Part shown: one piece after another, positions 1-64,000 of the stretch
How positions within the stretch are numbered: the stretch's first letter is position 1
Layout: every line of letters begins with the position of its first letter
Assembly: GCA_902780505.1 (NCBI GenBank)
Contig: CACZFN010000017.1
Span: 1 to 64,000 of the forward strand
Direction: 5' to 3'
Origin: an uncultured Ruminococcus sp.
GTDB lineage: Bacteria > Bacillota > Clostridia > Oscillospirales > Ruminococcaceae
DNA: 64,000 bases
Notes under the pieces: generated by a model
The model's input: the letters and a program-made list of their open reading frames with translations, nothing else
The model's database searches: none
Told to the model about the DNA's origin: nothing
Made by a program: the position numbers and the translations under genes

Positions 1-1
1 C

Positions 2-262
2 CCCATTAACGAGATCGAACTTGAGCGGGAGCGACTTCATAATGAGCGTCTGAAATATCTTCCTGTTGCTCTCAACCTTCTCAAAGCTGACTATCCCGAC
101 CTTTATCGGCTTATCGTAGAGTATTATTATGCTGAGACTAAGACTACAATGGCGGATTTAGGAAAACGCCACGGTCTGACCACCGAAACAGTACGCTATC
201 GGATAAAGTCTGCCAAAGAGAAACTGAAATTATACATCATCATGCACGAAAACAAGGAGTAG
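2..262 (+). CDS. Sigma-70 region-4-like protein, 5' truncated by window edge
   Basis: An open frame runs from the first bases to a TAG at 260-262, giving 86 residues with no start in view. The C-terminal part (MADLGKRHGLTTETVRYRIK) is a helix-turn-helix of the sigma-70 region 4 type, followed by a Lys-rich recognition helix. Small sigma-like proteins of this kind are common regulators in Firmicutes integrative elements and prophages, which fits the antirepressor, excisionase and integrase downstream. The N-terminal half cannot be seen, so it may be a full sigma factor or only a region-4 domain regulator. A weak 25-codon GTG frame follows at 268-345 but is not called. Confidence 0.6.
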   Translation, partial: PINEIELERERLHNERLKYLPVALNLLKADYPDLYRLIVEYYYAETKTTMADLGKRHGLTTETVRYRIKSAKEKLKLYIIMHENKE

Positions 263-423
263 AATTTGTGCGCAATAACGATTTTTCTTTTTCCAATGAA
301 AAAAATCGTGAAAATCTTGCCCGATTCTTCAAATTCTGTGCTTGATATTATAGAGGGCGTTTGCTCCATGAGCCAACAAGCTCTCTTATCCTCCTTCATA
401 CACGAAGGTTTCCTTTGAGCTGA

Positions 424-681
424 GGGAACGGCACAGCTACTTTGTCCATTTTCAGGCTGTACCGTTTCCGGAGGTTCGTTTTTCTTTCATTTTTCGATGC
501 TCTATCGAAACTCCTTTCACTAAGACAGCAGAGATGCTGTCGGGAGAACCTGAGCTTGCAGCTTGGGTTCTGCCAAAAACATCTCTGAATGCGACAGTTC
601 CATTTCTCCTATTTTCATATTGGCAGAGATCCTGCCACTCCTGCGTCGGGGACGGTTCTCCGTTCCCGACAACTCAGGAGT
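424..681 (+). promoter_or_regulatory. Structured leader of the antirepressor gene with competing hairpins
   Basis: The 465 bp before the antirepressor hold no convincing gene but several stem-loops. One pairs 424-437 with 456-470. Hairpin A (545-571) is a near-perfect palindrome with arms AGAACC/GGTTCT. Hairpin B (637-681) has an outer stem ACTCCTG/CAGGAGT and an inner GTCGGG stem. Alternative pairings exist: GGAGAACC (543-550) with GGTTCTCC (654-661), and TCTGCCAA (570-577) with TTGGCAGA (620-627). Mutually exclusive stems just before a start codon suggest an RNA switch, comparable in logic to the phage c4 control of ant genes. Homology to C4 RNA is not established. Confidence 0.4.
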
Positions 682-727
682 ACATCACAAGCAAAAACAC
701 CGACAAGATAGAGAGAGGGTGTTCTAT

Positions 728-1459
728 ATGAATGAGATCACAATCGCTGTGAAATACGATAATGATAATCCAACCGTCAGCGGACGGGAGCTTCACGATG
801 TTCTTGGAGTTCAAACCGCATATAAGGATTGGTTTCCGAGAATGTGCGGATATGGATTTGTTGAGGGCAGGGATTTCAACCCGCTCAAAATTGAGCGGGT
901 TCAAAATGAAGGATTCAGGAGTGTTTCAAGAGAAGTAACAGACCATCAGCTCACCATTGACATGGCAAAAGAGCTGTGCATGATCCAGCGTACCGAGATC
1001 GGCAAGCGCTGCCGTGAATACTTCAGAGCATTACAGATAGCAGACCAGAGATTGGAGCTTGCCAAACAGCAGAACAACAGGCTTATTGAGACAACCGCTG
1101 TTCAAGCGAAGCAGATCGAGGAAATGAAACCGAAAGCGACATATTGCGATATGGTGCTGCGATCCGCAGGGCTTATGCCCATAACCACTATCGCAAAGGA
1201 CTACGGCAAGTCAGCAAAGTGGCTGAACAAGTGGCTTCATGAACATGGCATACAGTATAAGCTCGGCAAGGTATGGCTTCTCTATCAGAAGTATGCTGAT
1301 CGTGGTTACGTTAAGTCCAAGACTTTTACAGTCTTGGACGAGAACGGCGATTCCATTGCTAAACCGAATACTCAATGGACGCAGCGTGGAAGAATGTTCA
1401 TTTACGAACAGTTAAAGAAAGAAGGTATCCTGCCCCTCATCGAGCAGGACGATAGCTGA
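728..1459 (+). CDS. Phage-type antirepressor (AntA/AntB-like plus KilAC-like domain)
   Basis: A 243-residue protein. Residues about 5-90 match the AntA/AntB antirepressor pattern: a short strand region, then SGRELHDVLGVQTAYKDWF, then the conserved TIDMAKELCMIQRTEIGKRCREYF block. A short coiled coil follows (about 110-135), and the last 110 residues resemble the KilAC phage DNA-binding domain (motif GLMPITTIAKDYGKSAKWLN). Such proteins counteract a repressor and switch on lytic or excision genes. The ATG at 728 with a GAGAGAGGG ribosome site is preferred; the frame is open upstream to 563, but that stretch is the hairpin-rich leader. An excisionase and an integrase follow on the same strand. 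Confidence 0.82.
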   Translation: MNEITIAVKYDNDNPTVSGRELHDVLGVQTAYKDWFPRMCGYGFVEGRDFNPLKIERVQNEGFRSVSREVTDHQLTIDMAKELCMIQRTEIGKRCREYFRALQIADQRLELAKQQNNRLIETTAVQAKQIEEMKPKATYCDMVLRSAGLMPITTIAKDYGKSAKWLNKWLHEHGIQYKLGKVWLLYQKYADRGYVKSKTFTVLDENGDSIAKPNTQWTQRGRMFIYEQLKKEGILPLIEQDDS

Positions 1460-1465
1460 AACGCT

Positions 1466-1579
1466 GTCGGGAGTATCCGTTCATCGGATACTGCCTATGG
1501 TGCTTCACATACACCTCCTTGTTTTGAACGACGGCTGATGTGCCGTCGGGAGCTTCTATTCCTCGGAGTAGGAGCTGCC
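1466..1579 (+). repeat. Two GTCGGG-hairpin-TGCC repeats downstream of the antirepressor
   Basis: Hairpin C (GTCGGG at 1466, arms AGTATCCG/CGGATACT, 1472-1492, then TGCC) and hairpin D (GTCGGG at 1545, stem 1551-1576, then TGCC) share their flanks with hairpins A and B upstream of the antirepressor (GTCGGG at 539 and 645). B and D also share a trailing ACATCACA followed by AGCAAA. Stem sequences differ while the flanks and fold are kept, the pattern of a conserved structured RNA or REP-like element. None has a T-tract, so they are not ordinary terminators. Confidence 0.5.
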
Positions 1580-1671
1580 AACAGTACATCACATAGCAAA
1601 CGATGTCTGAAACTCGGTCTTTATCGAGTATAGTATCTTGATAATTGAATAACGAACACTATTTGCTGTTT

Positions 1672-1690
1672 TTCAATTTTCAAAATTGAA
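1672..1690. promoter_or_regulatory. 19-bp perfect palindrome before the excisionase gene
   Basis: TTCAATTTT and AAAATTGAA flank a single C, directly before the AAAGGAGC ribosome site of the excisionase gene. This is a plausible operator for an element-encoded repressor, or a hairpin touching the ribosome site. No matching regulator can be assigned. Confidence 0.4.
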
Positions 1691-1702
1691 AGGAGCTGTC
1701 CA

Positions 1703-1921
1703 ATGGAAGAAATTCTGTCATCAGAAACAGCTTACGAGCCTATGTTTAGCGATTATCCTGAGATAGTTACTGTCAAGGATATAAGTAAAATGTTGGGACT
1801 TCACCCGAACAAGGTGTATGAACTCATCAAAGAGGGAGTACTGCCAAAGATCCCGTGTTGCCGACATATAAAGGTTGCAAAGATTTCTGTCATAAAATAC
1901 GTTCTGCAAAGCGCACAATAA
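1703..1921 (+). CDS. Excisionase-like helix-turn-helix protein
   Basis: A 72-residue protein with the MerR/excisionase-type winged-helix pattern: TVKDISKMLGLHPNKVYELIKEGVLPKIPCCRHIKVAKISVIKYV. The family binds DNA next to attachment sites and biases the integrase toward excision; some members act as transcription factors. The ATG at 1703 has an AAAGGAG site 7 bp upstream. The integrase gene follows after 140 bp, with a hairpin and a separate promoter between them, so the two can be controlled separately. Confidence 0.75.
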   Translation: MEEILSSETAYEPMFSDYPEIVTVKDISKMLGLHPNKVYELIKEGVLPKIPCCRHIKVAKISVIKYVLQSAQ

Positions 1922-1951
1922 GCACTTGGTAGAAATGTCCGTTGTGCCGAA

Positions 1952-1969
1952 AAAACACGAAAGTGTTTT
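1952..1969 (+). terminator. Short GAAA-loop hairpin after the excisionase gene
   Basis: AAAACAC, GAAA, GTGTTTT: a 7-bp stem with a GNRA loop followed by a short T-run, 30 bp past the excisionase stop. It is weak but well placed. Confidence 0.4.
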
Positions 1970-1976
1970 GAAACCC

Positions 1977-2005
1977 TTGAAAAGTCCGTAAAACTGCGCT
2001 ACAAT
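1977..2005 (+). promoter_or_regulatory. Integrase promoter flanked by arm-type repeats
   Basis: TTGAAA (1977-1982), 17-bp spacer, TACAAT (2000-2005). The repeats TTGGTAGAAA (1926-1935) and TTTTCTACC (2025-2033, inverted) flank it and recur near the attachment site, so the integrase may repress its own promoter. Confidence 0.55.
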
Positions 2006-2061
2006 TAAGTAGTCAACAGCAGACTTTTCTACCGCTTTCGATGCACAAGGAGGTTTTATAA

Positions 2062-3366
2062 ATGAAAGCAAGTCTGCCTTTTAAGTACATTATATGTGAA
2101 AAGCACGGTAAGCTGTATGTTATCTTTGATTTCAAGGACGATAACGGAAAAAGGAAAAGGAAGTGGGTAGGAACAGGATTGCCTGATAACTGTGCCCAAA
2201 AGATGCTGAAACTGAGAGTAGATGAGATCATTTCCGAATTTTTTGAGGAATACTGTTCGGGCAGAGCAACGGCTGTGACTAAAAAGGTCGTTAAGAAGCC
2301 GACTCTGCTTGAAAAAGATCCGAGAACGCCGTCTGATACGGTCATTCCGACTGGAAAAGACTTCAAGTTTACAGATTTTCTGTTTTACTGGCTTGACTCG
2401 ATCAAAGCTACGATCGCCTATACATCTTATAACGGCTATCGCATCAACCTGAACCTGATCAAGAAGTATTTTGATGAACTCTATCCGAACCTGCTTTTAA
2501 CCGAGCTGACAGCTTTGCAGATCCAGAAGTTTTACAATGATATGTATAACGAAGGAAAAACGGGCAACACGGTCAAACACTATCATGCGAATATCCATAA
2601 GGCTCTGAAGTATGCCGTAAAAATGGATTTGCTTATTGCGAATCCGGCTGATAAGGTCGAACTTCCCAAACTGGAAAAGTATAGGGCAAGTTTTTATTCC
2701 AAAGAGGAAATCAACAAGCTCCTTAAAGTCTTTGAAGGAGATAGGATGGAGCTTGTGGTAAATATTGCTGCTTATTACGGGCTTCGCAGAAGTGAAGTGA
2801 TTGGCTTGAAGTGGGATGCGATCGACTTTGAGAAAGGTACACTCTCTGTATGCCGTAAAGTGACAAGCATCAATGCTGACGGTCACGAACAGTTGAGAGT
2901 AGATGAAACCCTGAAAACCGAAGCAAGCGTAAGAACACTTCCACTTATACCACATATTGAGAAGATGCTGAAAGAAAGGCTGAAACTCGAAATGCAGTAT
3001 TCTCAGATGCTCAAGGGTGACTTTGACAGAACCTTTGACGGCTTTGTGTGCCGTGATAATACCGGTGCTATCATCACACCTGAGTATGCGACAAGACACT
3101 TCAAGGAAGTTGTCAAGAAGTATAAACTCCGTCCGTTGCGTTTCCACGATCTGCGTCATAGCTGTGCAAGTCTTTTGCTTGCCAATGGAGTATCCATGAA
3201 AGCAATTCAGGACTGGCTCGGACATTCAACTTTTAATGTTACCGCCAATTTTTATAGTCACCTCGATTACAAGTCGAGGATCTCGTCTGCGGAAGTCATT
3301 TCCAATGCCCTCGGAGACGAAGAAGATGAGAACGAGGGTGAAAAGAAAAACGCAGGCTCTAACTAA
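2062..3366 (+). CDS. Tyrosine-type integrase
   Basis: A 434-residue site-specific recombinase. Residues about 1-45 form an Arm-type DNA-binding region, about 100-185 a SAM-like core-binding domain, and about 205-410 the catalytic domain. The catalytic Arg lies in AAYYGLRRSEVIGL, the HxxR box in LRFHDLRHSCASLLL, then GHS, and the nucleophile Tyr in TANFYSHLD. The C-terminus is a charged tail. The start has a strong AGGAGG. The stop is 20 bp from the 3' end of tRNA-Leu, the usual position for a tRNA-targeting integrase. It differs in sequence from the two integrases at tRNA-Pro in this window. Confidence 0.95.
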   Translation: MKASLPFKYIICEKHGKLYVIFDFKDDNGKRKRKWVGTGLPDNCAQKMLKLRVDEIISEFFEEYCSGRATAVTKKVVKKPTLLEKDPRTPSDTVIPTGKDFKFTDFLFYWLDSIKATIAYTSYNGYRINLNLIKKYFDELYPNLLLTELTALQIQKFYNDMYNEGKTGNTVKHYHANIHKALKYAVKMDLLIANPADKVELPKLEKYRASFYSKEEINKLLKVFEGDRMELVVNIAAYYGLRRSEVIGLKWDAIDFEKGTLSVCRKVTSINADGHEQLRVDETLKTEASVRTLPLIPHIEKMLKERLKLEMQYSQMLKGDFDRTFDGFVCRDNTGAIITPEYATRHFKEVVKKYKLRPLRFHDLRHSCASLLLANGVSMKAIQDWLGHSTFNVTANFYSHLDYKSRISSAEVISNALGDEEDENEGEKKNAGSN

Positions 3367-3385
3367 AGAACCTGCGATCTCTCAA

Positions 3386-3472
3386 TGGTGCCGGTGGCGG
3401 GGGTCGAACCCGCACGGTGTTGCCACCAACGGATTTTGAATCCGTCACGTCTGCCAATTCCATCACACCGGC
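3386..3472 (-). tRNA. tRNA-Leu (anticodon CAA)
   Basis: Read on the minus strand, this is a complete class II tRNA with acceptor stem GCCGGTG/CACCGGC, anticodon loop TTCAAAA (anticodon CAA), a long variable arm, a T-arm with GGTTCGACC and an encoded CCA. No strong promoter is visible directly upstream (3473-3510 plus). The consensus promoter instead sits before the half-copy at 3705-3746, so expression of this copy may depend on weaker signals or read-through. Confidence 0.93.
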
Positions 3473-3704
3473 AATTATTAAATTTTGTAAACAAACACAA
3501 CGCACAAGACAAAAAGTCCGTTACTGCAACCCGAAAATCTGAAAAACAGATCAAATTTGGTAGAAAAAATCTCAGGCTCAAACGAAAAAGTACAAGACTT
3601 TTTCTACCAAATGCGAGGTGCAAAAGTGCTAAAACGTCGAAATGACGGGAATATCACTGAAATCGTGGTAGACAGGAAATCTACTCAGTGAAAAAATGTT
3701 GAGT
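3473..3704. other. Attachment-site arm region between two tRNA-Leu core copies
   Basis: 232 bp without a gene. It contains TTGGTAGAAA (3557-3566) and its inverse TTTCTACCAA (3601-3610), matching copies at the integrase promoter, plus AAAAAGTCCGTTACTGC, which resembles AAAAGTCCGTAAAACTGC at the integrase promoter. A small GTAGA/TCTAC hairpin lies near 3668-3684. It reads as an attP-type arm trapped between two core copies. Confidence 0.5.
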
Positions 3705-3746
3705 GGATTTTGAGTCCGACACGTCTGCCAATTCCATCACACCGGC
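3705..3746 (-). pseudogene. tRNA-Leu 5' half, attachment-site copy
   Basis: These 42 bp match the 5' half of the intact tRNA-Leu (3431-3472) at 40 positions, from the acceptor stem through the anticodon loop, with no 3' half following. A consensus promoter stands 15 bp upstream on the minus strand, so this looks like the original chromosomal tRNA-Leu start, cut by integration. The two mismatches lie in and next to the anticodon stem. Confidence 0.7.
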
Positions 3747-3761
3747 TTTATTAACTCAATT

Positions 3762-3791
3762 ATTATAGCACAAAATCATACAGCTTGTCAA
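3762..3791 (-). promoter_or_regulatory. Promoter of the interrupted tRNA-Leu
   Basis: On the minus strand TTGACA (3791-3786), 18-bp spacer, TATAAT (3767-3762), ending 15 bp before the truncated tRNA start at 3746. This is a full-consensus stable-RNA type promoter. Confidence 0.7.
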
Positions 3792-3840
3792 GCACCGCGG
3801 CAGGTTTTTTTGCATTACGTTATTTTCTTGACTTTTCCTC

Positions 3841-3878
3841 TTGAAAATCCGTGAATAATGTGTTATAATATTATTCAC
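3841..3878 (+). promoter_or_regulatory. Promoter with inverted repeat over the -10 box
   Basis: TTGAAA (3841-3846), 17 bp, TATAAT (3864-3869). A perfect inverted repeat GTGAATAAT (3851-3859) / ATTATTCAC (3870-3878) brackets the -10 box, a classic operator position. It controls the phosphoribosyltransferase-like gene, whose AGGAGG site is at 3894-3899. Confidence 0.65.
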
Positions 3879-3907
3879 AGTAATATCAATTACAGGAGGT
3901 CTGTCAA

Positions 3908-4537
3908 ATGGAAGAACGTATGCATACAATAGAATCGAGAAAAAACAAAAGAGTCAAGATAGGTGTTATCCCCGGGCATTATGCAACAAACCATTCACAT
4001 ATCAACTACTATGTTGCTATGACAGCTATCAAGTCCTCACTTAAAATGGCGAAGGAAGCAGCCGCAGAGCTTGCAAACTCCTACGCCTCAACACATATAG
4101 AAACAATAATCTGCCTTGAAGGCACCGAGATCCTCGGCGCGTTCCTGGCACAGGCGCTTTCTGAAAACGGTATTAATAAGGGTGAGGATATAAATGTTGT
4201 CACGCCCGAACTCAATGCCGTTAATCAGATGATATTCCGTGATAACACTCAAAAGGCTATATGGGGCAAACAGGTGCTTCTTCTGATATCGTCAGCATCA
4301 ACGGGCAAGACTATAAACCGTGCCATCGAATGCCTTCAGTATTACAGCGGCAGGCTTGTTGCTGTTGCCGCAATATTCTCGGCTATAAAGAGCATTGAAG
4401 GGCTTGAAGTTCACTCGCTGTTCTCGGATAAAGACCTTGCAGGCTACAAGAACTACTCCCCTGCCGAATGCCCGATGTGCAACGCAGGACAAAAGGTAGA
4501 CGCCCTTGTAAACAGCTTTGGCTACTCAAAACTCTGA
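3908..4537 (+). CDS. Phosphoribosyltransferase-like protein (orotate PRTase-type fold)
   Basis: A 209-residue cytosolic protein resembling the type I phosphoribosyltransferase/PyrE fold: an N-terminal helical part, a central IETIICLEGTEILGAFLAQAL block, a PRPP-loop-like VLLLISSASTGKTINRAIE (about 122-140), and a C-terminal region with a CPMC pair. The usual acidic pair before the PRPP loop (DD or ED) is replaced by SS, so catalysis is doubtful and a regulatory or ligand-sensing role is possible. It is a single-gene unit between its own operator-bearing promoter and a strong terminator. The ATG at 3908 has AGGAGG 8 bp upstream. No pyrimidine genes are near. Confidence 0.6.
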   Translation: MEERMHTIESRKNKRVKIGVIPGHYATNHSHINYYVAMTAIKSSLKMAKEAAAELANSYASTHIETIICLEGTEILGAFLAQALSENGINKGEDINVVTPELNAVNQMIFRDNTQKAIWGKQVLLLISSASTGKTINRAIECLQYYSGRLVAVAAIFSAIKSIEGLEVHSLFSDKDLAGYKNYSPAECPMCNAGQKVDALVNSFGYSKL

Positions 4538-4550
4538 TAAAAACATAAAA

Positions 4551-4592
4551 CCCCCGAAGCGGCAAATTGAACCGCTCGGGGGGGTTTTTTTA
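4551..4592. terminator. Strong bidirectional terminator
   Basis: CCCCCGAAGCGG and CCGCTCGGGGG form a GC-rich stem around an 8-nt loop, followed by seven T on the plus strand and preceded by an A-run serving the minus strand. It separates two convergent genes, and the M23 hydrolase stop abuts it. Confidence 0.85.
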
Positions 4593-5978
4593 TCAATAGC
4601 TCACATACTGCGTCGGATCAACAGGTTCGCCGTTTTGTCTTACTTCAAAATGGCAATGGTCGCCCGTTGACCAGCCTGTTGTACCTACAGCGCCTATCTT
4701 CTGCCCCTGTGTAACATAGTCGCCTGCATTTACAGCGGCATACTGCATATGGCCGTAAAGCGTCCAGTAGCCGTTGCCGTGGTCTATTATAACATAATTG
4801 CCGTAACCGCCGCCGCAGCCGCAGCTGCCGTCCTTGCCCCAGTCGTGGGTGCAGGTGTTGTTTGCAACTATTACCGTTCCGCTTGCCGACGCCACAACAT
4901 TTGAACCGCGTATGCCGTAAGCCCAGATGTCTATCCCCTTATGGAATGAACCCCAGCGCCAGCCCATGTATGAAGATATCCCGTATTTACCCGGTACAGG
5001 CCATATAAACCCTGTGTCCGAAGGTTCAACAGGCGTATATTCAGGTTCTGCGTCGTTATCGCCGCCATTGTCATTATTATCAGCCGCAGCACTCTGTTCA
5101 GCTTCACGCCGCTTGCGTTCTGCCTCCTCGGCTTCTTTTTTCTTTCTTGCTTCTTCTTTTTTATAAAGTTCCTGAAGCGAAGCTTCAAAGCTGTCCTTCT
5201 CCTCCTGAAGCTTTTCAAGGTTCTTTTCAAAAGCCGCTTCGCTTTCTTCAAGCTGCGCTATAAGTTCCTCGCTCTGGCTGTAAAGATCCGCAAGCTTGGC
5301 TTTCTGTTCCTCGCTCTTTTTCTTCTGTTCATTAAGTTCGTCGCTTTTTAGTGTCAGTTCATCACGCTTGGCTTCAAGCTTTTCAAGGTCAGCTTCGTAT
5401 TCCGCTTTTATTCTTACAAGTCTGTCAAGCTCGTCATTATCGTGGTTTGCAACACGCTTTACGAGTTCTATCTTCATCAGCATATCAAAGAAATCAGTAG
5501 AACCGAGCAATACATCAGTATAGCTCTCACTTCCCGCAAGATACATAGCCCGCAGCCTTCCCTTGAAGTCGCTTACGCCCTGCTCTATTTCCTCTTTCTT
5601 TTCATTTATGTCGGTTTCCTGAACCATTATCTCCTGTGAAAGCAGCGTCATGTCCTTATCAAGGGCGATTATAGATTCGTTTAGTGTCCCGATAGTTTCG
5701 CTTACAGTTTCTATCTGTTCCTCGATAGCCTGCTGGTTTTCCTTCTGCTTTGAGATATCCTCTCTGGTTTCAGCTATTTTTTCGTCAAGTTCAGCCTGCT
5801 TTTTTTCAAGCTCACTTATCTTGCTTTTCTTGTCATTTATTTCCTGCCGGTTTTGTTCTGCTTCGCTTGCTGTGACCTTTCCCTGGATCACATCACTTCC
5901 CTGTCCTGCCGCCCCTATACTGAGCATAAGCGCCGCCAGAACAGAAATGCACGCTTTGAATCTGTAATTTCTTTTCAT
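4593..5978 (-). CDS. Secreted coiled-coil M23 peptidoglycan hydrolase (EnvC-like)
   Basis: A 461-residue protein with a signal peptide (MKRNYRFKACISVLAALMLS), two long coiled-coil blocks (about 40-270), a Lys/Glu/Ala-rich linker with an acidic Asn/Asp patch, and a C-terminal LytM/M23 zinc endopeptidase domain (about 335-461). Zinc-site motifs are HKGIDIWAYG and GDHCHFEVRQ; GYWTLYGHM is also present. It cleaves peptide cross-links outside the membrane. It lies just downstream of ftsX and ftsE, so it is probably the hydrolase that FtsEX activates at division, as EnvC is in Proteobacteria. The ATG at 5978 has an AAAGG site; the frame continues to a TTG at 5996, which is less likely. Confidence 0.88.
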   Translation of the reverse strand: MKRNYRFKACISVLAALMLSIGAAGQGSDVIQGKVTASEAEQNRQEINDKKSKISELEKKQAELDEKIAETREDISKQKENQQAIEEQIETVSETIGTLNESIIALDKDMTLLSQEIMVQETDINEKKEEIEQGVSDFKGRLRAMYLAGSESYTDVLLGSTDFFDMLMKIELVKRVANHDNDELDRLVRIKAEYEADLEKLEAKRDELTLKSDELNEQKKKSEEQKAKLADLYSQSEELIAQLEESEAAFEKNLEKLQEEKDSFEASLQELYKKEEARKKKEAEEAERKRREAEQSAAADNNDNGGDNDAEPEYTPVEPSDTGFIWPVPGKYGISSYMGWRWGSFHKGIDIWAYGIRGSNVVASASGTVIVANNTCTHDWGKDGSCGCGGGYGNYVIIDHGNGYWTLYGHMQYAAVNAGDYVTQGQKIGAVGTTGWSTGDHCHFEVRQNGEPVDPTQYVSY

Positions 5979-5994
5979 TTTTTTATCCCTTTGC

Positions 5995-6021
5995 AAAAAG
6001 CCGCCCGTGTGGGACGGCTTT
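5995..6021 (-). terminator. Hairpin between ftsX and the M23 hydrolase
   Basis: On the minus strand AGCCGTCC, short loop, GGGCGGCT, then TTTTTG. It probably attenuates read-through from ftsX, giving the hydrolase a lower or separately set level. Confidence 0.55.
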
Positions 6022-6079
6022 ATGTGTTTTCAAGACAATACTGTGCAAAGCCCTCGGGCGGTCTTTGTGCGGTGCTGCC

Positions 6080-6985
6080 TTAAACCTTCAAATGCTTGCC
6101 TGTACTGATAGATGTACCTATTGCACCGATAACGGCACCCGCCACAAGGTAGGAGACCGAAACCTTTACAAACAGCTCACTGAACGAATAGATGTTCTTG
6201 AGTTCAAGTACCCTCCACAGACCAAAGTCAGTGTTGAATATCTGATAAATGCCGTCATATGCCACCTTTGTAAGCCCAAGTGCACATACCGCAGCAATAA
6301 TACCAACTATCATACCCTCGATAAAGAATGGTATCTTGATAAAGTTGTTTGTTGCGCCGACGTATTTCATAATATTGATCTCTTTGCGCCTTGCGAAAAC
6401 GCTCGCCCTTGTGGTGTTTGAAATGATTATAAAGCACACAAGCACAAGTGCTATGATTATCGCCGCAGATATTATAGTTACAACTCTCTGTATAGAAATA
6501 AGCGTATCTGCAAACGCTATAGGCGACCTTACCGATTCTACATTATTAAGTGCGCCTATCTGTGTGGTCGTTTCAGTCATCTTGCTTACATCGAGCACTG
6601 TCATTCTGAATACATCAGGCAGGGGGTTATCATCTGCATACTTGAACAGATCCTGCTCCTCCTTCGACATATTCTCGACCATATCCTTCCACGCTTCATC
6701 ACGGGAATAGAATTCAAGCTCGTTTACGTTCGGTATCATTATTATTTCCTTTGTGAGCGTTTCAAGCTCGTCCTCGGAAATACCGTCCTTTATCTGGACA
6801 ATTACCTCACTCTTTCTCTCAATACCGTTTATTATGCGTGAAAGGTTAAGAGATGTCAGCACGCTCATACCTACCATAAGCAGCGACACCAGTATTATAC
6901 AAAATGAAGCAAATGACATCATCCTGTTTTTCCATATGCTCTTGAATCCCATACCAACAAGGTATCTTAAACTGCTTACTCTCAT
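6080..6985 (-). CDS. ftsX: Cell-division ABC transporter permease FtsX
   Basis: A 301-residue membrane protein with an N-terminal cytoplasmic segment (SLRYLVGMGFKSIWKNRMMS), TM1 (about 22-45), a large extracellular loop (about 50-165) and three C-terminal TM helices around residues 168-195, 220-245 and 270-295. This is the FtsX topology. FtsX pairs with FtsE and transmits ATP hydrolysis to a peptidoglycan hydrolase outside the membrane. Its start overlaps the ftsE stop by 4 bp (ATGA-type coupling), and an M23 hydrolase follows. Confidence 0.93.
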   Translation of the reverse strand: MRVSSLRYLVGMGFKSIWKNRMMSFASFCIILVSLLMVGMSVLTSLNLSRIINGIERKSEVIVQIKDGISEDELETLTKEIIMIPNVNELEFYSRDEAWKDMVENMSKEEQDLFKYADDNPLPDVFRMTVLDVSKMTETTTQIGALNNVESVRSPIAFADTLISIQRVVTIISAAIIIALVLVCFIIISNTTRASVFARRKEINIMKYVGATNNFIKIPFFIEGMIVGIIAAVCALGLTKVAYDGIYQIFNTDFGLWRVLELKNIYSFSELFVKVSVSYLVAGAVIGAIGTSISTGKHLKV

Positions 6986-7662
6986 TTCGCACTACCTCCA
7001 ACGACCTCGTCGAAGGCAATTACGCCTTTGTTGATATTTATTATCCTTCCGCCGAAATGGCGTACAATGTCATGCTCGTGCGTTACCATAAGAATAGTTG
7101 TGCCGCACTCGTTTATACCTTTGAGCAGGTCAACTATCTCGTATGAAAGCGCGGGATCTATGTTACCGGTAGGCTCGTCCGCGATTATAAGCTTGGGATC
7201 ATTTACAAGCGCCCTTGCAAGTGCCACACGCTGCTGCTCACCGCCCGAAAGCTGTGTGGGGTAAGCCTTCGCCTTCTTTTCAAGCCCCACAAGTGAAATA
7301 ACATAAGGCACACGGCTCCTTATGTACTTGGCAGGTGCATCTATCACCCTTAGTACGAATGCTATGTTTTCGTATACCGTCATTGTGGGTATAAGCCTGA
7401 AGTCCTGAAAGACAACGCCTATCGTCCTTCTCAGCTTCGGCACCTTTGAACGCCTGAGCTTTGAAAGGTTGAACCCGTTTACTGTCACAACACCCTGTGT
7501 TGCATCTATCTCCTTTAATATCAGCTTTATCAGTGTGGATTTACCGGCACCTGACGGGCCGACGATAAACGCAAAATCGCCGTCGTTTATCTTCAGATTA
7601 ACTTTGTTTAGCGCGTCCACACCGCTTGTGTAGGTAACGGACACGTCCTTGAATTCTACCAA
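6982..7662 (-). CDS. ftsE: Cell-division ATP-binding protein FtsE
   Basis: A 226-residue ABC ATPase: Walker A GPSGAGKST (about 36-44), Q-loop VFQDFRLIP, signature LSGGEQQRVALARAL, Walker B KLIIADEPTGNID, switch His in MVTHEHDIV. Length and the downstream ftsX identify it as FtsE. The likely start is TTG at 7662 behind a GAGGGAG ribosome site; no ATG is available in a better place. It acts at the inner face of the membrane in the septal FtsEX complex. Confidence 0.93.
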   Translation of the reverse strand: MVEFKDVSVTYTSGVDALNKVNLKINDGDFAFIVGPSGAGKSTLIKLILKEIDATQGVVTVNGFNLSKLRRSKVPKLRRTIGVVFQDFRLIPTMTVYENIAFVLRVIDAPAKYIRSRVPYVISLVGLEKKAKAYPTQLSGGEQQRVALARALVNDPKLIIADEPTGNIDPALSYEIVDLLKGINECGTTILMVTHEHDIVRHFGGRIININKGVIAFDEVVGGSAK

Positions 7663-7778
7663 AATTTTACACTCCCTCGGACTTTACATAACTAATGCAA
7701 GAGGCGGCATTGTGCCTCTTGCACCAAAAAAACTGATTGCTTACGTTTGCGGCCGTTATATCTCTGTGCCGTTTACGT

Positions 7779-8864
7779 TTAGAATTTAACAGGGTTAGCC
7801 GATAAATACTTCTTTACCATAAGTGCTATCTTGAATATGATAGCATGGTCAAATTCTCTCAGGTCAAGCCCTGTCAGCTTCTTTATCTTCTCAAGCCTGT
7901 ACACAAGTGTATTCCTGTGAACGAACAGCTTACGAGATGTTTCGGAAACATTGAGGTTATTCTCAAAGAATTTCTGTATCGTGAAAAGCGTTTCATGGTC
8001 AAGTGACTCGATAGAGCCCTTCTTGAATACTTCTCTGAGGAATGTTTCACAAAGTGTTGTCGGCAGGTGATAGATAAGCCTTGCGATACCAAGATTGTCA
8101 TATGAAACTATTATCTTGTCCGTATCAAACACCTTGCCTACTTCAAGGGCTATCTGTGCTTCCTTGAATGACCTTGCAAGATCCCTAACTCCCTCAACAA
8201 CAGTGCCTATACCGACATTCACCCTTGTATAGAACTCACTTGATAGCGTATCGGAAATAGAACGCGCAAGCTTTTCAAGGTCCTTGCTCTCGATACCCGA
8301 AGAAACTTCTTTTACAAGAACGATATCGCTCTCTGTGATATTGAAAACGAAATCCTTGTTCTTATCCGGGAAAAGGTTCTGAATAACATCATAAGCCGAT
8401 ACATCATTTGATGATATTATTCTTATAAGGAGTACCACCCTCGGTGTATCGGAACTGAAATGAAGCTCTCTCGCCTTTACATGAACATCACCCGGCAGAA
8501 CGTTATCAAGCACAACGTTCTTTATAAAGTTGTTCCTGTCGTACTTTTCGTCGTAATACTGCTTTATGCTCGAAAGCGTTATCGCAAGTATGCTTGCATA
8601 CTTGGCGGCTACTTCGTCTGTTCCCTCAACAAATACAGCATAATCGGGCTTCATATGTGCACCAAAAGGCTTATATGTATAGCCGTCCCTTACAAAGATA
8701 TCGTGGGAATCGCTCAGATCAAGGGAAACGAATTCGTTAGTCGTCCCGACCTGTGAAAGCTCCGAGCAGGCGATTATCGACGCATTCTCGTCTATTACGC
8801 CTATCGTACAGTCGATAGTATCACGCATCTGATGAACAACGCTCTGAAATAATCTGTTTGACAT
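7779..8864 (-). CDS. CdaR/PucR-family transcriptional regulator
   Basis: A 361-residue protein with an N-terminal sugar-diacid-recognition-like domain (SNRLFQSVVHQMRDTIDCTIGVIDENASIIAC), a central GGDEF-like region (about 140-270) and the C-terminal PucR helix-turn-helix (LFTIQKFFENNLNVSETSRKLFVHRNTLVYRLEKIKKLTGLDLREFDHAI is the hallmark, about 300-350). These usually control carbohydrate or purine metabolism genes; the target here is unknown. The ATG at 8864 has AGAGGAG 9 bp upstream; the frame reaches 8924, but that part is the 5' leader. It has its own promoter, and ftsE lies downstream on the same strand after 116 bp. Confidence 0.85.
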   Translation of the reverse strand: MSNRLFQSVVHQMRDTIDCTIGVIDENASIIACSELSQVGTTNEFVSLDLSDSHDIFVRDGYTYKPFGAHMKPDYAVFVEGTDEVAAKYASILAITLSSIKQYYDEKYDRNNFIKNVVLDNVLPGDVHVKARELHFSSDTPRVVLLIRIISSNDVSAYDVIQNLFPDKNKDFVFNITESDIVLVKEVSSGIESKDLEKLARSISDTLSSEFYTRVNVGIGTVVEGVRDLARSFKEAQIALEVGKVFDTDKIIVSYDNLGIARLIYHLPTTLCETFLREVFKKGSIESLDHETLFTIQKFFENNLNVSETSRKLFVHRNTLVYRLEKIKKLTGLDLREFDHAIIFKIALMVKKYLSANPVKF

Positions 8865-8903
8865 AAATTTTATCTCCTCTGCTTGCAAATTTAAAACTCG
8901 CCA

Positions 8904-8967
8904 TATGACGAAACCCTTCGTCATTTCAATTCATAACTATTATACCAAAAAAAATAAATTTTTGCAA
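8904..8967 (-). promoter_or_regulatory. Promoter and 5' leader hairpin of the CdaR/PucR gene
   Basis: Minus-strand TTGCAA (8967-8962), 17 bp, TATAAT (8944-8939). The transcript would begin with a hairpin ATGACGA/TCGTCAT (8904-8923). The remaining 9000-9270 is AT-rich non-coding DNA in which I see no gene. Confidence 0.7.
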
Positions 8968-9276
8968 GTGGTTTATAGTAAAAATGTTCAAACGGCAAAA
9001 TATTACACTTGTTTTTCTATAATATATTACAAATTGTAACATATTTTGACCGTGAATGTGTTAATAAACTATTAACCTGATAATTCAAAGCCTTATGTTT
9101 AGTGAGTGCATATCCGAAAACAGCGCAGTCACGGGATAAAATCGTAACCTTTTTGTAATTTCTAAATTTTTTGTGAACGCTGTACAAAATGCACAAAAAC
9201 GCCCCCTTTTTCGCTTGAAAGTCAATGAGCAGGCGGTTTTGCGAAGCAGGCTCACAAACCCGAAAGCGTCAGATCA

Positions 9277-9300
9277 CAAATGTTCCACGTGGAACATTTG
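9277..9300. promoter_or_regulatory. parS-like centromere site
   Basis: The 16-mer TGTTCCACGTGGAACA (9281-9296) is a perfect palindrome matching the bacterial parS consensus (TGTTTCACGTGAAACA family; this exact form is known from Pseudomonas). Symmetry extends to 24 bp. It is the site where ParB loads for chromosome segregation. Known parS sites cluster near oriC, so the window may lie in the origin-proximal part of the chromosome. Confidence 0.75.
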
Positions 9301-9314
9301 TTTTCATATTCGCC

Positions 9315-9350
9315 AATAAAACACCCGAGAGGATCTCTCCCCTCGGGTGA
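9315..9350 (-). terminator. Terminator of pgcA
   Basis: Minus-strand stem CACCCGAG/CTCGGGTG followed by TTTTATT, 17 bp past the phosphohexomutase stop. Confidence 0.8.
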
Positions 9351-9366
9351 TAATTGTCAGTCTGAT

Positions 9367-11088
9367 TTAAAACCCAAGTATCTTCGCAAAGTCAGCCGAG
9401 ATAGTTTCTTCAAGGTCCTTTGCCTGATCTCTTGTGTCGCCTATCGTGGTATAGTATGCCTTGATCTTAGGCTCTGTACCGGACGGGCGAATTATAACGC
9501 TTGCGCCCTGTTCAAGTCTGAATGCCAGAACGTCCGACTTAGGCAGTGTGATAGCAGTCTTTGCGCCTGTTGCAAGGTCAGTTTCCTCGCTTGCAATATA
9601 ATCACCGACTTTTTCCACTTTAAGCCCGCCGATAGTCTTAGGCGGATCTGCACGCAGGCCTGTCATGATCTCCTTCATTCTTTCCATGCCGCTTGCACCT
9701 TCACACTGGAAAGAACTCTGCGTATGAACATAATTTCCATACTGTGCGTACATAGCGTCCCTTGCTTCAAGCAGAGATACGCCCTTTGTGCGGTAGAACG
9801 CCGCCATTTCGCATATAAGCATTGATGCGATAACCGCGTCCTTATCCCTTACATAGCTGCCGGCAAGGTAGCCGTAGCTTTCCTCAAAGCCGAAGATATA
9901 CCTGTCTGCTTCGTTATCCTTTTCAAGGAAGCCTATCTGCTCGCCGATAAACTTGAAGCCAGTAAGAACTTCCCTGAGCTCAACGCCGTATTCATCAGCT
10001 ATCTTCTTGCAGATATCTGTCGTAACTATAGTCTTTACAGCAACAGGGCGCTGCGGCATTGTGCCGAGAGCTGTTCTTTCCTGACAGATATACTTTAACA
10101 GCATTGCACCGACTTCATTACCGCTGAACAGAACATAGCCGCCGTTTTTATTATCGGGAACAGCTATACCCACTCTGTCACAGTCAGGATCAGTAGCAAG
10201 GAGGAGGTCAGGCTTTACCTTTTCACAAAGTTCCAGGCCCTTAGCAAGCGCTTCCTTGATCTCGGGGTTCGGGAACGGGCAGGTAGGGAAATTGCCGTCA
10301 GGGTTTTCCTGTTCGGGAACTACAGTCACTTCCTTTATGCCTATTCTTTTAAGAATCTCACGAACAGGCTTATTGCCTGTACCGTTCAAAGGTGTATACA
10401 CTACTTTAAGGCCGCTGTCTGCAACAAGGTCAGTATGTATGCCCTGTTCGAGCACTTTTTCATAATACTTTTCGATAACATCCTGCCCGATATAGTTTAT
10501 CATGCCCGACTTTACGCCTTCCTCATAATCCATAGTCTTAGCGCCGCCGAACATATCAACTGCGTTTATTTTACCTATAACAGTATTGGCAACATCAAGT
10601 GTTATCTGGCAGCCGTCCTCACCATAGACCTTATAGCCGTTATACTTTGCAGGGTTATGTGAAGCTGTTATCATTATACCTGCCTGAGCGCCGCACTCCC
10701 TTACAGCCCATGAAAGACATGGCGTCGGCATAAGTTCTGTATAGATATGCACCTTTATACCGTTTGCAGCGAGTACGGCAGCAGCCTCCTGTGCAAACTT
10801 TGTGGATTTTATTCTTGAGTCATAGGATATAGCAACAGCGCCGTTTTCAAAAGCTTCATTGACATAATCCGCAAGGCCTTGTGTAGCGCGTCTGATAGTA
10901 TATATATTAAGCCTGTATGCACCTGCGCCGATAACGCCCCTTAGACCGCCCGTACCGAATTCAAGGTCACGGTAGAACCTGTCTATTATCGCTTCCTCGT
11001 CGCCCTCGATACTTTTGAGTTCTGTAACGAGATCAGCGTCATCAACAGCCTTTTCGCACCAGAGCTTATAAAGTTCCATTTCTTTCAT
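9367..11088 (-). CDS. pgcA: Alpha-phosphoglucomutase / phosphohexomutase
   Basis: A 573-residue alpha-D-phosphohexomutase of the PgcA/PGM2 type; the N-terminal LEFGTGGLRGVIGAG block is diagnostic. The phosphoserine loop is ITASHNPAKYNGYKVYG (about 135-151), the metal loop DPDCDRVGIA, the sugar loop GFEESYGYL, and the phosphate-binding RPSGTEPKIK lies near the C-terminus. It interconverts glucose 1-phosphate and glucose 6-phosphate for glycogen, UDP-glucose and envelope synthesis. The ATG at 11088 has AAAGGTGG 7 bp upstream; a GTG at 11106 overlaps that ribosome site and is rejected. The gene is monocistronic, with its own promoter and terminator. Confidence 0.93.
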   Translation of the reverse strand: MKEMELYKLWCEKAVDDADLVTELKSIEGDEEAIIDRFYRDLEFGTGGLRGVIGAGAYRLNIYTIRRATQGLADYVNEAFENGAVAISYDSRIKSTKFAQEAAAVLAANGIKVHIYTELMPTPCLSWAVRECGAQAGIMITASHNPAKYNGYKVYGEDGCQITLDVANTVIGKINAVDMFGGAKTMDYEEGVKSGMINYIGQDVIEKYYEKVLEQGIHTDLVADSGLKVVYTPLNGTGNKPVREILKRIGIKEVTVVPEQENPDGNFPTCPFPNPEIKEALAKGLELCEKVKPDLLLATDPDCDRVGIAVPDNKNGGYVLFSGNEVGAMLLKYICQERTALGTMPQRPVAVKTIVTTDICKKIADEYGVELREVLTGFKFIGEQIGFLEKDNEADRYIFGFEESYGYLAGSYVRDKDAVIASMLICEMAAFYRTKGVSLLEARDAMYAQYGNYVHTQSSFQCEGASGMERMKEIMTGLRADPPKTIGGLKVEKVGDYIASEETDLATGAKTAITLPKSDVLAFRLEQGASVIIRPSGTEPKIKAYYTTIGDTRDQAKDLEETISADFAKILGF

Positions 11089-11130
11089 ATTTTTTCCACC
11101 TTTCACAAGTTAAATTATCAATACATTCTT

Positions 11131-11158
11131 ATTATACCATAAATTAAAATACTTTCAA
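11131..11158 (-). promoter_or_regulatory. pgcA promoter
   Basis: Minus-strand TTGAAA (11158-11153), 16 bp, TATAAT (11136-11131), placed 43 bp before the ATG. Confidence 0.7.
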
Positions 11159-11229
11159 TAGCTTTAGAAAAAATTTTACTTTTTTTCCACAGTTATCGTT
11201 ATCAATTTTTCTCACTTTATCACATTTAA

Positions 11230-11333
11230 CATACAAAAACGTTTTCGTATCTACAAAAAGTGAGTGCTGTTTTTGTATGCTTTGACAAAAGGCGGGAATA
11301 AACCTTGAAGAAACAGAAAAAAAGTGCTATAAT
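11230..11333 (+). promoter_or_regulatory. Inverted repeat and promoter of the YwqG-family gene
   Basis: An 11-bp inverted repeat CATACAAAAAC (11230-11240) / GTTTTTGTATG (11269-11279) lies upstream of TTGAAG (11305-11310), 17 bp, TATAAT (11328-11333). The repeat could be an operator or the relic of a terminator. The ribosome site GAAAGGGG is at 11354-11361. Confidence 0.6.
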
Positions 11334-11370
11334 CAGAATATATTTATACTTATGAAAGGGGCGTTGATCT

Positions 11371-12210
11371 ATGGAGCTTAGGCCTATACTTGACAGAATG
11401 AATTTTCTTCTGCCGCCTGCACCTGCGGTAAGGCTGACAGTCGGGAGGGGCGAAAACGGCATTTTTGACTCAAAGCTCGGCGGTCTGCCTTACTTTCCGA
11501 AAGACATGGAATACCCGCGCGGCAAGGCGGGCAGCTTTAAAGGGCAGCCGCTCACACTGCTTGCACAGCTCAATTTTGAGAAGCTGCCGCACATACCCGA
11601 TTTCCCGACAAAAGGGATACTCCAGTTTTTTATCGCTGCTGATGACCTTTACGGAATGACACCCGACTATGGCGAGGGAATGACAAGGCAGGATAATTTC
11701 AGGGTGATATATCACGAAAACATAATCACTGACGAAGCACAGCTTTTATCAGGTGACGAGATACCCAAGTATTCAGGAGGAGATGAATGCTATCTTCCGT
11801 TTAAAGGAGAATTCAGCCTGACAGCCGAGCCGCCCGTGATGATGACTGCAACAATGTGGGACCACAGGTTTGCCAAAGCCTTTGTGACAGCTTACAACGA
11901 GTTTGCTGACGAGCCCGTAGATGATTACTGGGAACTTGATGAAGACATAACGGACGAGCTTTATGCCATGACAGATTTTCCTGATGCGATAATCGGCGGC
12001 TACCCTGTTTTCACTCAGGACGATCCGCGCATGGACGAAAAGGCAGCCGACTGTGACACACTGCTCTTTGAACTTGACAGCGTCTATGACAAAGAAAGCG
12101 GCATTGACATTTTATGGGGAGATATGGGAACGGGTTCGTTCATGATACCGCGTGAAAGGCTGAAGGCACTTGATTTTTCAAGGGTACTATATAATTACGA
12201 TTGCAGTTAA
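11371..12210 (+). CDS. YwqG/DUF1963-family protein
   Basis: A 279-residue cytosolic protein of the YwqG family. Hallmarks are the N-terminal SKLGGLPYFPKDMEYPR, the LTLLAQLNFEKLP block, GILQFFIAADDLYG, and a C-terminal IGGYPVFTQDDPR followed by a LLFELDS/WGDMGTGSFMIP segment. The biochemical role of the family is not known; members occur next to immunity and housekeeping genes alike. It heads a run of plus-strand genes with short spacers (hydrolase, ComM-like ATPase, small unknown proteins). Confidence 0.82.
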   Translation: MELRPILDRMNFLLPPAPAVRLTVGRGENGIFDSKLGGLPYFPKDMEYPRGKAGSFKGQPLTLLAQLNFEKLPHIPDFPTKGILQFFIAADDLYGMTPDYGEGMTRQDNFRVIYHENIITDEAQLLSGDEIPKYSGGDECYLPFKGEFSLTAEPPVMMTATMWDHRFAKAFVTAYNEFADEPVDDYWELDEDITDELYAMTDFPDAIIGGYPVFTQDDPRMDEKAADCDTLLFELDSVYDKESGIDILWGDMGTGSFMIPRERLKALDFSRVLYNYDCS

Positions 12211-12252
12211 GGCAACTATTCGATATATTACTGACAGAAAGGACGGATCACA

Positions 12253-13215
12253 ATGACTTACAAAACAGGTTTTTTCAGATCAGCTGATGATGTGCATGAT
12301 ATTGCTTACTATGTATTCATGCCCGAGGGCGAAGTAAAGGCGGCAGTGCAGATAGTTCACGGAATGAACGAGTACCTTTTAAGATACAAGCACTTTGCAA
12401 AGTTTTTAAACGACAACGGCATAGCTGTATGCGGCAACGATCACTTAGGTCACGGCTGTTCGGTATCATCAGAAGATGATTACGGCTACTTTGCGCCCGA
12501 AAAGGGCTGGCAGAAGGCTGTAATAGATATGTACAAAATGACAAAGATCATGAAAGAAAAAACAGGAGATGTACCATATTTTATGTTCGGGCACAGCATG
12601 GGCAGTTTTCTTGCAAGGGCTTATCTTGTGAAATTCGGCTCACAGCTTGACGGTGCAGTTATTTGCGGAACGGGCGACGGTATGCCCGCCACGGCTGCAC
12701 TGCTCACAGTATGCGACGGTGTAAGGTTAGCAAAGGGCGAGCGTTACAGGTCAAAGAAATTAAACGACATAGCTTTCGGCAAATATAACGAACGCTTCCC
12801 TGATGCAAAGTACAACACCGCATGGCTTTCACGTGATGAAGAAATACAGAAGGCTTTTTCACAGGACGAAAAGGCAAACCACATCTTCACGGTAAACGGA
12901 TTTGAAAACCTTGCAAAGATGCTTTACTACATATCAGATGCAAGGTGGTATGGTGCACTCAGAAAAGACCTTCCCATATTCATGATAGCGGGCACTGAGG
13001 ATCCTGTGGGCAATTACGGCAAGGGCGTTGAAGCGGTATTCAACAAAATGACCGAAGCAGGCTGCAGCGCAAAGCTGAAGCTTTATCAGGACTGCCGCCA
13101 CGAGCTTGTAAACGAGCTGAACAAAGAGGAGGTCATGGGAGATATACTTGAATTCATAAACGGCTGCATGGATAAAGCGCCGGCCGAAGAAGCAGACGAG
13201 GGAGAGCAGGAATAA
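12253..13215 (+). CDS. Alpha/beta hydrolase (monoacylglycerol lipase / S33-like)
   Basis: A 320-residue serine hydrolase. The strand-2 block AAVQIVHGMNEYLLRYKHFAKFLNDNG and NDHLGHG are typical of the monoglyceride-lipase/lysophospholipase group. The nucleophile elbow is GHSMGS (about 115-120), the acid probably lies in IAGTEDPVGNYG, and the catalytic His is in YQDCRHELVNE. There is no signal peptide, so it is cytosolic. The substrate is not predictable beyond acyl-glycerol-like esters. The C-terminus carries a short acidic extension. The next gene starts 2 bp after its stop. Confidence 0.85.
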   Translation: MTYKTGFFRSADDVHDIAYYVFMPEGEVKAAVQIVHGMNEYLLRYKHFAKFLNDNGIAVCGNDHLGHGCSVSSEDDYGYFAPEKGWQKAVIDMYKMTKIMKEKTGDVPYFMFGHSMGSFLARAYLVKFGSQLDGAVICGTGDGMPATAALLTVCDGVRLAKGERYRSKKLNDIAFGKYNERFPDAKYNTAWLSRDEEIQKAFSQDEKANHIFTVNGFENLAKMLYYISDARWYGALRKDLPIFMIAGTEDPVGNYGKGVEAVFNKMTEAGCSAKLKLYQDCRHELVNELNKEEVMGDILEFINGCMDKAPAEEADEGEQE

Positions 13216-13216
13216 T

Positions 13217-14746
13217 ATGTACGCACAGGTTGGCTCTGCGGGGCTGTTCGGGCTGAATGCCTTTCCCGTAACTGTCGAGATAGAAGCAAGCAAGGGCATT
13301 GCAGCTTTTGACATTGTCGGGCTTGCCGATGCATCTGTAAGGGAATCGCGTGACAGGATAAAAAGTGCTTTGAGATGTACCAAGATTAATTTCCCCGATG
13401 CGAAGGTACTTATAAACCTTGCGCCTGCTGATGCGAAGAAAACAGGCTCAGGTTTTGATTTGGCGATAGCTGTGGCGGTACTGAGGGTGCTCTCTCTTGT
13501 TGATGACAGCGAACTGAACAAATCGGCATTTATAGGCGAAGTTTCGCTAAGCGGCGAGATACGCCCGATAAACGGCGTTCTGCCAATGACTATACTTGCA
13601 AAGAAAAACGGTGTAACGCGAATGTACGTCCCGTTTGAAAATGCAAAGGAAGCTTCCTGCATTGAAGGGATAGAAGTATTCGGGATACGAAGCCTGGGTG
13701 AACTTATACTTCACTTTAACGGCAAGGTACGCCTTTGTGCAACGCCCAGGTACATACCGGACGAAGAAAGCTTTTTCGGCACGCTTGACTACAAGGACGT
13801 AAAGGGGCAGGAAACTGCTAAATTTGCACTTGAAGTTGCGGCAGCGGGGGGACACAATGCGATAATGATAGGCACGCCCGGTTCGGGCAAGTCCATGCTT
13901 GCAAAGCGGCTGCCGTCAATTCTTCCTGCTATGACTTTTGATGAATCGATCGATGTGACTAACATTCACTCGGTAGCAGGAATAATCGACAAGGATCACC
14001 CGCTTATAACCAAGCGCCCGTTCAGAAGCCCGCACCACACAGTTTCAACAGCGGGGCTTTCGGGCGGCGGTTCAATACCAAGACCGGGTGAGATATCGCT
14101 TGCACACGGAGGGGTACTGTTTTTAGACGAGCTTGCGGAGTTTTCAAGGCAGTCGCTTGAAATACTAAGGCAGCCGCTTGAGGACAAAAAGGTTACTATA
14201 TCACGAGCTTCGGGCAGTGTTACATACCCGTGTTCGTTTATGCTTATCGCAGCTATGAACCCATGCCCATGCGGGTACTTCGGCCACCCGACAAGAAAAT
14301 GCATATGCACGCCGAAGCAGGTGCACAGTTACCTTTCACGGATAAGCGGGCCGCTGCTTGACAGGTTTGACATACACGTAGAAGTAGCACCTGTTGAATA
14401 TTCCGACATAGCATCTGACAAGACAGAAGAACCGTCATCAAAGATACGTGAGCGTGTTCAGGCGGCAAGGGACATTCAAAACGCCCGTTTCAGGGGAACA
14501 GATGTAAACTGCAATGCAAACATAACCCCTGATATGATAAGGGAGGTTTGCAGGCTTTCACAAAAGGCATCCGATATGCTTGAAAAGGTATTTGACAGGC
14601 TCGGGCTTTCGGCAAGGGCTTATGACAAGATACTTAAAGTCGCACGTACAGTTGCTGATATGGACGAATCTGAAATAATTGATGCAAAGCACATAGCGCT
14701 CGCGGTACAGTTCCGCAGCCTTGACAGGAAATACTGGAATGGATAA
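13217..14746 (+). CDS. comM: YifB/ComM-family Mg-chelatase-like AAA ATPase
   Basis: A 509-residue protein with the three-part YifB/ComM arrangement: an N-terminal ChlI-like (Lon-protease-fold) domain (about 1-170), a Mg-chelatase AAA core with Walker A GTPGSGKSMLAKRLP (about 218-232) and Walker B GVLFLDELAEF, and a C-terminal helical ChlI domain with a Cys cluster (CPCGYFGH...C.C). In other bacteria ComM is a helicase promoting branch migration during natural transformation; that role is inferred here. It sits 2 bp after the hydrolase gene and overlaps the next gene by 8 bp, so the three are co-transcribed. Confidence 0.9.
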   Translation: MYAQVGSAGLFGLNAFPVTVEIEASKGIAAFDIVGLADASVRESRDRIKSALRCTKINFPDAKVLINLAPADAKKTGSGFDLAIAVAVLRVLSLVDDSELNKSAFIGEVSLSGEIRPINGVLPMTILAKKNGVTRMYVPFENAKEASCIEGIEVFGIRSLGELILHFNGKVRLCATPRYIPDEESFFGTLDYKDVKGQETAKFALEVAAAGGHNAIMIGTPGSGKSMLAKRLPSILPAMTFDESIDVTNIHSVAGIIDKDHPLITKRPFRSPHHTVSTAGLSGGGSIPRPGEISLAHGGVLFLDELAEFSRQSLEILRQPLEDKKVTISRASGSVTYPCSFMLIAAMNPCPCGYFGHPTRKCICTPKQVHSYLSRISGPLLDRFDIHVEVAPVEYSDIASDKTEEPSSKIRERVQAARDIQNARFRGTDVNCNANITPDMIREVCRLSQKASDMLEKVFDRLGLSARAYDKILKVARTVADMDESEIIDAKHIALAVQFRSLDRKYWNG

Positions 14747-15131
14747 GCTTATATTACACATAAGCATTATCGGGTGTGAAAGCGTCAGGGGGCAGGCAAA
14801 GCAGATAAACTTTATAACATTTGACGGCTATGCTGACGGCGGGCTTTTCGAGGGGAAGATCTCGCCGGCCGGAACTGACGTTCAGGAATATACGGGCGGC
14901 GCCGGAAAGCTTTGTGCAAGATATATGCTCACCGGACATGACTATACGGGAAAGCCCTGCCGCATATACATTGAAAACAAAGCTGCAGCAGGCAGCAGCG
15001 ACACAAAGCCTGAGATAGTAACCGACTCGGAGGCCCTTGTCTTTTTAGAAACAGCGGCGCTCAGAGGCAGGCTTTTCAGTGAAGGGGATAAGCTTACCAT
15101 AGAGATAAGCTGCGAAGGCAAAAAGCAATAA
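14739..15131 (+). CDS. Small DUF3237-like protein of unknown function
   Basis: A 130-residue, probably beta-rich cytosolic protein. GGLFEGKISPAGTDVQEY, LCARYMLTGHDYTGKPCRIYIEN and the C-terminal RLFSEGDKLTIEISC follow the layout of DUF3237 (G-x-v-x-PGG-D, ARY-l-x-x-x-D-G, I-x-V-x-N), but the match is by eye. It overlaps the ComM-family stop by 8 bp (ATGGATAA), implying translational coupling. The alternative GTG/ATG at 14721 in the same frame lies inside comM and has no ribosome site. Confidence 0.55.
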   Translation: MDKLILHISIIGCESVRGQAKQINFITFDGYADGGLFEGKISPAGTDVQEYTGGAGKLCARYMLTGHDYTGKPCRIYIENKAAAGSSDTKPEIVTDSEALVFLETAALRGRLFSEGDKLTIEISCEGKKQ

Positions 15132-15139
15132 CAGTACAA

Positions 15140-15207
15140 AAAAATGACCTCACTTTTCAAAAAACTGTGTTATAATATAATCACAGTAAAAAAGGGAGGT
15201 CATTTTT
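15140..15207 (+). promoter_or_regulatory. Promoter between arms of a ribosome-site-masking inverted repeat
   Basis: AAAAATGACCTC (15140-15151) is the exact inverse of GAGGTCATTTTT (15196-15207), which contains the ribosome site of the next gene. A TATAAT (15171-15176) lies between the arms. Transcripts starting locally lack the left arm and can be translated, while read-through RNA from the comM operon would fold and hide the ribosome site. Confidence 0.55.
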
Positions 15208-15627
15208 ATGTGGAATAATATAAGAAACAAAGAAGACATCAGAGAGCTTATGGAATGCTTCGGGGGCTTTAAGGGAAGCTGTCTTTGTGATATGAAGTAC
15301 CGCAGCGGCGCATTTGTGGGGACGGTAAGCGAACACTTTATAAACGACGAACTATCACTGACACTGATATTTCAGAGAAGAAGCCTTAGGGACGTTCAGA
15401 CGATAGAACTAAGGTTCACGGGGCTCAGGGATCTGCGGCTGTCCCCGCTTGGTGCAGGGTTTGAGTGTTATCTTTCATCAGCAACGCTTTTAATGGAAAA
15501 CGACCTTTTGCGCTTCAGCACCTGGGAAGACCTTGATACGATAAACGCCGATGCAGGCATAGTGCTTATAAGTGCAAAAAGCCTGCTGTGGCGGGATATA
15601 AGCGATGTGATACAATATACGGCATAA
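15208..15627 (+). CDS. Hypothetical protein, 139 aa
   Basis: I do not recognise this protein. It has no signal peptide or TM helix and a mixed alpha/beta composition. An N-terminal helix (NKEDIRELMECFGGFKGS) and a central beta region (LSLTLIFQRRSLRDVQTIELRFTGL) are seen. The start has GGGAGG 7 bp upstream within a masking inverted repeat. It is followed by a hairpin (15632-15664) and then by the TM2/XRE scar region, so it is the last intact plus-strand gene of this run. Confidence 0.6.
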   Translation: MWNNIRNKEDIRELMECFGGFKGSCLCDMKYRSGAFVGTVSEHFINDELSLTLIFQRRSLRDVQTIELRFTGLRDLRLSPLGAGFECYLSSATLLMENDLLRFSTWEDLDTINADAGIVLISAKSLLWRDISDVIQYTA

Positions 15628-15631
15628 ACAA

Positions 15632-15664
15632 TACCCCTAACGTGTCATTGAACACTCAGGGGTA
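15632..15664 (+). terminator. Hairpin after the 139-aa gene
   Basis: TACCCCT/AGGGGTA with an inner GTGT/ACAC stem. Only a weak T-run follows, so termination is uncertain. Confidence 0.4.
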
Positions 15665-15733
15665 CTTATATGCTTAAAATACAGATAAGTACACAATATA
15701 TATAGGAGAGAGTGTATTTACCGTATCGCAAGC

Positions 15734-15922
15734 CTATACGAGGATAATACCGTTGGCATCGCTCTTTTTGCAAAGGGCGACTATAAGCTCGATAAAAGCT
15801 ATAACAGCGGGGATAAAAGTCCAGCAGAACAGAAGATAGCATATACCTGCCCCTATCCTGCCGCAGTAGAATTTATGTGCACCGATCGCCCCTAAGAAAA
15901 AGCAGAGAAGGCAGTAAACCAC
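15734..15922 (-). CDS. TM2-domain membrane protein, possibly 5' truncated
   Basis: 62 residues with the TM2 signature: LLCFFLGAIGAHKFYCGRIGAGICYLLF, a second TM helix and a polar tail. TM2 proteins normally begin with several residues before this segment. Here only a GTG is available at 15922, almost on top of an AGAAGG sequence, and an in-frame stop lies four codons further upstream. The 5' end abuts a broken helix-turn-helix gene on the other strand, so the start was probably lost in a rearrangement. Function of the family is unknown. Confidence 0.6.
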   Translation of the reverse strand: MVYCLLCFFLGAIGAHKFYCGRIGAGICYLLFCWTFIPAVIAFIELIVALCKKSDANGIILV

Positions 15923-16020
15923 CTTCTGATGTTCTTATTGCACTTGCCGAGCTTTATCAGACAAATGTAGATTATATACTTGGTCTGACACAGGTCAAAA
16001 CATACTATAAAAAACTGTGA
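15919..16020 (+). pseudogene. C-terminal fragment of an XRE-family regulator
   Basis: The frame PPSDVLIALAELYQTNVDYI followed by LGLTQVKTYYKKL and a TGA matches the end of XRE/Cro-type repressors (typical form: LIxLAxxYxVSVDYLLGxT). No N-terminal helix-turn-helix precedes it; the upstream DNA is the TM2 gene on the other strand. A deletion or insertion has joined the two. Confidence 0.6.
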
Positions 16021-16049
16021 CCTCACTTGATATGTGAGGTCACTTTATT
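16017..16049. terminator. Bidirectional terminator
   Basis: Perfect 10-bp stem GTGACCTCAC/GTGAGGTCAC with a 7-nt loop and TTTATT after it. It serves the lipid kinase gene on the minus strand and the XRE fragment on the plus strand. Confidence 0.75.
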
Positions 16050-16974
16050 ATACTATAAGGTTTAGCTTTTCCCCTGTAAGGCGCATATTCACCTTACGTG
16101 TCATACCGAGAACTTCACCGTCGGTATGCGCCCACAGCGGGATATCGGATGTCATAGAAAAGCTTTGTGCCCTATCAAGGAAGATACCGCGCTTACCCTT
16201 ATGCATACCCTTATATGCAAGCGGGAGGACTTTTAAAAACGCAGGCTTTGATATACCGTTTCCGACACAGATATCAAGCTTACCGTCGCAAAAATCCGCA
16301 TCGGGGCAGAATTTAAAGCCGCCGCCTTCATAAGCGTGGTTCATAACGATAGCGCAAAGGCATTTTTTAAACACCCTTGTTTTACCGCCATAGGAAATAC
16401 GCACGCAGGCAGGCTTTGTGCCAAAGCACACTTTAAGTGCGCCGACAAGGTAAATAAGCTTGCCAAGGCCGAGTTTATTAAGCACAGGCTTCAGCTTTGA
16501 TCTGTCAGCAAAAGCGCAGGCAGCCGCCCCGAAGCCGATATCAGAGCTGATACTGAATTTTCGCTTTAATATACTGCCGTCCTCTTTATAAAAGGAAAGC
16601 TCACCGATATCGGCCCGGCGCCTTACCTCGCAGGACAGCAGTCGGGATACGATATCCTTCTTTTTACGCGGCAGTGACATATCACGCTCGGTATCATTGC
16701 CTGTACCGCAGGGGACAAAGCCGAAAAGGGTATTATCAAAATCCCGAATGCCGTTTAGCGCTTCATTGAGCGTTCCGTCGCCGCCTATCAGGGCGATCGC
16801 GGTAAGAGCGCCCGAAGAAGTAAGCTGCTCACAGATACTCTGCACTCCCCTGCTGTTTGAAGATGTATGAAGGGTATAATCACCGTAGTCATCAAACTGC
16901 GGCTTCAGCTTTTTCCAGAGTTTCCACGCCCTGCCCGAAGCGCCCGCAGGGTTTAAGACAACATGGATATGCAT
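16048..16974 (-). CDS. Diacylglycerol/lipid kinase family protein (DagK/YegS type)
   Basis: A 308-residue lipid kinase. The N-terminal catalytic domain has VVLNPAGASGRAWKLWKKL, the glycine-rich nucleotide loop IALIGGDGTLNEALNGI (GGDGT, about 63-67) and FVPCGTGNDTERDM; the C-terminal beta-sandwich contains the SDIGFGAAACAFADRSKLK and MNHAYEGGGFKFCPDADF blocks. It probably phosphorylates diacylglycerol or a related lipid at the inner membrane face. Of two in-frame ATGs, 16974 fits the AAAGGAG site better than 16980. It is the last gene of a dus - membrane protein - kinase unit. Confidence 0.87.
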   Translation of the reverse strand: MHIHVVLNPAGASGRAWKLWKKLKPQFDDYGDYTLHTSSNSRGVQSICEQLTSSGALTAIALIGGDGTLNEALNGIRDFDNTLFGFVPCGTGNDTERDMSLPRKKKDIVSRLLSCEVRRRADIGELSFYKEDGSILKRKFSISSDIGFGAAACAFADRSKLKPVLNKLGLGKLIYLVGALKVCFGTKPACVRISYGGKTRVFKKCLCAIVMNHAYEGGGFKFCPDADFCDGKLDICVGNGISKPAFLKVLPLAYKGMHKGKRGIFLDRAQSFSMTSDIPLWAHTDGEVLGMTRKVNMRLTGEKLNLIV

Positions 16975-17005
16975 ATGCATTCTCCTTTATCAAAAGACAA
17001 GTCAT

Positions 17006-17554
17006 TTATTTTTTATAGATGAACTTCTGTGCAAGGTCAGTATCGTCATAACCGAGTTTAAAGCAGAAAAAGCAGACTGTCGGTATAACAAGCGGCAGTG
17101 CACCTATACCGACAAGCTGTGATACTGAAAGAGTACGGGCATCAGCTGTTACGGCAAAAACGTTCACAAGGGGCGCGAACATAGAATTGATAAGCTTGAA
17201 GGCGGGGAAAAAATTACCGATAATGCCGTTTGCCGAAAGCAACAGAAAAATATAGCAGATATAAGTAGGCAGTGCCGCAAAGATACCGAGAAGTATGCCG
17301 AAGTTACGACAAGGTGAAAGCGTTTTAGCTTTTACGCCCTTTACTGCCGAATAGCCGAGCTTTAGTGAAAAATCCGCCATTATACAAACAGTAAGTATCA
17401 GGCAGATAAGCCCAAATATGAGGTGTGCCGCCTTGCCCATAGCAGAACTGACTACTGCATAGAATATAAATGTTATTATACAGAAAAGCTCACACTCCGC
17501 CCACTTTGCAAGTGCAAGGATCAGGGCTTTTTTCTTATCGTTATTATCATGCAT
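17006..17554 (-). CDS. Hypothetical multi-pass membrane protein
   Basis: 182 residues with about five hydrophobic helices (roughly 18-38, 43-65, 85-108, 120-140, 148-170) and a short Lys-rich N-terminus (MHDNNDKKKALI). I do not recognise a family. GGAGGGG stands 7 bp before the ATG. It begins 5 bp after the dus stop and ends 32 bp before the lipid kinase start, so it is co-transcribed with both. A membrane-lipid link through the kinase is possible but unproven. Confidence 0.6.
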   Translation of the reverse strand: MHDNNDKKKALILALAKWAECELFCIITFIFYAVVSSAMGKAAHLIFGLICLILTVCIMADFSLKLGYSAVKGVKAKTLSPCRNFGILLGIFAALPTYICYIFLLLSANGIIGNFFPAFKLINSMFAPLVNVFAVTADARTLSVSQLVGIGALPLVIPTVCFFCFKLGYDDTDLAQKFIYKK

Positions 17555-17558
17555 GGTA

Positions 17559-18527
17559 TTACCCCTCCGTTATAAGCTTTGCGGTTTCTTCGATATCGGC
17601 AAAGGTGAACAGCTTATCAGTCCTGCCGCGTATCTTAGCGCTGTTTTTCATGCCCTTTACATACCAGGCCACGTTTTTGCGCATTTCCTTTATCCCTTGT
17701 TCCTCGCCTTTAAGTGAACAGAGGAGCCTTGCGTGTTCAAGCATTACCTCAGCTTTTTTTGCATTTACAGGCTCAGGCAGAAGCGTGCCGTTTTCAAAGT
17801 ATTCCCGCACCTGTTCAAACACCCACGGTCTGCCGTAGCTTCCACGGCCTATCATTACAAGGTCACAGCCCGTTTGTTTATACATCTGCTCACATTCAAG
17901 CGGTGTCCTGACATCACCGTTACCGATAACGGGTATGCTTACATTTTCTTTCACCTGTTTTATAACTTCCCAGTCTGCGCTGCCCGAATACATCTGTGTC
18001 TTTGTACGCGCGTGGACAGCTATAGCGCTGACACCTGCTTTTTCAAGAGCTTTTGCCATTTCTACGGCATTTATACTGTTCTTATCCCACCCTGCACGTA
18101 TTTTAGCGGTAACGGGGCAGTCTGAATTTTCGACTACCGCTGCGGCTATCATTGCGGCGCGGGTGATATCCTTCATCAGTGCAGAGCCGCTGCCCGAATT
18201 AACTATCTTAGGCACAGGGCAGCCCATATTAATATCAACAACATCAGGCTTATACTGACACAGCATTTTAGCAGCCCTGCCCATAAACTCAGCATCCTCG
18301 CCGAACAGCTGCAGCGCAAGCGGGCGTTCCTGTGCAAGTATCTCACAAAGCTTGCCGGTCTTTTTATCGCCGTAGCATAGGCCTTTTGAGGATATCATCT
18401 CGCTTACAAGATAGCTTGCCCCGAAGCGCTTACACATAAGTCTGTATGCTGCGTCCGCCACAGATGCCATAGGGGCGAGTGCGGCGGTCTTTTCAATTTT
18501 TATATTTCCTATATTGATATATTCCAT
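17559..18527 (-). CDS. dusB: tRNA-dihydrouridine synthase
   Basis: A 322-residue flavoenzyme that reduces uridine in tRNA D-loops. The TIM-barrel FMN domain shows ALAPMASVADAAYRLMCKRFGA, PLALQLFG, VDINMGCPVPKIVNSGSGSALM (active-site Cys in MGCPVPK), VTAKIRAGWD, AIAVHARTKTQMYSG, VIGNGDV and IGRGSYGRPWVF; the C-terminal RNA-binding helices follow. These match the DusB/Firmicute Dus group. The ATG at 18527 has an AAGG site; a GTG two codons earlier is possible. Confidence 0.92.
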   Translation of the reverse strand: MEYINIGNIKIEKTAALAPMASVADAAYRLMCKRFGASYLVSEMISSKGLCYGDKKTGKLCEILAQERPLALQLFGEDAEFMGRAAKMLCQYKPDVVDINMGCPVPKIVNSGSGSALMKDITRAAMIAAAVVENSDCPVTAKIRAGWDKNSINAVEMAKALEKAGVSAIAVHARTKTQMYSGSADWEVIKQVKENVSIPVIGNGDVRTPLECEQMYKQTGCDLVMIGRGSYGRPWVFEQVREYFENGTLLPEPVNAKKAEVMLEHARLLCSLKGEEQGIKEMRKNVAWYVKGMKNSAKIRGRTDKLFTFADIEETAKLITEG

Positions 18528-18575
18528 AAACACCTTATTACAAATATACGGCGGAAAGCCCGCCGTACATATTCA

Positions 18576-20117
18576 TCAGTTTTTCATAGCCTGTGCTACC
18601 CTGTCAAATTCTTCTTCTATTTCCTTATCGGGTTTACCGGTGACAAGTGAAACGACGATTATCGTAACAAGTGAGCATACAAATGCGGGAAGAAGCTCAT
18701 AGATAGCAAATGCACCGCCGAGTTTTGATATTGCGAACTTCCAGATAAACACCATCGCACCGCCGGCTATCATACCTGCTATTGCGCCGTACTTATTTGT
18801 CCTTTTCCAGAAAAGTGATGTGAGCATAAGCGGCCCGAACGCTGCACCGAAGCCTGCCCACGCGAATGATACTACTCTGAATACCGAGCTGTTCTGATCC
18901 CACGCAAGTATGACGCCGAGTACAGCTATCACAACAAGAACAGCCCTTGCTATGATAAGTGAAACCTTCTGCGAGATCTTTATACCGAGCACGCCCTTGA
19001 CAAGATTCTCGGACATACTTGAAGAAGCCGCAAGAAGCTGAGAGTCAGCCGTTGACATAGTGCAGGCAAGTATACCTGCAAATATAAGGCCTGCAAAGAG
19101 TGCCATAACAACGCTGTGTTCACTCATATGGTTTGCCATTTCAAGCACTATCCTTTCGGAATCAGAGCTTGTGGTAAGGGCTTTAAGCGTACCGTCTGCT
19201 GTCAGCTTATTACCGATTATACCGATAAACACAGCCACGCCCATTGCTATTACCACCCACACGGAAGCTATACGGCGTGATGTTTTTACCTGTTCTTTAT
19301 TGCCTATTGCCATAAACCTCAGAAGAATATGCGGCATACCAAAATATCCGAGTCCCCATGCGAGTGTAGACACAATATTCAAAAACCCGAAGGAAACATG
19401 CTCACCATCTGCGGTAACTGTAGAAGTAAGCGCTATATAGTCAGCTGTCTGTTTTGCGTTATCAATAACAGCATCAATACCGCCTGCGGAATTCACACCG
19501 AACACAACGAGTATTACAAGTGCGGAAGTCATTACAACAGACTGGATAAGGTCTGTAAAACTTGCAGCAAGAAAGCCGCCAAGGCTTGTATAGCTTACAA
19601 TTATTACCGCTGAGATCATCATTGCAGTATGGTAATCCCACCCGAAAAGCGAATTAAAAAGCTTACCGCACGCTGAAAAGCCTGACGCTGTATACGGCAC
19701 AAAGAACACAAGGATAACTATTGCAGAAATTGCCATAAGTATGTGTTTTGAATCCCTGTAGCGATTTGAGAAGAAATCGGGGATAGTTATAGCATTACCG
19801 CACTCCTGCGAATACACTCTTAACCTTTTTGCGACAAAAAGCCAGTTAAGATACGTACCTACAGCAAGGCCGATAGCCGTCCATCCGACCTCTGCTGTAC
19901 CACAAAGGTATGCAAGTCCCGGCAAACCCATAAGCAGGTAGCTGCTCATATCAGAAGCTTCCGCACTCATAGCCGAAACAAGCGGGCCAAGCTTTCTGCC
20001 GCCGAGGTAAAAATCACTTACGTCCTTATTCTTTCTTGAATAGATTATACCAATGACTATCATCATAAGCATATAGCCTATGATAGTTATCATGATACAA
20101 ACAGTCGAACCACTCAC
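18576..20117 (-). CDS. putP: Sodium/proline symporter
   Basis: An SSS-family transporter of about 513 residues with 13 predicted TM helices. The N-terminal region has the PutP marker SDFYLGGRKLGPLVSAMSAEASDMSSYLLMGLPG; AASFTDLIQSVVM, IIFAGILACTMSTADSQLLAASS-like and FGAAFGPLMLTSLFWKRTNKYGA segments follow. It imports proline with Na+. The frame is open up to 20192, but the promoter lies at 20151-20179, so translation must begin inside: GTG at 20117, 12 bp after AAAGGA, is my choice; ATG at 20093 is the alternative. Confidence 0.9.
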   Translation of the reverse strand: MSGSTVCIMITIIGYMLMMIVIGIIYSRKNKDVSDFYLGGRKLGPLVSAMSAEASDMSSYLLMGLPGLAYLCGTAEVGWTAIGLAVGTYLNWLFVAKRLRVYSQECGNAITIPDFFSNRYRDSKHILMAISAIVILVFFVPYTASGFSACGKLFNSLFGWDYHTAMMISAVIIVSYTSLGGFLAASFTDLIQSVVMTSALVILVVFGVNSAGGIDAVIDNAKQTADYIALTSTVTADGEHVSFGFLNIVSTLAWGLGYFGMPHILLRFMAIGNKEQVKTSRRIASVWVVIAMGVAVFIGIIGNKLTADGTLKALTTSSDSERIVLEMANHMSEHSVVMALFAGLIFAGILACTMSTADSQLLAASSSMSENLVKGVLGIKISQKVSLIIARAVLVVIAVLGVILAWDQNSSVFRVVSFAWAGFGAAFGPLMLTSLFWKRTNKYGAIAGMIAGGAMVFIWKFAISKLGGAFAIYELLPAFVCSLVTIIVVSLVTGKPDKEIEEEFDRVAQAMKN

Positions 20118-20150
20118 CTGAATGTCACATCCTTTAACAAAATACACTTT

Positions 20151-20179
20151 ATTATAGCACATATTCACGGCATTTGCAA
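20151..20179 (-). promoter_or_regulatory. putP promoter
   Basis: Minus-strand TTGCAA (20179-20174), 17 bp, TATAAT (20156-20151). Its position rules out the longest open-frame start of putP. Confidence 0.7.
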
Positions 20180-20229
20180 GGGGAATAGACAAACTAAAAG
20201 CAATTTTTTTGAATTTTTTTAAAAAAGGC

Positions 20230-20258
20230 TTGACAATCAGAAATTAATGGTGTATAAT
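20230..20258 (+). promoter_or_regulatory. tRNA-Pro promoter
   Basis: Perfect consensus TTGACA (20230-20235), 17 bp, TATAAT (20253-20258), 11 bp before the tRNA 5' end. Confidence 0.88.
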
Positions 20259-20269
20259 AGTATAGCAAT

Positions 20270-20345
20270 CGGGGTGTGGCGCAGATGGTAGCGCGCTACC
20301 TTGGGGTGGTAGAGGCCGTGGGTTCAAGTCCCGTCACTCCGACCA
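20270..20345 (+). tRNA. tRNA-Pro (anticodon GGG)
   Basis: A complete 76-nt tRNA with acceptor CGGGGTG/CACTCCG, anticodon stem CTACC/GGTAG with loop TTGGGGT (anticodon GGG), T-arm GTGGGTTCAAGTCCC and an encoded CCA. Its 3' part is the integration target of the elements to the right: copies of it recur at 30758 and 45615. Confidence 0.95.
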
Positions 20346-20358
20346 GCAGAAAAGTCCG
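20301..20358. repeat. Attachment site (attL) in tRNA-Pro
   Basis: 58 bp from the anticodon loop through the CCA and 13 further bases are identical to 30758-30815, and 27 bp of it (TTCAAGTCC...CAGCAG) recur at 45615-45641. Because the tRNA is intact here, this is the tRNA-side junction of the array. Confidence 0.88.
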
Positions 20359-20397
20359 CAGATGGCGTAGATACGCTGCTTGCGGACTTTTGCTTTT
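20350..20397 (+). terminator. Terminator after tRNA-Pro
   Basis: AAAAGTCCGCA (20350-20360) / TGCGGACTTTT (20381-20391) with an inner stem, then TGCTTTTG. Equivalent hairpins with a different stem follow the two partial tRNA copies, so each element supplies its own terminator. Confidence 0.75.
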
Positions 20398-20434
20398 GTT
20401 TGGCCTTTGCGTGGTCTTTGCCAAAAACGGGCTC

Positions 20435-20455
20435 AGGACACTATGAGGACACTAT
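20435..20455. repeat. Arm-type direct repeats, element 1 left end
   Basis: AGGACACTAT at 20435-20444 and 20446-20455, period 11. A matching pair lies at the other end (30610-30630). Confidence 0.55.
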
Positions 20456-20468
20456 CCTGAAAATAGAG

Positions 20469-20503
20469 ATCGGGCAGGGGAATGACCCTCTGCCCGATTT
20501 TTT
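20469..20503 (+). terminator. Terminator between tRNA-Pro and the integrase 3' end
   Basis: ATCGGGCAG (20469-20477) / CTGCCCGAT (20490-20498) followed by six T on the plus strand; it touches the stop of the converging integrase gene. Confidence 0.7.
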
Positions 20504-21728
20504 ATGCTATTGAGATTTCTTTTTCTCTGTCCGGCTCTAACATATTGGTGAGTACGTTGACCGCTTCCTTGTCAGCTTCGCTCAGGTAGTGCAGATATTT
20601 CTGCGTAGTCTCCAGTTCCGAGTGTCCAAGCCGCTGCTGTACCTGCCTGATGTTGATACCGCCATACAAGAGCAGCGTTGCTGAGGTGTGCCTGAGTGAG
20701 TGCAGTTTCCTATGCTTTAACCCATGCTTTTTGAGAAACTTGTCAAACTGCTTGGTCGGTGTCTGCGGATTCATTATCTCTCCGTTCCATTGGGTGAACA
20801 GCCATTCATCTCCTGCCCATTTTGAGCCAAGCATTCTTCTCTCTCGCTCACGCTGGGCTTTCAGCATTTTCACAAGCTCGATGCAATGTTCGTTGATTGT
20901 CACCGTTCTGACTTCATAGTCCTTCGGCGGCTTTATCTGTATCGGCTGACCGCTTATCTTTATGGCGGCTCTTGAAATCGTCAGCTTGCAGGCATCATAA
21001 TCAAAGTCGCTGAATTTGAGTGCGGCGAGCTCACCTCTCCTTGCACCTGTAATTATTGCAAGCTGTATAAAGGTCTGAAATTGTAAGTCTTCTTTGGTCA
21101 GACATCTTAGCATCTCAGCCGCCTCGTCTTTGGTGAATATTTCAATGCGAGGATTGACCACTCTCGGTATTGTGAGCTTTTCTGCTTTCGCCGGGTTTGC
21201 AGATATTATCTCCAGCTTGTGTGCGAGCTTGAATATCGACTGCACCACAGTTAGGTACCGGCGCACTGTGCTTGGCGAGAGCTTGTCTGTATCATTTGTT
21301 GGTGAGCTGTGTTCAGGCTTAAGCTCAGTCAGATATTTTATGAAGTTCTGTATATGCAGGGGCTTTATGTCCTGCATTTTCTTGTTGCCAAAGTAAGGGA
21401 TAATGTGATTGGCGATTATCTTTTTGTAAAAGTGCAGCGTGGTCGGCGATATCCTGACCTCTATTGTTTCAAGGTACTGCGGTATGAAGTCTTTTAATTT
21501 GATTTTATTGCTTACCGCTTGCTCACCATTGTTGCACCTTTCTTCAAACAACACCACTTGCTTTTGAAGCTCCCGCTCAATCTGCTTTTGGCTCATTCCC
21601 TTTTCGGGAATCCAAGTCATAAAGAACGGTTTTAGTCTTTTCCCTTTTTCGTCATACCCTCTGCTCACCCTTATGCGGTATGATATTATCTCGCCTTTTT
21701 TGTTTGTTCTCGGATCTATATATGCCAT
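20502..21728 (-). CDS. Tyrosine integrase of element 1
   Basis: A 408-residue recombinase: an N-terminal Arm DNA-binding domain (MAYIDPRTNKKGEIISYRIR), a SAM-like core-binding domain (about 75-175) and a catalytic domain with Arg in ITGARRGELAAL, LHSLRHTSATLLLYG, GHS, and Tyr in TTQKYLHYL. The start at 21728 is fixed by AAGGAGG 9 bp upstream; upstream codons to 21812 are not translated in my view. It is similar in layout to the element 2 integrase, and the gene converges on tRNA-Pro, so it is the enzyme that inserted element 1. Confidence 0.93.
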   Translation of the reverse strand: MAYIDPRTNKKGEIISYRIRVSRGYDEKGKRLKPFFMTWIPEKGMSQKQIERELQKQVVLFEERCNNGEQAVSNKIKLKDFIPQYLETIEVRISPTTLHFYKKIIANHIIPYFGNKKMQDIKPLHIQNFIKYLTELKPEHSSPTNDTDKLSPSTVRRYLTVVQSIFKLAHKLEIISANPAKAEKLTIPRVVNPRIEIFTKDEAAEMLRCLTKEDLQFQTFIQLAIITGARRGELAALKFSDFDYDACKLTISRAAIKISGQPIQIKPPKDYEVRTVTINEHCIELVKMLKAQRERERRMLGSKWAGDEWLFTQWNGEIMNPQTPTKQFDKFLKKHGLKHRKLHSLRHTSATLLLYGGINIRQVQQRLGHSELETTQKYLHYLSEADKEAVNVLTNMLEPDREKEISIA

Positions 21729-21821
21729 ATGTTTCACCTCCTTGAAAGGACAGGATACCACACTTCTTCTGCAATATCCAGCCCTTTTTAGAATTGTTAT
21801 CAAACGCAACACAGAAAAGTA

Positions 21822-22001
21822 TCACACTGTGCTGCTTAAAAATCTTAGAAGATTATCCTTGTTGATAAGATACTTTTTGCCTGCCTTAACAGTAGGCAGT
21901 TCGCCAGACCTGCATAGCTGTCTTACTCTGTATTCAGTCAGACCGTCAACCAAAGCGGCGGCTTCCTTTATTGTCAGCATAGTTATTTTTGTTTCTGTCA
22001 T
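21822..22001 (-). CDS. Excisionase-like protein, 59 aa
   Basis: A short gene: MTETKITMLTIKEAAALVDG, then LTEYRVRQLCRSGELPTVKA, then GKKYLINKDNLLRFLSSTV. This is the excisionase/MerR-type winged helix of Firmicute integrative elements (helix TIKEAAALV, recognition helix LTEYRVRQLCRSGELP, wing KAGKKYLI). It lies 93 bp upstream of the integrase and just downstream of the relaxase on the same strand. It should favour excision from tRNA-Pro. Confidence 0.82.
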   Translation of the reverse strand: MTETKITMLTIKEAAALVDGLTEYRVRQLCRSGELPTVKAGKKYLINKDNLLRFLSSTV

Positions 22002-22013
22002 TTTATCATCCCC

Positions 22014-23270
22014 CTACATTTTCATTCCCAGTTCTTCCTTGTGCCTGTTCTCCTTAGCAAGTTGTTTCCTCTCCGAAGCCGGATAATATTCATCATCAGG
22101 CTCGTCCTCTGTCATCTCAGCCAAAGCCCCAAGCCCATAAGCAATATCGCCAAGCCTGCCTGCGAAGCTATAATTACTTTCCAAAGTCTTATGGTCAGCT
22201 TGTGCCTGAATTCTTCGAGCTGTTTCATCTGCGTAGAGTATTGCTCGTTCAGTCTCCCAGCCTGTGAGGTCAGTTTCTGCAATACATTCTTCTGCTCCGA
22301 GAGCGTCTGCCGATAATTTTCCTCTATCCGGTTCAGCAGATAGTTCATATCGTCCCTCTGCAACAGCTCGTCCTGAAATGATAGTATTTCCAGTTGCGTA
22401 TCCGCTGTCTGCTTGCTTAGTGCTATCAATGCTTTCCAGTTGCTGTCGAACACAAGCGTTGCCCGACTTGTGTCTAATGCTTTCTCTGCGCTCTCTTGTG
22501 AGGCACGCCTCATTTCTTCTAATCTCGAATTCACGCTGCATCTTCTCCTTTCTGTATCTGTCCTCGTGCAGGCGATTGTCTCTGCACTTCATTCCGTTCG
22601 GACAGGTGTAGGTTATATACTTTCTCTGTTCCTCCCACTTGACCGAGTAGCCTTTGTCTTTCATCAGCCTGCAAAAATGCTCTCTGCTTTTAGCCTGCCG
22701 CATAGCAAGGTCAATGGTGTTCATCAAGTCCATTTTCCAGCTCTGCCCTTTCATAGCAGTTCTATACTCACCAGTTGTTATTCCGTTTGAGCGTTTTTCC
22801 ATAGCGTCTCTGCCGAGCGTTTCAACACCATACTTCAAACATATCTCGTCAGATAATTCACGCAAATCTCTGAGAGTAAATCTGTTTGAATGATACTTGT
22901 GCCCGTCCTCAAAGCTTACAGAATTGAAAACGATATGCGAGTGAATATGATCGGCATCGGTGTGCGTTGCGACCACACACTCAAAGCCTTTGAAAGCACT
23001 CTCCGAAAACTCGACAGCAATCCGATGTGCAAGCTCAGGCGAGATGTAATACCCTTTCGGGTGCGACTGCACAAAGTGATAATACTGTATGCCGCCGGTT
23101 TTTTTGTAGAGATTTTTAGTGTTGCGAAACTCATCATAGGCAGTCGGCAAGGTGCAGTTAAGGGCTGTCACCCACCTGCCGCTTTCGGTCTTGTCATCAC
23201 GGCATATATATTCAAGCGTTGCCTTGCCGCCACCACCGCCTTTGGTGGAAATTGCAGTTACAGTAGCCAT
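22014..23270 (-). CDS. Relaxase (MobA-like, MOBP type)
   Basis: A 418-residue mobilization nuclease. The N-terminal relaxase domain shows a candidate catalytic Tyr in ATLEYICRDD (about 20), LYKKTGGIQYYHFVQSHPKGY and the metal-binding triad in THTDADHIHSHIVFNSV (about 102-118). The C-terminal half is charged and Gln/Glu-rich without clear domains. It would nick oriT and pilot the strand into a recipient using a helper's secretion channel. The ATG follows the MobC-like stop directly (TGAATG). A second gene is nested in another frame of its 3' half. Confidence 0.9.
   Translation of the reverse strand: MATVTAISTKGGGGGKATLEYICRDDKTESGRWVTALNCTLPTAYDEFRNTKNLYKKTGGIQYYHFVQSHPKGYYISPELAHRIAVEFSESAFKGFECVVATHTDADHIHSHIVFNSVSFEDGHKYHSNRFTLRDLRELSDEICLKYGVETLGRDAMEKRSNGITTGEYRTAMKGQSWKMDLMNTIDLAMRQAKSREHFCRLMKDKGYSVKWEEQRKYITYTCPNGMKCRDNRLHEDRYRKEKMQREFEIRRNEACLTRERRESIRHKSGNACVRQQLESIDSTKQADSGYATGNTIISGRAVAEGRYELSAEPDRGKLSADALGAEECIAETDLTGWETERAILYADETARRIQAQADHKTLESNYSFAGRLGDIAYGLGALAEMTEDEPDDEYYPASERKQLAKENRHKEELGMKM
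22112..22534 (-). CDS. Nested mobilization-protein candidate overlapping the relaxase gene
   Basis: A 140-residue frame lying wholly inside the relaxase gene, same strand, different frame. The product is well ordered: a long heptad-rich coiled coil (about 1-115, MNSRLEEMRRASQESAEKAL onward) and one C-terminal TM helix (VIIASQAGLAILLMGLGLWL). That matches the layout of small Mob proteins such as MbeB/MbeD, which overlap mbeA in ColE1. An ATG is present; the ribosome site is only moderate. Real status depends on codon-level conservation in relatives. Confidence 0.55.
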   Translation of the reverse strand: MNSRLEEMRRASQESAEKALDTSRATLVFDSNWKALIALSKQTADTQLEILSFQDELLQRDDMNYLLNRIEENYRQTLSEQKNVLQKLTSQAGRLNEQYSTQMKQLEEFRHKLTIRLWKVIIASQAGLAILLMGLGLWLR

Positions 23271-23582
23271 TCACTTCACCTCCTGAAGCGCTTTGGCGAG
23301 CAGAGCAGTTGCATTCATATATTCATCAAGCAAAGGCTTCAGGTCAACAGCTTTTATCTTACCCTCATGGGCGAGTCGGGTAAGCTGGTTGAGGTTGTTG
23401 CCGATTGCTTTTTGCTGCCTGACAACATCAGCAAGCCCCTCTGCTACAATTATCTTCCTGCCAAGTGCTGTTTTAAGAATGAATTCATTGAGCTTTAGTC
23501 CATATTTCTCAGCCCGACTATGCACACGATTGTACTCATCTTCTGTGCATCTGATAGATATCGTTTTATTTCTCTTTCTCAT
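23271..23582 (-). CDS. MobC-like relaxosome accessory protein
   Basis: 103 residues with an N-terminal ribbon-helix-helix (NKTISIRCTEDEYNRVHSRA, then EKYGLKLNEFILKTALG) and the MobC signature AIGNNLNQLTRLAHEGKI, followed by a helical tail. MobC proteins bind oriT and help the relaxase open the strands. AAGGAGG stands 6 bp before the ATG at 23582; the upstream codons to 23639 include an unlikely leader and are excluded. Confidence 0.87.
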   Translation of the reverse strand: MRKRNKTISIRCTEDEYNRVHSRAEKYGLKLNEFILKTALGRKIIVAEGLADVVRQQKAIGNNLNQLTRLAHEGKIKAVDLKPLLDEYMNATALLAKALQEVK

Positions 23583-23720
23583 CACATTCCTCCTTTTTCT
23601 CTTTGCGAATATATGGGGTGTGGGGCTTAGCCCCGCCAAGCAGGCGGGTGGCGGAATGCCACCTGCTATGCTTGCTCTCCAAAATCACCCACGCTGTGAG
23701 CCCTAAAACTGACTGCCTTT
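23583..23720. other. Candidate oriT of element 1
   Basis: Directly upstream of the mob operon, with clustered inverted repeats CCGCC/GGCGG (around 23634-23650) and GTGGC/GCCAC in a GC-rich block unlike its flanks. Position and repeats fit a mobilization origin; the nick site cannot be read directly. Confidence 0.4.
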
Positions 23721-24193
23721 TTCCTCCTTTCTTTGCTCTCCTTTAAGGCGAAAGGGAGAGATATTTGTGTGCCTGAATTTCGCTCACAGACGCTTACAAA
23801 TCGCCTGTGTGGGGCTTTTGGGGTGCTCTCGGCTGTTTACCCAACATCGGTGGTGAGAGGGCACAAATCGCTCTACAGCGGGTGAATTAAAAAAGCCCTT
23901 TGCTGACAAGCAGAGATAGTTATTCTGTTGTTGTTAGCAAAGAGCTTTTGATGATTATATTTGATTTTCAAGTTGCTTGTCTATTATTAGTATAGCGCAC
24001 TCGGAAAGTCGGCGTCAAGGCCATATCATTATTATTGTATAGGCGCACAGATCAAAAATCATTGGTCTGTTGATGCTGCACAGACCAATGAAATATCCAT
24101 TCACGACAATAATATGCATATTGCGGCATAATGCTTGCTTGTCAACTGTTTTTATGGTATAATAAATATGATAAAAGTCATGGGAGTGATCAA
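23721..24193. promoter_or_regulatory. Intergenic region between mob operon and cargo
   Basis: About 470 bp without a gene. It holds a long stem-loop with AAAAAGC.CTTTGCT and AGCAAAG.GCTTTT arms (23889-23951), and a perfect 11-bp hairpin CATTGGTCTGT/ACAGACCAATG (24060-24070, 24080-24090). Before the sigma gene there is a promoter, TTGCTT, 17 bp, TATAAT, near 24134-24162. Minus-strand transcription of the mob genes must also start here, but I could not assign that promoter. Confidence 0.5.
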
Positions 24194-24736
24194 ATGCTTT
24201 CAATATATCTGTCTGCCCTTGATACGCAGGAGGAAAAGGATTTCTTTGAAGATATGTATCGAAATTGCAGGGGCAAAATGCTTTCTATAGCTTTCAGTAT
24301 TTTAGGCAACAAGGAAGATGCTGAGGACGCTGTACATATTGCATTTTTAAAATTAGCTGACCAGTTAAAAAATCTTTTACAAAAAAATCGTCAGGATTTG
24401 AAGAGATACATAGTTATTACTATTAGAAACACTTCCATAACCATTTATAACCGAAACAAGAAAAATGCAGAGCGTCTTGAGATACTTAATGATGATGTGC
24501 CTGATAATGATATGGCATTCGAGTTTGTGGCTTCGCAGATAGACGCTTTACAGGTTGCACTGCCAAAGCTGCCGCAAAAGTATAAAGATATACTGACCAT
24601 GTATTACTATATGAGAATGTCGGCAGGCGAAATATCAAATACTCTTGATGTTTCGGTCGATAATGTATGGAAACGTTTATCAAGAGCAAGAAATATGCTT
24701 AAAGCTCTTATAGAGGAGGGTGAGACCGATGAGTGA
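24194..24736 (+). CDS. ECF-type RNA polymerase sigma factor
   Basis: A 180-residue sigma factor. Region 2 spans about 18-85 (FEDMYRNCRGKMLSIAFSIL, then GNKEDAEDAVHIAFLKLADQL) and region 4 about 120-175 (LPQKYKDILTMYYYMRMSAG, EISNTLDVSVDNVWKRLSRAR). ATG at 24194 with GGGAG upstream. The anti-sigma gene overlaps its end by 8 bp, the usual paired arrangement. It probably drives cargo genes of element 1, though I found no repeated ECF promoter to prove it. Confidence 0.87.
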   Translation: MLSIYLSALDTQEEKDFFEDMYRNCRGKMLSIAFSILGNKEDAEDAVHIAFLKLADQLKNLLQKNRQDLKRYIVITIRNTSITIYNRNKKNAERLEILNDDVPDNDMAFEFVASQIDALQVALPKLPQKYKDILTMYYYMRMSAGEISNTLDVSVDNVWKRLSRARNMLKALIEEGETDE

Positions 24737-25427
24737 AGAAAATGTTTTAAAGACAGCAATTGCTAATTCGATTATTTTTGAGTATGACGAAATGTATGAA
24801 CAGGCTGATGATGAGCATGATTTTTCCAAAGGCTTTGAAAAGAAAATGGATAAGCTCATAAGCAGACGCAAAAAGCCCTATTATATAATGATAAACACAG
24901 CCTTTAAGCGTGTGGCGGTTATCATAATTGCTTTTATCTCAATTTCCGCAGTAACAATCCTGAGTGTAGATGCTCTTCGTGATTTCTTCAAGGATCTCTT
25001 TGTAAATATCTTTTCTGATCATTCTCATGTTGTAGCAAACACAGAGCCCGAAGTCGGAGAAAGCAGCTTGACTATTACTTATCCCGAAAAGATAGAGTCA
25101 AAATATGAGATAGCCTATGATTTATCAGGCTACGAAAAAACTGTTTACTCAGATGATGAAATGTCAGTAGAGATAGGATATGTAAATGGAGAAAAGAGCA
25201 TTGATTACTCTCAGTATCCTGTAAGCCATTATGATGTTTTTCTTAATACCGAAGATGCTGAAATAGAGCATATTGACATAAACGGACATGATGCAATGTT
25301 CTTTATGGATAATAATGGTTATTATTCTATCATTTGGAATAATGGTGAATATATTATACAAATATCAGCAAATTTGAACAAAGACGAATTTATCGATATC
25401 GCAAAATCTGTGCAAAAAGTAGAATGA
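24729..25427 (+). CDS. Membrane-anchored anti-sigma-like protein (DUF4367-like)
   Basis: A 232-residue single-pass protein: an acidic cytosolic N-terminus (about 1-57), one TM helix (TAFKRVAVIIIAFISISAVTIL) and an extracellular domain resembling DUF4367 (ISANLNKDEFIDIAKSVQ ending). The order after an ECF sigma gene, the 8-bp overlap and the topology argue for an anti-sigma role, with the outer domain sensing an envelope or peptide signal. The N-terminus lacks a zinc-finger HxxxCxxC. Confidence 0.72.
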   Translation: MSEENVLKTAIANSIIFEYDEMYEQADDEHDFSKGFEKKMDKLISRRKKPYYIMINTAFKRVAVIIIAFISISAVTILSVDALRDFFKDLFVNIFSDHSHVVANTEPEVGESSLTITYPEKIESKYEIAYDLSGYEKTVYSDDEMSVEIGYVNGEKSIDYSQYPVSHYDVFLNTEDAEIEHIDINGHDAMFFMDNNGYYSIIWNNGEYIIQISANLNKDEFIDIAKSVQKVE

Positions 25428-25457
25428 TGTTTTTTTGATAAAATATTTGTCAGGATT

Positions 25458-25527
25458 TCCCCCTTTGGATAGTTATATGTTGTGTAAGGCAATTATGCAG
25501 TACAAACATTAACTTACAAGGGGGGAT
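25458..25527 (+). promoter_or_regulatory. Inverted repeat masking the ribosome site of the 136-aa gene
   Basis: TCCCCCTTTG (25458-25467) can pair over 10 positions, one a G-U wobble, with CAAGGGGGGA (25517-25526), which is the ribosome site. The 49-nt loop leaves room for a control element. Confidence 0.4.
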
Positions 25528-25531
25528 TTTT

Positions 25532-25942
25532 ATGCTTAAAAAGATTATTTCTATCATGCTATGTTTTGTTGTGATAATGTCTATCTGCACTATCAGCGCA
25601 TCGGCAAGTGAATTGATAAGTGTTAATTATGCTTATACAAGGTCTTGCAGCTCTGATATATCTGTTTCAAACAAGACAATAACTGCCAAAAGCTCTGTTA
25701 TAGGGTATAACGGCACAACAACAAAAGTTGTAATCAAACAGACATTACAGAAAAAAACATCTTCGGGAATCTGGACAAGTGCCGGATCTGCAAACAGTAC
25801 AACTAACAGTTACAGAGCAACACTCAGCAAGAAATACACAGGACTTTCAAGTGGAAAATACAGACTGAAAAGTGTATTTACTATCTATTCAGGCAACAAA
25901 AGTGAGACTATAACAAAATATAGTTCTGAAAAGACTGTATGA
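25532..25942 (+). CDS. Small secreted protein, 136 aa
   Basis: Signal peptide MLKKIISIMLCFVVIMSICTISASASE, then a mature part of about 110 residues rich in Ser, Thr and Lys with beta-strand alternation (KTITAKSSVIGYNGTTTKVVIK and similar), no Cys in the second half and no anchor. The family is unknown to me; the pattern resembles small extracellular beta-sandwich proteins of Firmicutes. It follows the ECF sigma/anti-sigma pair and precedes another secreted protein and an exporter, so it is a candidate secreted effector or bacteriocin-associated protein. Confidence 0.68.
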   Translation: MLKKIISIMLCFVVIMSICTISASASELISVNYAYTRSCSSDISVSNKTITAKSSVIGYNGTTTKVVIKQTLQKKTSSGIWTSAGSANSTTNSYRATLSKKYTGLSSGKYRLKSVFTIYSGNKSETITKYSSEKTV

Positions 25943-25991
25943 GTTAGGAATATGCCTTACGCAGAGAGGAGGACTGATTCCATTGGTTTGA

Positions 25992-26030
25992 AAGTATACA
26001 GTACTGTATACTTGGGCGTTGTCCAAGTAT
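25992..26030 (+). promoter_or_regulatory. 22-bp palindrome overlapping a second inverted repeat
   Basis: 25992-26013 is a perfect 22-bp palindrome centred on AGTACT. Its right arm ATACTTGG (26008-26015) can instead pair with CCAAGTAT (26023-26030). The two folds exclude each other. It lies 72 bp upstream of the promoter of the 159-aa secreted protein. Confidence 0.5.
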
Positions 26031-26101
26031 CGGAACTGGATTTACGGCTTTGCTTTAAGCAAATTGTAGGAATATTGACTTTAGGTCAAGGAATTAACGC
26101 A

Positions 26102-26130
26102 TTGACATCTTTAGATGTATATGCTAATAT
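26102..26130 (+). promoter_or_regulatory. Promoter of the 159-aa secreted protein
   Basis: TTGACA (26102-26107), 17 bp, TAATAT (26125-26130), then AAGGAGGG before the ATG at 26150. Confidence 0.75.
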
Positions 26131-26149
26131 TATTAAGGAGGGTTTCGTT

Positions 26150-26629
26150 ATGAAACTTAAAAAGAGAATCGCAGCTATGGGTGCTGCAGTTATGATGGCA
26201 GTTAGTATGATGAGCATTGGAGCAAGTGCAAGCAATCCTAATATAGAAGCAGAGGATGTATATATGTCTAAGAATAAGACAAACATGAACTATTCTGTTG
26301 TTTTGAGCGGTAAGGATTATTTTGATTATTCATGGAGTGATGATGGATATTACCAGACTTTATGTTATGTTTATAGAAAAGGCAGTTCATCATCTTTATA
26401 TAGGATTCGTGGGTTCTATTTAGATAATAAAATAACATCTGACAGAATTGCAACCTATACAAAAATAGATAATAGCGGAAAAGACAAGTATCATTCTTGT
26501 ACTATAATATCCGGTGGAAATTCAAAGAATTCCGGAAAGGCAACGAATAAGACCGTAACAGATCATACTGATTTTATAAATCTTAAGAATAACAAAGCAA
26601 CATTTCAGGCGGAATACTATATAAAATAA
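26150..26629 (+). CDS. Secreted protein, candidate lactococcin-972-like bacteriocin
   Basis: 159 residues: signal peptide MKLKKRIAAMGAAVMMAVSM and cleavage near SASA-S (about 28), then a mature domain rich in Tyr, Ser, Asn and Lys. The C-terminal stretch KYHSCTIISGGNSKN...NNKATFQAEYYIK resembles in order the end of lactococcin 972 (HSATVVNNNTGR...EKASFYYNFW). That is an eye-level likeness only, but the exporter ATPase two genes on has the features of the group associated with that bacteriocin. Strong own promoter and AAGGAGGG. Alternative: an unrelated surface protein of the element. Confidence 0.55.
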   Translation: MKLKKRIAAMGAAVMMAVSMMSIGASASNPNIEAEDVYMSKNKTNMNYSVVLSGKDYFDYSWSDDGYYQTLCYVYRKGSSSSLYRIRGFYLDNKITSDRIATYTKIDNSGKDKYHSCTIISGGNSKNSGKATNKTVTDHTDFINLKNNKATFQAEYYIK

Positions 26630-26887
26630 GTTTTTAGGCAATACCGATGGTCCATCGATTTACACCTATGCACGCTATCTTCTTGCAATTTTTTCTTAAC
26701 TTATGTGGTCTTCATATAACTGGAAAGTGTCGGCGCAATTGACAGAAGGGCTTGACCGGTATTCCGGTCAAGCCTGCGGAGAATTTAGGCGATTTCACTG
26801 CGTATCTGACGTATAATGGCTATACGGTATTGCCTTTATCATAAGATAAGAGTTTTCCAAAACGGGGAGATTCTTTTGAGGTTTAAA
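26630..26887. promoter_or_regulatory. Spacer with a perfect 11-bp hairpin
   Basis: GGCTTGACCGG (26749-26759) / CCGGTCAAGCC (26764-26774) with a 4-nt loop and no T-run. A weak TATAAT lies at 26811-26816. The hairpin may be a processing or attenuation site between the secreted protein and the exporter operon. Confidence 0.4.
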
Positions 26888-28801
26888 ATGAAAAAGCTAA
26901 AATTCATAATGCTGTCGGTCTTTTTACTGATAGTGATTCTTCTTTTGGGAGAAACAACATATCCCCGGCTTGAACAGCAAGCACTCTCACAGCTTTATAC
27001 CGTTGATGCCGAGTTTGTTGACAAGAGCCGCCTTGCACCTTTGCTTAAAGGCTTTGATAGGTGCGGCATTATATATGAATATGAAACCGTGTCCAATGAC
27101 CTCAGCCGAAACATAAAGGTGTATTATTCGGGCATTTCGGAAGATGATGTGCGTAATAAGCTGGGGCTGTCGGCACTTGGGTTTAATAATCTTACCACCG
27201 GCAAATGCAGCTATACTATGTGTCTGTTAAGTGAGCTTGACGAAAGCGAGCTGTACGATGAAGTTGCTGTTTACTGCGACGGTGGAGAAGTGTCAGCCCG
27301 TGAGCTTGCAGATACGCTGAAGGCCGGCGCTAAAACCTCATCATACCGCACCCCCTCCGGGAAAAATGATTATACCTTTATTTTTGAGATAGTTTGGGCG
27401 TTGGTGATAGTTATGACTGTTGCCGTGACGGTGTATGATATCTTCTCGCAGAAAAAAGCAGCCGCAGTTTCGCTTGTGCTCGGGTGTAGGATAAGGGAGA
27501 TAGTTTTAAAGAATGTTCTAACAGATACCGCAGGCATAGCCCTCGTATTTGCCGCTGTTTCGCTTGTTCTGTCATTCTTTACTGCAGTTAATATGAATAT
27601 ATCGTCTATCGCTATTCACTTCGTTTTGCTTGCGGTTATAAACAGTCTAAGCTATCTGTTATTCTACAAGACCAATATTTTCAAAGCCCTTCGTGACGGC
27701 GAGCCGGGTACTAAGCTTTTGAAATTCAACTACATACTTAAAGCCGCTTCCGCTCTGGGAGTTATTGCCGCAGCAGTTTACTGTATATCGTCACTCACCG
27801 AGCTTAAAGACGACCTTGCCGCATATGACAGTATGAAAGAATTGCAGGGCTATTCATATTTTGACTTACAGCCGCCTTTAATGGAATTTGAAACAGATGA
27901 TGAATGGGAGAACTATTTATCACTCAAAAACGAATGCTGGGATCTTTATGACGATATTGTAAAGAAATATGAAAGCGTAACACTAAGCGCACAGTATCTG
28001 CAGCCTGAGCTTATGGAAAAAAGCCGACAGCTTGTTATCGCAGACGAGGCGGCGTTTGAAATGCTTAAAAGCTGTCTGCCCGAGCTTAGTGAGCGTAAGG
28101 GAACTTTCCTCTTTATCCCCGAGGATACGAGTGACACCGAAAAAGCACTAATAGACGAATATGTGCTTGACGAGAGTATTGAGAGGATAAGCTATAAAAA
28201 TGCTGATGTTTTAGTTTTACAAAGCCCGAATGTGCAGAAGTTCGGTACTGTTTCCGATCCTGTGATACTCTATTCGTCTGACGAGGAGGTTATCGAAAGT
28301 ATCCCTTCGGCCACGGAAAAGGTTTTAAGAATAAGCGGTGAAGAATTTGACGAGCTTGTAAAAAAATACTCGGATAAGCCCTTTGTATTTGAACAAAGAG
28401 ATCTGTTTGAAAACTATCTGCATTATAAAGGCTCGGCACAGGCTTTTGCACTGATACTTATGCTTTCACTTGTGTGTGCCGTTGTATTTGAGCTGGTGCT
28501 GCTATTATCTATCCTCACTCTTGAATACAAGGTAAATGCAAAGGAGATATGTCTTAAAAAAGTGCTCGGTATAGGAATGGCAGAGCGAAATAAAAAGCTT
28601 TTCATGCTTATTGCACTTACTGATACAGCTGGGGCAGCGGCGGCATTTATACTGATCAATATATTCGGCAGGGGGATAGGCAGTAAAGCGCCTGTGATAG
28701 CTATGATCTTAATTGTTACAGAGCTTCTGATAACTGTTATAAAAGCAAGCCGCATTGAAAAAGTCAACACCGCCAAGATACTCAAAGGAGGGGCATTATG
28801 A
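26888..28801 (+). CDS. Bacteriocin-export/immunity-type ABC transporter permease
   Basis: 637 residues. One N-terminal TM (about 5-22), an extracellular domain (to about 165), four TM helices in the middle (about 170-325), a second extracellular domain (about 330-505) and three C-terminal TMs (about 515-625, the last ending SRIEKVNTAKILKGG). This doubled TM/ectodomain layout is that of the bacteriocin-associated integral membrane proteins next to lactococcin-972-like genes, and of MacB-like permeases. The ATG at 26888 has GAGG; the ATPase gene overlaps its stop by 4 bp. Confidence 0.78.
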   Translation: MKKLKFIMLSVFLLIVILLLGETTYPRLEQQALSQLYTVDAEFVDKSRLAPLLKGFDRCGIIYEYETVSNDLSRNIKVYYSGISEDDVRNKLGLSALGFNNLTTGKCSYTMCLLSELDESELYDEVAVYCDGGEVSARELADTLKAGAKTSSYRTPSGKNDYTFIFEIVWALVIVMTVAVTVYDIFSQKKAAAVSLVLGCRIREIVLKNVLTDTAGIALVFAAVSLVLSFFTAVNMNISSIAIHFVLLAVINSLSYLLFYKTNIFKALRDGEPGTKLLKFNYILKAASALGVIAAAVYCISSLTELKDDLAAYDSMKELQGYSYFDLQPPLMEFETDDEWENYLSLKNECWDLYDDIVKKYESVTLSAQYLQPELMEKSRQLVIADEAAFEMLKSCLPELSERKGTFLFIPEDTSDTEKALIDEYVLDESIERISYKNADVLVLQSPNVQKFGTVSDPVILYSSDEEVIESIPSATEKVLRISGEEFDELVKKYSDKPFVFEQRDLFENYLHYKGSAQAFALILMLSLVCAVVFELVLLLSILTLEYKVNAKEICLKKVLGIGMAERNKKLFMLIALTDTAGAAAAFILINIFGRGIGSKAPVIAMILIVTELLITVIKASRIEKVNTAKILKGGAL

Positions 28802-29406
28802 TAGAAGTGAAAAATCTAACAAAAACCTTTGGCGAGAATACTGTTTTCAAAGACCTTTGCTTTAAGATAGATGACGGCGAATTTGTTGTATTTTCAGGCA
28901 AAAGCGGCTGCGGCAAGACGACTATGCTCAACCTTATAGGCGGAATTGACACGCCCGACAGCGGCGAGATACTTGTTGACGGGGCAGACATAACCAAGCA
29001 GAAAAACCGAATTGAATACTTTAGAAACAAGGTGAGCTTCCTGTTTCAGAATTTTGCACTGATCGATAACAAGACAGTAGAAGAAAACCTGAATATGGTC
29101 AAGAAAAACACACGAACAGACACAACGATCGAGCAGGCGCTTGAAAGCGTAGGGCTAAAGGATAAGATCAAAGCTAAGGTATATACACTTTCGGGCGGCG
29201 AGCAGCAAAGAGTTGCCCTTGCAAGGATAATGATAAAGAAATGCGATATAGTCCTTGCCGACGAGCCGACAGGCTCGCTTGACAATGAAAACTCGGCGGG
29301 AGTTATTGAGATACTTAAAAAGCTTAATTCCGAGGGTAAGACTGTTATACTTGTCACACATGATGAAGAACTCAAAAAAACAGGCTCACGGATAATTGAG
29401 CTATAA
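28798..29406 (+). CDS. ABC transporter ATP-binding protein, lactococcin-972 exporter-like
   Basis: 202 residues: Walker A SGKSGCGKTTMLN (about 35-47), Q-loop FLFQNFALIDNKTVEENL, signature LSGGEQQRVALARIM, Walker B CDIVLADEPTGSLD, switch His in LVTHDEELK. The short length and the FQNFALIDNKTVEENL stretch are features of the ATPase group linked to lactococcin-972-type bacteriocins. Translationally coupled to the permease. Powers export of, or self-protection against, the secreted product. Confidence 0.87.
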   Translation: MIEVKNLTKTFGENTVFKDLCFKIDDGEFVVFSGKSGCGKTTMLNLIGGIDTPDSGEILVDGADITKQKNRIEYFRNKVSFLFQNFALIDNKTVEENLNMVKKNTRTDTTIEQALESVGLKDKIKAKVYTLSGGEQQRVALARIMIKKCDIVLADEPTGSLDNENSAGVIEILKKLNSEGKTVILVTHDEELKKTGSRIIEL

Positions 29407-29415
29407 GGAGAGCTT

Positions 29416-30018
29416 ATGGAAAACACCAAGAAAAAGAAAATAATAAAGACACTACTGATAGTTATAGCTGCACTTGTACTTGCAGTTATTACGATCATTG
29501 TTATTCGGAGGATCATCTGTGTTAAGTGTATTATAGAACCGCTTGAAAAAGCAGCACAGGCTGAAGAATTTGAGGAGATAATACTCAAAGATCCTGTAGA
29601 TGGAGAGATAATAAACGGTGAATATACTATATATGAAAAAGAAACTAAGCTGTGTCAAATAAACGGAAAGCTGCGGCTTAATCTTCCTACAAAAGATCAT
29701 TCTAAGGCAATTACGTTAAAGTTTTATTGTGATGAACCCATTTTGTATAAAGGGGAAAAATATAATATGGATGTATCTATCGGCCCTTTTAACCGCTTAT
29801 GGTCAAACGCCTACAGTGTAGGTCTAATATCAACTGACAACGAAGATTCATCTGTACGGATCGGCTTCAGAACGGATATAGACGGCGAGCTTGAATCTGA
29901 CGAGTACCAAGCCAAATCATCAGACGAAATCAATATGTATAAAGACATTAAGGACGAATATGTAGAGCTTCTCAAGGCTCTTGACAGTGAGTATGATAGA
30001 ATGCGTAAGAAATACTGA
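29416..30018 (+). CDS. Membrane-anchored protein of unknown function, 200 aa
   Basis: Lys-rich N-terminus, one TM helix (IKTLLIVIAALVLAVITIIVI) and an extracellular, beta-rich domain of about 165 residues with acidic and aromatic residues and a helical C-terminal tail. No family recognised. It begins 10 bp after the ATPase stop and is followed by a second protein of like layout. Given the exporter context it could be an immunity or exporter-accessory protein. Confidence 0.62.
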   Translation: MENTKKKKIIKTLLIVIAALVLAVITIIVIRRIICVKCIIEPLEKAAQAEEFEEIILKDPVDGEIINGEYTIYEKETKLCQINGKLRLNLPTKDHSKAITLKFYCDEPILYKGEKYNMDVSIGPFNRLWSNAYSVGLISTDNEDSSVRIGFRTDIDGELESDEYQAKSSDEINMYKDIKDEYVELLKALDSEYDRMRKKY

Positions 30019-30029
30019 GGAGTATTGAT

Positions 30030-30593
30030 TTGAAGAAGAATAAGAGAAGAATAATAGTATGTTTGAGTCTGGTCTCCGTATTGATCGGTTCATATATTAT
30101 CTCGTGGATATGGTTTTATAACTATAAAATAATGCCAATTGTTCAGATAGCAGATGATAACCAATATGAAACAGAAACAATCAAAGGTGTCATGGGGAGA
30201 TTTGATAGTTTCAACAACAAGAAACTATGTGGTGAAATATCTATCGGGATTCCGGACTTTGGCAAATTTTCGGGAAATGTTTCAATTCTGCAGGGAACTA
30301 TGATTGATGAAAATGATAAAATAATTAATAAGTATAATGTAGACTTGAGTATATTTATAAAATTTAATAATAAGTACTTTATAACTATTTATGAATCTAA
30401 TAATAACGAAAACCGTTTGGAAATTGCATCCAATGCAATAGACAGATTTGAAGTTGACAAAGATATGAATATACTTAATAAGGAATCACATACAGCGTAT
30501 TCGCTAAAAATCTTTGAAGAACAAATGCCAATTATTCTTGATTTAAAAGCAGAGCTGATAGATAGATTTGGAGAAGAAATTTTATTTGATTAA
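30030..30593 (+). CDS. Membrane-anchored protein of unknown function, 187 aa
   Basis: Starts with TTG behind GAGGAG. One N-terminal TM helix (IIVCLSLVSVLIGSYIISWIWF) and an extracellular beta-rich domain ending in a helix (FEEQMPIILDLKAELIDRFG). It shares topology, size and the C-terminal helix position with the preceding gene and may be a diverged duplicate. Last cargo gene of element 1; arm repeats begin 17 bp after its stop. Confidence 0.6.
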   Translation: MKKNKRRIIVCLSLVSVLIGSYIISWIWFYNYKIMPIVQIADDNQYETETIKGVMGRFDSFNNKKLCGEISIGIPDFGKFSGNVSILQGTMIDENDKIINKYNVDLSIFIKFNNKYFITIYESNNNENRLEIASNAIDRFEVDKDMNILNKESHTAYSLKIFEEQMPIILDLKAELIDRFGEEILFD

Positions 30594-30609
30594 AGCAAAA
30601 CGAATCATC

Positions 30610-30630
30610 AGGACACCTCCAGGACACTAT
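30610..30630. repeat. Arm-type direct repeats, element 1 right end
   Basis: AGGACACCTC (30610-30619) and AGGACACTAT (30621-30630), period 11, matching the pair near the left end. The following 125 bp up to the attachment copy hold a CGCACC/GGTGCG stem and no gene. Confidence 0.55.
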
Positions 30631-30757
30631 CGGGTACTGCTCGGGCGCTAAGACCGCACCAGACTGCATCAGACCACAGCAGGTGCGTTCTCTCCATTCG
30701 CCGCAACAGCGCACAAAACAGCAGATTATATCAAATCAGAGCAGCATTTTGGACGCT

Positions 30758-30815
30758 TTGGGGTGGTAGAGGCCGTGGGTTCAAGTCCCGTCACTCCGAC
30801 CAGCAGAAAAGTCCG
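30758..30815. repeat. Internal attachment site, partial tRNA-Pro copy
   Basis: 58 bp identical to 20301-20358, starting in the anticodon loop and running past the CCA. It is the right junction of element 1 and the left junction of element 2. It cannot make a tRNA because the 5' half is missing. Confidence 0.88.
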
Positions 30816-30843
30816 TAAACACGCAGTTTACGGGCTTTTTGTT
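30807..30843. terminator. Terminator at the element 1/element 2 junction
   Basis: AAAAGTCCGTAAAC, loop ACGCA, GTTTACGGGCTTTTT. The same stem is repeated at 45642-45676. Confidence 0.7.
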
Positions 30844-30861
30844 TTGCCTGTAAACTGCGTT

Positions 30862-30881
30862 TGTCCATTACCTGTCCATTA
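30862..30881. repeat. Arm-type direct repeats, element 2 left end
   Basis: TGTCCATTA at 30862-30870 and 30873-30881 (period 11), overlapping the integrase stop codon. The other end has the same pair at 45479-45498. Confidence 0.6.
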
Positions 30882-32135
30882 TTGCCCCGAGGACGCCTTT
30901 TGCCCGTAACTTGTCCTTATCAAACGTATCTTTCTCTCTCTTCCGTCCGAATCGGGCGGAGGAGTTTCTTTTTTGGAAAAGTCAAGGACGTTTGCTATCG
31001 CCTCGCTTGCCCGGGCGTTTGCGTCTTGAAAAGCGTGCAAATATATGCTCGTCGTTGTACTTATGGCTGAGTGGCCTAACGCACTCGATACCGTCGCAAC
31101 ATCTATGCCCTCGTTGATGAGAGCAGAAGCATAAAAATGACGCAGGGAGTGAATGTCCCGGAACGGGAAATCATTTTTCTTGCAGAACTTCCGCAGCCAG
31201 TTGTAGGTCGTATTGTTGTGCATCGGGTGTCCGTCAGCGGTGACGAAAAGCCTGTCGCATTCAAACCACTTTGTGCCGAGCTTTTGGCGTTCTTCGTCCT
31301 GCTCCGCTTTGTGCTCTTTCAGAATATCAAGCACAAGCTGCGGCAGTTTCATAGACCTCTGCGAGCTTTTTGTCTTGGTGGTGTCGGTGTAAATTCCCGT
31401 CTTTACGGTATAGTTTGATGTCCTCCGCACGCTTACAACACCGCTTTCAAAATCAATGTCCTTCCACTCCAAGCCCATTAACTCGCCCCGGCGAAAGCCC
31501 GTATAGACTGCCAGCGTGAAAAACGTGCGGTACTTTAGCGGTGCGTCCTCTAAGAGCCTGAAAAGCTGCTCGATCTCCTCGATCGAATAGATCTCCTTTT
31601 CTTTCTTGCCGCCTTTCGGCACATACACCTTTCTGCAAGGATTATCGGACACGATGTCCATTCGCACAGCGTAGCTGAAAACATCACTGATAAAGCTGAG
31701 ATGATGCACGGCGGTCTTGCGTGATAGCGGCTTGCCTGTCTGCATATTTTTGCCGTTGAGCACAAGTTCATTGATGAACTGCTGTATCTGCCGCCCCGTT
31801 ATCCTGTCGAGCCGCAAGTGCCCGAATGCAGGATAAACTCGCTGTGTCACCTGCCTCATTCTCTCAAAGGACGATTTTCGCAAGTTCAACCTTGCATATT
31901 CCTCAAACCACTGCTCTGCAAACTCCTCAAACTTAACATTCGCCGTGACTTGCCCTTTGAGACATTTTTCCTCAAACAGTATCGCCTGTTTCTGAACTTC
32001 CTTCTCCGCCTGCTTGGGTGTCATGCCTTCCGGCGGTTTCCAGCTCATTGTCTGCACGACCTGCTCGCCGTTGAGCTTATACCCACACGATACCCTGATC
32101 TGATATGTATTACCTCTTTTTCTGATATTTGCCAA
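30879..32135 (-). CDS. Tyrosine integrase of element 2
   Basis: 418 residues: Arm domain (MANIRKRGNTYQIRVSCGYK), core-binding domain (about 70-165), catalytic domain with Arg in VYTGFRRGELMGLEW, IHSLRHFYASALINEG, GHS and Tyr in TTSIYLHAF, then a Lys/Pro-rich tail. Starts at TTG 32135 behind AGGAGGG. A 3'-terminal copy of this gene survives at 45663-45792, showing a third relative once sat at the same site. Confidence 0.93.
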   Translation of the reverse strand: MANIRKRGNTYQIRVSCGYKLNGEQVVQTMSWKPPEGMTPKQAEKEVQKQAILFEEKCLKGQVTANVKFEEFAEQWFEEYARLNLRKSSFERMRQVTQRVYPAFGHLRLDRITGRQIQQFINELVLNGKNMQTGKPLSRKTAVHHLSFISDVFSYAVRMDIVSDNPCRKVYVPKGGKKEKEIYSIEEIEQLFRLLEDAPLKYRTFFTLAVYTGFRRGELMGLEWKDIDFESGVVSVRRTSNYTVKTGIYTDTTKTKSSQRSMKLPQLVLDILKEHKAEQDEERQKLGTKWFECDRLFVTADGHPMHNNTTYNWLRKFCKKNDFPFRDIHSLRHFYASALINEGIDVATVSSALGHSAISTTTSIYLHAFQDANARASEAIANVLDFSKKETPPPDSDGRERKIRLIRTSYGQKASSGQ

Positions 32136-32182
32136 TGTCTGATCCCTCCTATAACCAGACCCTTGACATCTCTGTAATTATC

Positions 32183-32211
32183 ATTATACATCATTTCGCG
32201 TTGTAAAGCAA
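32183..32211 (-). promoter_or_regulatory. Integrase promoter, element 2
   Basis: Minus-strand TTGCTT (32211-32206), 17 bp, TATAAT (32188-32183), 47 bp before the TTG start. Confidence 0.65.
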
Positions 32212-32289
32212 TAAAGCGAATTGAAAACTTTTTATTACAAAGATGTCGGGTCTGTTCTCTTTTGTTCTGTAATCTATTCCGTTTTTAGC

Positions 32290-32631
32290 CTACACATCAT
32301 TCCACTCGGAATTGCAAATGAATTTAGTGAGTATATGGCTAAGCTCGTCCTGCGCTTTCTTTATCTTTTGCATATCCTCGGCAAAAATGCTGTTTGTTTC
32401 GTTAGCCTTGCGAGCGATCTGGTTGATGTTATTGGAAATGGTACGCATACCGTTTATCAGTGGTGCCACGCCTTTCAAATCAAATGTCTTGACGCTGCCT
32501 GTCAGAGCAATATGCCTTAGATATGTGCCGGTTTTCATTCCGCAAGCCGCAGCCCTGCGCTCGACTTTTGCCCAATCTTCAAGCGAAAAATCTATCTCCT
32601 TGCGGTGGACTTGTTTGTATTTTCTTGCCAT
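32290..32631 (-). CDS. MobC-like mobilization protein of element 2
   Basis: 113 residues: N-terminal ribbon-helix-helix-like part (RKEIDFSLEDWAKVERRAAA, then CGMKTGTYLRHIAL) and a MobC-type helical region with MRTISNNINQIARKANE. The second ATG (32631) fits the GGAGAG site better than the one at 32637. In related elements such a gene precedes a relaxase gene; here the integrase follows at once, so the protein is orphaned or serves a relaxase supplied in trans. Confidence 0.75.
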   Translation of the reverse strand: MARKYKQVHRKEIDFSLEDWAKVERRAAACGMKTGTYLRHIALTGSVKTFDLKGVAPLINGMRTISNNINQIARKANETNSIFAEDMQKIKKAQDELSHILTKFICNSEWNDV

Positions 32632-32657
32632 TTTCATCTCTCCTTTTGGTTTTTTAT

Positions 32658-32760
32658 ATGTGATTTATCGTGACGCTCCGATTTGGGGGAAAGAGCCGAG
32701 GAATACGGCTCTTTCTATACTTGCTTACTCCGGTGAAAACAAGTATTCCAAAAATCACAT
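32658..32760. other. Nested inverted repeats, oriT-like
   Basis: Between the MobC-like gene and the excisionase: outer ATGTGATTT (32658-32666) / AAATCACAT (32752-32760), an inner AAAGAGCCG/CGGCTCTTT hairpin (32690-32714), and ATACTTG/CAAGTAT. The position upstream of a mob gene suggests a former or trans-acting oriT; a plain terminator for the excisionase gene is the simpler alternative for the inner hairpin. Confidence 0.35.
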
Positions 32761-32806
32761 TTGCACGAATTATTTCTCCACACCCGATAGGGTATATTCT
32801 TTGCTG

Positions 32807-33094
32807 TTAGCCTGTATCACCAAAATATTTCAGCAGGCTCGATTTATACACAAGTATCTTGCCACGCTCGCCTGCGCCGCTGCGCATATGTGCAATCTCG
32901 CCACGTTTTACAAGCTGGCGGACTGTATGCTCCGAAAGCCCGGGGACAAGAGCCGCACATTCCTTAATAGTCAGCAGCTCCGGCATTGCAGGCTTGTCCT
33001 CGACCTCTGCCGAGGCTATCTCATCGACAGGTATCATCTGCCGCAGCAGCTCTGCGACTTGCAAGATCAACTCATTCTTTTCGTTCAGTTTCAA
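32807..33094 (-). CDS. Excisionase/helix-turn-helix protein of element 2
   Basis: 95 residues. The C-terminal half is the excisionase winged helix (LLTIKECAALVPGLSEHTVR, QLVKRGEIAHMRSGAGERGK, then ILVYKSSLLKYF); the N-terminal 40 residues are a helical extension. It starts with TTG behind GGAGAGG, 23 bp inside the preceding gene. It probably controls excision of element 2. Confidence 0.78.
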   Translation of the reverse strand: MKLNEKNELILQVAELLRQMIPVDEIASAEVEDKPAMPELLTIKECAALVPGLSEHTVRQLVKRGEIAHMRSGAGERGKILVYKSSLLKYFGDTG

Positions 33095-33278
33095 GCGACC
33101 TCTCCTTTCGTTTTGCTATCTCCTCGATCTTCATCAGCATATCGAGCTGATGTTCTTCGCTAAGCTCAAAGCGCAGCCAACGCACAAGGATCTGCTCGGA
33201 AATGCCAAGCTCGTAAGCAAGCTCCCAATGGCGGACACCCCTCGTTTTGAGTTCATCTCTAATGATTTTGTTTGCCAT
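33072..33278 (-). CDS. Small helix-turn-helix protein, 68 aa
   Basis: MANKIIRDELKTRGVRHWEL, then AYELGISEQILVRWLRFELS and a charged helical tail. The layout is that of the short regulators found beside Firmicute element excisionases (helix WELAYELGISEQILVRWLR). GGAGAG precedes the ATG. It overlaps the excisionase gene by 23 bp and is divergent from the XRE regulator at 33603. Confidence 0.68.
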   Translation of the reverse strand: MANKIIRDELKTRGVRHWELAYELGISEQILVRWLRFELSEEHQLDMLMKIEEIAKRKERSLETERKE

Positions 33279-33602
33279 GTTTCATCTCTCCTTTGTTTTC
33301 TATTGAGGGCTAATGACGATAATGCTGCCCTCTGTTATTAATAATAGCATGAAAAATACGTCTGTGCCGTATGTTCCATAATCCGAAAATATTTCTTTTT
33401 GGAGCAACAAAATTTCATATATGAAATGATGATAATGATTGCTTTGAAATATCAATAAAATGCTGCTTTGGTATTAACTGTACGATTTTTAGTATAGTTA
33501 AACACGACACCGCAACTGTCCGAAAAATGTTACCGATATTTCTGTAAAGTGTGGTATAATGTAAACAGAAGAGTTATACCATACCGACAGGAGTGTGATA
33601 AA
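33279..33602. promoter_or_regulatory. Divergent control region of element 2
   Basis: 324 bp without a gene between divergent regulators. It holds a 16-bp palindrome ATTTCATATATGAAAT (33412-33427), an inverted repeat TTAACT/AGTTAA near 33474-33497, and GGTATAA/TTATACC (33553-33559, 33574-33580) over the TATAAT (33555-33560) that serves the XRE gene. These are likely operators for the XRE protein. Confidence 0.55.
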
Positions 33603-34394
33603 ATGAAAACCACTATGGGCGAAAAGATCAAAGATCTGCGTGTGGAGCGTCACATGACCACCAAGCAGCTTGCACAGGCAACAGGCATTTCTGAGGCTGT
33701 GATAAACGGTCTTGAAAATGACATCGGGCGTGATGTCGGGTATAGCAGGATAGTTGACCTTGCTAAGTTTTTCGATGTCCCGACGGATTTCCTGCTGGGC
33801 TTTACAGAGAGCCGTATCACGAAAAATATCGAACTGAAAGAGTTGGGACTGACCGACAAAGCGATAGAGGTGCTGCTTGCAAAGCGTCAGGACAACGAGC
33901 TTGTGAGCAAGCTAATCGAGCACACCGAGTTTGTTAATTTGATAAATGCGATCGATATTTACATCAGACAGCTTGCCGCTAAGTCGATAAACACAATAAA
34001 TAACCTCACTGTGGTGGTGCAGCGAGGCGTCGAGAATTATGCGGCTGGGGCAGGTCAACCCGAAGGCTATGATGATGCGATGAAGTACATTAACGAGACG
34101 AAGGTTGATGAGGACGAGTTCCTGCGGTATCGTATTACTGAGCGATTCAATCAGATACTGCGTGATCTGCACAGTGAGTTTAATGCCGATGAGCAGATGC
34201 CGTCCGTCATCACCGATGCGAATGAGATGTCGGCTAACATGATCGACCTGCTGGATATGGTGAAAAAGGGTGAGGTGGAGATTGATAGTCCTATGGATGC
34301 TGTTGAGTTGATGATGGAAAGGATGGGGGTGAGGGAGGAGGAAATGCAGGATTTGATTGGAATGTGGCTTAATGACGGTGATGATTATGATTGA
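33603..34394 (+). CDS. XRE-family repressor with long C-terminal domain
   Basis: 263 residues: N-terminal XRE helix-turn-helix (GEKIKDLRVERHMTTKQLAQ, ATGISEAVINGLEND, RIVDLAKFFDVPTDFLLGFT; about 5-65), then about 195 residues of mostly helical, acidic sequence that may dimerize or sense an inducer. AGGAG precedes the ATG; the frame is open 18 codons further up without a ribosome site. It is the probable master repressor of element 2 and stands just before the restriction genes. Confidence 0.84.
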   Translation: MKTTMGEKIKDLRVERHMTTKQLAQATGISEAVINGLENDIGRDVGYSRIVDLAKFFDVPTDFLLGFTESRITKNIELKELGLTDKAIEVLLAKRQDNELVSKLIEHTEFVNLINAIDIYIRQLAAKSINTINNLTVVVQRGVENYAAGAGQPEGYDDAMKYINETKVDEDEFLRYRITERFNQILRDLHSEFNADEQMPSVITDANEMSANMIDLLDMVKKGEVEIDSPMDAVELMMERMGVREEEMQDLIGMWLNDGDDYD

Positions 34395-34453
34395 AACGAA
34401 TGTAGAAATAGATATCAAGGTCTCTATAATTACGAAAGAATTAATAGTTTCTA

Positions 34454-34482
34454 TTGCATTTGTCGAGATTTTATGATATAAT
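34454..34482 (+). promoter_or_regulatory. Promoter of the restriction-modification operon
   Basis: TTGCAT (34454-34459), 17 bp, TATAAT (34477-34482); GAAAGG precedes the ATG at 34528. Confidence 0.7.
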
Positions 34483-34527
34483 TATTTTGAGTAATTATAT
34501 ATTTTTGATATTACGAAAGGTAAAAAA

Positions 34528-37515
34528 ATGAATAGAAGAGATGCTTTGAAACAGCTTGTCAAGCGTTTCGATGAAAACTATAAAGAATATAAGAGAGATA
34601 CATATAATGAACACTCCTGCCGTGATGAGTTTATCAATCCTTTTCTGGAAATACTTGGTTGGGACGTTATCAACAGCAAGGGTTTAGCTCCGCAGTATAG
34701 AGAAGTAATAGCGGAGTACCACGCAAGTTCAAGTGATCGTCCCGACTACTCTCTTACACTGAGAGGTGTATCCAAGTTCTTTGTTGAAGCCAAGAAACCT
34801 CATGTTGACATCAGCAAAGACCCTTCACCTGCTGTTCAGGCAAGAAAGTACGGCTGGAACGCAAAGCATAAAATAGCTGTTCTCACTAACTTTGAGTATT
34901 TCATTATTTATGATACTACAACCGTACCGCATGATAATGATAAATGCTCCGTTTCACGCTACCGCATCTATAAGTACACTGAATACGTGGAGAAACTTGA
35001 TGAGATCACCAAACTTGTATCGAGAGACTCAGTTTACAGCGGTGATTTCGATAAGTATTTTAGTGAGACATTTGCAGGTGCAGGCAGTCAGAAGCAGCAG
35101 GTCGATGTTCATTTCTTAAAGCAGATCAACGATTGGCGTATCGCATTAAGTAATGAACTCTATGCCAAAGGCGGACGCTATGCTTCTCTTGATGTGTTGA
35201 ATGATGTCGTTCAGGAATTTATCAACCAGATTGTATTTATCAGAATATGTGAGGACAAAAACCTTCCTCTCTATCACAAGCTCAAAGATACAATTACTGA
35301 TTCTGCGACGCTTCAAAAAGAACTTGAAGCCCTCTTCCGTGATGCTGACAAGAGATATAACTCCGGTATGTTCTCAGGAGATTATATCATTTTCGACCTC
35401 AACAACAGCGTTATCGCAGATATGATAAAAGGCTTGTACTACCCACAAAGCCCGTATCTGTTCAGCATCATAGAGCCGAATATGCTCGGCAAAATCTATG
35501 AGATGTTCCTTACAGAGCAGCTCACCATACTCGATAATGGTAAAATAGGACTGGCGCAGAAAAAAGATTGCCTTAACCGTTCTGTTGTTACCACTCCTAC
35601 GGAGATTGTGAAGTATATGGTAGAGAAAACGCTCTCTCGCCTTTGTGACGGAAAAACATCTGATGAAATATGTGAACTTAATGTTGCTGACATTGCTTGC
35701 GGTTCAGGAGTATTTCTTGAAGAAGTATTTCAGTATTTGCAGTCTTATTGTGTAGAGTGGTATCTTGAAAATGATAAGTCGCACCTGATAGAGATAGACA
35801 ACGGAGGATATAAGCTTCCTCTTGAAGAAAAGAAAAAGCTTCTCTGCTCCTGCATCTACGGTGTTGATATTGATATTCACGCTGTTGAAGTTGCTAAGTT
35901 CTCTCTGCTTATAAAGCTAATAGAGAATGAAACTGCTCCTTCCGTTAAGGCAGTAACTCCTATATTGCCTGACCTCAGCACTAATATCCTTCATGGTAAT
36001 TCATTGGTCAGTGATACTGAACTGAAAGGGATTAAATGTACAGATGAACAGCTTGTTGAGATCGTGCCACTTAATTGGGACGAACTTGCTGTAAATAGTT
36101 TCGATGCTATTGTGGGAAATCCACCTTATGTCACTACCGAGGATATTCATTCTCTTATCCCTGCTCCCGAATTTGATATTTACAAGAAGAAGTACAAGAC
36201 AGCACATAAGCAGTTTGATAAATACTTTATATTCCTTGAAAGAGCTTTACAGAAAGTCAAAGAAAACGGCTATGTTTGCTACATAGTGCCAAACAAGTTC
36301 TTCAAAATTGGCGCAGGTGCAAAACTCCGTGATTATATTGCTAAGGCAAAATATCTCGTCAGCTTGGATGATTTTGGTGCAGCACAGTTATTTGAGGATA
36401 AGACAATATACAGTTCTATTATACTGATGCAGAAAAAGGCTCAGGATAGCTTCAAGTATACAAATGTTGATTCTGCCAATAATCTGTGGCTCGGCAAACC
36501 TACTGACAGCATAGAACTGAACAGCTCTCTACTTGATGAACTGCCGTGGAAGCTCACATCTGACTTTGAGTTTCTGGAGATACTTAAAAAGATTGAGCCT
36601 GTATCCGCTCCGCTTGACCGCTTTGCAGAGATTTTCAATGGTATCCAAACAAGTGCCGAAAGGCCCCTGCCTATCTATTGGTTTGCAGGCGAAGAGATAA
36701 TCAGTGAAGATGATGATACGATTACTGTCAAGAAAGACGGAAAGGTTTATTCTATTGAAAAGAAGATACTAAAGCCGTATTTTAAACCTACCAAGAAAGC
36801 GGAAAAAGGGCTAACAACTTATAATAGCTTAACAACGGATAAGAAGATCATCTTCCCTTATGACAGCGAAGGTCACCTGATTCCTATTGAAACGATGAAG
36901 GCTGATTATCCTGGAACATACACTTATCTCTTAAAATATTATGATAGGTTAGTGCCTAAGTGCGTATCAAAAGAAGGAATAATAGATGTTCCCAATGCCA
37001 CAGCCGATACTTGGTATCAGTACGGCAGAACACAGGCATTAACAGCGTTTATTGATACTCCAAAGCTCATCGTTAAGGTTATGGCAAAAGATAATCCTAT
37101 GTATGCTATGGATAAAGCGGATATGCTTATTGCTTCCGGTGGAACGGCAGGATACTGTGCTGTTGTCAAGAAAGCTGATAGCTGTTATGATCTTGAATAT
37201 ATACAGGCTTGGCTTGCCAATTCTTACACCGAGAAGATTTTTAATATCGTCGGCAGCGACTTTGAAGGCGGCTTCATTTCGAGAGGTACTTTTGTACTTT
37301 CATCACTACCGTTCGTAATGCTGAACTTTGACAATCCGAAACAAAAGGCATTATACGACCGAGTAGTTGAAGCAACCCGTGAAGTGTATACTATCAATGA
37401 TAAGCTTGCAGAAAAGCCTGCAAAGCAAGTTGAAACCACTCTTATACGCAAGAAAACTGCTCTGATCAAGGAGATAGATGAACTAATTTCCCGTGTTTAC
37501 AGATTAGAGTTTTAA
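34528..37515 (+). CDS. Type IIG-like restriction endonuclease/adenine methyltransferase
   Basis: A 995-residue fusion. Residues about 20-150 form a PD-(D/E)xK nuclease domain (RPD at 71-73, then E87-A-K89 in FFVEAKKP). A helical linker follows, then an N6-adenine methyltransferase with SAM motif I DIACGSGVF (388-396) and catalytic NPPY (531-534), and a TaqI/Eco57I-type C-terminal target-recognition region (about 680-990). It should both cut and methylate one site. It heads a plus-strand operon; a second methyltransferase starts 14 bp after its stop. Confidence 0.88.
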   Translation: MNRRDALKQLVKRFDENYKEYKRDTYNEHSCRDEFINPFLEILGWDVINSKGLAPQYREVIAEYHASSSDRPDYSLTLRGVSKFFVEAKKPHVDISKDPSPAVQARKYGWNAKHKIAVLTNFEYFIIYDTTTVPHDNDKCSVSRYRIYKYTEYVEKLDEITKLVSRDSVYSGDFDKYFSETFAGAGSQKQQVDVHFLKQINDWRIALSNELYAKGGRYASLDVLNDVVQEFINQIVFIRICEDKNLPLYHKLKDTITDSATLQKELEALFRDADKRYNSGMFSGDYIIFDLNNSVIADMIKGLYYPQSPYLFSIIEPNMLGKIYEMFLTEQLTILDNGKIGLAQKKDCLNRSVVTTPTEIVKYMVEKTLSRLCDGKTSDEICELNVADIACGSGVFLEEVFQYLQSYCVEWYLENDKSHLIEIDNGGYKLPLEEKKKLLCSCIYGVDIDIHAVEVAKFSLLIKLIENETAPSVKAVTPILPDLSTNILHGNSLVSDTELKGIKCTDEQLVEIVPLNWDELAVNSFDAIVGNPPYVTTEDIHSLIPAPEFDIYKKKYKTAHKQFDKYFIFLERALQKVKENGYVCYIVPNKFFKIGAGAKLRDYIAKAKYLVSLDDFGAAQLFEDKTIYSSIILMQKKAQDSFKYTNVDSANNLWLGKPTDSIELNSSLLDELPWKLTSDFEFLEILKKIEPVSAPLDRFAEIFNGIQTSAERPLPIYWFAGEEIISEDDDTITVKKDGKVYSIEKKILKPYFKPTKKAEKGLTTYNSLTTDKKIIFPYDSEGHLIPIETMKADYPGTYTYLLKYYDRLVPKCVSKEGIIDVPNATADTWYQYGRTQALTAFIDTPKLIVKVMAKDNPMYAMDKADMLIASGGTAGYCAVVKKADSCYDLEYIQAWLANSYTEKIFNIVGSDFEGGFISRGTFVLSSLPFVMLNFDNPKQKALYDRVVEATREVYTINDKLAEKPAKQVETTLIRKKTALIKEIDELISRVYRLEF

Positions 37516-37529
37516 AGAAGGTAATGATT

Positions 37530-39158
37530 ATGAGACTCAAAAAGGATAGTTCCGAACAGAAATTAAGAGGAGCATACTATACGCCATTGCAGCTTGCCAA
37601 TGCAATGGTGAGCCTTGTTGCGTCCCAAAACATCACCAGTGTATTAGAGCCGAGCTGTGGAGACGGTGTATTCCTCGATAGCCTTGCATCATTGAACCTC
37701 ATCAACGATATTCCAAACATTACTGCTGTTGAGATAGAGCCTGACGAAGCAGAAAAAGTCGGTAATAATTATAAGAACAATGCCAATGTTCATGTTCTAA
37801 ATGAAGATTTCTTAGACTTTTATCAGAGAGTATACGGAAAAGAGAGCTATGATCTGATTTTGGGCAATCCCCCATATATTCGTTACCAGTATCTCACCGA
37901 GGAACAACGTGAAATACAGTCGAGCATACTCACTTCTCACGGAATGAAGTCCAATAAACTGATAAATGCGTGGGTAGCATTCCTTGTGGCTTGTGTTCAG
38001 TTACTTTCTGAGAACGGGAAAATAGCATTTGTCATTCCTGCGGAGATACTTCAAGTTGTATATGCCGAGGATTTGCGTCTTTTTCTTTCAAATCAGCTCT
38101 CAAGAATCACGTTACTGACATTTGAGCAGCTCGTTTTCCCCGATATAGAACAGGAGATACTCGTTTTCATCGGCGAAAAAGGCAAGGAAGAGAAAGGTAT
38201 ACGCATAATAGAACTCAGTAACCTTGAAGATTTTAAAAAACTTGACCTTAATTCTAATGGCTTTCAGAAGTTAAAACACGTTAAGGAAAAGTGGACAAAG
38301 TATTTTGTGTCAGCAGAAGAAATAAAAGTGATCCAGTCCATTCGTGACGATAAACGATTCACGAAGTTTTCTGATTTAGCACTGATTAACGTGGGCATTA
38401 CAACAGGAAACAATACTTATTTTTCTGTTGATAAGGAAACATCTGATAAATATGAGCTTTCTTCTGTAACGCTTCCGCTTATTGGAAGAAGCTCTCATGC
38501 ACATGGAATCTATTTTACAGATAGTGATTGGCAGGAGAACATACAGGATAATAAGCGAGCTATGCTAATAAGCTTTCCCGATACACCGTATGAAGCATAT
38601 CCTTCCAAACATAAGGAGTACATAAAGTTTGGAGAGGAAAACGGAAAAAACAATGGATATAAGTGTTCTATCCGTGACAGGTGGTACATTGTCCCATCAG
38701 TATGGATACCTGATGCTTTCTTTCTCAGGAGGAATAACTTCTATCCTAAGTTTGTGCTGAACCGATGCAATGCAGTATCAACGGATACAATGCACCGAAT
38801 AAAGTTCAATGAAGGCGTAAAAGCTGAAAATGTTCTTCTGTCGTACTATAACAGCATTTCCTTTGCATTTACAGAAATATGCGGCAGAAGCTATGGCGGC
38901 GGAGTGCTTGAAATTCTCCCTGGAGAAGTGGGAAATATAATGCTGCCTGTCATAACGGATATTGATGAAGCCCTAAAAAATGAACTTTTAGAGAGTATTG
39001 ATAACATCGTTCGCAATGATGAAGATATAGAAGAGGCTCTAGATCTTGTTGATCAGAGACTTCTTGTTGAAGTATTGGGTATTAATAAGAATATCTGCAT
39101 TACCTGTCGTCAGATTTGGAAGAAGATGCAGAAGCGAAGATTAGGAAGAGGAGAGTGA
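37530..39158 (+). CDS. N6-adenine DNA methyltransferase (Eco57I-like)
   Basis: 542 residues. Motif X KLRGAYYTPLQLANAMV, SAM motif I VLEPSCGDGVFLDSL (about 38-52), catalytic LILGNPPYIRYQ (NPPY at 113-116), then a target-recognition half. There is no nuclease motif. It may protect the second strand of an asymmetric site cut by the upstream enzyme, as type IIG systems with an extra methylase do. The second ATG, at 37530, has the better spacing from AAGAAGG; 37524 is possible. Confidence 0.88.
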   Translation: MRLKKDSSEQKLRGAYYTPLQLANAMVSLVASQNITSVLEPSCGDGVFLDSLASLNLINDIPNITAVEIEPDEAEKVGNNYKNNANVHVLNEDFLDFYQRVYGKESYDLILGNPPYIRYQYLTEEQREIQSSILTSHGMKSNKLINAWVAFLVACVQLLSENGKIAFVIPAEILQVVYAEDLRLFLSNQLSRITLLTFEQLVFPDIEQEILVFIGEKGKEEKGIRIIELSNLEDFKKLDLNSNGFQKLKHVKEKWTKYFVSAEEIKVIQSIRDDKRFTKFSDLALINVGITTGNNTYFSVDKETSDKYELSSVTLPLIGRSSHAHGIYFTDSDWQENIQDNKRAMLISFPDTPYEAYPSKHKEYIKFGEENGKNNGYKCSIRDRWYIVPSVWIPDAFFLRRNNFYPKFVLNRCNAVSTDTMHRIKFNEGVKAENVLLSYYNSISFAFTEICGRSYGGGVLEILPGEVGNIMLPVITDIDEALKNELLESIDNIVRNDEDIEEALDLVDQRLLVEVLGINKNICITCRQIWKKMQKRRLGRGE

Positions 39159-39164
39159 TATTTT

Positions 39165-39824
39165 ATGAGTGATAAAAAAGGAGTAATATACATACTGACA
39201 AACCCTTCATTTCCTGAATATGTTAAAATCGGATATGCTGATGATATTGATAAACGACTTAAACAATTAAATAGAAGCGAGTGTATTCCTTTTGCTTTCA
39301 GAGTTTACGCCACATATGAAGTAAGCTCTCGCCTTTCCGATTTAAAAATCCATTCTATAATTGACAAACTAAACCCTAATCTCAGGTCAGTTGAGAGTTT
39401 CAATGGCAAACAACGCATAAGAGAATTCTATGCTATGTCTCCAGAAGATGCTTATTCTATATTAGAAGCTATTGCTGAAATACATAATTGTGCAGATAAA
39501 CTTAAACTTGCTCAACCTGACGAAGAAGAACAGAAAGCAGAAGAGACTGCCAAAGACATCGATACTGAAAGCATTGAGAGAGCAGCAAACTTTTCGTTTA
39601 GTAAATGCCAAATACCTATAGGTGCAAAGATTGAGTTTTGTGACAATCCAAGCATTACAGCGATAGTTGTTAGTGAGAAAAAAGTTGAGTATAATGGGGA
39701 AACTATGTATTTGACAGCGCTTGCAAAATTACTTACTGGTGTAAAGTATGCAATTGCGGGGCCAAGATATTTTAAATATAAAGGTGAGTTTTTAAATGAT
39801 ATTAGGCATAGATTGGGAGTATAA
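39165..39824 (+). CDS. GIY-YIG (T5orf172-type) nuclease-like protein
   Basis: 219 residues. The N-terminal domain has GVIYILTNPSFPEYVKIGYA and DIDKRLKQLNRS, the GIY-YIG/T5orf172 pattern (here VIYIL...VKIG), with Arg and Glu further on. After an acidic linker (about 120-140) a C-terminal domain with LTALAKLLTGVKYAIAGPRY and FKYKGEFL resembles DUF4357. The protein may be a nuclease or a DNA-binding partner of the methyltransferases. It starts 6 bp after the methylase stop. From here to 45426 the DNA is visibly more AT-rich. Confidence 0.75.
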   Translation: MSDKKGVIYILTNPSFPEYVKIGYADDIDKRLKQLNRSECIPFAFRVYATYEVSSRLSDLKIHSIIDKLNPNLRSVESFNGKQRIREFYAMSPEDAYSILEAIAEIHNCADKLKLAQPDEEEQKAEETAKDIDTESIERAANFSFSKCQIPIGAKIEFCDNPSITAIVVSEKKVEYNGETMYLTALAKLLTGVKYAIAGPRYFKYKGEFLNDIRHRLGV

Positions 39825-39862
39825 ATAAGAATTGTATAGAGTAGAATGGAGATTATAGATTT

Positions 39863-40648
39863 GTGAAAATAGTTTTTTGGAATTTATATAAAAAAGATAA
39901 TTCAAAGCATATCAGAAGTTTACTGCTTGAGAATGATATAGATATAGCAATATTTGCTGAATATGAAAAACTCGATCTTCCAAAACTAAAAAAAGATAAT
40001 CCTGAGTACTATGTTGCTGATAATATGGGTGTATGTGATAGGCTTCTTTTTGTTTATAAAAAAGGCATAAAATTTACTATCAGGCAGGAGCAGTACTATT
40101 ATGCAATCCATTCCTTCATATTCAATAATAATTATTTTATCATTGTAGGGCTTCATCTTCCTTCAAATATGCATTCTAAATCAGATGATAGAAAGGAAGA
40201 GATTCCATACATTATAAACGATGTGTTAATTGAAGAAAGGAAACAAAAAACAGAAAAAACATTGGTTATTGGTGACTTCAATGCGAATCCATTTGACTCT
40301 GAACTTATATTAAAAAATATGTTTAATGCAGTTTTATATAAAGAAATTATACGAAAACAAGATGTAGTAACCCACAAAAAAAGAAAGTACAAAAGATTCT
40401 ACAATCCCATGATAAACTATATAACAGAAACTAATCAGCATTATGGTACATATTACTACTCAAACGGGATTGATGCTTTAAATTGGAACTGTTATGATCA
40501 AGTTCTTGTCAGAAAGGAATTAATAGATAATCTTTCTGCTGTGAGGTTTTGTAAATCAATAGAAAAATACAGTCTGATTACCAAAAATGGAGTTCCTGAT
40601 AAAAGAATCAGTGACCATTTACCATTAATTGTAGAGGTGAATTTATAA
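39863..40648 (+). CDS. Endonuclease/exonuclease/phosphatase (EEP) family protein
   Basis: 261 residues with the EEP motif series: KIVFWNLYKKD (Asn metal ligand), FAEYEKL (catalytic Glu), LLFVYKKGI, IIVGLHLPSN, VIGDFNANPFDSE (GDFNA), and the C-terminal SDHLPLIVEV (DH pair). No signal peptide, so it is a cytosolic metal-dependent nuclease or phosphatase. GTG start at 39863 behind GGAG. Its stop overlaps the next start (TAATG), so the two are made together. This family is unusual as a direct member of a restriction operon. Confidence 0.82.
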   Translation: MKIVFWNLYKKDNSKHIRSLLLENDIDIAIFAEYEKLDLPKLKKDNPEYYVADNMGVCDRLLFVYKKGIKFTIRQEQYYYAIHSFIFNNNYFIIVGLHLPSNMHSKSDDRKEEIPYIINDVLIEERKQKTEKTLVIGDFNANPFDSELILKNMFNAVLYKEIIRKQDVVTHKKRKYKRFYNPMINYITETNQHYGTYYYSNGIDALNWNCYDQVLVRKELIDNLSAVRFCKSIEKYSLITKNGVPDKRISDHLPLIVEVNL

Positions 40649-41361
40649 TGGCAGATATGTGGCCTGAATTATTTGAGAATAATAGCGAATTCGAGGAAAA
40701 TCGAGCTTTAGATATTCTTGATGAACAAGTTAATGCAATAAATGACAAGACAAATGGAAGAATAAAGGGGATCGTAACAGAAATCAAATATACTGATAAT
40801 ATGCCTGGACTTACATCAGCACTTAGTACATTTGTAAGTCTATTATCTGCTTCAAAGATTTCACAACAGGAGGTCTTAGAGGAGGAATTAGATTCCAAAC
40901 TAGATATCAATGAGCTTTATCAAACCACCCCATACAAATTTGAAATATTTAGTGATTCATTTAGGTTTAGAATTTTAGTTTTAATTAACAGAAAGGATTT
41001 TCCAATTCAAATAACATTAGATGAGGGGATAAGTCAAGAACTCAAAATTGAAAAGCATAAGCTTATAGAGAGCAATTCTCAGTTCGAGGAAGTCCTTTCA
41101 AGCATTTTACGTTCAACAAAAATGAAATCTATTCTAAATAGAATGCTTAATTACCAAGAGACAGAGATTGAAGGACGTATAATAAACATCTTAAAAGTTC
41201 AAACAGATATATCACTATCTGAGCTGGCAAAAAGAATTAAAATGACAAGATCAAGTACACTATTTATACTAAACAAAATGGTAGAAAAAGGTATACTGCA
41301 AGAATATAATGAAAATCGAAAAAGGAGCTGGCATATAGTAAAGACTACAGAGGAAGACTAA
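40648..41361 (+). CDS. Winged-helix protein coupled to the EEP nuclease
   Basis: 237 residues. The N-terminal 150 residues are mixed alpha/beta and unrecognised; residues about 170-232 form a winged helix (IEGRIINILKVQTDISLSEL, AKRIKMTRSSTLFILNKMVE, KGILQEYNENRKRSWHIV). The start lies in the TAATG overlap with the EEP gene. It may be a DNA-binding targeting subunit or the regulator of the pair; its N-terminal domain is large for a plain regulator. Confidence 0.68.
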   Translation: MADMWPELFENNSEFEENRALDILDEQVNAINDKTNGRIKGIVTEIKYTDNMPGLTSALSTFVSLLSASKISQQEVLEEELDSKLDINELYQTTPYKFEIFSDSFRFRILVLINRKDFPIQITLDEGISQELKIEKHKLIESNSQFEEVLSSILRSTKMKSILNRMLNYQETEIEGRIINILKVQTDISLSELAKRIKMTRSSTLFILNKMVEKGILQEYNENRKRSWHIVKTTEED

Positions 41362-41721
41362 TAAACAAACAGAACGGCTGCACCACTCAGGCACAGCCGT
41401 TGATCCTCAAATATAAACCATACACTCAAACACAGTTTCTCTCGCCATGTATACGAAGCAGTTCTCCAGATTGAGCTTTTTCTCGCATCGGCGGTGATTA
41501 CGGCTTTTTGATAGCAGCTGTCGGTCTGCCTACAGAGCACTACTTGGGGACTGATAGCTTAAACAACATTTTATTTTATCATAAAGGTATTGCATGATTT
41601 TGTTCCCATTATCAAGCCTATAAAGCTTGTCAGAGTATGTAACATCAGAATAGTAAAGATAAATACTGTTTTAGTCTATGTAATAACAAAGTATTATATT
41701 TCCAAAGTAAGGAGACAAATA
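41362..41721. other. Non-coding gap with a hairpin in the defence island
   Basis: 360 bp. AACGGCTG (41373-41380) / CAGCCGTT (41394-41401) forms a stem after the winged-helix gene, with a T-rich tail only on the minus strand. 41400-41560 is richer in GC than its surroundings and looks like foreign or relic sequence. An AT-rich stretch follows, with AAGGAG for the next gene. Confidence 0.45.
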
Positions 41722-42891
41722 ATGGACGATTATAGAGTTGTAAAAGGTGAAGAAGGAGAAAGATATGTAGGTGAAATATTGAAAAATGTCCTTTTACGTA
41801 TGGATTATGAGTATAGGCTTGTTCAGAATACATATCTGCCTTTTAAATCTGTATACGGTGAATTTGGATATATTTCAGCAGAATTCGATTTTACTGTTTT
41901 TACACCTTTTTATATTTACATCATCGAAGTAAAAAATGAATCTTACTCTAATTGTGATTACTCAGCTCCGCTTTGGGAACTTAATGACAAAGATAAAACT
42001 ACAGTATCAAATGCCATCAACCAAAATCATACCCACAAGGAAGTCTTTTGTTCAGAGATGAATATTCCTCTTGAGAAGGTAATAACAATTGAAATATTGC
42101 TAGATAATGACGATGTTATCAAAGAAAAAACATCCTTTCCTAACGATTTTGTTTTTGGAAAAGAAGAACTTGAAGATAACCTTTTTTACTTGTTATCTTC
42201 GGAAAATTGTATCCGTCTTGATTGTCAAAAAAATTATGACAGCTTTATAAAATTAGTTGAGGATAAAGGAATCACAAAAGAAGAACATATTGCGATTTTA
42301 AAGCGGACTGAAAAAATAGAAACGAGAATAAGAAATGTTATTAAAAAGAAAAAACGTATTGAATATATTCCTTTTAAGAGAACTGATATTGTAAAATGCA
42401 ATTGTTGCGGTGTTGGTAATCTGAGATTTAAGGATAAATTATACAAGTCAACTGAAAAAAACAAAAAAGATAGCAGGCATTATTTTCTGGGATGTTCAAG
42501 CTATGGAAATAGTAATATAAGCTGTAATCGTGGATTAGTATATGTTGATGATAATAAGGAAATTTATGAATTCTTGACTTTAAAACCTATACATATCGAG
42601 AACAGGAATAACTGGGGAGATGAGCGAGTGAATAAAACAGTACTAGATGAGATGAATGAGATCAAAAAACGGAGTGATAAACTGATTAAAGAGAATGAAG
42701 AATGCAATAACCGAATTAAAGAACTTAGTATTTCACTCAAAAGCATTCAGAATGATAAAAATGCAGCAGAAGCACGAATTATTGAACTAAAAAGTGAAAA
42801 TACTTATCTTAAAGCAGATAATAAAACCAAAGCTGAAGAGATAAGTTGTTTCAAAAAAATATTTGGAAGATTTTATATACGTTCAAAGTAG
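41722..42891 (+). CDS. NERD-domain protein with zinc ribbon and coiled coil
   Basis: 389 residues. NERD (nuclease-related) domain at about 5-130: KGEEGERYVGEILKNVL, then EFDFTVFTPFYIYIIEVKN with the D...E-V-K nuclease-like residues. A zinc ribbon follows (VKCNCCGVGNLRF...FLGCSSYGNSNISCNRG, about 230-275) and then a coiled coil (about 305-370). ATG at 41722 with AAGGAG; the in-frame extension to 41590 is not translated in my view. It sits just before the RloC-like gene and could act with it or alone in DNA binding or cleavage. Confidence 0.8.
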   Translation: MDDYRVVKGEEGERYVGEILKNVLLRMDYEYRLVQNTYLPFKSVYGEFGYISAEFDFTVFTPFYIYIIEVKNESYSNCDYSAPLWELNDKDKTTVSNAINQNHTHKEVFCSEMNIPLEKVITIEILLDNDDVIKEKTSFPNDFVFGKEELEDNLFYLLSSENCIRLDCQKNYDSFIKLVEDKGITKEEHIAILKRTEKIETRIRNVIKKKKRIEYIPFKRTDIVKCNCCGVGNLRFKDKLYKSTEKNKKDSRHYFLGCSSYGNSNISCNRGLVYVDDNKEIYEFLTLKPIHIENRNNWGDERVNKTVLDEMNEIKKRSDKLIKENEECNNRIKELSISLKSIQNDKNAAEARIIELKSENTYLKADNKTKAEEISCFKKIFGRFYIRSK

Positions 42892-43023
42892 ATAATTATT
42901 TTGAAACAGATGATATATGAAAACAATATAATCAATCTGCATCCCCAAAACAGAATATATATAACGACAAAAATATGACCAGCATAATATAGCAAATTGC
43001 TATTATAAAGAAGGATATATATT

Positions 43024-45426
43024 ATGATAGAAGACTTTAATGGAATAAAAATAAAAGGACGATGCTTCTCAAAGAAAACTTCACTTATATTTTTTAAAAA
43101 GGATAAATCACGTCTTTGTATCGTATATGGAAAAAATGGAAGTGGAAAAAGCACAATATCGAAATCATTACAAGGTATAGCCTCTGATATATCATTAGAA
43201 TTGATTTCAAAAGATGATGTGTTATCAATTGAAAATACCGAAATCCATGTATTTAATGAGGAATTCATTAGAGAAAACATTGATGTAAAGTATGACAGTC
43301 TGGATCCGGTTATTCTTTTCGGTGAGCAAGTTACAATAGATAAAAAGATAGAAGAAAAACAAGCTGAATTAGTAAAAACTAAAAACGAAAAAGAGAATAT
43401 AGACGAAGAAATATCTTTATTGAGTAATCCGAAGAATTCAGGATCCTATAAGTATAAAGTTGAAAAAATTAAAGACCATTTAAAATCAGATGGAAATTGG
43501 TTTTCAAGAGAATTAAGAATCAAAGGAAAAAACACGAATATAACTGAAAGCACGTTACGGACTATTTTTGAGAGTAATGTTACTACTCCGAATAAGGATA
43601 CTGCTATATCTGAATATGATAAACTGTCAGCTTTAATAGATAGTTCAAGTAATGGAAAGATAGTTGAATTACTAAAGATTTTAAAATCGCCAGAGAATTT
43701 TTTTGATAGTATTCAAAATATTCTAAGTGAACAAATCGAAAAGCCCGTGTTGAATGAACGTGACAAACTAATATTAGGAATATATGAGAGCAAACAAACT
43801 GGTTTTATAAATGCTATAAAGAAGGATTTTATATCAAAAGACTTAGAATACTGTCCATATTGTTTTCGTGAGATTACCGATGATGAAAAAAAGAGCGTAA
43901 TAGAAGGAATAGAAAAAGTTTTATCTGAAATTGCCAAGAACCATGAAAATGAACTAAAAAAATACGATAACAATATAACTGAGTTGATTCGATCTTTGGA
44001 TAGTATACAGTTGATTGCAGACAAGCTAAAAGATATCTACATAGAGCATTATGAAACCTTTGACGCCCATTTTAAGATACTAAATCAGTTATTAGCTGAA
44101 TGTTCAGAATTACTCCAAAATAAAGTTGACTCATTATTTACGCCAGTGAATTATGATCCAAGTTTATTAAGACAAGAATTTGATGAGGTAAATCGTTCTA
44201 TATTACAACTTGAAAGTGACAGGCAAACATATAATACAAGGATTGAAAAAATAGAAAAAAGCAAAAAAGATGCACTACTTTATAGTCGAGAAATTGCCTA
44301 CTGGGAGTTCAACGATGATTATATAGATTATAAAAGAACTTGTGAACATTATGATCGATTAAAAGATAAAAGCAATAAGTACGAAAGAATTATAGAAAAT
44401 ATACTGAAAGAAATAGATGATTTAAATAACCAAAAGAAAAATGTTGATATTGCGAAGAATCACATCAATACTGCATTAAACTTTATTTTCATGGCTGATA
44501 ACAGACTTAATGTTGAATTAGAAAATGGTAAATATTTCTTGTTATCTAACGGAAAAAGAGTAACTCCTGAAAAGGTATCAATGGGCGAAAGAAATATAAT
44601 AGCACTTTGTTATTTCTTTACCAAGATTTTAAATAACCATAATTCAGATGAATACTATACTGACGAGAGTCTCATTATTATAGATGACCCTATTTCTAGT
44701 TTTGATTATGAAAATATAGTTGGTGTGATTACTTATATGAAATATCAGCTTTCAAAAATAATGGAAGGAAATGCAAATAATAAAATAATTGTAATGTCTC
44801 ACGATTTAAGTACAGCTTTTCATCTAGAAAAAGCATTTAATGAGTTGTCGATAGCAAGATACGGGAAAAACCAAAAGCATCAATTATATGAGTGTTATGA
44901 ATTAAATAATAATCAACTTAATAATTTCAACGGTAATCGTCAAGAATATACTAATCTAATGGAAGAAATATTCAAGTATGCAAAAGGATTAAATTCGCTT
45001 ATAACAGACTTTACGATTGGAAATAGTTTACGCCGTTTATTAGAAGCATTCAGTTCATTTGTTTATAGAAAAGGCATAGAAGATATATCAACAGATGAAG
45101 CTATATTAGAATTATGTAAGGAATATAAAGGGTTTTATAGGAACTATATGTATCGTTTGATTTTAAACAATGAAAGTCATTTTCAAGATAGAGTGAAATC
45201 ATTAAGTGATGTCTATTATTTTGAACAATTTACTCCAGAGCAACTGAAGGACACATCAAAAAAAATAATCTGTTTTCTATACTTGTTGAATCCATTACAT
45301 ATAAAACAACATCTTACCGATGTTGGTGACGACTATGAAGAAATAATAAATGATTGGTTGAATGAGATTCCGAAAATAGAAACGGCTGCACCGAAGGTAC
45401 AGCTGAATAGATTGAGATATGAATAA
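43024..45426 (+). CDS. RloC/PrrC-like AAA ATPase, putative anticodon nuclease
   Basis: 800 residues of the AAA_13 group. Walker A YGKNGSGKST (35-44), coiled coils, a CPYC zinc-hook-like motif (277-280), further coiled coil, ABC-like signature VSMGER (about 518-523), Walker B LIIIDDPISSFD (550-561) and a switch His in MSHD (His593). The C-terminal domain has RxxxE (Arg670, Glu674, in RRLLEAF) and NNESH (His719), fitting the Arg-Glu-His triad of PrrC/RloC nucleases. Such proteins sense DNA damage or restriction failure and cut tRNA anticodons. Catalysis is inferred. RloC also carries the zinc hook, PrrC does not. Confidence 0.78.
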   Translation: MIEDFNGIKIKGRCFSKKTSLIFFKKDKSRLCIVYGKNGSGKSTISKSLQGIASDISLELISKDDVLSIENTEIHVFNEEFIRENIDVKYDSLDPVILFGEQVTIDKKIEEKQAELVKTKNEKENIDEEISLLSNPKNSGSYKYKVEKIKDHLKSDGNWFSRELRIKGKNTNITESTLRTIFESNVTTPNKDTAISEYDKLSALIDSSSNGKIVELLKILKSPENFFDSIQNILSEQIEKPVLNERDKLILGIYESKQTGFINAIKKDFISKDLEYCPYCFREITDDEKKSVIEGIEKVLSEIAKNHENELKKYDNNITELIRSLDSIQLIADKLKDIYIEHYETFDAHFKILNQLLAECSELLQNKVDSLFTPVNYDPSLLRQEFDEVNRSILQLESDRQTYNTRIEKIEKSKKDALLYSREIAYWEFNDDYIDYKRTCEHYDRLKDKSNKYERIIENILKEIDDLNNQKKNVDIAKNHINTALNFIFMADNRLNVELENGKYFLLSNGKRVTPEKVSMGERNIIALCYFFTKILNNHNSDEYYTDESLIIIDDPISSFDYENIVGVITYMKYQLSKIMEGNANNKIIVMSHDLSTAFHLEKAFNELSIARYGKNQKHQLYECYELNNNQLNNFNGNRQEYTNLMEEIFKYAKGLNSLITDFTIGNSLRRLLEAFSSFVYRKGIEDISTDEAILELCKEYKGFYRNYMYRLILNNESHFQDRVKSLSDVYYFEQFTPEQLKDTSKKIICFLYLLNPLHIKQHLTDVGDDYEEIINDWLNEIPKIETAAPKVQLNRLRYE

Positions 45427-45478
45427 TGAAATCTGTTAATATGTCTATCAAAATAAAAACGTAGAGATGTCAGAGGTC

Positions 45479-45498
45479 TGTCCATTACTTGTCCATTA
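45479..45498. repeat. Arm-type direct repeats, element 2 right end
   Basis: TGTCCATTA at 45479-45487 and 45490-45498, period 11, identical to the left-end pair. Between here and 45614 there is only a small ATGCAA/TTGCAT hairpin. Confidence 0.6.
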
Positions 45499-45614
45499 AA
45501 GATATAAAAACTTAGCTTAAAATACTTATGATGCAAAAAGTTGCATTAACGCAAATGCCCTAAAATCGGCACTTTATGAAAGATGAGTTATAGTAATATA
45601 ACCCAAAATTTCAA

Positions 45615-45641
45615 TTCAAGTCCCGTCACTCCGACCAGCAG
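45615..45641. repeat. Right attachment site of element 2 (tRNA-Pro T-arm copy)
   Basis: 27 bp from the T-loop through CCA and CAG, identical to the tRNA-Pro end at 20319-20345 plus flank. Divergence just upstream of the T-loop places the recombination point within these bases. Confidence 0.82.
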
Positions 45642-45676
45642 GAAAGTCCGTAAACACGCAGTTTACGGGCTTTTTT
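45642..45676. terminator. Terminator copy of a third element
   Basis: GAAAGTCCGTAAAC, ACGCA, GTTTACGGGC, then six T: nearly the same as 30808-30843. Confidence 0.6.
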
Positions 45677-45792
45677 CTTTGCCTGAAAACTTCGGCTGTC
45701 CATAGCTTGTTCTAATAAGCTGTATCTTCCTCTCTCTTCCGTCCGGATCGGGCGGAGGAGTTTCTTTTTTGGAAAAGTCAAGGACGTTTGCT
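45663..45792 (-). pseudogene. 3' fragment of a third integrase gene
   Basis: The minus strand encodes ANVLDFSKKETPPPD, PDGRERKIQLIRTSYGQ and a different tail to a TAA at 45663-45665. All but the tail is nearly identical to the end of the element 2 integrase. Homology stops abruptly at 45792, where unrelated sequence begins. It is the scar of a third tandem element that lost its interior. Confidence 0.8.
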
Positions 45793-45921
45793 CTTTTCCT
45801 GACAAACACACATAATTATCAACAAGTATTTTCAAACAGCAAACCGAGTGATTACCGTATTGCTTTTTACTTAGTAATATGCTACTATAATATTATAGGC
45901 AAAAATTTTTTTCAGAAATCT

Positions 45922-45949
45922 TGTAACGAAATGATACTTTCGCCGTCTA
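45922..45949 (+). promoter_or_regulatory. ECF (sigma-W-like) promoter of the sigma operon
   Basis: TGTAAC (45922-45927), 16 bp, CGTCTA (45944-45949). This matches the TGAAAC-N16-CGTa type used by sigma-W-like ECF factors and stands before an ECF sigma gene, implying autoregulation. Confidence 0.6.
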
Positions 45950-45986
45950 ACCTATGTAAGCAAGACGAAAGGAGGTGCGGTGACAA

Positions 45987-46484
45987 GTGGACAACAACCA
46001 GGAAAAGCTATATGAAACCTGTTATATGAAGGTATATTCTTTTGTGATGACGCTGTGCGGCAACAGAGAAACAGCGCAGGAGATAACGCAGGAAACATTT
46101 TTCAGAGCTTTTACCAAAGGGCATACCTTCAGGGGCGAAGCTGAACAGATGTCGTGGCTGTGCGCAATTGCGAAAAACCTGTATACAGACGAGCTACGGC
46201 GTTCATCACGCTTTGAAGGCGAGATACCCGAGCAAATGCCCGACAGAGAAAAAGACATTGAACAGCGGCTTGCTGACAAGGATCAAAGCTTTCTGATACA
46301 TCTTGCTCTGCACGAGCTTGGCGAGCCTTACAAGGAAGTATTTGAACTGAGAGTATTTGGCGAGTTATCCTTTGCGCAGATAGGGCAGATCTTCAAAAAA
46401 ACAGAATCATGGGCTCGTGTCACCTATCACCGTTCACGTATGAAACTGAAAGAGAGGTTAGATAAAAATGAAGTACAGCTGTGA
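45987..46484 (+). CDS. ECF-type RNA polymerase sigma factor (sigma-W-like)
   Basis: 165 residues. Region 2: YSFVMTLCGNRETAQEITQE, TFFRAFTKGHTFRGEAEQMS, WLCAIAKNL; region 4: LHELGEPYKEVFELRVFGEL, SFAQIGQIFKKTESWARVTY. Start is GTG 45987 behind GGAGG (11-bp spacing). The anti-sigma gene overlaps its end by 17 bp. The probable role is an envelope-stress response that includes the two downstream genes. Confidence 0.88.
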   Translation: MDNNQEKLYETCYMKVYSFVMTLCGNRETAQEITQETFFRAFTKGHTFRGEAEQMSWLCAIAKNLYTDELRRSSRFEGEIPEQMPDREKDIEQRLADKDQSFLIHLALHELGEPYKEVFELRVFGELSFAQIGQIFKKTESWARVTYHRSRMKLKERLDKNEVQL

Positions 46485-47436
46485 TATTATAAAAGATCTT
46501 TTGCCGCTGTATGTTGACGGCGTGTGCAGCGAGGACAGCACCGTTGCAGTAGCAGAACATCTGTCGGCCTGCAAAAGCTGCACAGCAGAGTTAGAATCAC
46601 TCAAAAAAAGCTGGGAAATTGAAAAAGTAATAGATAAAGAACGTTTTGATGCACTGTCCTCTCAGGCGAGTTTTTTCAAGCGCAGAAGTGCAGTAGTCGG
46701 GACTGTGTTTGCAGGGGTATTTATGCTGCCCGTTCTTATCTGTCTGATAATAGGGCTTGCAAGCGGCGGGCTTTCATGGGTAATGATCGTTCTGGCGGCT
46801 ATGCTTATACCTGCATCACTTGTTGCAGTTCCGCTTTTAGCCCCCAAAAACAAAGCCCTTTGGACGCTTGGCTCATTTAGTGTAAGCCTGACGGTACTTC
46901 TTGCAGATAGCTGTATCTATACAGGCGGCAACTGGTTTTTCACGGCGGCATTTGCGTCGCTTTTCGGAATAGCTTTGTTTTTTGCGCCATTTGCTGTAAA
47001 GGCAAAGCCGATAGCTGTCAGAATAGGTAAGCGCAAGGGGCTTTCGGTAATGCTGCTCGACACAGGGCTTTATATTCTTATGATGCTTAGCATTGGTCTG
47101 TCAAACGGTCTTGGTGCAGACTACTACAGGATAGCTTTTTCGGTATCCACACCTATACTTGCAGCGGTATGGGGCATATTTCTCACTGTACGATATGCAA
47201 AAACCGGCGGAACGTTAAAGGCAGCTATAAGCTTTGGCATTGCAGCAGCCGCTATGATCATAAGTGACATTATTTTCGGTGTCAGCGAGAAAAGCTCATA
47301 TGTATTCATAGAAGCTTTTGGCGGCAGGGTGGAGTTCAGCTCGTTTACAGCAATTGCAGTAATATGCCTTTCAGTTGGCGCAATACTTGCACTTATAGGT
47401 GTGCTCATATCCAGAAAGGGGGCAAAAGCAAAATGA
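46468..47436 (+). CDS. Zinc-finger anti-sigma factor with multi-pass membrane domain
   Basis: 322 residues. The N-terminal zinc anti-sigma domain carries H31-x3-C35-x2-C38 (AEHLSACKSC), and about eight TM helices run from residue 72 to the end. Most ZAS anti-sigmas have one TM helix, so the large membrane part is unusual and may itself be the sensor. It overlaps the sigma gene by 17 bp and the lipoprotein gene by 4 bp. Confidence 0.83.
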   Translation: MKYSCDIIKDLLPLYVDGVCSEDSTVAVAEHLSACKSCTAELESLKKSWEIEKVIDKERFDALSSQASFFKRRSAVVGTVFAGVFMLPVLICLIIGLASGGLSWVMIVLAAMLIPASLVAVPLLAPKNKALWTLGSFSVSLTVLLADSCIYTGGNWFFTAAFASLFGIALFFAPFAVKAKPIAVRIGKRKGLSVMLLDTGLYILMMLSIGLSNGLGADYYRIAFSVSTPILAAVWGIFLTVRYAKTGGTLKAAISFGIAAAAMIISDIIFGVSEKSSYVFIEAFGGRVEFSSFTAIAVICLSVGAILALIGVLISRKGAKAK

Positions 47437-48362
47437 TGATAAAAAAGATAGCGGCAGCGCTTGCGAGTGCTGCAATTATAAGCCTTTGCAGCTGTTCAGT
47501 CGGGTTTGTAAACAGCACTGATGTAAGGTACGAAAACGATGACAAATACACAGCAGGCAATATAGAGATAAGTGACAGGATAGACACGCTCGATATAGAA
47601 TGGCCGACAGGCAGACTTGATATATATTCAGCCGAAACAGAAAGTGTCACTGTCAAAGAAACAACAAAGGGCAGCCTTGACGACAAAGAGAAAGTACACA
47701 CATGGCATGACGGCAGCAAGCTGCACATTCGCTTCTGCAAATCAGGTGAAAGATACACAGGCGAGGAAAAGAAGCTTGAGATCAGTGTTCCGAAAAGCTT
47801 TGAGATGGAAAATATAAAGATAAACGTTTCATCAGCAGATGTCAGCTGCACAGGGCTGACAGCAAAGACAGCAGAGCTTAATGCATCTTCAGGAAATATA
47901 AGCTTTGAGGGGGATGCTGCAAGCTTTTTGAGCAACAGTTCATCGGGCAATATAATCTTTAACGGCACGGCAGAAAAGATAGACACATCTGCTTCCTCCG
48001 GCAAGGTCACTATCACCCAGAAGGGGCGGGCAGACAGCATCATTACCAAAACGTCCTCGGGTGAGATAACTATAGACGCAGAATATGCAGACACGATTTC
48101 AGCAGATTCCTCCTCAGGGGACAAGAGGATCACGCTTGCAGAAATGCCTCAAAAAACCACCCTTATATCATCTTCAGGCGATGTAAAGCTGACACTTCCA
48201 GATAATTCAGACTTTGATTTGAACATTGAAACCTCCTCCGGTGATATCAGCTATGAAATGCCGCTGTCAAAGACAGATGACAACAACTATACCTGCGGAA
48301 ACGGCGGAAATATGGTAAGTATCTCTACCTCGTCGGGAAATGTACAGATATTAAAAAAGTGA
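47433..48362 (+). CDS. DUF4097-type adhesin-like lipoprotein
   Basis: 309 residues. Signal peptide with a Cys-rich end (IISLCSCSV) suggests a lipoprotein, although the lipobox is not ideal. The rest is the DUF4097 beta-repeat fold: recurring short strands each with an SSG turn (NASSGNISF, NSSSGNIIF, SASSGKVTI, KTSSGEITI, SDSSSGD-like, SSSGDVKLT, ETSSGDISY, STSSGNVQI). Such proteins often accompany ECF/anti-sigma pairs or PspC-like envelope-stress genes. Start overlaps the anti-sigma stop (ATGA). Confidence 0.84.
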   Translation: MMIKKIAAALASAAIISLCSCSVGFVNSTDVRYENDDKYTAGNIEISDRIDTLDIEWPTGRLDIYSAETESVTVKETTKGSLDDKEKVHTWHDGSKLHIRFCKSGERYTGEEKKLEISVPKSFEMENIKINVSSADVSCTGLTAKTAELNASSGNISFEGDAASFLSNSSSGNIIFNGTAEKIDTSASSGKVTITQKGRADSIITKTSSGEITIDAEYADTISADSSSGDKRITLAEMPQKTTLISSSGDVKLTLPDNSDFDLNIETSSGDISYEMPLSKTDDNNYTCGNGGNMVSISTSSGNVQILKK

Positions 48363-48422
48363 TATAAAGCTGATCGGGCAATGAAAACCAATTCCGGCTT
48401 TGATATCCGCCTTACAAAAACA

Positions 48423-48458
48423 AAAGGCACTTCTGCTTATTTGCAGAAATGCCTTTTT
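48423..48458. terminator. Bidirectional terminator
   Basis: AAAGGCA.TTCTGC / GCAGAA.TGCCTTTTT stem-loop between two convergent genes; T-run on the plus strand and A-run on the other side. Confidence 0.8.
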
Positions 48459-48474
48459 ATTATATCCTTTATTT

Positions 48475-50760
48475 CTACTTTATTGAAAGCCTTTCAGGAT
48501 TCTTGCCCACAGCTGATGTCCTTTCATTGACTACAGGTTCGGCATTTATTGCCTTTTGTACCGAATACTTTTCCATCAGCTTCAGCGGCGCTTTTTTGTC
48601 TGTCATAAAATCGATTATATCCGAGTGTGTAATGATCGATGTTGCCTTTACAAAATTCTTTGATGACGCCATCTTGTTGAGCACAAACCTGTCATACTCC
48701 GCAGGCTGCATATCATCATTGCACATTTTTTCAAACACCTTGCTGCCCTTTTCAGTATTTGTAAAGTAATCCTGACAAGCAAGTGCAAGCATAGCCTTTC
48801 TTATCTCAAGCTGTTCCATCGGGGTATATGTCCGGGGATCACTCAAAGCATAGTCAGCCAGCAAGTGTGCGGCGTTGGAAGCGGCATCATTTACCATTGA
48901 TTCATAAGAATTCTTTGAATGCTTAGTTTCCCGATCCATAACCATGCTGTCTATTGCTTCATGGATATCGTCTGCTTCATCGGCTTCGAGCTCTGCTTCT
49001 TTTGCATCCTCCGGTACACCTGAAACCCTTCCTGTGAATTCGGCACCTGCCCCTGCATTTAGTTCATTAAATACCTTTTCGGCATTTTCAAGTATACTTT
49101 CAGTAAGTTTGTTTGCTGATACGAGGGCATCTATCCTCTTTTGTGTTTTCGCATCAGCCTTGCCGTCAAGCAAACCCTGCTGCTGCTTTCTTTCAAAATA
49201 CCTGCCTATCGCTTTCTTAGTCGTGCTGCCTGCTTTTTTAAGGTTATTAATGATCTCTGTCTTTTCTTCCTCGCTTATTTCAGGATCATTATACATATCC
49301 CTGTATGTATTATATGCATCTGACAGCTTATATAAAGACTCTACTGCATCATCATATCTCTTGCTGCCGCGGTAAACGCCCTTTTTAGCAGCCTCTGCTT
49401 CAGCCAGAGCGTCGTCGATCGCATTGGCACTCCTTCGCATACGGTTAGATTCTTCACGTTTTTTTCTGCCTTCACTAAGGTCAATATTACGGTTCTTACC
49501 CTGTGATTCAATAAAATCTATAGTTTCCAGGCTGCTCTTTACCGCGCCCTGTGTAGTACCCGTTTCCTTGCCTGTAGTGACCTGCTTTAACTGCTTGCTG
49601 TACTTATCTGCAAAAGTCTTTATCTTGTTTACTGCCTTATTGGCAGCCTCCATTTCCTTTTCGCTTAAATTGTCTATATCAGGCATAATTTCACGGGCAA
49701 GTTTTCTCAGTTCCTTAATGTCATTTGAGATATGCTTGGGCGAAACATCTTTTGTGGGCAGCTTTTTCTTACCCATAGGTATCATATAACGTGTGCCTAT
49801 GTTTGAAAGGTTCTCAATGATATCCTGCATACGCATAAACTTCTCATTTTCGCTTATTTTGTTGCCATATATATCGTCATCAAGTTCCCACACAAGGCTC
49901 TTGCTTTCCCTGCTTATATTCTTTGCTACGTTTTCTATTCTTTCACTGTAAACAATATCGTTTTCATACTTGCTTATAAGCTTTTCATATTCATCCGCAT
50001 TCTTCAGGCTTTCTACCATGGAATATTTCTTAGGCATCTTTTCACAAAGCTTTTCACCATTGCCGAAACCTATGCCGCGGGTTATATCAAAGCCGTACTC
50101 CTTTGCCTTCGGCGCACCTGATTCATATTCATTTATTGCCTTCTGGGCTTTTTCAGCATCGATCGTACCATTTTCCTTTATAAGCTGTGTTATAAGCTCA
50201 CTCTTTGTTCTGTCGGTCAGTTTTTTGAATTCTGTTTCACCTTTTTTGTAATCGGTCGCCAGAAGTCCGCGCCATTGGTCAGAACCCTTTGTGATCTCGC
50301 TTAACACGCTGCCAAGTGCAGAAACACCGCCGCGTACATATACGCCCTGCGGATCCTTCTGCATAACTATATCGTGTGCTACTTTGTGGGCAAACTTCTT
50401 ATCATTTTTAAGGCCGACGAGTTCTTCCACCTTTCCTTCCACGATATCATTTTCCCACTTTTCTATTTTCCGGCTTGCATCAATAATGCTGTTTACACGT
50501 ATCCTCTGTATTTCAGTAAGCACACCTTTTACTATATCCTTGTTTTCTTCAGTCGGCACACCGTTATTTCTTTTTCCAAGTTCCTGAAAATACCTTATAT
50601 AGCCCGCAGACATACTCTTTTCACTGTCAATAGTCAGGTCATCGCCCTCAAGCACAAATGAATCACATACTATCTGTGCCATGGCAGCATAATCTTTATT
50701 CTTTTCATACTCCCTGAGTGCATTGTATGCTTCCTGCGCATTCATTTTTTTCCCCGCCAT
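48475..50760 (-). CDS. Large helical protein of unknown function, 761 aa
   Basis: I do not recognise it. 761 residues, almost entirely alpha-helical and highly charged (Lys, Glu, Asp), without signal peptide or TM. There is a Gly-containing island (QGVYVRGGVSALGSVLSE) at about 135-152 and a hydrophobic C-terminal helical region (about 640-735). ATG at 50760 with AGGAGGG; upstream codons to 50805 are excluded. It lies downstream of a two-component system and the secretion-ATPase cluster on the same strand, so it may be a cytosolic scaffold, a secreted substrate or an effector. The evidence is positional only. Confidence 0.65.
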   Translation of the reverse strand: MAGKKMNAQEAYNALREYEKNKDYAAMAQIVCDSFVLEGDDLTIDSEKSMSAGYIRYFQELGKRNNGVPTEENKDIVKGVLTEIQRIRVNSIIDASRKIEKWENDIVEGKVEELVGLKNDKKFAHKVAHDIVMQKDPQGVYVRGGVSALGSVLSEITKGSDQWRGLLATDYKKGETEFKKLTDRTKSELITQLIKENGTIDAEKAQKAINEYESGAPKAKEYGFDITRGIGFGNGEKLCEKMPKKYSMVESLKNADEYEKLISKYENDIVYSERIENVAKNISRESKSLVWELDDDIYGNKISENEKFMRMQDIIENLSNIGTRYMIPMGKKKLPTKDVSPKHISNDIKELRKLAREIMPDIDNLSEKEMEAANKAVNKIKTFADKYSKQLKQVTTGKETGTTQGAVKSSLETIDFIESQGKNRNIDLSEGRKKREESNRMRRSANAIDDALAEAEAAKKGVYRGSKRYDDAVESLYKLSDAYNTYRDMYNDPEISEEEKTEIINNLKKAGSTTKKAIGRYFERKQQQGLLDGKADAKTQKRIDALVSANKLTESILENAEKVFNELNAGAGAEFTGRVSGVPEDAKEAELEADEADDIHEAIDSMVMDRETKHSKNSYESMVNDAASNAAHLLADYALSDPRTYTPMEQLEIRKAMLALACQDYFTNTEKGSKVFEKMCNDDMQPAEYDRFVLNKMASSKNFVKATSIITHSDIIDFMTDKKAPLKLMEKYSVQKAINAEPVVNERTSAVGKNPERLSIK

Positions 50761-50857
50761 AGTTATACCCTCCTGAATAATCTGTACTCTATCAGTAATA
50801 CCCATTTACACGCTGAAATGGGTGCAGATCACTTACAGTTTTTATCAGTTATATGAC

Positions 50858-51463
50858 CTATACATCTATATCTCCGAACAGCTTGCTCGGATCAACTGCA
50901 AGCACCTTGGCAAGCTTCATAAAGGTTATAACATCGGGCACACGTTTGCCGCTTTCCCATCGGGATATCGTCTGTACAGTCACATTCATATTCACTGCCA
51001 GTTCGTCCCTTGTCATAGCGCGTTCTTCACGGAATTTGGTTATCTTCCTGCCGATAGTCGCCCCGCCTGCAAACTCCCTTTCTATCATCTTATCGGTTAT
51101 TGACGATATCGGGTAGCGGAGGTTTTCAAGGGCTTCCTTTATCGCCTGTGTTTTGATAGGTTTGAGCAAAAATGCGCTTGCATAGGTCTTATAGCTGTCA
51201 AGCGCGAATTCCGAAAACCCCGTAATGTATATGACATTTGTTCTCGGCTTAACGGCAAGCATCTGCTTTACAAGCTCTATCCCGTTTGCCCCTGGCAGCA
51301 TTATATCAATAAACACGATATCAAAGAGTTCTCTTTCAAAAAGCTTTATTATGCTCTTTGGATCACTTGTGCCGGTTATGTCAGCATTTGGCAAAAGCTG
51401 TTTAAGCTCAAACTGGAGGTCATCAACTATATATCTGTGGTCATCTGCTATAAGTATCTTCAT
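50858..51463 (-). CDS. Response regulator with receiver and XRE DNA-binding domain
   Basis: 201 residues. Receiver domain 1-120 with acidic pocket (ADD, residues 6-8), phosphoacceptor Asp53 (FIDIMLPG), Thr in YITGFSE and Lys in LLKPIKTQ. The output domain is an XRE/Cro helix-turn-helix (ITKFREERAMTRDELAVNMN, then VTVQTISRWESGKRVPDV; about 143-195) instead of the LytTR domain usual for LytS partners. ATG at 51463 lies inside the kinase 3' end (23-bp overlap); an in-frame upstream ATG at 51475 is possible. Confidence 0.87.
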   Translation of the reverse strand: MKILIADDHRYIVDDLQFELKQLLPNADITGTSDPKSIIKLFERELFDIVFIDIMLPGANGIELVKQMLAVKPRTNVIYITGFSEFALDSYKTYASAFLLKPIKTQAIKEALENLRYPISSITDKMIEREFAGGATIGRKITKFREERAMTRDELAVNMNVTVQTISRWESGKRVPDVITFMKLAKVLAVDPSKLFGDIDV

Positions 51464-52745
51464 TATCATTACCATCTTTCATGGGAATTGTTATTTTTGC
51501 CTGTGCCCCCTCAGGCGTGAGCCGCAGGTCAAGGCTTCCGCCGCACTGAAGCTCAAGGCGCTTTCTTGTATTTTCGAGTCCTATGCCGTTATGCCCTTCG
51601 GCGCTCTGCGTGCCGTCTGACGTGCCATTATCTGTTATAAAGACATAGATATTACCGTCTTTTTCATAGCTTTTTATAGTTATTATTCCCCCGCCGCTGC
51701 CAATGCCGTGTTCAACAGCATTTTCGACTATCGGTTCAAGTGAAAGCGGGGGGATCAGGAAATCGGTCTTTTCAAGTTCATATTTGACCTCTACCCTGTT
51801 TTCGTAATCTATCTGCACAAGGGAAAGGTATATCCTTACATTTTTTATTTCCTCGGCAAAGGGTATCATATCAGGGCTTCTGATAGCGCCGATATGTGCT
51901 TTAAGGTAATCGGAAAAGCTGTCAAGGCATTCGACCGCAAGCTTACTGTCACGCCTTGCAAGTGATCTTATAATGCTAAGGGAATTATAAATAAAATGCG
52001 GCTGTATCTGGTTTCTCAGTGTCATAAGGTAGCTTTTGGCAGATTCAAGTTCTTTTTCATAGAGTTTTTGCTTGATTTCCTGCTGGTATATCATTGAAAG
52101 GAAGATATAGTATTCAAGAATACATAAAGCCGTTACTGCATTTACACACCCTACGATGATATACCCGTGTTCAAGCTCAGCTATCAGCAGTGATTGAGCA
52201 CAGATCGCGAATATCACAGCACCCTGTTTAAAACTTTTATGCCTGAAGTAATAGAATGAAAATGCCGCTAACAGCCCAAGGTACAAAAACTGTGTTACAA
52301 AGACAGGTATATTGCCCCCGTTTGAATGCCATAAGTTGTTCTTATCTATATAAAACGGCACCCTGTTACCAAAGAAAACCGTACTGAAATACACTGCATT
52401 GACAACAGCAGGCAGCGCACATAAGCCACGGTACTTCTTGTCGGGGATAACTATAAACACCTCTGTCATTATTATTATCGGCCGCACTATATATATTATA
52501 GCCGAACAATAGGTACGAAGCTTTATATACGTCACAAGTTCCTGCGGCGTTCCTTTTTTTGAAGCAAACCACATTTCCATTGTATCTGCCACTGTTAAAA
52601 ACAGTATAAGCCCTGTTACCAGCCAAAACAGCTGAGATGCAGGGATCTTCTCATTTTTATTCACTTTCATAATGACAACAAGTGCCAGTATTATCATTAA
52701 TGCTATACAGTTAGGGGCACAGTTATTTCTGATAAATTCAATCAT
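51441..52745 (-). CDS. LytS-type sensor histidine kinase
   Basis: 434 residues. About seven TM helices (5-25, 38-58, 82-105, 110-128, 146-166, 172-190, 195-220), a short coiled linker, then the His_kinase domain with phosphoacceptor NQIQPHFIYNSLSIIRSL (His about 250) and the HATPase domain (LSLEPIVENAVEHGI, DNG, GIGLENTRKRLEL). It senses an unknown membrane or envelope signal and phosphorylates the overlapping response regulator. Confidence 0.9.
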   Translation of the reverse strand: MIEFIRNNCAPNCIALMIILALVVIMKVNKNEKIPASQLFWLVTGLILFLTVADTMEMWFASKKGTPQELVTYIKLRTYCSAIIYIVRPIIIMTEVFIVIPDKKYRGLCALPAVVNAVYFSTVFFGNRVPFYIDKNNLWHSNGGNIPVFVTQFLYLGLLAAFSFYYFRHKSFKQGAVIFAICAQSLLIAELEHGYIIVGCVNAVTALCILEYYIFLSMIYQQEIKQKLYEKELESAKSYLMTLRNQIQPHFIYNSLSIIRSLARRDSKLAVECLDSFSDYLKAHIGAIRSPDMIPFAEEIKNVRIYLSLVQIDYENRVEVKYELEKTDFLIPPLSLEPIVENAVEHGIGSGGGIITIKSYEKDGNIYVFITDNGTSDGTQSAEGHNGIGLENTRKRLELQCGGSLDLRLTPEGAQAKITIPMKDGNDNEDTYSR

Positions 52746-52810
52746 ATAAAAACCTCTCGCTTCACTGATTATATTCTATCACAATACTAAAAAAAAATCA
52801 ACCACAAAAG

Positions 52811-52847
52811 CAAAAAGACCACAGCAAACAATGTCTGCAATGGTCTT
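52811..52847 (-). terminator. Terminator of the VirB4-cluster operon
   Basis: Minus-strand AAGACCA..GCA stem with TGTGGTCTT followed by TTTTG, after the 181-aa gene. It separates the secretion cluster from the kinase operon. Confidence 0.7.
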
Positions 52848-52858
52848 GTATATTGTTT

Positions 52859-53404
52859 TTATCCTATTCCTCGTTCTATTTCTTCGGGCAAAACACTTTC
52901 AAAGCGTGACAATGCTCTGAATATTGCCGCAAACGAAAGGGGCGATCTTGAACAGTATGCGCTGAGTTTCAATCCCCCATTATCATCATTGCCGTACTCC
53001 TCAAATATAAGTACAACAGGTCTGAACACAAGGCTTTTTATATAGCACACTGCCGCGTCAGGGGCGGTTTCAAGGCTTAGCCTTCTGCCGATATCAGCCA
53101 TAGCCTTTGTAACACGGTATACAGCCTGCTGATTGTTTTTAAGGCTTGTCTTGTAATAAAAGGTTTTTTCTGTCATTCCGTAAACTATAGTATTACCTGC
53201 ACCGTCGCCGACGCCGAATGGCGTTATCCACCTGCCGCTTCCTGCACTTAGTGCCCCGCCTGATGAAAGGGTGAAGTTTCCAAGAAGGATATGCTTGACT
53301 TCGTTTTTTCGCGCCTTAGCCGCTTCCTTTTCAAGCTTTTTAATTTCCTTATCCGAAAGTTCCCTTTCAGGCTGACTGACATTTTCCTTTATATCTTCAT
53401 TCAT
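52859..53404 (-). CDS. Hypothetical cytosolic protein, 181 aa
   Basis: Charged helical N-terminus (about 1-35), then a beta-rich domain with Gly/Ser-rich turns (LGNFTLSSGGALSAGSGRWI, TPFGVGDGAGNTIVYG) and a helical end. No signal peptide, TM helix or known family. Starts 2 bp after the stop of the membrane-anchored gene and is the last gene before the terminator, so it belongs to the VirB4/STAS/giant-protein operon. Confidence 0.6.
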   Translation of the reverse strand: MNEDIKENVSQPERELSDKEIKKLEKEAAKARKNEVKHILLGNFTLSSGGALSAGSGRWITPFGVGDGAGNTIVYGMTEKTFYYKTSLKNNQQAVYRVTKAMADIGRRLSLETAPDAAVCYIKSLVFRPVVLIFEEYGNDDNGGLKLSAYCSRSPLSFAAIFRALSRFESVLPEEIERGIG

Positions 53405-53406
53405 GA

Positions 53407-54459
53407 TCAGGAATTCTCCTCCGGTTTACTTTCTTCCGAGCTTTCATCATCAGTATCGCTGCTGTCAGTATCACTGCTGTCAGTATCACTGCTGTCAGTA
53501 TCACTGCTATCGGTATCCTGCTTTTTGTCATCAGCCTTGCTCTCGTTATCTTCCTGCGAGCTGCTGTCTGTTTTTTCAGCTTCCTCAGCCTTTTCAAGCT
53601 CTGTCTGCTTGTGTATAGAAAGCTCCCATTTCATGTCATCTGACATCTTCATATCAAGTTCCTGACTTATGCCAAGTGATTCACTCGATATTACAAGTCT
53701 GCTGTTTGAAAGTATCTCAAAGGCTTTATCAGGATCAAGGTCTGCCACAGCGGAAATGTCTTTTTCTATTGTCATAAACTCAACATTGTTTTCGTCAACG
53801 CCGCTATATATGTTATAAAACCCTGCCGGGATACTCCCGTCGTTTATCGGTAAGATCACCCAGTCACCGCCCGCCGGAAAATACACATTATTTCCATCGA
53901 GCAGGAAAGGCGTATCGGTGTCAAGTGCGCCTGCATTTGAAGTATTTTCCTTTATCTCTGCAAGTTCAGCTTTTAACTTGTCATCTTCTTCATAAACACG
54001 TATATCTGCAACGACAGTAACAGCATTATATGCATAGCCTTTTATCTCGCCGCCCCTTGTAAAGGTAAGTGTTGCATACCCTATAGAGTTCGGGGAAATA
54101 TCCACACATATCTTATTATCTGCTTCTTCACCGTCCTGCTCAGCAGTAATAACGCTTTTTTCGGCATCGTCATTTTCCATACTCCACGAGCTGTCAGGTG
54201 ACTTTGCGCCGTCAAGTTCTATCCTCAGCTTACCGTCATATGTTTTAGTGATCTTTACCGGGTAATCACTACCCTCAAAATAGGCATTCTCCTCGTTCTT
54301 TACGGATTCTTCATATGAATCAAGAGGAGAAAGCGGTTTGTCGGAACCGCCGCCCTTTTTCATCACCACAACGACCGCAACAATAAGCAGCGCAAGAATA
54401 CCGAAGCTGACAAGTGCTGCTATTTTATGCTGTTTTATGTTTCTTATAAAATTATTCAT
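53407..54459 (-). CDS. Membrane-anchored extracellular protein with Ser/Asp repeat tail
   Basis: 350 residues. Short cytosolic start, one TM helix (IAALVSFGILALLIVAVVVVM, about 13-33), an extracellular beta-rich region (about 55-280), then an acidic low-complexity tail in which SDTDS recurs with a 5-residue period. The family is unknown. The tail resembles that of the giant secreted protein encoded just upstream (20 bp gap), so the two may share a location or a calcium- or matrix-binding property. Confidence 0.65.
   Translation of the reverse strand: MNNFIRNIKQHKIAALVSFGILALLIVAVVVVMKKGGGSDKPLSPLDSYEESVKNEENAYFEGSDYPVKITKTYDGKLRIELDGAKSPDSSWSMENDDAEKSVITAEQDGEEADNKICVDISPNSIGYATLTFTRGGEIKGYAYNAVTVVADIRVYEEDDKLKAELAEIKENTSNAGALDTDTPFLLDGNNVYFPAGGDWVILPINDGSIPAGFYNIYSGVDENNVEFMTIEKDISAVADLDPDKAFEILSNSRLVISSESLGISQELDMKMSDDMKWELSIHKQTELEKAEEAEKTDSSSQEDNESKADDKKQDTDSSDTDSSDTDSSDTDSSDTDDESSEESKPEENS
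53451..53510. repeat. Four 15-bp tandem repeats in the tail of the anchored protein
   Basis: CAGTATCRCTGCTGT four times without spacers (last copy with one change); encodes the SDTDS repeats on the minus strand. Likely length-variable between strains. Confidence 0.85.
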
Positions 54460-54478
54460 AGCTTACTTTCCGCCGGGA

Positions 54479-57400
54479 TCAGCTTTCTTCACTGCTGTCC
54501 TGCTGACTTTCTTTATTTGATTGCGATTCATCCGTCTTTGAGGAAGATTCATCAGCTTTTGAAGATTCGTCAGCCGCGCCGGACTCCTTGCCGGAGTCCG
54601 CGCTGCTGCTTTCATCTGTGTAGCTTTCATCAGGCTTGCTTTCGCTGCTGCCGGAAGAACTATCATCAGTCTGTTGCGCAGTGCTGCTGTCATCAGTCGA
54701 TGATGGATCGTCCTTACCTTCACCCTCGGATTCAGTTTTTTCTTCCTCCTCCTTTTCGGGAACAGGTACATTTATAACTATAACATCCTGGGTATTGATA
54801 TTCTCCTTAGCGGTAACTGTTATCGTATATGTCAAAGGAACAGCCCCGTTATTGACAGGAACATAGAAGGAGAACTTATTACCGCTTACAGCATAGGTTT
54901 CTTCAGGCATATCTGCGGGTTCGTTGTTTACGATAGACTGTATCTGCATATCATATCCGCCTTCAACAGACACCTGAACAGTGACCGGCTTTCCGCCGTC
55001 CATAGTAAACGCCATTCTATGCTTTGTAACTGTACCCATATACTTGTTATCCTTAGTCACATACGTAACAAGCTTAACAGTTTTAAGGGACAGCTTTTGT
55101 CCGTCGGTCGTAAATTCATCATTTACTACCCTATTGATCTCCTTATCGAGCATCAGCCAGCCGTCGATACGTTCTATCTTCCATGTACCCTCTGAAGGCT
55201 TTAGCTCAATAGCTGTAACTTCTTCACAATCAGGAATGAACATTTTAACCGTTGCAGTCTGCCCTGTAAGGAACTTCTTATGATCTGCATCAGCCTGGAT
55301 ATACGTCTTCAGATCCTCTATCTCAACTACCTGTTCTGCCTTATTGTGATCCTTATAGTAGATCTTAGCTGCGATCACACTGTTATTGCCGGTTTCAGTC
55401 TTACCTTCGGCATCAGCAGTCTTGATATTGAGTTCAAGCGGTGCGACGCCGCCCTCACCGAGCATACCTGTTTTGGTCATTTTCTTTTCAGTAACATAAT
55501 TAGGTACTTCATCTATTCTGCTGTCGCAGCTGTAAACATTAAGGAGTTTATCCCCGGTAGTCTGTATCTGGCTTGTTTCTTCGTCGATCTCCACATCAGA
55601 ATAACTGTAATTGAATGCGAGTGCACCTCTTACATCAGCTTTTACAGAACCGAACATACCTATCTTATACCCCGTTATTTCACTTACATTCGGGACACTG
55701 AACGGTATATCGACAACCAAGCCCGGTGAGAGCTTCTTCAGCCCTGTATCACCCAGATATACATATTCTGATGTATATTCATTTTCACCGTGGTCAAGAG
55801 TTGAACGGTACTTGATAGCTACTGCTATATCATTTACATTCGAGTTATCGTCATTAGGTGCTATCAGGTGAGAATCCGCCGTTTTATCGCCGAACGATAA
55901 TGAAAGGACCTGTTTGTTCTTTGCAAATTCCGAATTGGAATTGCTTGGCGAAGCCCTCAGTCCGAGCATTGCGGACGATCCGCCGAGATTTATGGTATAT
56001 CTGCTGACTATAACATCATCTCTGACCTGCTCAACTATTGCGTGGTCAAACACTACCTTCGTACTTCGGCAGCTCAGCCACAGTGATGACAGGCTTTGCA
56101 TATCAGGTGCAGAAAGCCCTGTGTAGTAGTACATAGCATCTTCAGTACCGCTGCCGTAGATCTTCATGGCACTCTGCTTTACCTGCATTACTTTTGCACC
56201 GGGTGCAGTGTACTGAGCAGCAATGCTGAGTGATGTATCGTTTATCTGATTGGATGTTTCTGTCGGGTAAACATATATATTGAGAGTATCATTTGATGAT
56301 GTAGGTGTTCTCTCGACCGCCGATATCCATGTTTTATTCTCGTTCCAGGTTATTTCCTTCTCTGTAAGCTTTATCTTCTGCTTCTGCATAGCACCGGCAG
56401 GAAGTGTCATAGTCAGGGGGTAGCTCGATACCATCTGACAATGTGTTTCAATATCCATATCACGGTAGTATTCTTCGTACTTGGAAATGGAAACATTACC
56501 TGTATCAGAAAGTATCCTTGAAAGTGACAAGCCGCTTATAACCCAGTATCCGGTACCCTTGCCCCTGTTTGTCGCATAGAACGTCATACTTGAGATCATC
56601 TTCACATCTGCAAGCGGCGGAAGAATAAATCTGTCCGTATGACAAGGTCTGAGCATCCAGTTAGTATCGGTCACGGTACCCATATTGCTGTAAAGCGAAG
56701 CATCACTGCCATCATATGATGAACTGTAAACCTTAGGTGTCTTATTCATATATTCATACATACGCTTTGCCACATCAAAGCTCTTGGATTGCGGCTGATT
56801 GCTTGTATCAATATAATCAATAGTACAGGAAACGCTTGCTTCAAACGGGTAATTATTGACCGGCCACGGATCAGCCGTCACCTCACAAAGCAGGTATATA
56901 ACGCTTCTCTTTTTGCTTACTCTGAATTTCTTGGCAAGTGAGTTGATAGATCTGCCTTTACGTCCGAGCGTGGATTTCTCCTCACTCTTATCATAGTAGT
57001 CAATATCTATCCAGCCGACATTATCAAAAACATATTCCATACCCGCGCCGCCGCCTGTCTGCTCAGCCACGGTGATCTCCTCGATATTGAGTTTATCGAA
57101 GATCTCGCTGTCCTCCGAAACATCCTCGGGGATTATTCTTATACTCTGAAGCTCACCGTAATCACGGTTTACCTGTATTTCAAAATTCTCGTGCTGTCCT
57201 GCGCGGAAGCCGTCAGATGACAGCTGCTGGTTAGCAAGAACGAAGCCGCTTCTTCCGTTTTTGAACATAAGCTGGAAGTAAAATTGGTTAGTAGAGCCCG
57301 AATCACCGTTTGCATTAGCGCTGTCGGGATCATCTGCCACCTTGACATCTATATCATATGTTTTTCTTGTCTTTACATAGCCGAGGTTCCACTGTGTCTG

Positions 57401-59803
57401 TTCATATGTCATTCTGTTTTTAACAGTGTTGAAATCTATTTCCTCAGCCTTTATTACAGTACCCGCACCGGTGTTGATAGAATAATTTTCACCCGGGGTG
57501 AACAGCAATGAAACATCTATCGGGAAAGGCGGAACGACTGTCTTGATAACAGGCCTTGTAAAGCGGTAAGGAGATGAATCCGTACCTGCTTTTAGGTCCT
57601 GTGCATAAGCCCTTCTCTTGCCGATACCGTCAAGAACTGCTACTGAGATTGATGCAAGCTGCCATTCATCTGCAAATTCGTCAAGGGAAACCTCAACACT
57701 CGTTACAGCTGCCGCATCAGGCAGGTCTACAGGGAACTCGACATAGTTACCGAGCGAAAGCCCATAGGTATACCCGAAATTATCAAGAGTCTTGAATTTA
57801 CTCGGCCAGTAACCGAGGTAATTCTGGACCTGATCCTTTACATTATATTCCTGTGAAGCTTTGACATTGCCGTTTGAATCCTGATAATATATCTTAGCCT
57901 TTATGACACCTGTTGTTTCCGAGCCCTTGATATCACTTGTTTTAAGGCGTATCAGGAAGTTGCCCGTATACCCGGAAGCGATAACAGGATCGCCGTCCTT
58001 ATACTTTGCAAGGCTAAAGGTATCGGAAGTATTTGCATTTATTATATACCCGTTTTTCTGCGAATTAGTATAATAGAACGAAGGGCTTTTTGATGAATAC
58101 GCAAATGCATAGCTATAGCTTTTGAGTGTCTTATCGCCCAACTTGCCGTCCTGTGTATTTGACATACGGCAGGTACCCTGATAAACACTGAAGCCTGACA
58201 GAGCTATCCTGTCCTTATCAAGTGCAGCGATCAGGGAACTATCTATCTTTTTACTATTCACAAACCCTATGCCGCAGTTTGAAGCAAGTATATCTCTTGC
58301 AGCCTTTGCAACATATACTCTTGTGGTTATGATCGATGCAAAATCGGGCAGGCAGGCTGTAAAGGCAAGCTCGTCGCCCCTTTGTGCCAGACCGATCGTG
58401 TTTACTGAAACTCCGCTTTCTTTATACTGCCCGAGCACTGAAAGCAGAACAGGCATAGTAACGTTTCTTGTCCAGCCGTTTATATCCTTATATTTTATCT
58501 CAACTGCAAGATCCTCAGCTATCGAACCTGCATCAGGCGCACTTACAGCCGAATCGTTTCTCAGTAATGATTCGATACCCGCATCAGTGGTATCAGCAAA
58601 ATTCATACAGATCGAATAGAGATCCTTAAAGCCTGTTGAAGTGCTGACCGGCTTTTCAGGCTTTGTAAGTGCAAAATAGACAGAATCATCGCCGCCGACG
58701 TTTACAAGTGTATCGCCGTTAGCGGAAAGGGTAAGTGTACCGCTTTTCTTTTTGGTAAGCTGGCATATTATTTCCTTTTCAAGCGAAAGGAAATACTTGC
58801 CTGAATAGTAGCCGTATTCATTATAGCCGCCTATTTTGTTTACCTTGCTGACAGAAAGCCCCTGCACCGTCCATTTGCCGTTTGACATAAACACCTCGAC
58901 ACCTGTCACAGATGTTATCGGTGCCTCGGTCTTGAACAGGAATTCGTCAACGCCCCATGAAGAAAGTGCATTTTCTGTCAGGGCATTTTCGTTTATCTTA
59001 TAGTTCATCTCGGCAAGGTAGTTATGCCTTTTTGCAAAAGTACCTTCTGCTGTAAGCGAGACCTTCTTACTCTCGTCGCGGTAGAGCTTTGTCTCGCTTG
59101 TTATACTGCCGGTGAACTTGCCGTTGCTGGTCAGTGTTTTCAAGAATTCTTTTCTTGCCGCCTCAAGATCAGACTCGCTTCGGGTAGAGATAGTCTGAGA
59201 GTACGATTGTACCGCTGTTCTCTGGCCAATTGAATAGTAGCCCTTAAATGTTGTGGCATACCATACATTCTTATTGGTAACAGTACCCTTTTGATTATTG
59301 ATATAATCCCTTGTTGCTTCAAGAGAATGTATCTTCGGGAATATATACTTTGTCTGCGCTACAGCATTTTCACCCTCACCTACAGTATAGCGTATAGCAA
59401 AATACTCAACGCTCGTGCCGGCGCTTATGCCTGTGGCCGCAGTCAGTGAGTATAGGTTCTCAGAGGAATCCACCGGTATGGCATACTGATCCTGAGTATA
59501 CTCATCAACACTAAGTGCAGCAGAAGTCGGTGAATCGCCGCCGCTGACATCATTTTCCACCCAGTCATCACCTGTTACGGCCTCGACTTTCTGCATCTTG
59601 CCGTCTTTCCAGACAGTAATGCCCTCGCTCTCGTCCTCAGTAGGTTCGGGAACTACCTCGGAGGTTATATCCGTTGCTTCCCCGTCGCCGGACGCCGCAT
59701 AAACAAGCTCATATGACAGCACACTCGGCAGCATGGCAAAAGCCATAGCCGCTGCAATTATTCTTTTTGCTGTATTTGTCAGTAGAGCATTCTTCTTTTT
59801 CAT
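54479..59803 (-). CDS. Giant secreted modular protein, 1774 aa
   Basis: Signal peptide (IIAAAMAFAMLPSVLSYELVYAAS, about 14-37), then about 1600 residues of beta-rich modules and a 100-residue Ser/Asp/Glu tail without LPxTG or a TM anchor. A module recurs about six times: a strand like VIKAKIYYQD or VIAAKIYYKD, a linker, LxxGxxVEFPVDLPD or MFIPDCEE, a strand like VTSVEVSL or VTAIELKP, then EWQLASISV, TWKIERIDG or KWTVQGLSV. This pattern recalls PLAT or carbohydrate-binding beta-sandwiches. The start overlaps the STAS stop by 4 bp. It is probably surface-displayed or secreted. Confidence 0.75.
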   Translation of the reverse strand: MKKKNALLTNTAKRIIAAAMAFAMLPSVLSYELVYAASGDGEATDITSEVVPEPTEDESEGITVWKDGKMQKVEAVTGDDWVENDVSGGDSPTSAALSVDEYTQDQYAIPVDSSENLYSLTAATGISAGTSVEYFAIRYTVGEGENAVAQTKYIFPKIHSLEATRDYINNQKGTVTNKNVWYATTFKGYYSIGQRTAVQSYSQTISTRSESDLEAARKEFLKTLTSNGKFTGSITSETKLYRDESKKVSLTAEGTFAKRHNYLAEMNYKINENALTENALSSWGVDEFLFKTEAPITSVTGVEVFMSNGKWTVQGLSVSKVNKIGGYNEYGYYSGKYFLSLEKEIICQLTKKKSGTLTLSANGDTLVNVGGDDSVYFALTKPEKPVSTSTGFKDLYSICMNFADTTDAGIESLLRNDSAVSAPDAGSIAEDLAVEIKYKDINGWTRNVTMPVLLSVLGQYKESGVSVNTIGLAQRGDELAFTACLPDFASIITTRVYVAKAARDILASNCGIGFVNSKKIDSSLIAALDKDRIALSGFSVYQGTCRMSNTQDGKLGDKTLKSYSYAFAYSSKSPSFYYTNSQKNGYIINANTSDTFSLAKYKDGDPVIASGYTGNFLIRLKTSDIKGSETTGVIKAKIYYQDSNGNVKASQEYNVKDQVQNYLGYWPSKFKTLDNFGYTYGLSLGNYVEFPVDLPDAAAVTSVEVSLDEFADEWQLASISVAVLDGIGKRRAYAQDLKAGTDSSPYRFTRPVIKTVVPPFPIDVSLLFTPGENYSINTGAGTVIKAEEIDFNTVKNRMTYEQTQWNLGYVKTRKTYDIDVKVADDPDSANANGDSGSTNQFYFQLMFKNGRSGFVLANQQLSSDGFRAGQHENFEIQVNRDYGELQSIRIIPEDVSEDSEIFDKLNIEEITVAEQTGGGAGMEYVFDNVGWIDIDYYDKSEEKSTLGRKGRSINSLAKKFRVSKKRSVIYLLCEVTADPWPVNNYPFEASVSCTIDYIDTSNQPQSKSFDVAKRMYEYMNKTPKVYSSSYDGSDASLYSNMGTVTDTNWMLRPCHTDRFILPPLADVKMISSMTFYATNRGKGTGYWVISGLSLSRILSDTGNVSISKYEEYYRDMDIETHCQMVSSYPLTMTLPAGAMQKQKIKLTEKEITWNENKTWISAVERTPTSSNDTLNIYVYPTETSNQINDTSLSIAAQYTAPGAKVMQVKQSAMKIYGSGTEDAMYYYTGLSAPDMQSLSSLWLSCRSTKVVFDHAIVEQVRDDVIVSRYTINLGGSSAMLGLRASPSNSNSEFAKNKQVLSLSFGDKTADSHLIAPNDDNSNVNDIAVAIKYRSTLDHGENEYTSEYVYLGDTGLKKLSPGLVVDIPFSVPNVSEITGYKIGMFGSVKADVRGALAFNYSYSDVEIDEETSQIQTTGDKLLNVYSCDSRIDEVPNYVTEKKMTKTGMLGEGGVAPLELNIKTADAEGKTETGNNSVIAAKIYYKDHNKAEQVVEIEDLKTYIQADADHKKFLTGQTATVKMFIPDCEEVTAIELKPSEGTWKIERIDGWLMLDKEINRVVNDEFTTDGQKLSLKTVKLVTYVTKDNKYMGTVTKHRMAFTMDGGKPVTVQVSVEGGYDMQIQSIVNNEPADMPEETYAVSGNKFSFYVPVNNGAVPLTYTITVTAKENINTQDVIVINVPVPEKEEEEKTESEGEGKDDPSSTDDSSTAQQTDDSSSGSSESKPDESYTDESSSADSGKESGAADESSKADESSSKTDESQSNKESQQDSSEES

Positions 59804-60099
59804 TTTATATTCAACATCTCCGAAAATCCGGTCATTTCCAAAACCTCTGCAACATACGGGGCAATGTTCTTCACAGTAAGCTCACCGCCGCTATTCCTAA
59901 CCTTCATATAGAGTTTTTTAAGGGATCTCAGCCCTGCGCTAGAAATATACTTCAGATCCTGCATATTGAGCGTTACATTTTTAAACCGGTCAGCAACCTG
60001 TAAAAACACATTTGTGACCTCGTCTGCATTTTTGGTATCAAGCCTCCCCGAAAGGATAAGCTCGCCTTCCTCTCCTCTGTTCACAAGTTTTATATCCAT
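59800..60099 (-). CDS. STAS-domain anti-sigma-factor antagonist-like protein
   Basis: 99 residues, a single STAS domain: GELILSGRLDTKNADEVTNV, NLTMQDL-like strand, then YISSAGLRSLKKLYMKVRNS with the SSAGL site where SpoIIAA-type proteins are phosphorylated on Ser. It starts 2 bp after the VirB4-like gene and overlaps the giant protein gene by 4 bp. No partner kinase/anti-sigma of the SpoIIAB type is visible in the window, so it may act in partner switching with a remote protein or as a structural STAS module. Confidence 0.85.
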   Translation of the reverse strand: MDIKLVNRGEEGELILSGRLDTKNADEVTNVFLQVADRFKNVTLNMQDLKYISSAGLRSLKKLYMKVRNSGGELTVKNIAPYVAEVLEMTGFSEMLNIK

Positions 60100-60101
60100 T
60101 A

Positions 60102-63100
60102 TCAGTAGCTCCTTCTCTTTCTTGACTCCTTAACGTGAGTCATAAGTTCTTCAAGCGATATTTCCATTGTATTAACGTCGATCTCTTCCATACGTTCTTC
60201 AAGCGTCATCTCGCCGTAACTGTCAAGCTGCTCGTCAAGAAGTGCCATGATATCGAACTTGGGTGTGAAGCTGTCATCTTCATCTTCGTCCTCATCATCG
60301 TCGTCGTAATCCGCATCATCGTCGTCATCATCTTCCGGCTCATCATACTCCGGTTCTTCGCTTTCAGATTCTTCATATGCGTGCTCGCTGTACTCCTGCT
60401 TATCTGTCTGATCGTCTTCTTCGTCATCATACAGATCAACATCATCAACATCGGGAACATTGAACTCAGGCATAGTCGGCAGCTCGTCTTCATCATGATC
60501 ATCGTCGTACTCAGGCTCATAGGAAGGTTCTTTATGATCTTCCGAAGCAGCAGGTGCGGGAGTGACAGGTGATGCAGCAACAGGCTGTGTGCCGAACTGC
60601 TGTGCCATTTCCTTCTTGACTTCCTCACGGATAGCGGAAATAATAGCTTCCATATCCATTGCAGGTGCAGGTGCAGCCGCAGGCTGTACAAACTGAGGTA
60701 TTATCGGCTGCATAACAGTCGTGCCGTCCGGCATAAGCACAGGCTGGACCATCATAGGCTGAACTGTCGGCTGCACGCCGAAATTAAACCCTGTATTTGT
60801 ATTATTAACATTATTTACATTATTATAGTTATACTCGCTTCTATCAGTAATACCCTGATTATCATCATTTGGGTGCATGGAAGGTTCTTCAGTATTTCCC
60901 TGATACGAAAGCTTTTCCTCAGGCACAGACATAGAGTCTGCTTCCTCGGCAGATATCTCAGTAAAAGTGAAGTCCGAGCTGTCAAAACCGTCACCTTCGT
61001 CATCATCATATGCATAATAATTTGATGATGACATTCTGTCAGCAAGATAAGCATCATGGAGCTGTCTGCTGTCCGCCACGAAGTTTTCCCATGTTCTCTC
61101 CCCTGCTTCACCGCCGAAATAAACCGTCTGGTAGTCAGGCTGCTCGAACATATCGACCATAGTCTGCGGAACTTCTATCTTAAAGGAAGAACGGCTTGTC
61201 GGGCTCATAACAGTGAACGCCATACCGCGCGGTGCGGTCACTATCTGATCCTGCTCAACTTCATTTATGCCGCCCGCCTTTTCATAAAGCTTGCAAAGGT
61301 CATCCATATCATTCGGTGCAAGCCCGAAGATAAAGCTGTACTGGCAGGCATTGATGATAGCAGTTGATTTTCTTGCTATTTCTTCCGAGCCCACAAAGTC
61401 CTTGATATTCTGTGTGATAACTATCTGCATACCGTTATACTTACGTATACGCTTGGCAAGCTGGAACATAAAGTCAAGTGCCACAGGGAATTTTGTGTCT
61501 ATAAATACGTGTGCTTCATCAATAACCACGACAATCTTTCTGCTAAGCCCGTACTTACGGTTATAATCACGGTTTTTGATTATTTCGTTGTCAATATACT
61601 TCAGCACAAGAAGCATCTGTGCGTTTGCGATCGTCGAGTTACGGTTTGAAAGAAGTGACTGGAAGTTGAAAACTGAGAAGTTTTCGTCCGTCGTGATAGA
61701 GGACGGGCCGTTCCAGATGTTTGAATTTCTTCCGCCTGTTGCAAACTTGGAAACATAGTTCATAAGTGTTTGCAGCATACTTCTTAAATATTCATTGCTT
61801 GTACGCTGGAAATCCTCAAGAACAAGGTCATAAAGGTCATCAAATATCGGATAATCTGACGGGCCCAACTTTGAAAGATCGGTTTCCATAGTTATACCGA
61901 AGTTGGTATACAGCCTTTCAACGAGTGAATTGAGGTATTCAAGCGCTTCCTTGTCAACGTCGGGAAGTATCTGCTTGAAGAACTCCTCAAGGAACTGAAG
62001 GTGTGCTGCGTAACCTGTACCGATATTATCCTCGCTCTCGTCATCTTCAAGTGTTGTGATGATATTGAACGGGTTAAGTCTGCCCGATGTGGCATTGCCG
62101 ACATTTATGATCTTGCCGTGAAGTGTATGGGCAAGCTCGGTATACTCGTTTTCAGGATCAAGGATGAATATCTTGGCATCTTCGGAAGCCATATTTGTAA
62201 GCAGGCTCTTTGTACCGTAGGATTTACCGGAACCCGACTTACCTATGATGACCATATTTGAGTTTACTCTTTCAGAATCCCTGCGGAAGAAGTCGATTAT
62301 TACAGGAACACCGTCCTGAGTACCGAGCCTTATACCGCCGACGTCAGATACCCTCGCATATATCCACGGATACATACCCGCAACAGTATTTGAAGGCATA
62401 CCGCGCCCGTCCTTCAGGAACGGATCATAAGCCGATATCTGCGAGCCTATAAAGCCCTCGATCTGTGCAAAATCAAGGCCGTTTAAACGCATACCCGTTT
62501 CCTGCCAGATACGTCTTACAGTTTTCTTCATATCCGCAATAACAGGCAGGAAGGAATTCTTTACCCTTTCGGGGTTGCCCCATTCGCTCGTCTTTACAGA
62601 GTCATACATTGTTATATATATGTTTACTGTAAGCAGTGTTTCATTATCCTGCTGCAAGGTCACAAGCAGGGTGCTGAGTGTTTCGATATGCGACTGCAAT
62701 TCGATTATCTTTGAATCTATACCTGTAGAGCTTAGCTGCCCCCTCAACTCCTGAAGTGAACGGTCGATAGCCTTGATAGACCTCGTTCTTTCCATAGGGG
62801 TGACTTTTACTACGACCTTGGTTGCGGGGACGGACATTACGCCCGCAAGCCACGCATCACCGACCTCCGAAGGATAGCCTACAACGCGCAGTTGGTGGGT
62901 ATACACTTCGTTTATCATCGCCCTCTTTGAATTGAAGGTCACGCTTTCAGGCATAGCCCATTTTACATAATCTTCGGGATCTATCCGGTCTATTTCAGAT
63001 TCTTCAAAATCAAGTGTATTGGTATACTTTAAGAATATAGCAAGGTCCTTATCGGTCTCTATCCTGCGCACAACAAGCTCACCCTGTGTAAGAGTATTGA

Positions 63101-64000
63101 GGGCAGAATTTGTATCTATTATAAGCTGCCTTTTGTCTATATTGAAAAGCACGAGATAGTAAAAAGGCTGAATTACCTTGTTTTCTTCACAAAGCGAACG
63201 CATTTCGTTGATACGCTCGTATTGTATCTCAACTCTTGCCTTTAATTCTTCCTCGGTAAGGAAGCCTTTTTCGTAGGAGTTTTTAAGCGCATCAAGCTTA
63301 TCGTATTCCCGGTCAAGATACTCGGTATATACGATAGGCCTGTCGATCTTTACTATGTTTGCGGCATACTCGATCCTCAATGATCTGAGGATCTTGCCGA
63401 GCGCACCCTCTATAGATGCATTACGCCTATAAATGCTGAAAAAACGGAACTCAACGGGATCGATCTCAATGACCGTCCCGTAGTATTTTCCGTTATATTC
63501 CACAAAGCCGTCAGCTATACCTGTAAAAGGCATAACTTCATCGACATCTTTTTCATTGTGGTATGTGTCTTTATTATCAGATTTTTTCTTTTTCTTCTGC
63601 TTTGCCTTCTCCTGCCTTTTCTGCCAGATCGCATTTTTCTCCTCGTCAGTAAGCTTGTCACTGTCAAGAAGTTCGTCTTCTTCCTTTTTCTTCTTCTTTT
63701 CAGCCATCGCACTCTCTATGCTTTCGCGCAGAGAAACCTCGTCCTCAGGCTCAAACTTATCGGAGAAGAATTCATTCCACTTATCCCCCCGCCTGCCTTC
63801 GTGGTTCTTGTTGACAAGGTGTTTGTCGGAAAAAGTACGCCAGAAGCGTTTAGGCAGTGCAAGGTACTTGAGGATATTGAGCACCGATTTGAAATTCGGA
63901 ACTCCGTCAAGCCTTACAAGAAGTGTACCGCCGACCGCTATTATCCCTATGGCAATGTACAGCCTTCCCGGGATAGTAGAGAGGATAACAAGCCCTACGA
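60102..64000 (-). CDS. VirB4-family secretion ATPase with PrgI-like N-terminus, truncated by window edge
   Basis: The frame is open to the edge. At least 1260 residues follow a GTG at 63884, and upstream in-frame codons encode a TM helix (STIPGRLYIAIGIIAVGGTL) plus a PrgI-like stretch (VPNFKSVLNILKYLALPKRFW), so a PrgI-VirB4 fusion is likely. The VirB4 part has an N-terminal CagE/TrbE-like domain, Walker A IIGKSGSGKSYGTKSLL (about 550 from the GTG), IFILDPENEYTEL and Walker B VVVIDEAHVFID (about 780). The last 350 residues are Asn/Pro/Gln-rich, then strongly acidic. It energizes protein or DNA export. No relaxase is nearby. Confidence 0.85.
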   Translation of the reverse strand, partial: VGLVILSTIPGRLYIAIGIIAVGGTLLVRLDGVPNFKSVLNILKYLALPKRFWRTFSDKHLVNKNHEGRRGDKWNEFFSDKFEPEDEVSLRESIESAMAEKKKKKEEDELLDSDKLTDEEKNAIWQKRQEKAKQKKKKKSDNKDTYHNEKDVDEVMPFTGIADGFVEYNGKYYGTVIEIDPVEFRFFSIYRRNASIEGALGKILRSLRIEYAANIVKIDRPIVYTEYLDREYDKLDALKNSYEKGFLTEEELKARVEIQYERINEMRSLCEENKVIQPFYYLVLFNIDKRQLIIDTNSALNTLTQGELVVRRIETDKDLAIFLKYTNTLDFEESEIDRIDPEDYVKWAMPESVTFNSKRAMINEVYTHQLRVVGYPSEVGDAWLAGVMSVPATKVVVKVTPMERTRSIKAIDRSLQELRGQLSSTGIDSKIIELQSHIETLSTLLVTLQQDNETLLTVNIYITMYDSVKTSEWGNPERVKNSFLPVIADMKKTVRRIWQETGMRLNGLDFAQIEGFIGSQISAYDPFLKDGRGMPSNTVAGMYPWIYARVSDVGGIRLGTQDGVPVIIDFFRRDSERVNSNMVIIGKSGSGKSYGTKSLLTNMASEDAKIFILDPENEYTELAHTLHGKIINVGNATSGRLNPFNIITTLEDDESEDNIGTGYAAHLQFLEEFFKQILPDVDKEALEYLNSLVERLYTNFGITMETDLSKLGPSDYPIFDDLYDLVLEDFQRTSNEYLRSMLQTLMNYVSKFATGGRNSNIWNGPSSITTDENFSVFNFQSLLSNRNSTIANAQMLLVLKYIDNEIIKNRDYNRKYGLSRKIVVVIDEAHVFIDTKFPVALDFMFQLAKRIRKYNGMQIVITQNIKDFVGSEEIARKSTAIINACQYSFIFGLAPNDMDDLCKLYEKAGGINEVEQDQIVTAPRGMAFTVMSPTSRSSFKIEVPQTMVDMFEQPDYQTVYFGGEAGERTWENFVADSRQLHDAYLADRMSSSNYYAYDDDEGDGFDSSDFTFTEISAEEADSMSVPEEKLSYQGNTEEPSMHPNDDNQGITDRSEYNYNNVNNVNNTNTGFNFGVQPTVQPMMVQPVLMPDGTTVMQPIIPQFVQPAAAPAPAMDMEAIISAIREEVKKEMAQQFGTQPVAASPVTPAPAASEDHKEPSYEPEYDDDHDEDELPTMPEFNVPDVDDVDLYDDEEDDQTDKQEYSEHAYEESESEEPEYDEPEDDDDDDADYDDDDEDEDEDDSFTPKFDIMALLDEQLDSYGEMTLEERMEEIDVNTMEISLEELMTHVKESRKRRSY

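What the first reader, a model, noticed from the sequence alone, without database searches (positions are those of the whole stretch)
52859..64000. Relaxase-free VirB4 locus with STAS protein and giant secreted protein
A PrgI/VirB4-like ATPase, a STAS protein, a 1774-aa secreted modular protein, an anchored Ser/Asp-tailed protein and a cytosolic protein are linked by overlaps or gaps of 2-20 bp. No integrase, relaxase or coupling protein is seen in this part, and a terminator closes the unit. Inference: a resident type IV-related system that exports or assembles a large surface structure, with the STAS protein setting its activity.
Basis: partly seen in the sequence, partly recalled or inferred. 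Interest (0 to 1): 0.72.

Follow-up and report, generated by a model that had tools for sequence, protein, structure and literature searches.

The report
Resident relaxase-free secretion machine, gut Clostridia
A DNA-transfer machine seems to have been turned into a permanent chromosomal protein exporter in rumen and gut bacteria, carrying a giant surface protein and an on/off switch, which would make an open question about Gram-positive bacteria testable.

Summary
Five co-directional genes (PrgI/VirB4 ATPase, STAS, 1774-aa secreted protein, anchored 350-aa protein, 181-aa protein) are joined by gaps of -4 to 19 bp and end at a terminator. Beyond the window follow VirB6, an Ig-like membrane protein, VirD4 and a VirB2-like protein: the coupling protein exists, but no relaxase or integrase was found there. 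The nearest relaxase (window 22014-23270) sits in a separate tRNA-integrated element.

VirB4 of this clade is in 6 of 7 genus genomes. Among 80 related loci read (mostly rumen/gut Ruminococcus and Lachnospiraceae by title) the gene set recurs. The giant has no match in 72,556 plasmid records. STAS sits between VirB4 and the giant in 42 of 68 gene sets; anti-sigma-type kinase and SpoIIE-type phosphatase genes are often linked, so partner-switching control is likely.

Best reading: a resident, relaxase-less ("MOBless") type IV system repurposed for protein export. The giant PLAT protein, having its own signal peptide, is more likely surface apparatus than cargo. Likely cargo: fast-diverging large helical proteins without signal peptides (about nine here), three of them encoded inside the operon in one relative. 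Export is inferred, not shown, and association tests beyond the genus were uninformative.

The parts
60102..64000 (-). VirB4 ATPase with a PrgI-like N-terminal membrane segment (gene continues to contig position 64094; 1330 aa)
   Evidence: P-loop_TraG 1.9e-20; NCBIfam Mbov_0397 family 533.9 bits, cut-off 590; Walker A GKSGSGKS and DEAH invariant in 6 of 6 aligned relatives
59800..60099 (-). STAS protein of anti-sigma-antagonist type (99 aa)
   Evidence: STAS 2.9e-16; TIGR00377 65.7 bits over cut-off 53.45; serine motif ISSAGL
54479..59803 (-). giant secreted protein (1774 aa): signal peptide, beta-sandwich domains including one PLAT domain at about residues 811-969, Ser/Asp/Glu-rich tail
53407..54459 (-). 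membrane-anchored protein (350 aa): N-terminal helix, beta-sandwich domains, Ser/Asp tail
   Evidence: AlphaFold2 pLDDT 84.4; mostly Ig-like and S-layer neighbours, weak
52859..53404 (-). small cytosolic protein c181 (181 aa), no curated family
   Evidence: cluster found in 33 of 87 gene sets; no Pfam family over its cut-off
52812..52847 (-). intrinsic terminator closing the operon
   Evidence: stem plus T-run read; inner stem listed
51441..52745 (-). sensor histidine kinase, separate downstream unit, found near the system in part of the relatives
   Evidence: His_kinase 1.9e-17; HK cluster in 22 of 87 gene sets
50858..51475 (-). response regulator with HTH
   Evidence: Response_reg 7.5e-18; RR cluster in 21 of 87 gene sets
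48475..50805 (-). candidate substrate: large charged helical protein (776 aa), no signal peptide, paralogues elsewhere in the genome
   Evidence: 0 Pfam, PHROGs or PADLOC families; profile hits at 4 places in this genome

Best explanation
A resident chromosomal type IV secretion system that has lost the DNA-processing half of conjugation. Shown by sequence: one co-directional gene set VirB2-like, VirD4, Ig-like membrane protein, VirB6, PrgI-VirB4, STAS, giant, anchored beta-sandwich protein, c181; no relaxase or integrase found in it; recurring across rumen/gut Clostridia. Inferred: VirD4 selects cytosolic proteins and VirB4/VirB6 pass them across the membrane. The giant PLAT protein and the anchored protein, which can reach the outside by Sec, form the wall-spanning or adhesive surface part. 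The STAS protein is switched by phosphorylation (kinase off, SpoIIE-type phosphatase on) and sets expression or activity. The most likely cargo is a set of fast-diverging large helical proteins without signal peptides, many starting MP(K/N) and ending in a Q/N/P/K-rich tail, encoded at the locus and at scattered sites.
For: VirD4 is over the NCBIfam CD1115 cut-off (286.3 vs 250) and VirB6 over the MMCAP2_0566 cut-off (152.6 vs 90). VirB4 of this clade is in 6 of 7 genus genomes; the miss is 58% complete. Of 49 loci with at least 8 kb upstream, 48 have VirB6 and 44 VirD4; of 50 with at least 8 kb downstream, 48 have the giant and 35 STAS. The giant has no match in plasmids, and a pattern scan of IMG/VR for close relatives found none. 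Four of 14 system-bearing genomes searched had no PF03432 relaxase (G039, G079, G206, G207). Of the same 50 loci, 20 hold an anti-sigma-type kinase and 13 a SpoIIE-type phosphatase. In G516, three large unannotated proteins alternate with c181, kinase and phosphatase in one strand run and two more lie just upstream of VirB2. In this genome a relocated system gene (s730 type, contig C3) is followed at 151 bp by such a protein. Tail composition differs from controls: P in last 15 residues 44 of 55 vs 68 of 259.
Against: No export data. The candidate cargo diverges too fast for a clean association test: the 776-aa profile hits 3 of 197 family genomes, all with the system but all one genus; it misses 2 of 8 system-bearing genomes searched (G071, G202). 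At class level a broader profile hits this genome and one weak system-negative genome out of 391, missing 13 of 14 VirB4-positive genomes. Only 14 of 30 loci with room hold such a gene, and 4 of 38 other large genes on this contig pass the same filter. The tail test compares related, partly hand-picked sequences with mechanical ORFs. VirB1 and VirB8 equivalents were not found. The distance-to-relaxase contrast is weak: 0 of 7 here versus 10 of 22 generic VirB4 genes (my count). One of the six genus VirB4 genes has an in-frame stop (G197).
Confidence: 0.5

Rival explanations
1. A helper conjugation machine: it keeps VirD4 and transfers relaxase-bearing mobilizable elements (such as the one at window 20.3-30.8 kb) in trans.
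For: It is the only clear VirB4 found in this genome (the second AAA_10 hit is an FtsK-like protein by my reading), while the genome carries 3 PF03432 relaxase hits without another VirB4 beside them. VirD4 belongs to a conjugative family.
Against: Four of 14 searched genomes with the system have no PF03432 relaxase (two of these are 64% and 88% complete, the other two of unstated completeness; other relaxase families were not searched). The giant, STAS, kinase and phosphatase genes are not needed for this. The mobilizable elements of G000 and G113 differ while the system is shared.
Confidence: 0.15
2. The machine mainly assembles or anchors the giant protein as an adhesive surface layer or pilus for fibre or cell-cell attachment; the MP-type proteins are unrelated.
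For: The giant is the most constant accessory (48 of 50). PLAT and beta-sandwich domains suit binding. A protein with 14 ricin-B lectin stretches lies just upstream of VirD4 in one relative (L101). A VirB2-like protein is present.
Against: The giant has its own signal peptide. VirD4, a substrate receptor, is kept in 44 of 49 loci with room upstream, which pilus assembly alone would not require.
Confidence: 0.2
3. A decayed or partly mobile ICE in which the relaxase and integrase have been lost recently.
For: VirB4 and VirB6 are closest to mycoplasma ICE families. One genus member (G197) has an in-frame stop in VirB4.
Against: Open frames and invariant ATPase motifs in the six relatives aligned, recurrence across genera, no tRNA at contig 58-98 kb, no integrase among scanned neighbours, no exact direct repeat of 15 bp or more between flanks 45.7-52.9 and 71.0-96 kb.
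Confidence: 0.06
4. DNA release or uptake machine of the gonococcal type.
For: VirD4 and VirB4 could move DNA.
Against: No relaxase or other DNA-processing gene among the scanned genes of the operon and its neighbours.
Confidence: 0.06

Closest known systems
MOBless T4SS of Guglielmini et al. 2011 (PMC3158045, passages seen)
   Same: T4SS ATPases on a chromosome without a relaxase, proposed there to be mostly protein secretion systems; the passages name Thermoanaerobacter among the carriers (a Bacillota, by recall)
   Different: The verified cases in the passages are proteobacterial; here a monoderm set with STAS switch, giant PLAT protein and anchored beta-sandwich protein
Patescibacteria T4SS (PMC12102498, abstract and passages seen)
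   Same: Monoderm-type T4SS, chromosomal, mostly without relaxase, VirB2-like proteins
   Different: My term search of that paper found no STAS, PLAT or Ruminococc; host lineage and accessory genes differ
Streptococcus suis 89K T4SS (review PMC12857230, section 22 read)
   Same: Gram-positive T4SS with evidence for protein export
   Different: 89K is a pathogenicity island with VirB1 and VirB8; its reported substrate is a subtilisin-like protease
Mycoplasma/Spiroplasma ICE (Mbov_0396/Mbov_0397, MMCAP2_0566 families)
   Same: Nearest curated VirB4 and VirB6 families; the review passage says mycoplasma ICEs lack VirB1- and VirB8-like components
   Different: Mobile elements; the ten best plasmid-borne VirB4 listed are 27-32% identical over 40-51% of the protein
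RsbV/SpoIIAA partner switching (recalled)
   Same: STAS with the serine motif, HATPase kinase and SpoIIE-type phosphatase
   Different: Linked here to a T4SS operon; the local sigma factor is ECF type, not the usual sigma-F/B type, so the end target is unknown

Membership tests
Conjugative T4SS / ICE (MPF FATA-like) | VirB4 ATPase | tested here: met
   NCBIfam Mbov_0397 534 bits but below its cut-off of 590
Conjugative T4SS / ICE (MPF FATA-like) | VirD4 coupling protein | tested here: met
   NF045973 286.3 vs cut-off 250; contig 68407-70428
Conjugative T4SS / ICE (MPF FATA-like) | VirB6 channel protein | tested here: met
   NF045848 152.6 vs 90
Conjugative T4SS / ICE (MPF FATA-like) | VirB3/PrgI | tested here: inconclusive
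   hydrophobic PrgI-like N-terminus fused to VirB4 by eye; no Pfam PrgI hit
Conjugative T4SS / ICE (MPF FATA-like) | VirB8 | tested here: inconclusive
   the candidate by topology, the 350-aa protein, models as a helix plus beta-sandwiches and lists no VirB8
Conjugative T4SS / ICE (MPF FATA-like) | VirB1-type wall hydrolase in the locus | tested here: inconclusive
   none in Pfam scans of the operon genes, but large parts of giant and VirB6 match no family; the rest of the genome was not searched
Conjugative T4SS / ICE (MPF FATA-like) | relaxase in the element | tested here: not met
   PF03432 hits on this contig only at 22827-23210, in a separate element; no relaxase family in the Pfam scans of operon and neighbours
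Conjugative T4SS / ICE (MPF FATA-like) | integrase beside the T4SS | tested here: not met
   none among 18 neighbours scanned singly nor the operon genes; the two integrases seen lie in the elements at 20.3-45.7 kb
Conjugative T4SS / ICE (MPF FATA-like) | attachment repeats around the T4SS | tested here: not met
   no exact direct repeat of 15 bp or more between 45.7-52.9 and 71.0-96 kb; longest 14 bp, as in shuffles; imperfect repeats not tested
Relaxase-less (MOBless) T4SS | T4SS genes without a relaxase at the locus | tested here: met
   as above; also G180, whose T4SS contig (597 kb) has no PF03432 hit
Protein-exporting T4SS | demonstrated VirD4-dependent protein substrate | not testable with these tools
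   needs secretome of mutants
Anti-sigma-factor antagonist (STAS) | TIGR00377 score and serine motif | tested here: met
   65.7 vs 53.45; SSAG in 52 of 54 clustered members
SpoIIAA equivalog | TIGR02886 cut-off | tested here: not met
   41.5 vs 114.75
PLAT domain | PF01477 cut-off and fold | tested here: met

The most novel reading that the evidence does not exclude
A dedicated effector-delivery type IV system of commensal rumen and gut Clostridia, with a large, fast-evolving repertoire of signal-less effectors (about nine in this genome), a giant PLAT adhesin as its surface part, and partner-switching control; seen in some 80 genomes read here and probably in more.
Probability: 0.4. Interest if true: 0.87.

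Novelty: new variant of a known kind. Interest (0 to 1): 0.72.

Why it matters
A review dated December 2025 (PMC12857230, section 22 read) calls it a long-standing question whether Gram-positive T4SSs evolved as dedicated effector translocators, and asks whether systems other than S. suis 89K export effectors. This locus gives a recurring system with carriers that look cultured from their record titles (R. flavefaciens YRD2003, Eubacterium ruminantium FB3002, Lachnospiraceae C10, LC2019 and YSB2008) and a list of candidate substrates, so the question can be tested in harmless bacteria. If confirmed it would add a new route by which gut bacteria act on neighbours or on protozoa (speculation).

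Tried and rejected
Isolated VirB4: rejected, because VirB6, VirD4 and a VirB2-like protein follow.

Ordinary ICE: rejected for lack of relaxase, integrase and exact att-like repeats at the locus.

The 350-aa protein as VirB8: not supported; beta-sandwich model, no VirB8 in the lists, though absence from the lists excludes nothing.

Giant as a PLAT repeat protein: a PLAT profile finds one copy in each of the 14 sequences printed of 60 aligned; a second C2-like match appears at model residues 531-652.

Phage or plasmid origin: VirB4 finds 42 phage-collection records, all under 60% identity (with the in-window part of the protein), and distant plasmid relatives; the giant finds no plasmid and no close IMG/VR relative.

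Class-level co-occurrence of MP-type proteins with the system: uninformative.

Motif [LVIMAFK]G at the C-terminus: only weakly enriched, 27 of 55 vs 76 of 259, so not claimed as the signal.

Defence or phage function of the unknown proteins: PADLOC gave one weak JAB hit for c181 (E 0.0045) among 6 proteins, PHROGs none among 7.

Solved-structure profile searches of the giant segment and the 776-aa family: nothing convincing.

Literature: no title or abstract start listed in search or 112 described this gene set; beyond those listings I saw only the abstract, passages and one section named above. Subscription papers are not held.
Full report
What is in the window. A terminator stem with a T-run lies at 52847-52812 (one search lists its inner part). 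VirB4, STAS and one PLAT domain in the giant are confirmed by Pfam; the 350-aa and 181-aa proteins have no Pfam family over its cut-off. The real VirB4 start lies at contig position 64094, 94 bp past the window.

What lies beyond. The window is the start of a 152-kb contig. Upstream of VirB4 on the same strand come a VirB6-type protein (64139-67417), a 321-aa protein with a signal peptide, weak Ig-like hits below cut-off and a C-terminal membrane helix (67421-68386), VirD4 (68407-70428), a VirB2-like 114-aa protein (70666-71010, named by topology and position only) and an ECF sigma factor (71264-71803). VirD4 and VirB6 pass curated NCBIfam cut-offs; VirB4 falls below that of the mycoplasma ICE family (533.9 vs 590).

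Not a mobile element. Eighteen neighbours between contig 46.5 and 93.8 kb were scanned singly, a further sigma factor, and operon and nearby genes: no relaxase or integrase (one 94-aa ORF at 83.9 kb was not scanned). The relaxase and two integrases are genes of elements at 20.3-45.7 kb; that call prints only 25 of 39 families, hence the two later scans. These elements are bounded by a 58-bp direct repeat that includes the tRNA 3' end, 100% identical at 20301 and 30758 and partly repeated at 45615. The T4SS operon lies outside them, and no exact direct repeat of 15 bp or more links its two flanks. In relative G113 the nearest relaxase (34 kb from VirB4) lies 3.4 kb from a serine recombinase, in what looks like its own element. 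A PF03432 search of 14 genomes with the system found relaxases in 10 and none in G039, G079, G206 and G207; G039 and G079 are 64% and 88% complete and no completeness is given for the other two. As a control, 12 family genomes with unrelated VirB4 genes were searched: by my count, 10 of 22 generic VirB4 genes have a PF03432 hit within 30 kb (one of these hits below the family cut-off), against 0 of 7 members of this clade that could be assessed (G000, G113, G039, G079, G180, G206, G207; G192 and G071 lie on contigs of about 31 kb, and for G201-G205 the contig was not matched). That contrast is suggestive, not strong.

Conservation. In a 197-genome family sample, 54 genomes have some VirB4 at 1e-20, but only 7 belong to this clade (48% identity or more; the rest are at most 34%). 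The giant is found in 6 of 197, all among those 7. Within the genus 6 of 7 genomes have VirB4; the seventh is 58% complete, and one of the six has an in-frame stop. Clustering of 87 gene sets (80 loci plus 7 family genomes, a few of them the same contig twice) gave clusters present in 84 (VirB4), 70 (VirB6), 69 (giant), 64 (Ig-like), 59 (VirD4) and 52 (STAS). Correcting for flank length on the 77 loci with a VirB4 cluster (presence counted anywhere in the locus): of 49 with at least 8 kb upstream, VirB6 48, Ig-like 45, VirD4 44, VirB2-like 30; of 50 with at least 8 kb downstream, giant 48, STAS 35, anchored beta-sandwich protein 31, c181 27, kinase 20, SpoIIE-type phosphatase 13. Ten-kb flanks cannot exclude a relaxase further away. 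The giant has no tblastn match in 72,556 plasmid records, and a pattern scan of IMG/VR, which finds close relatives only, gave none. The ten best plasmid VirB4 listed are 27-32% identical.

The STAS switch. STAS lies between VirB4 and the giant in 42 of 68 gene sets that have both. It passes the anti-sigma-antagonist superfamily cut-off but not the SpoIIAA one, and 52 of 54 clustered members contain SSAG. Kinase and phosphatase genes follow c181 in several relatives, e.g. G071, and STAS with kinase sits beside VirD4 even in the distant G467. In this genome the nearest Pfam-supported anti-sigma-type kinase and SpoIIE-type phosphatase are 18-21 kb upstream of VirB4, next to another STAS gene. 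Partner switching is therefore likely, but its target is unknown; the linked sigma factor is ECF type, which is not the usual partner of such switches (recalled).

Candidate cargo. At the edges of the locus lie large, charged, unannotated proteins without signal peptides: 776 aa (window 48475-50805), 561 aa and 305 aa (contig 73.3-76.1 kb). They belong to several sequence families, here called MP-type for their common start. A profile of the 776-aa family finds 4 places in this genome, 8 in G113, 13 in G192, 3 in G204, 1 each in G201 and G203, and none in G071 and G202, which also have the system. Reading the hit regions gives about nine such proteins here on five contigs: 776, 561, 305, 770, 484, 813, 550 and 402 aa, which resemble one another's families, and a 1615-aa protein included by tandem position only. 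None of the nine has a Pfam family. In G516 three of them alternate with c181, the kinase and the phosphatases in one strand run and two lie just upstream of VirB2; one of the five has a hydrophobic stretch. In this genome the s730-type secreted gene, which sits between VirB2 and VirD4 in relatives, lies on contig C3 and is followed at 151 bp by a 402-aa member. Of 30 loci with room, 14 hold a gene passing the filter and 16 do not; 4 of 38 other large genes on this contig and 6 of 64 on distant-relative stretches pass it too. The last 15 residues contain proline in 44 of 55 against 68 of 259 controls, and the Q/N/P/K fraction of the last 25 is 0.43 against 0.21. The 55 are related and partly hand-picked, and the controls are mechanical ORFs of at least 150 aa, so this is a lead only. 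Of the 55, 52 have no membrane-helix-like stretch. Co-occurrence: the profile hits 3 of 197 family genomes, all with the system, but all one genus; at class level it missed 13 of 14 VirB4-positive genomes and gave one weak hit in a negative one.

Mechanism proposed. VirD4 recruits MP-type proteins; VirB4 and VirB6 translocate them; the giant and anchored proteins form the outer part or bind a target; STAS sets the state. Genes, order and conservation are shown; recruitment, export and control are inferred. Chief rivals are a helper role for mobilizable elements and assembly of the giant itself.

Relation to known systems. It works like a relaxase-less T4SS (MOBless, PMC3158045, passages seen) and recalls the Patescibacteria system (PMC12102498, abstract and passages seen), but has a different accessory set. 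It fails membership as an ICE (no relaxase, integrase or att repeats found). Hence 'new variant of a known kind'.

Noticed in passing
window 20301-30815: Integrated mobilizable element in a tRNA gene: 58-bp perfect direct repeats, integrase, PF03432 relaxase, and an ABC-type ATPase by eye.
   Followed up: partly
window 30758-45710: Second element sharing the same attachment repeat, with integrase and genes resembling Eco57I-type restriction-modification plus an AAA_13 protein.
   Followed up: partly
contig 86.8-92.5 kb (L004:8770-14497): Cluster of two PP2C-type phosphatases, two FHA proteins (one with a trypsin-like domain) and a Ser/Thr kinase, reminiscent of threonine-phosphorylation control of secretion systems.
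   Followed up: no
contig 71.0-71.2 kb (L003 about 13040-13260, minus strand): Small protein between the ECF sigma factor and the VirB2-like gene, resembling small proteins in relatives and at L213:1610-1930, possibly a soluble anti-sigma factor.
   Followed up: no
L003:12430-12666: Inverted repeat AAGGCAATACCGC...GCGGTATTGCCTT between the VirB2-like gene and VirD4; a 15-base piece of it was not found in the window.
   Followed up: partly
L101:3-4271: Protein with 14 ricin-B lectin stretches just upstream of VirD4 in a relative, where s730 sits in others (its start is cut by the locus edge).
   Followed up: no
L191-L195 (G506, G331, G251, G377, G475; also G212, G307): A family of small-genome (about 0.8-1.2 Mb) bacteria of the same class carries VirB4 genes related to this clade; in G212 the next gene encodes a 3399-aa protein.
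   Followed up: partly
G547 (L207), G467 (L198): Distant relatives keep STAS near the T4SS but with different accessory genes, suggesting an old link.
   Followed up: partly
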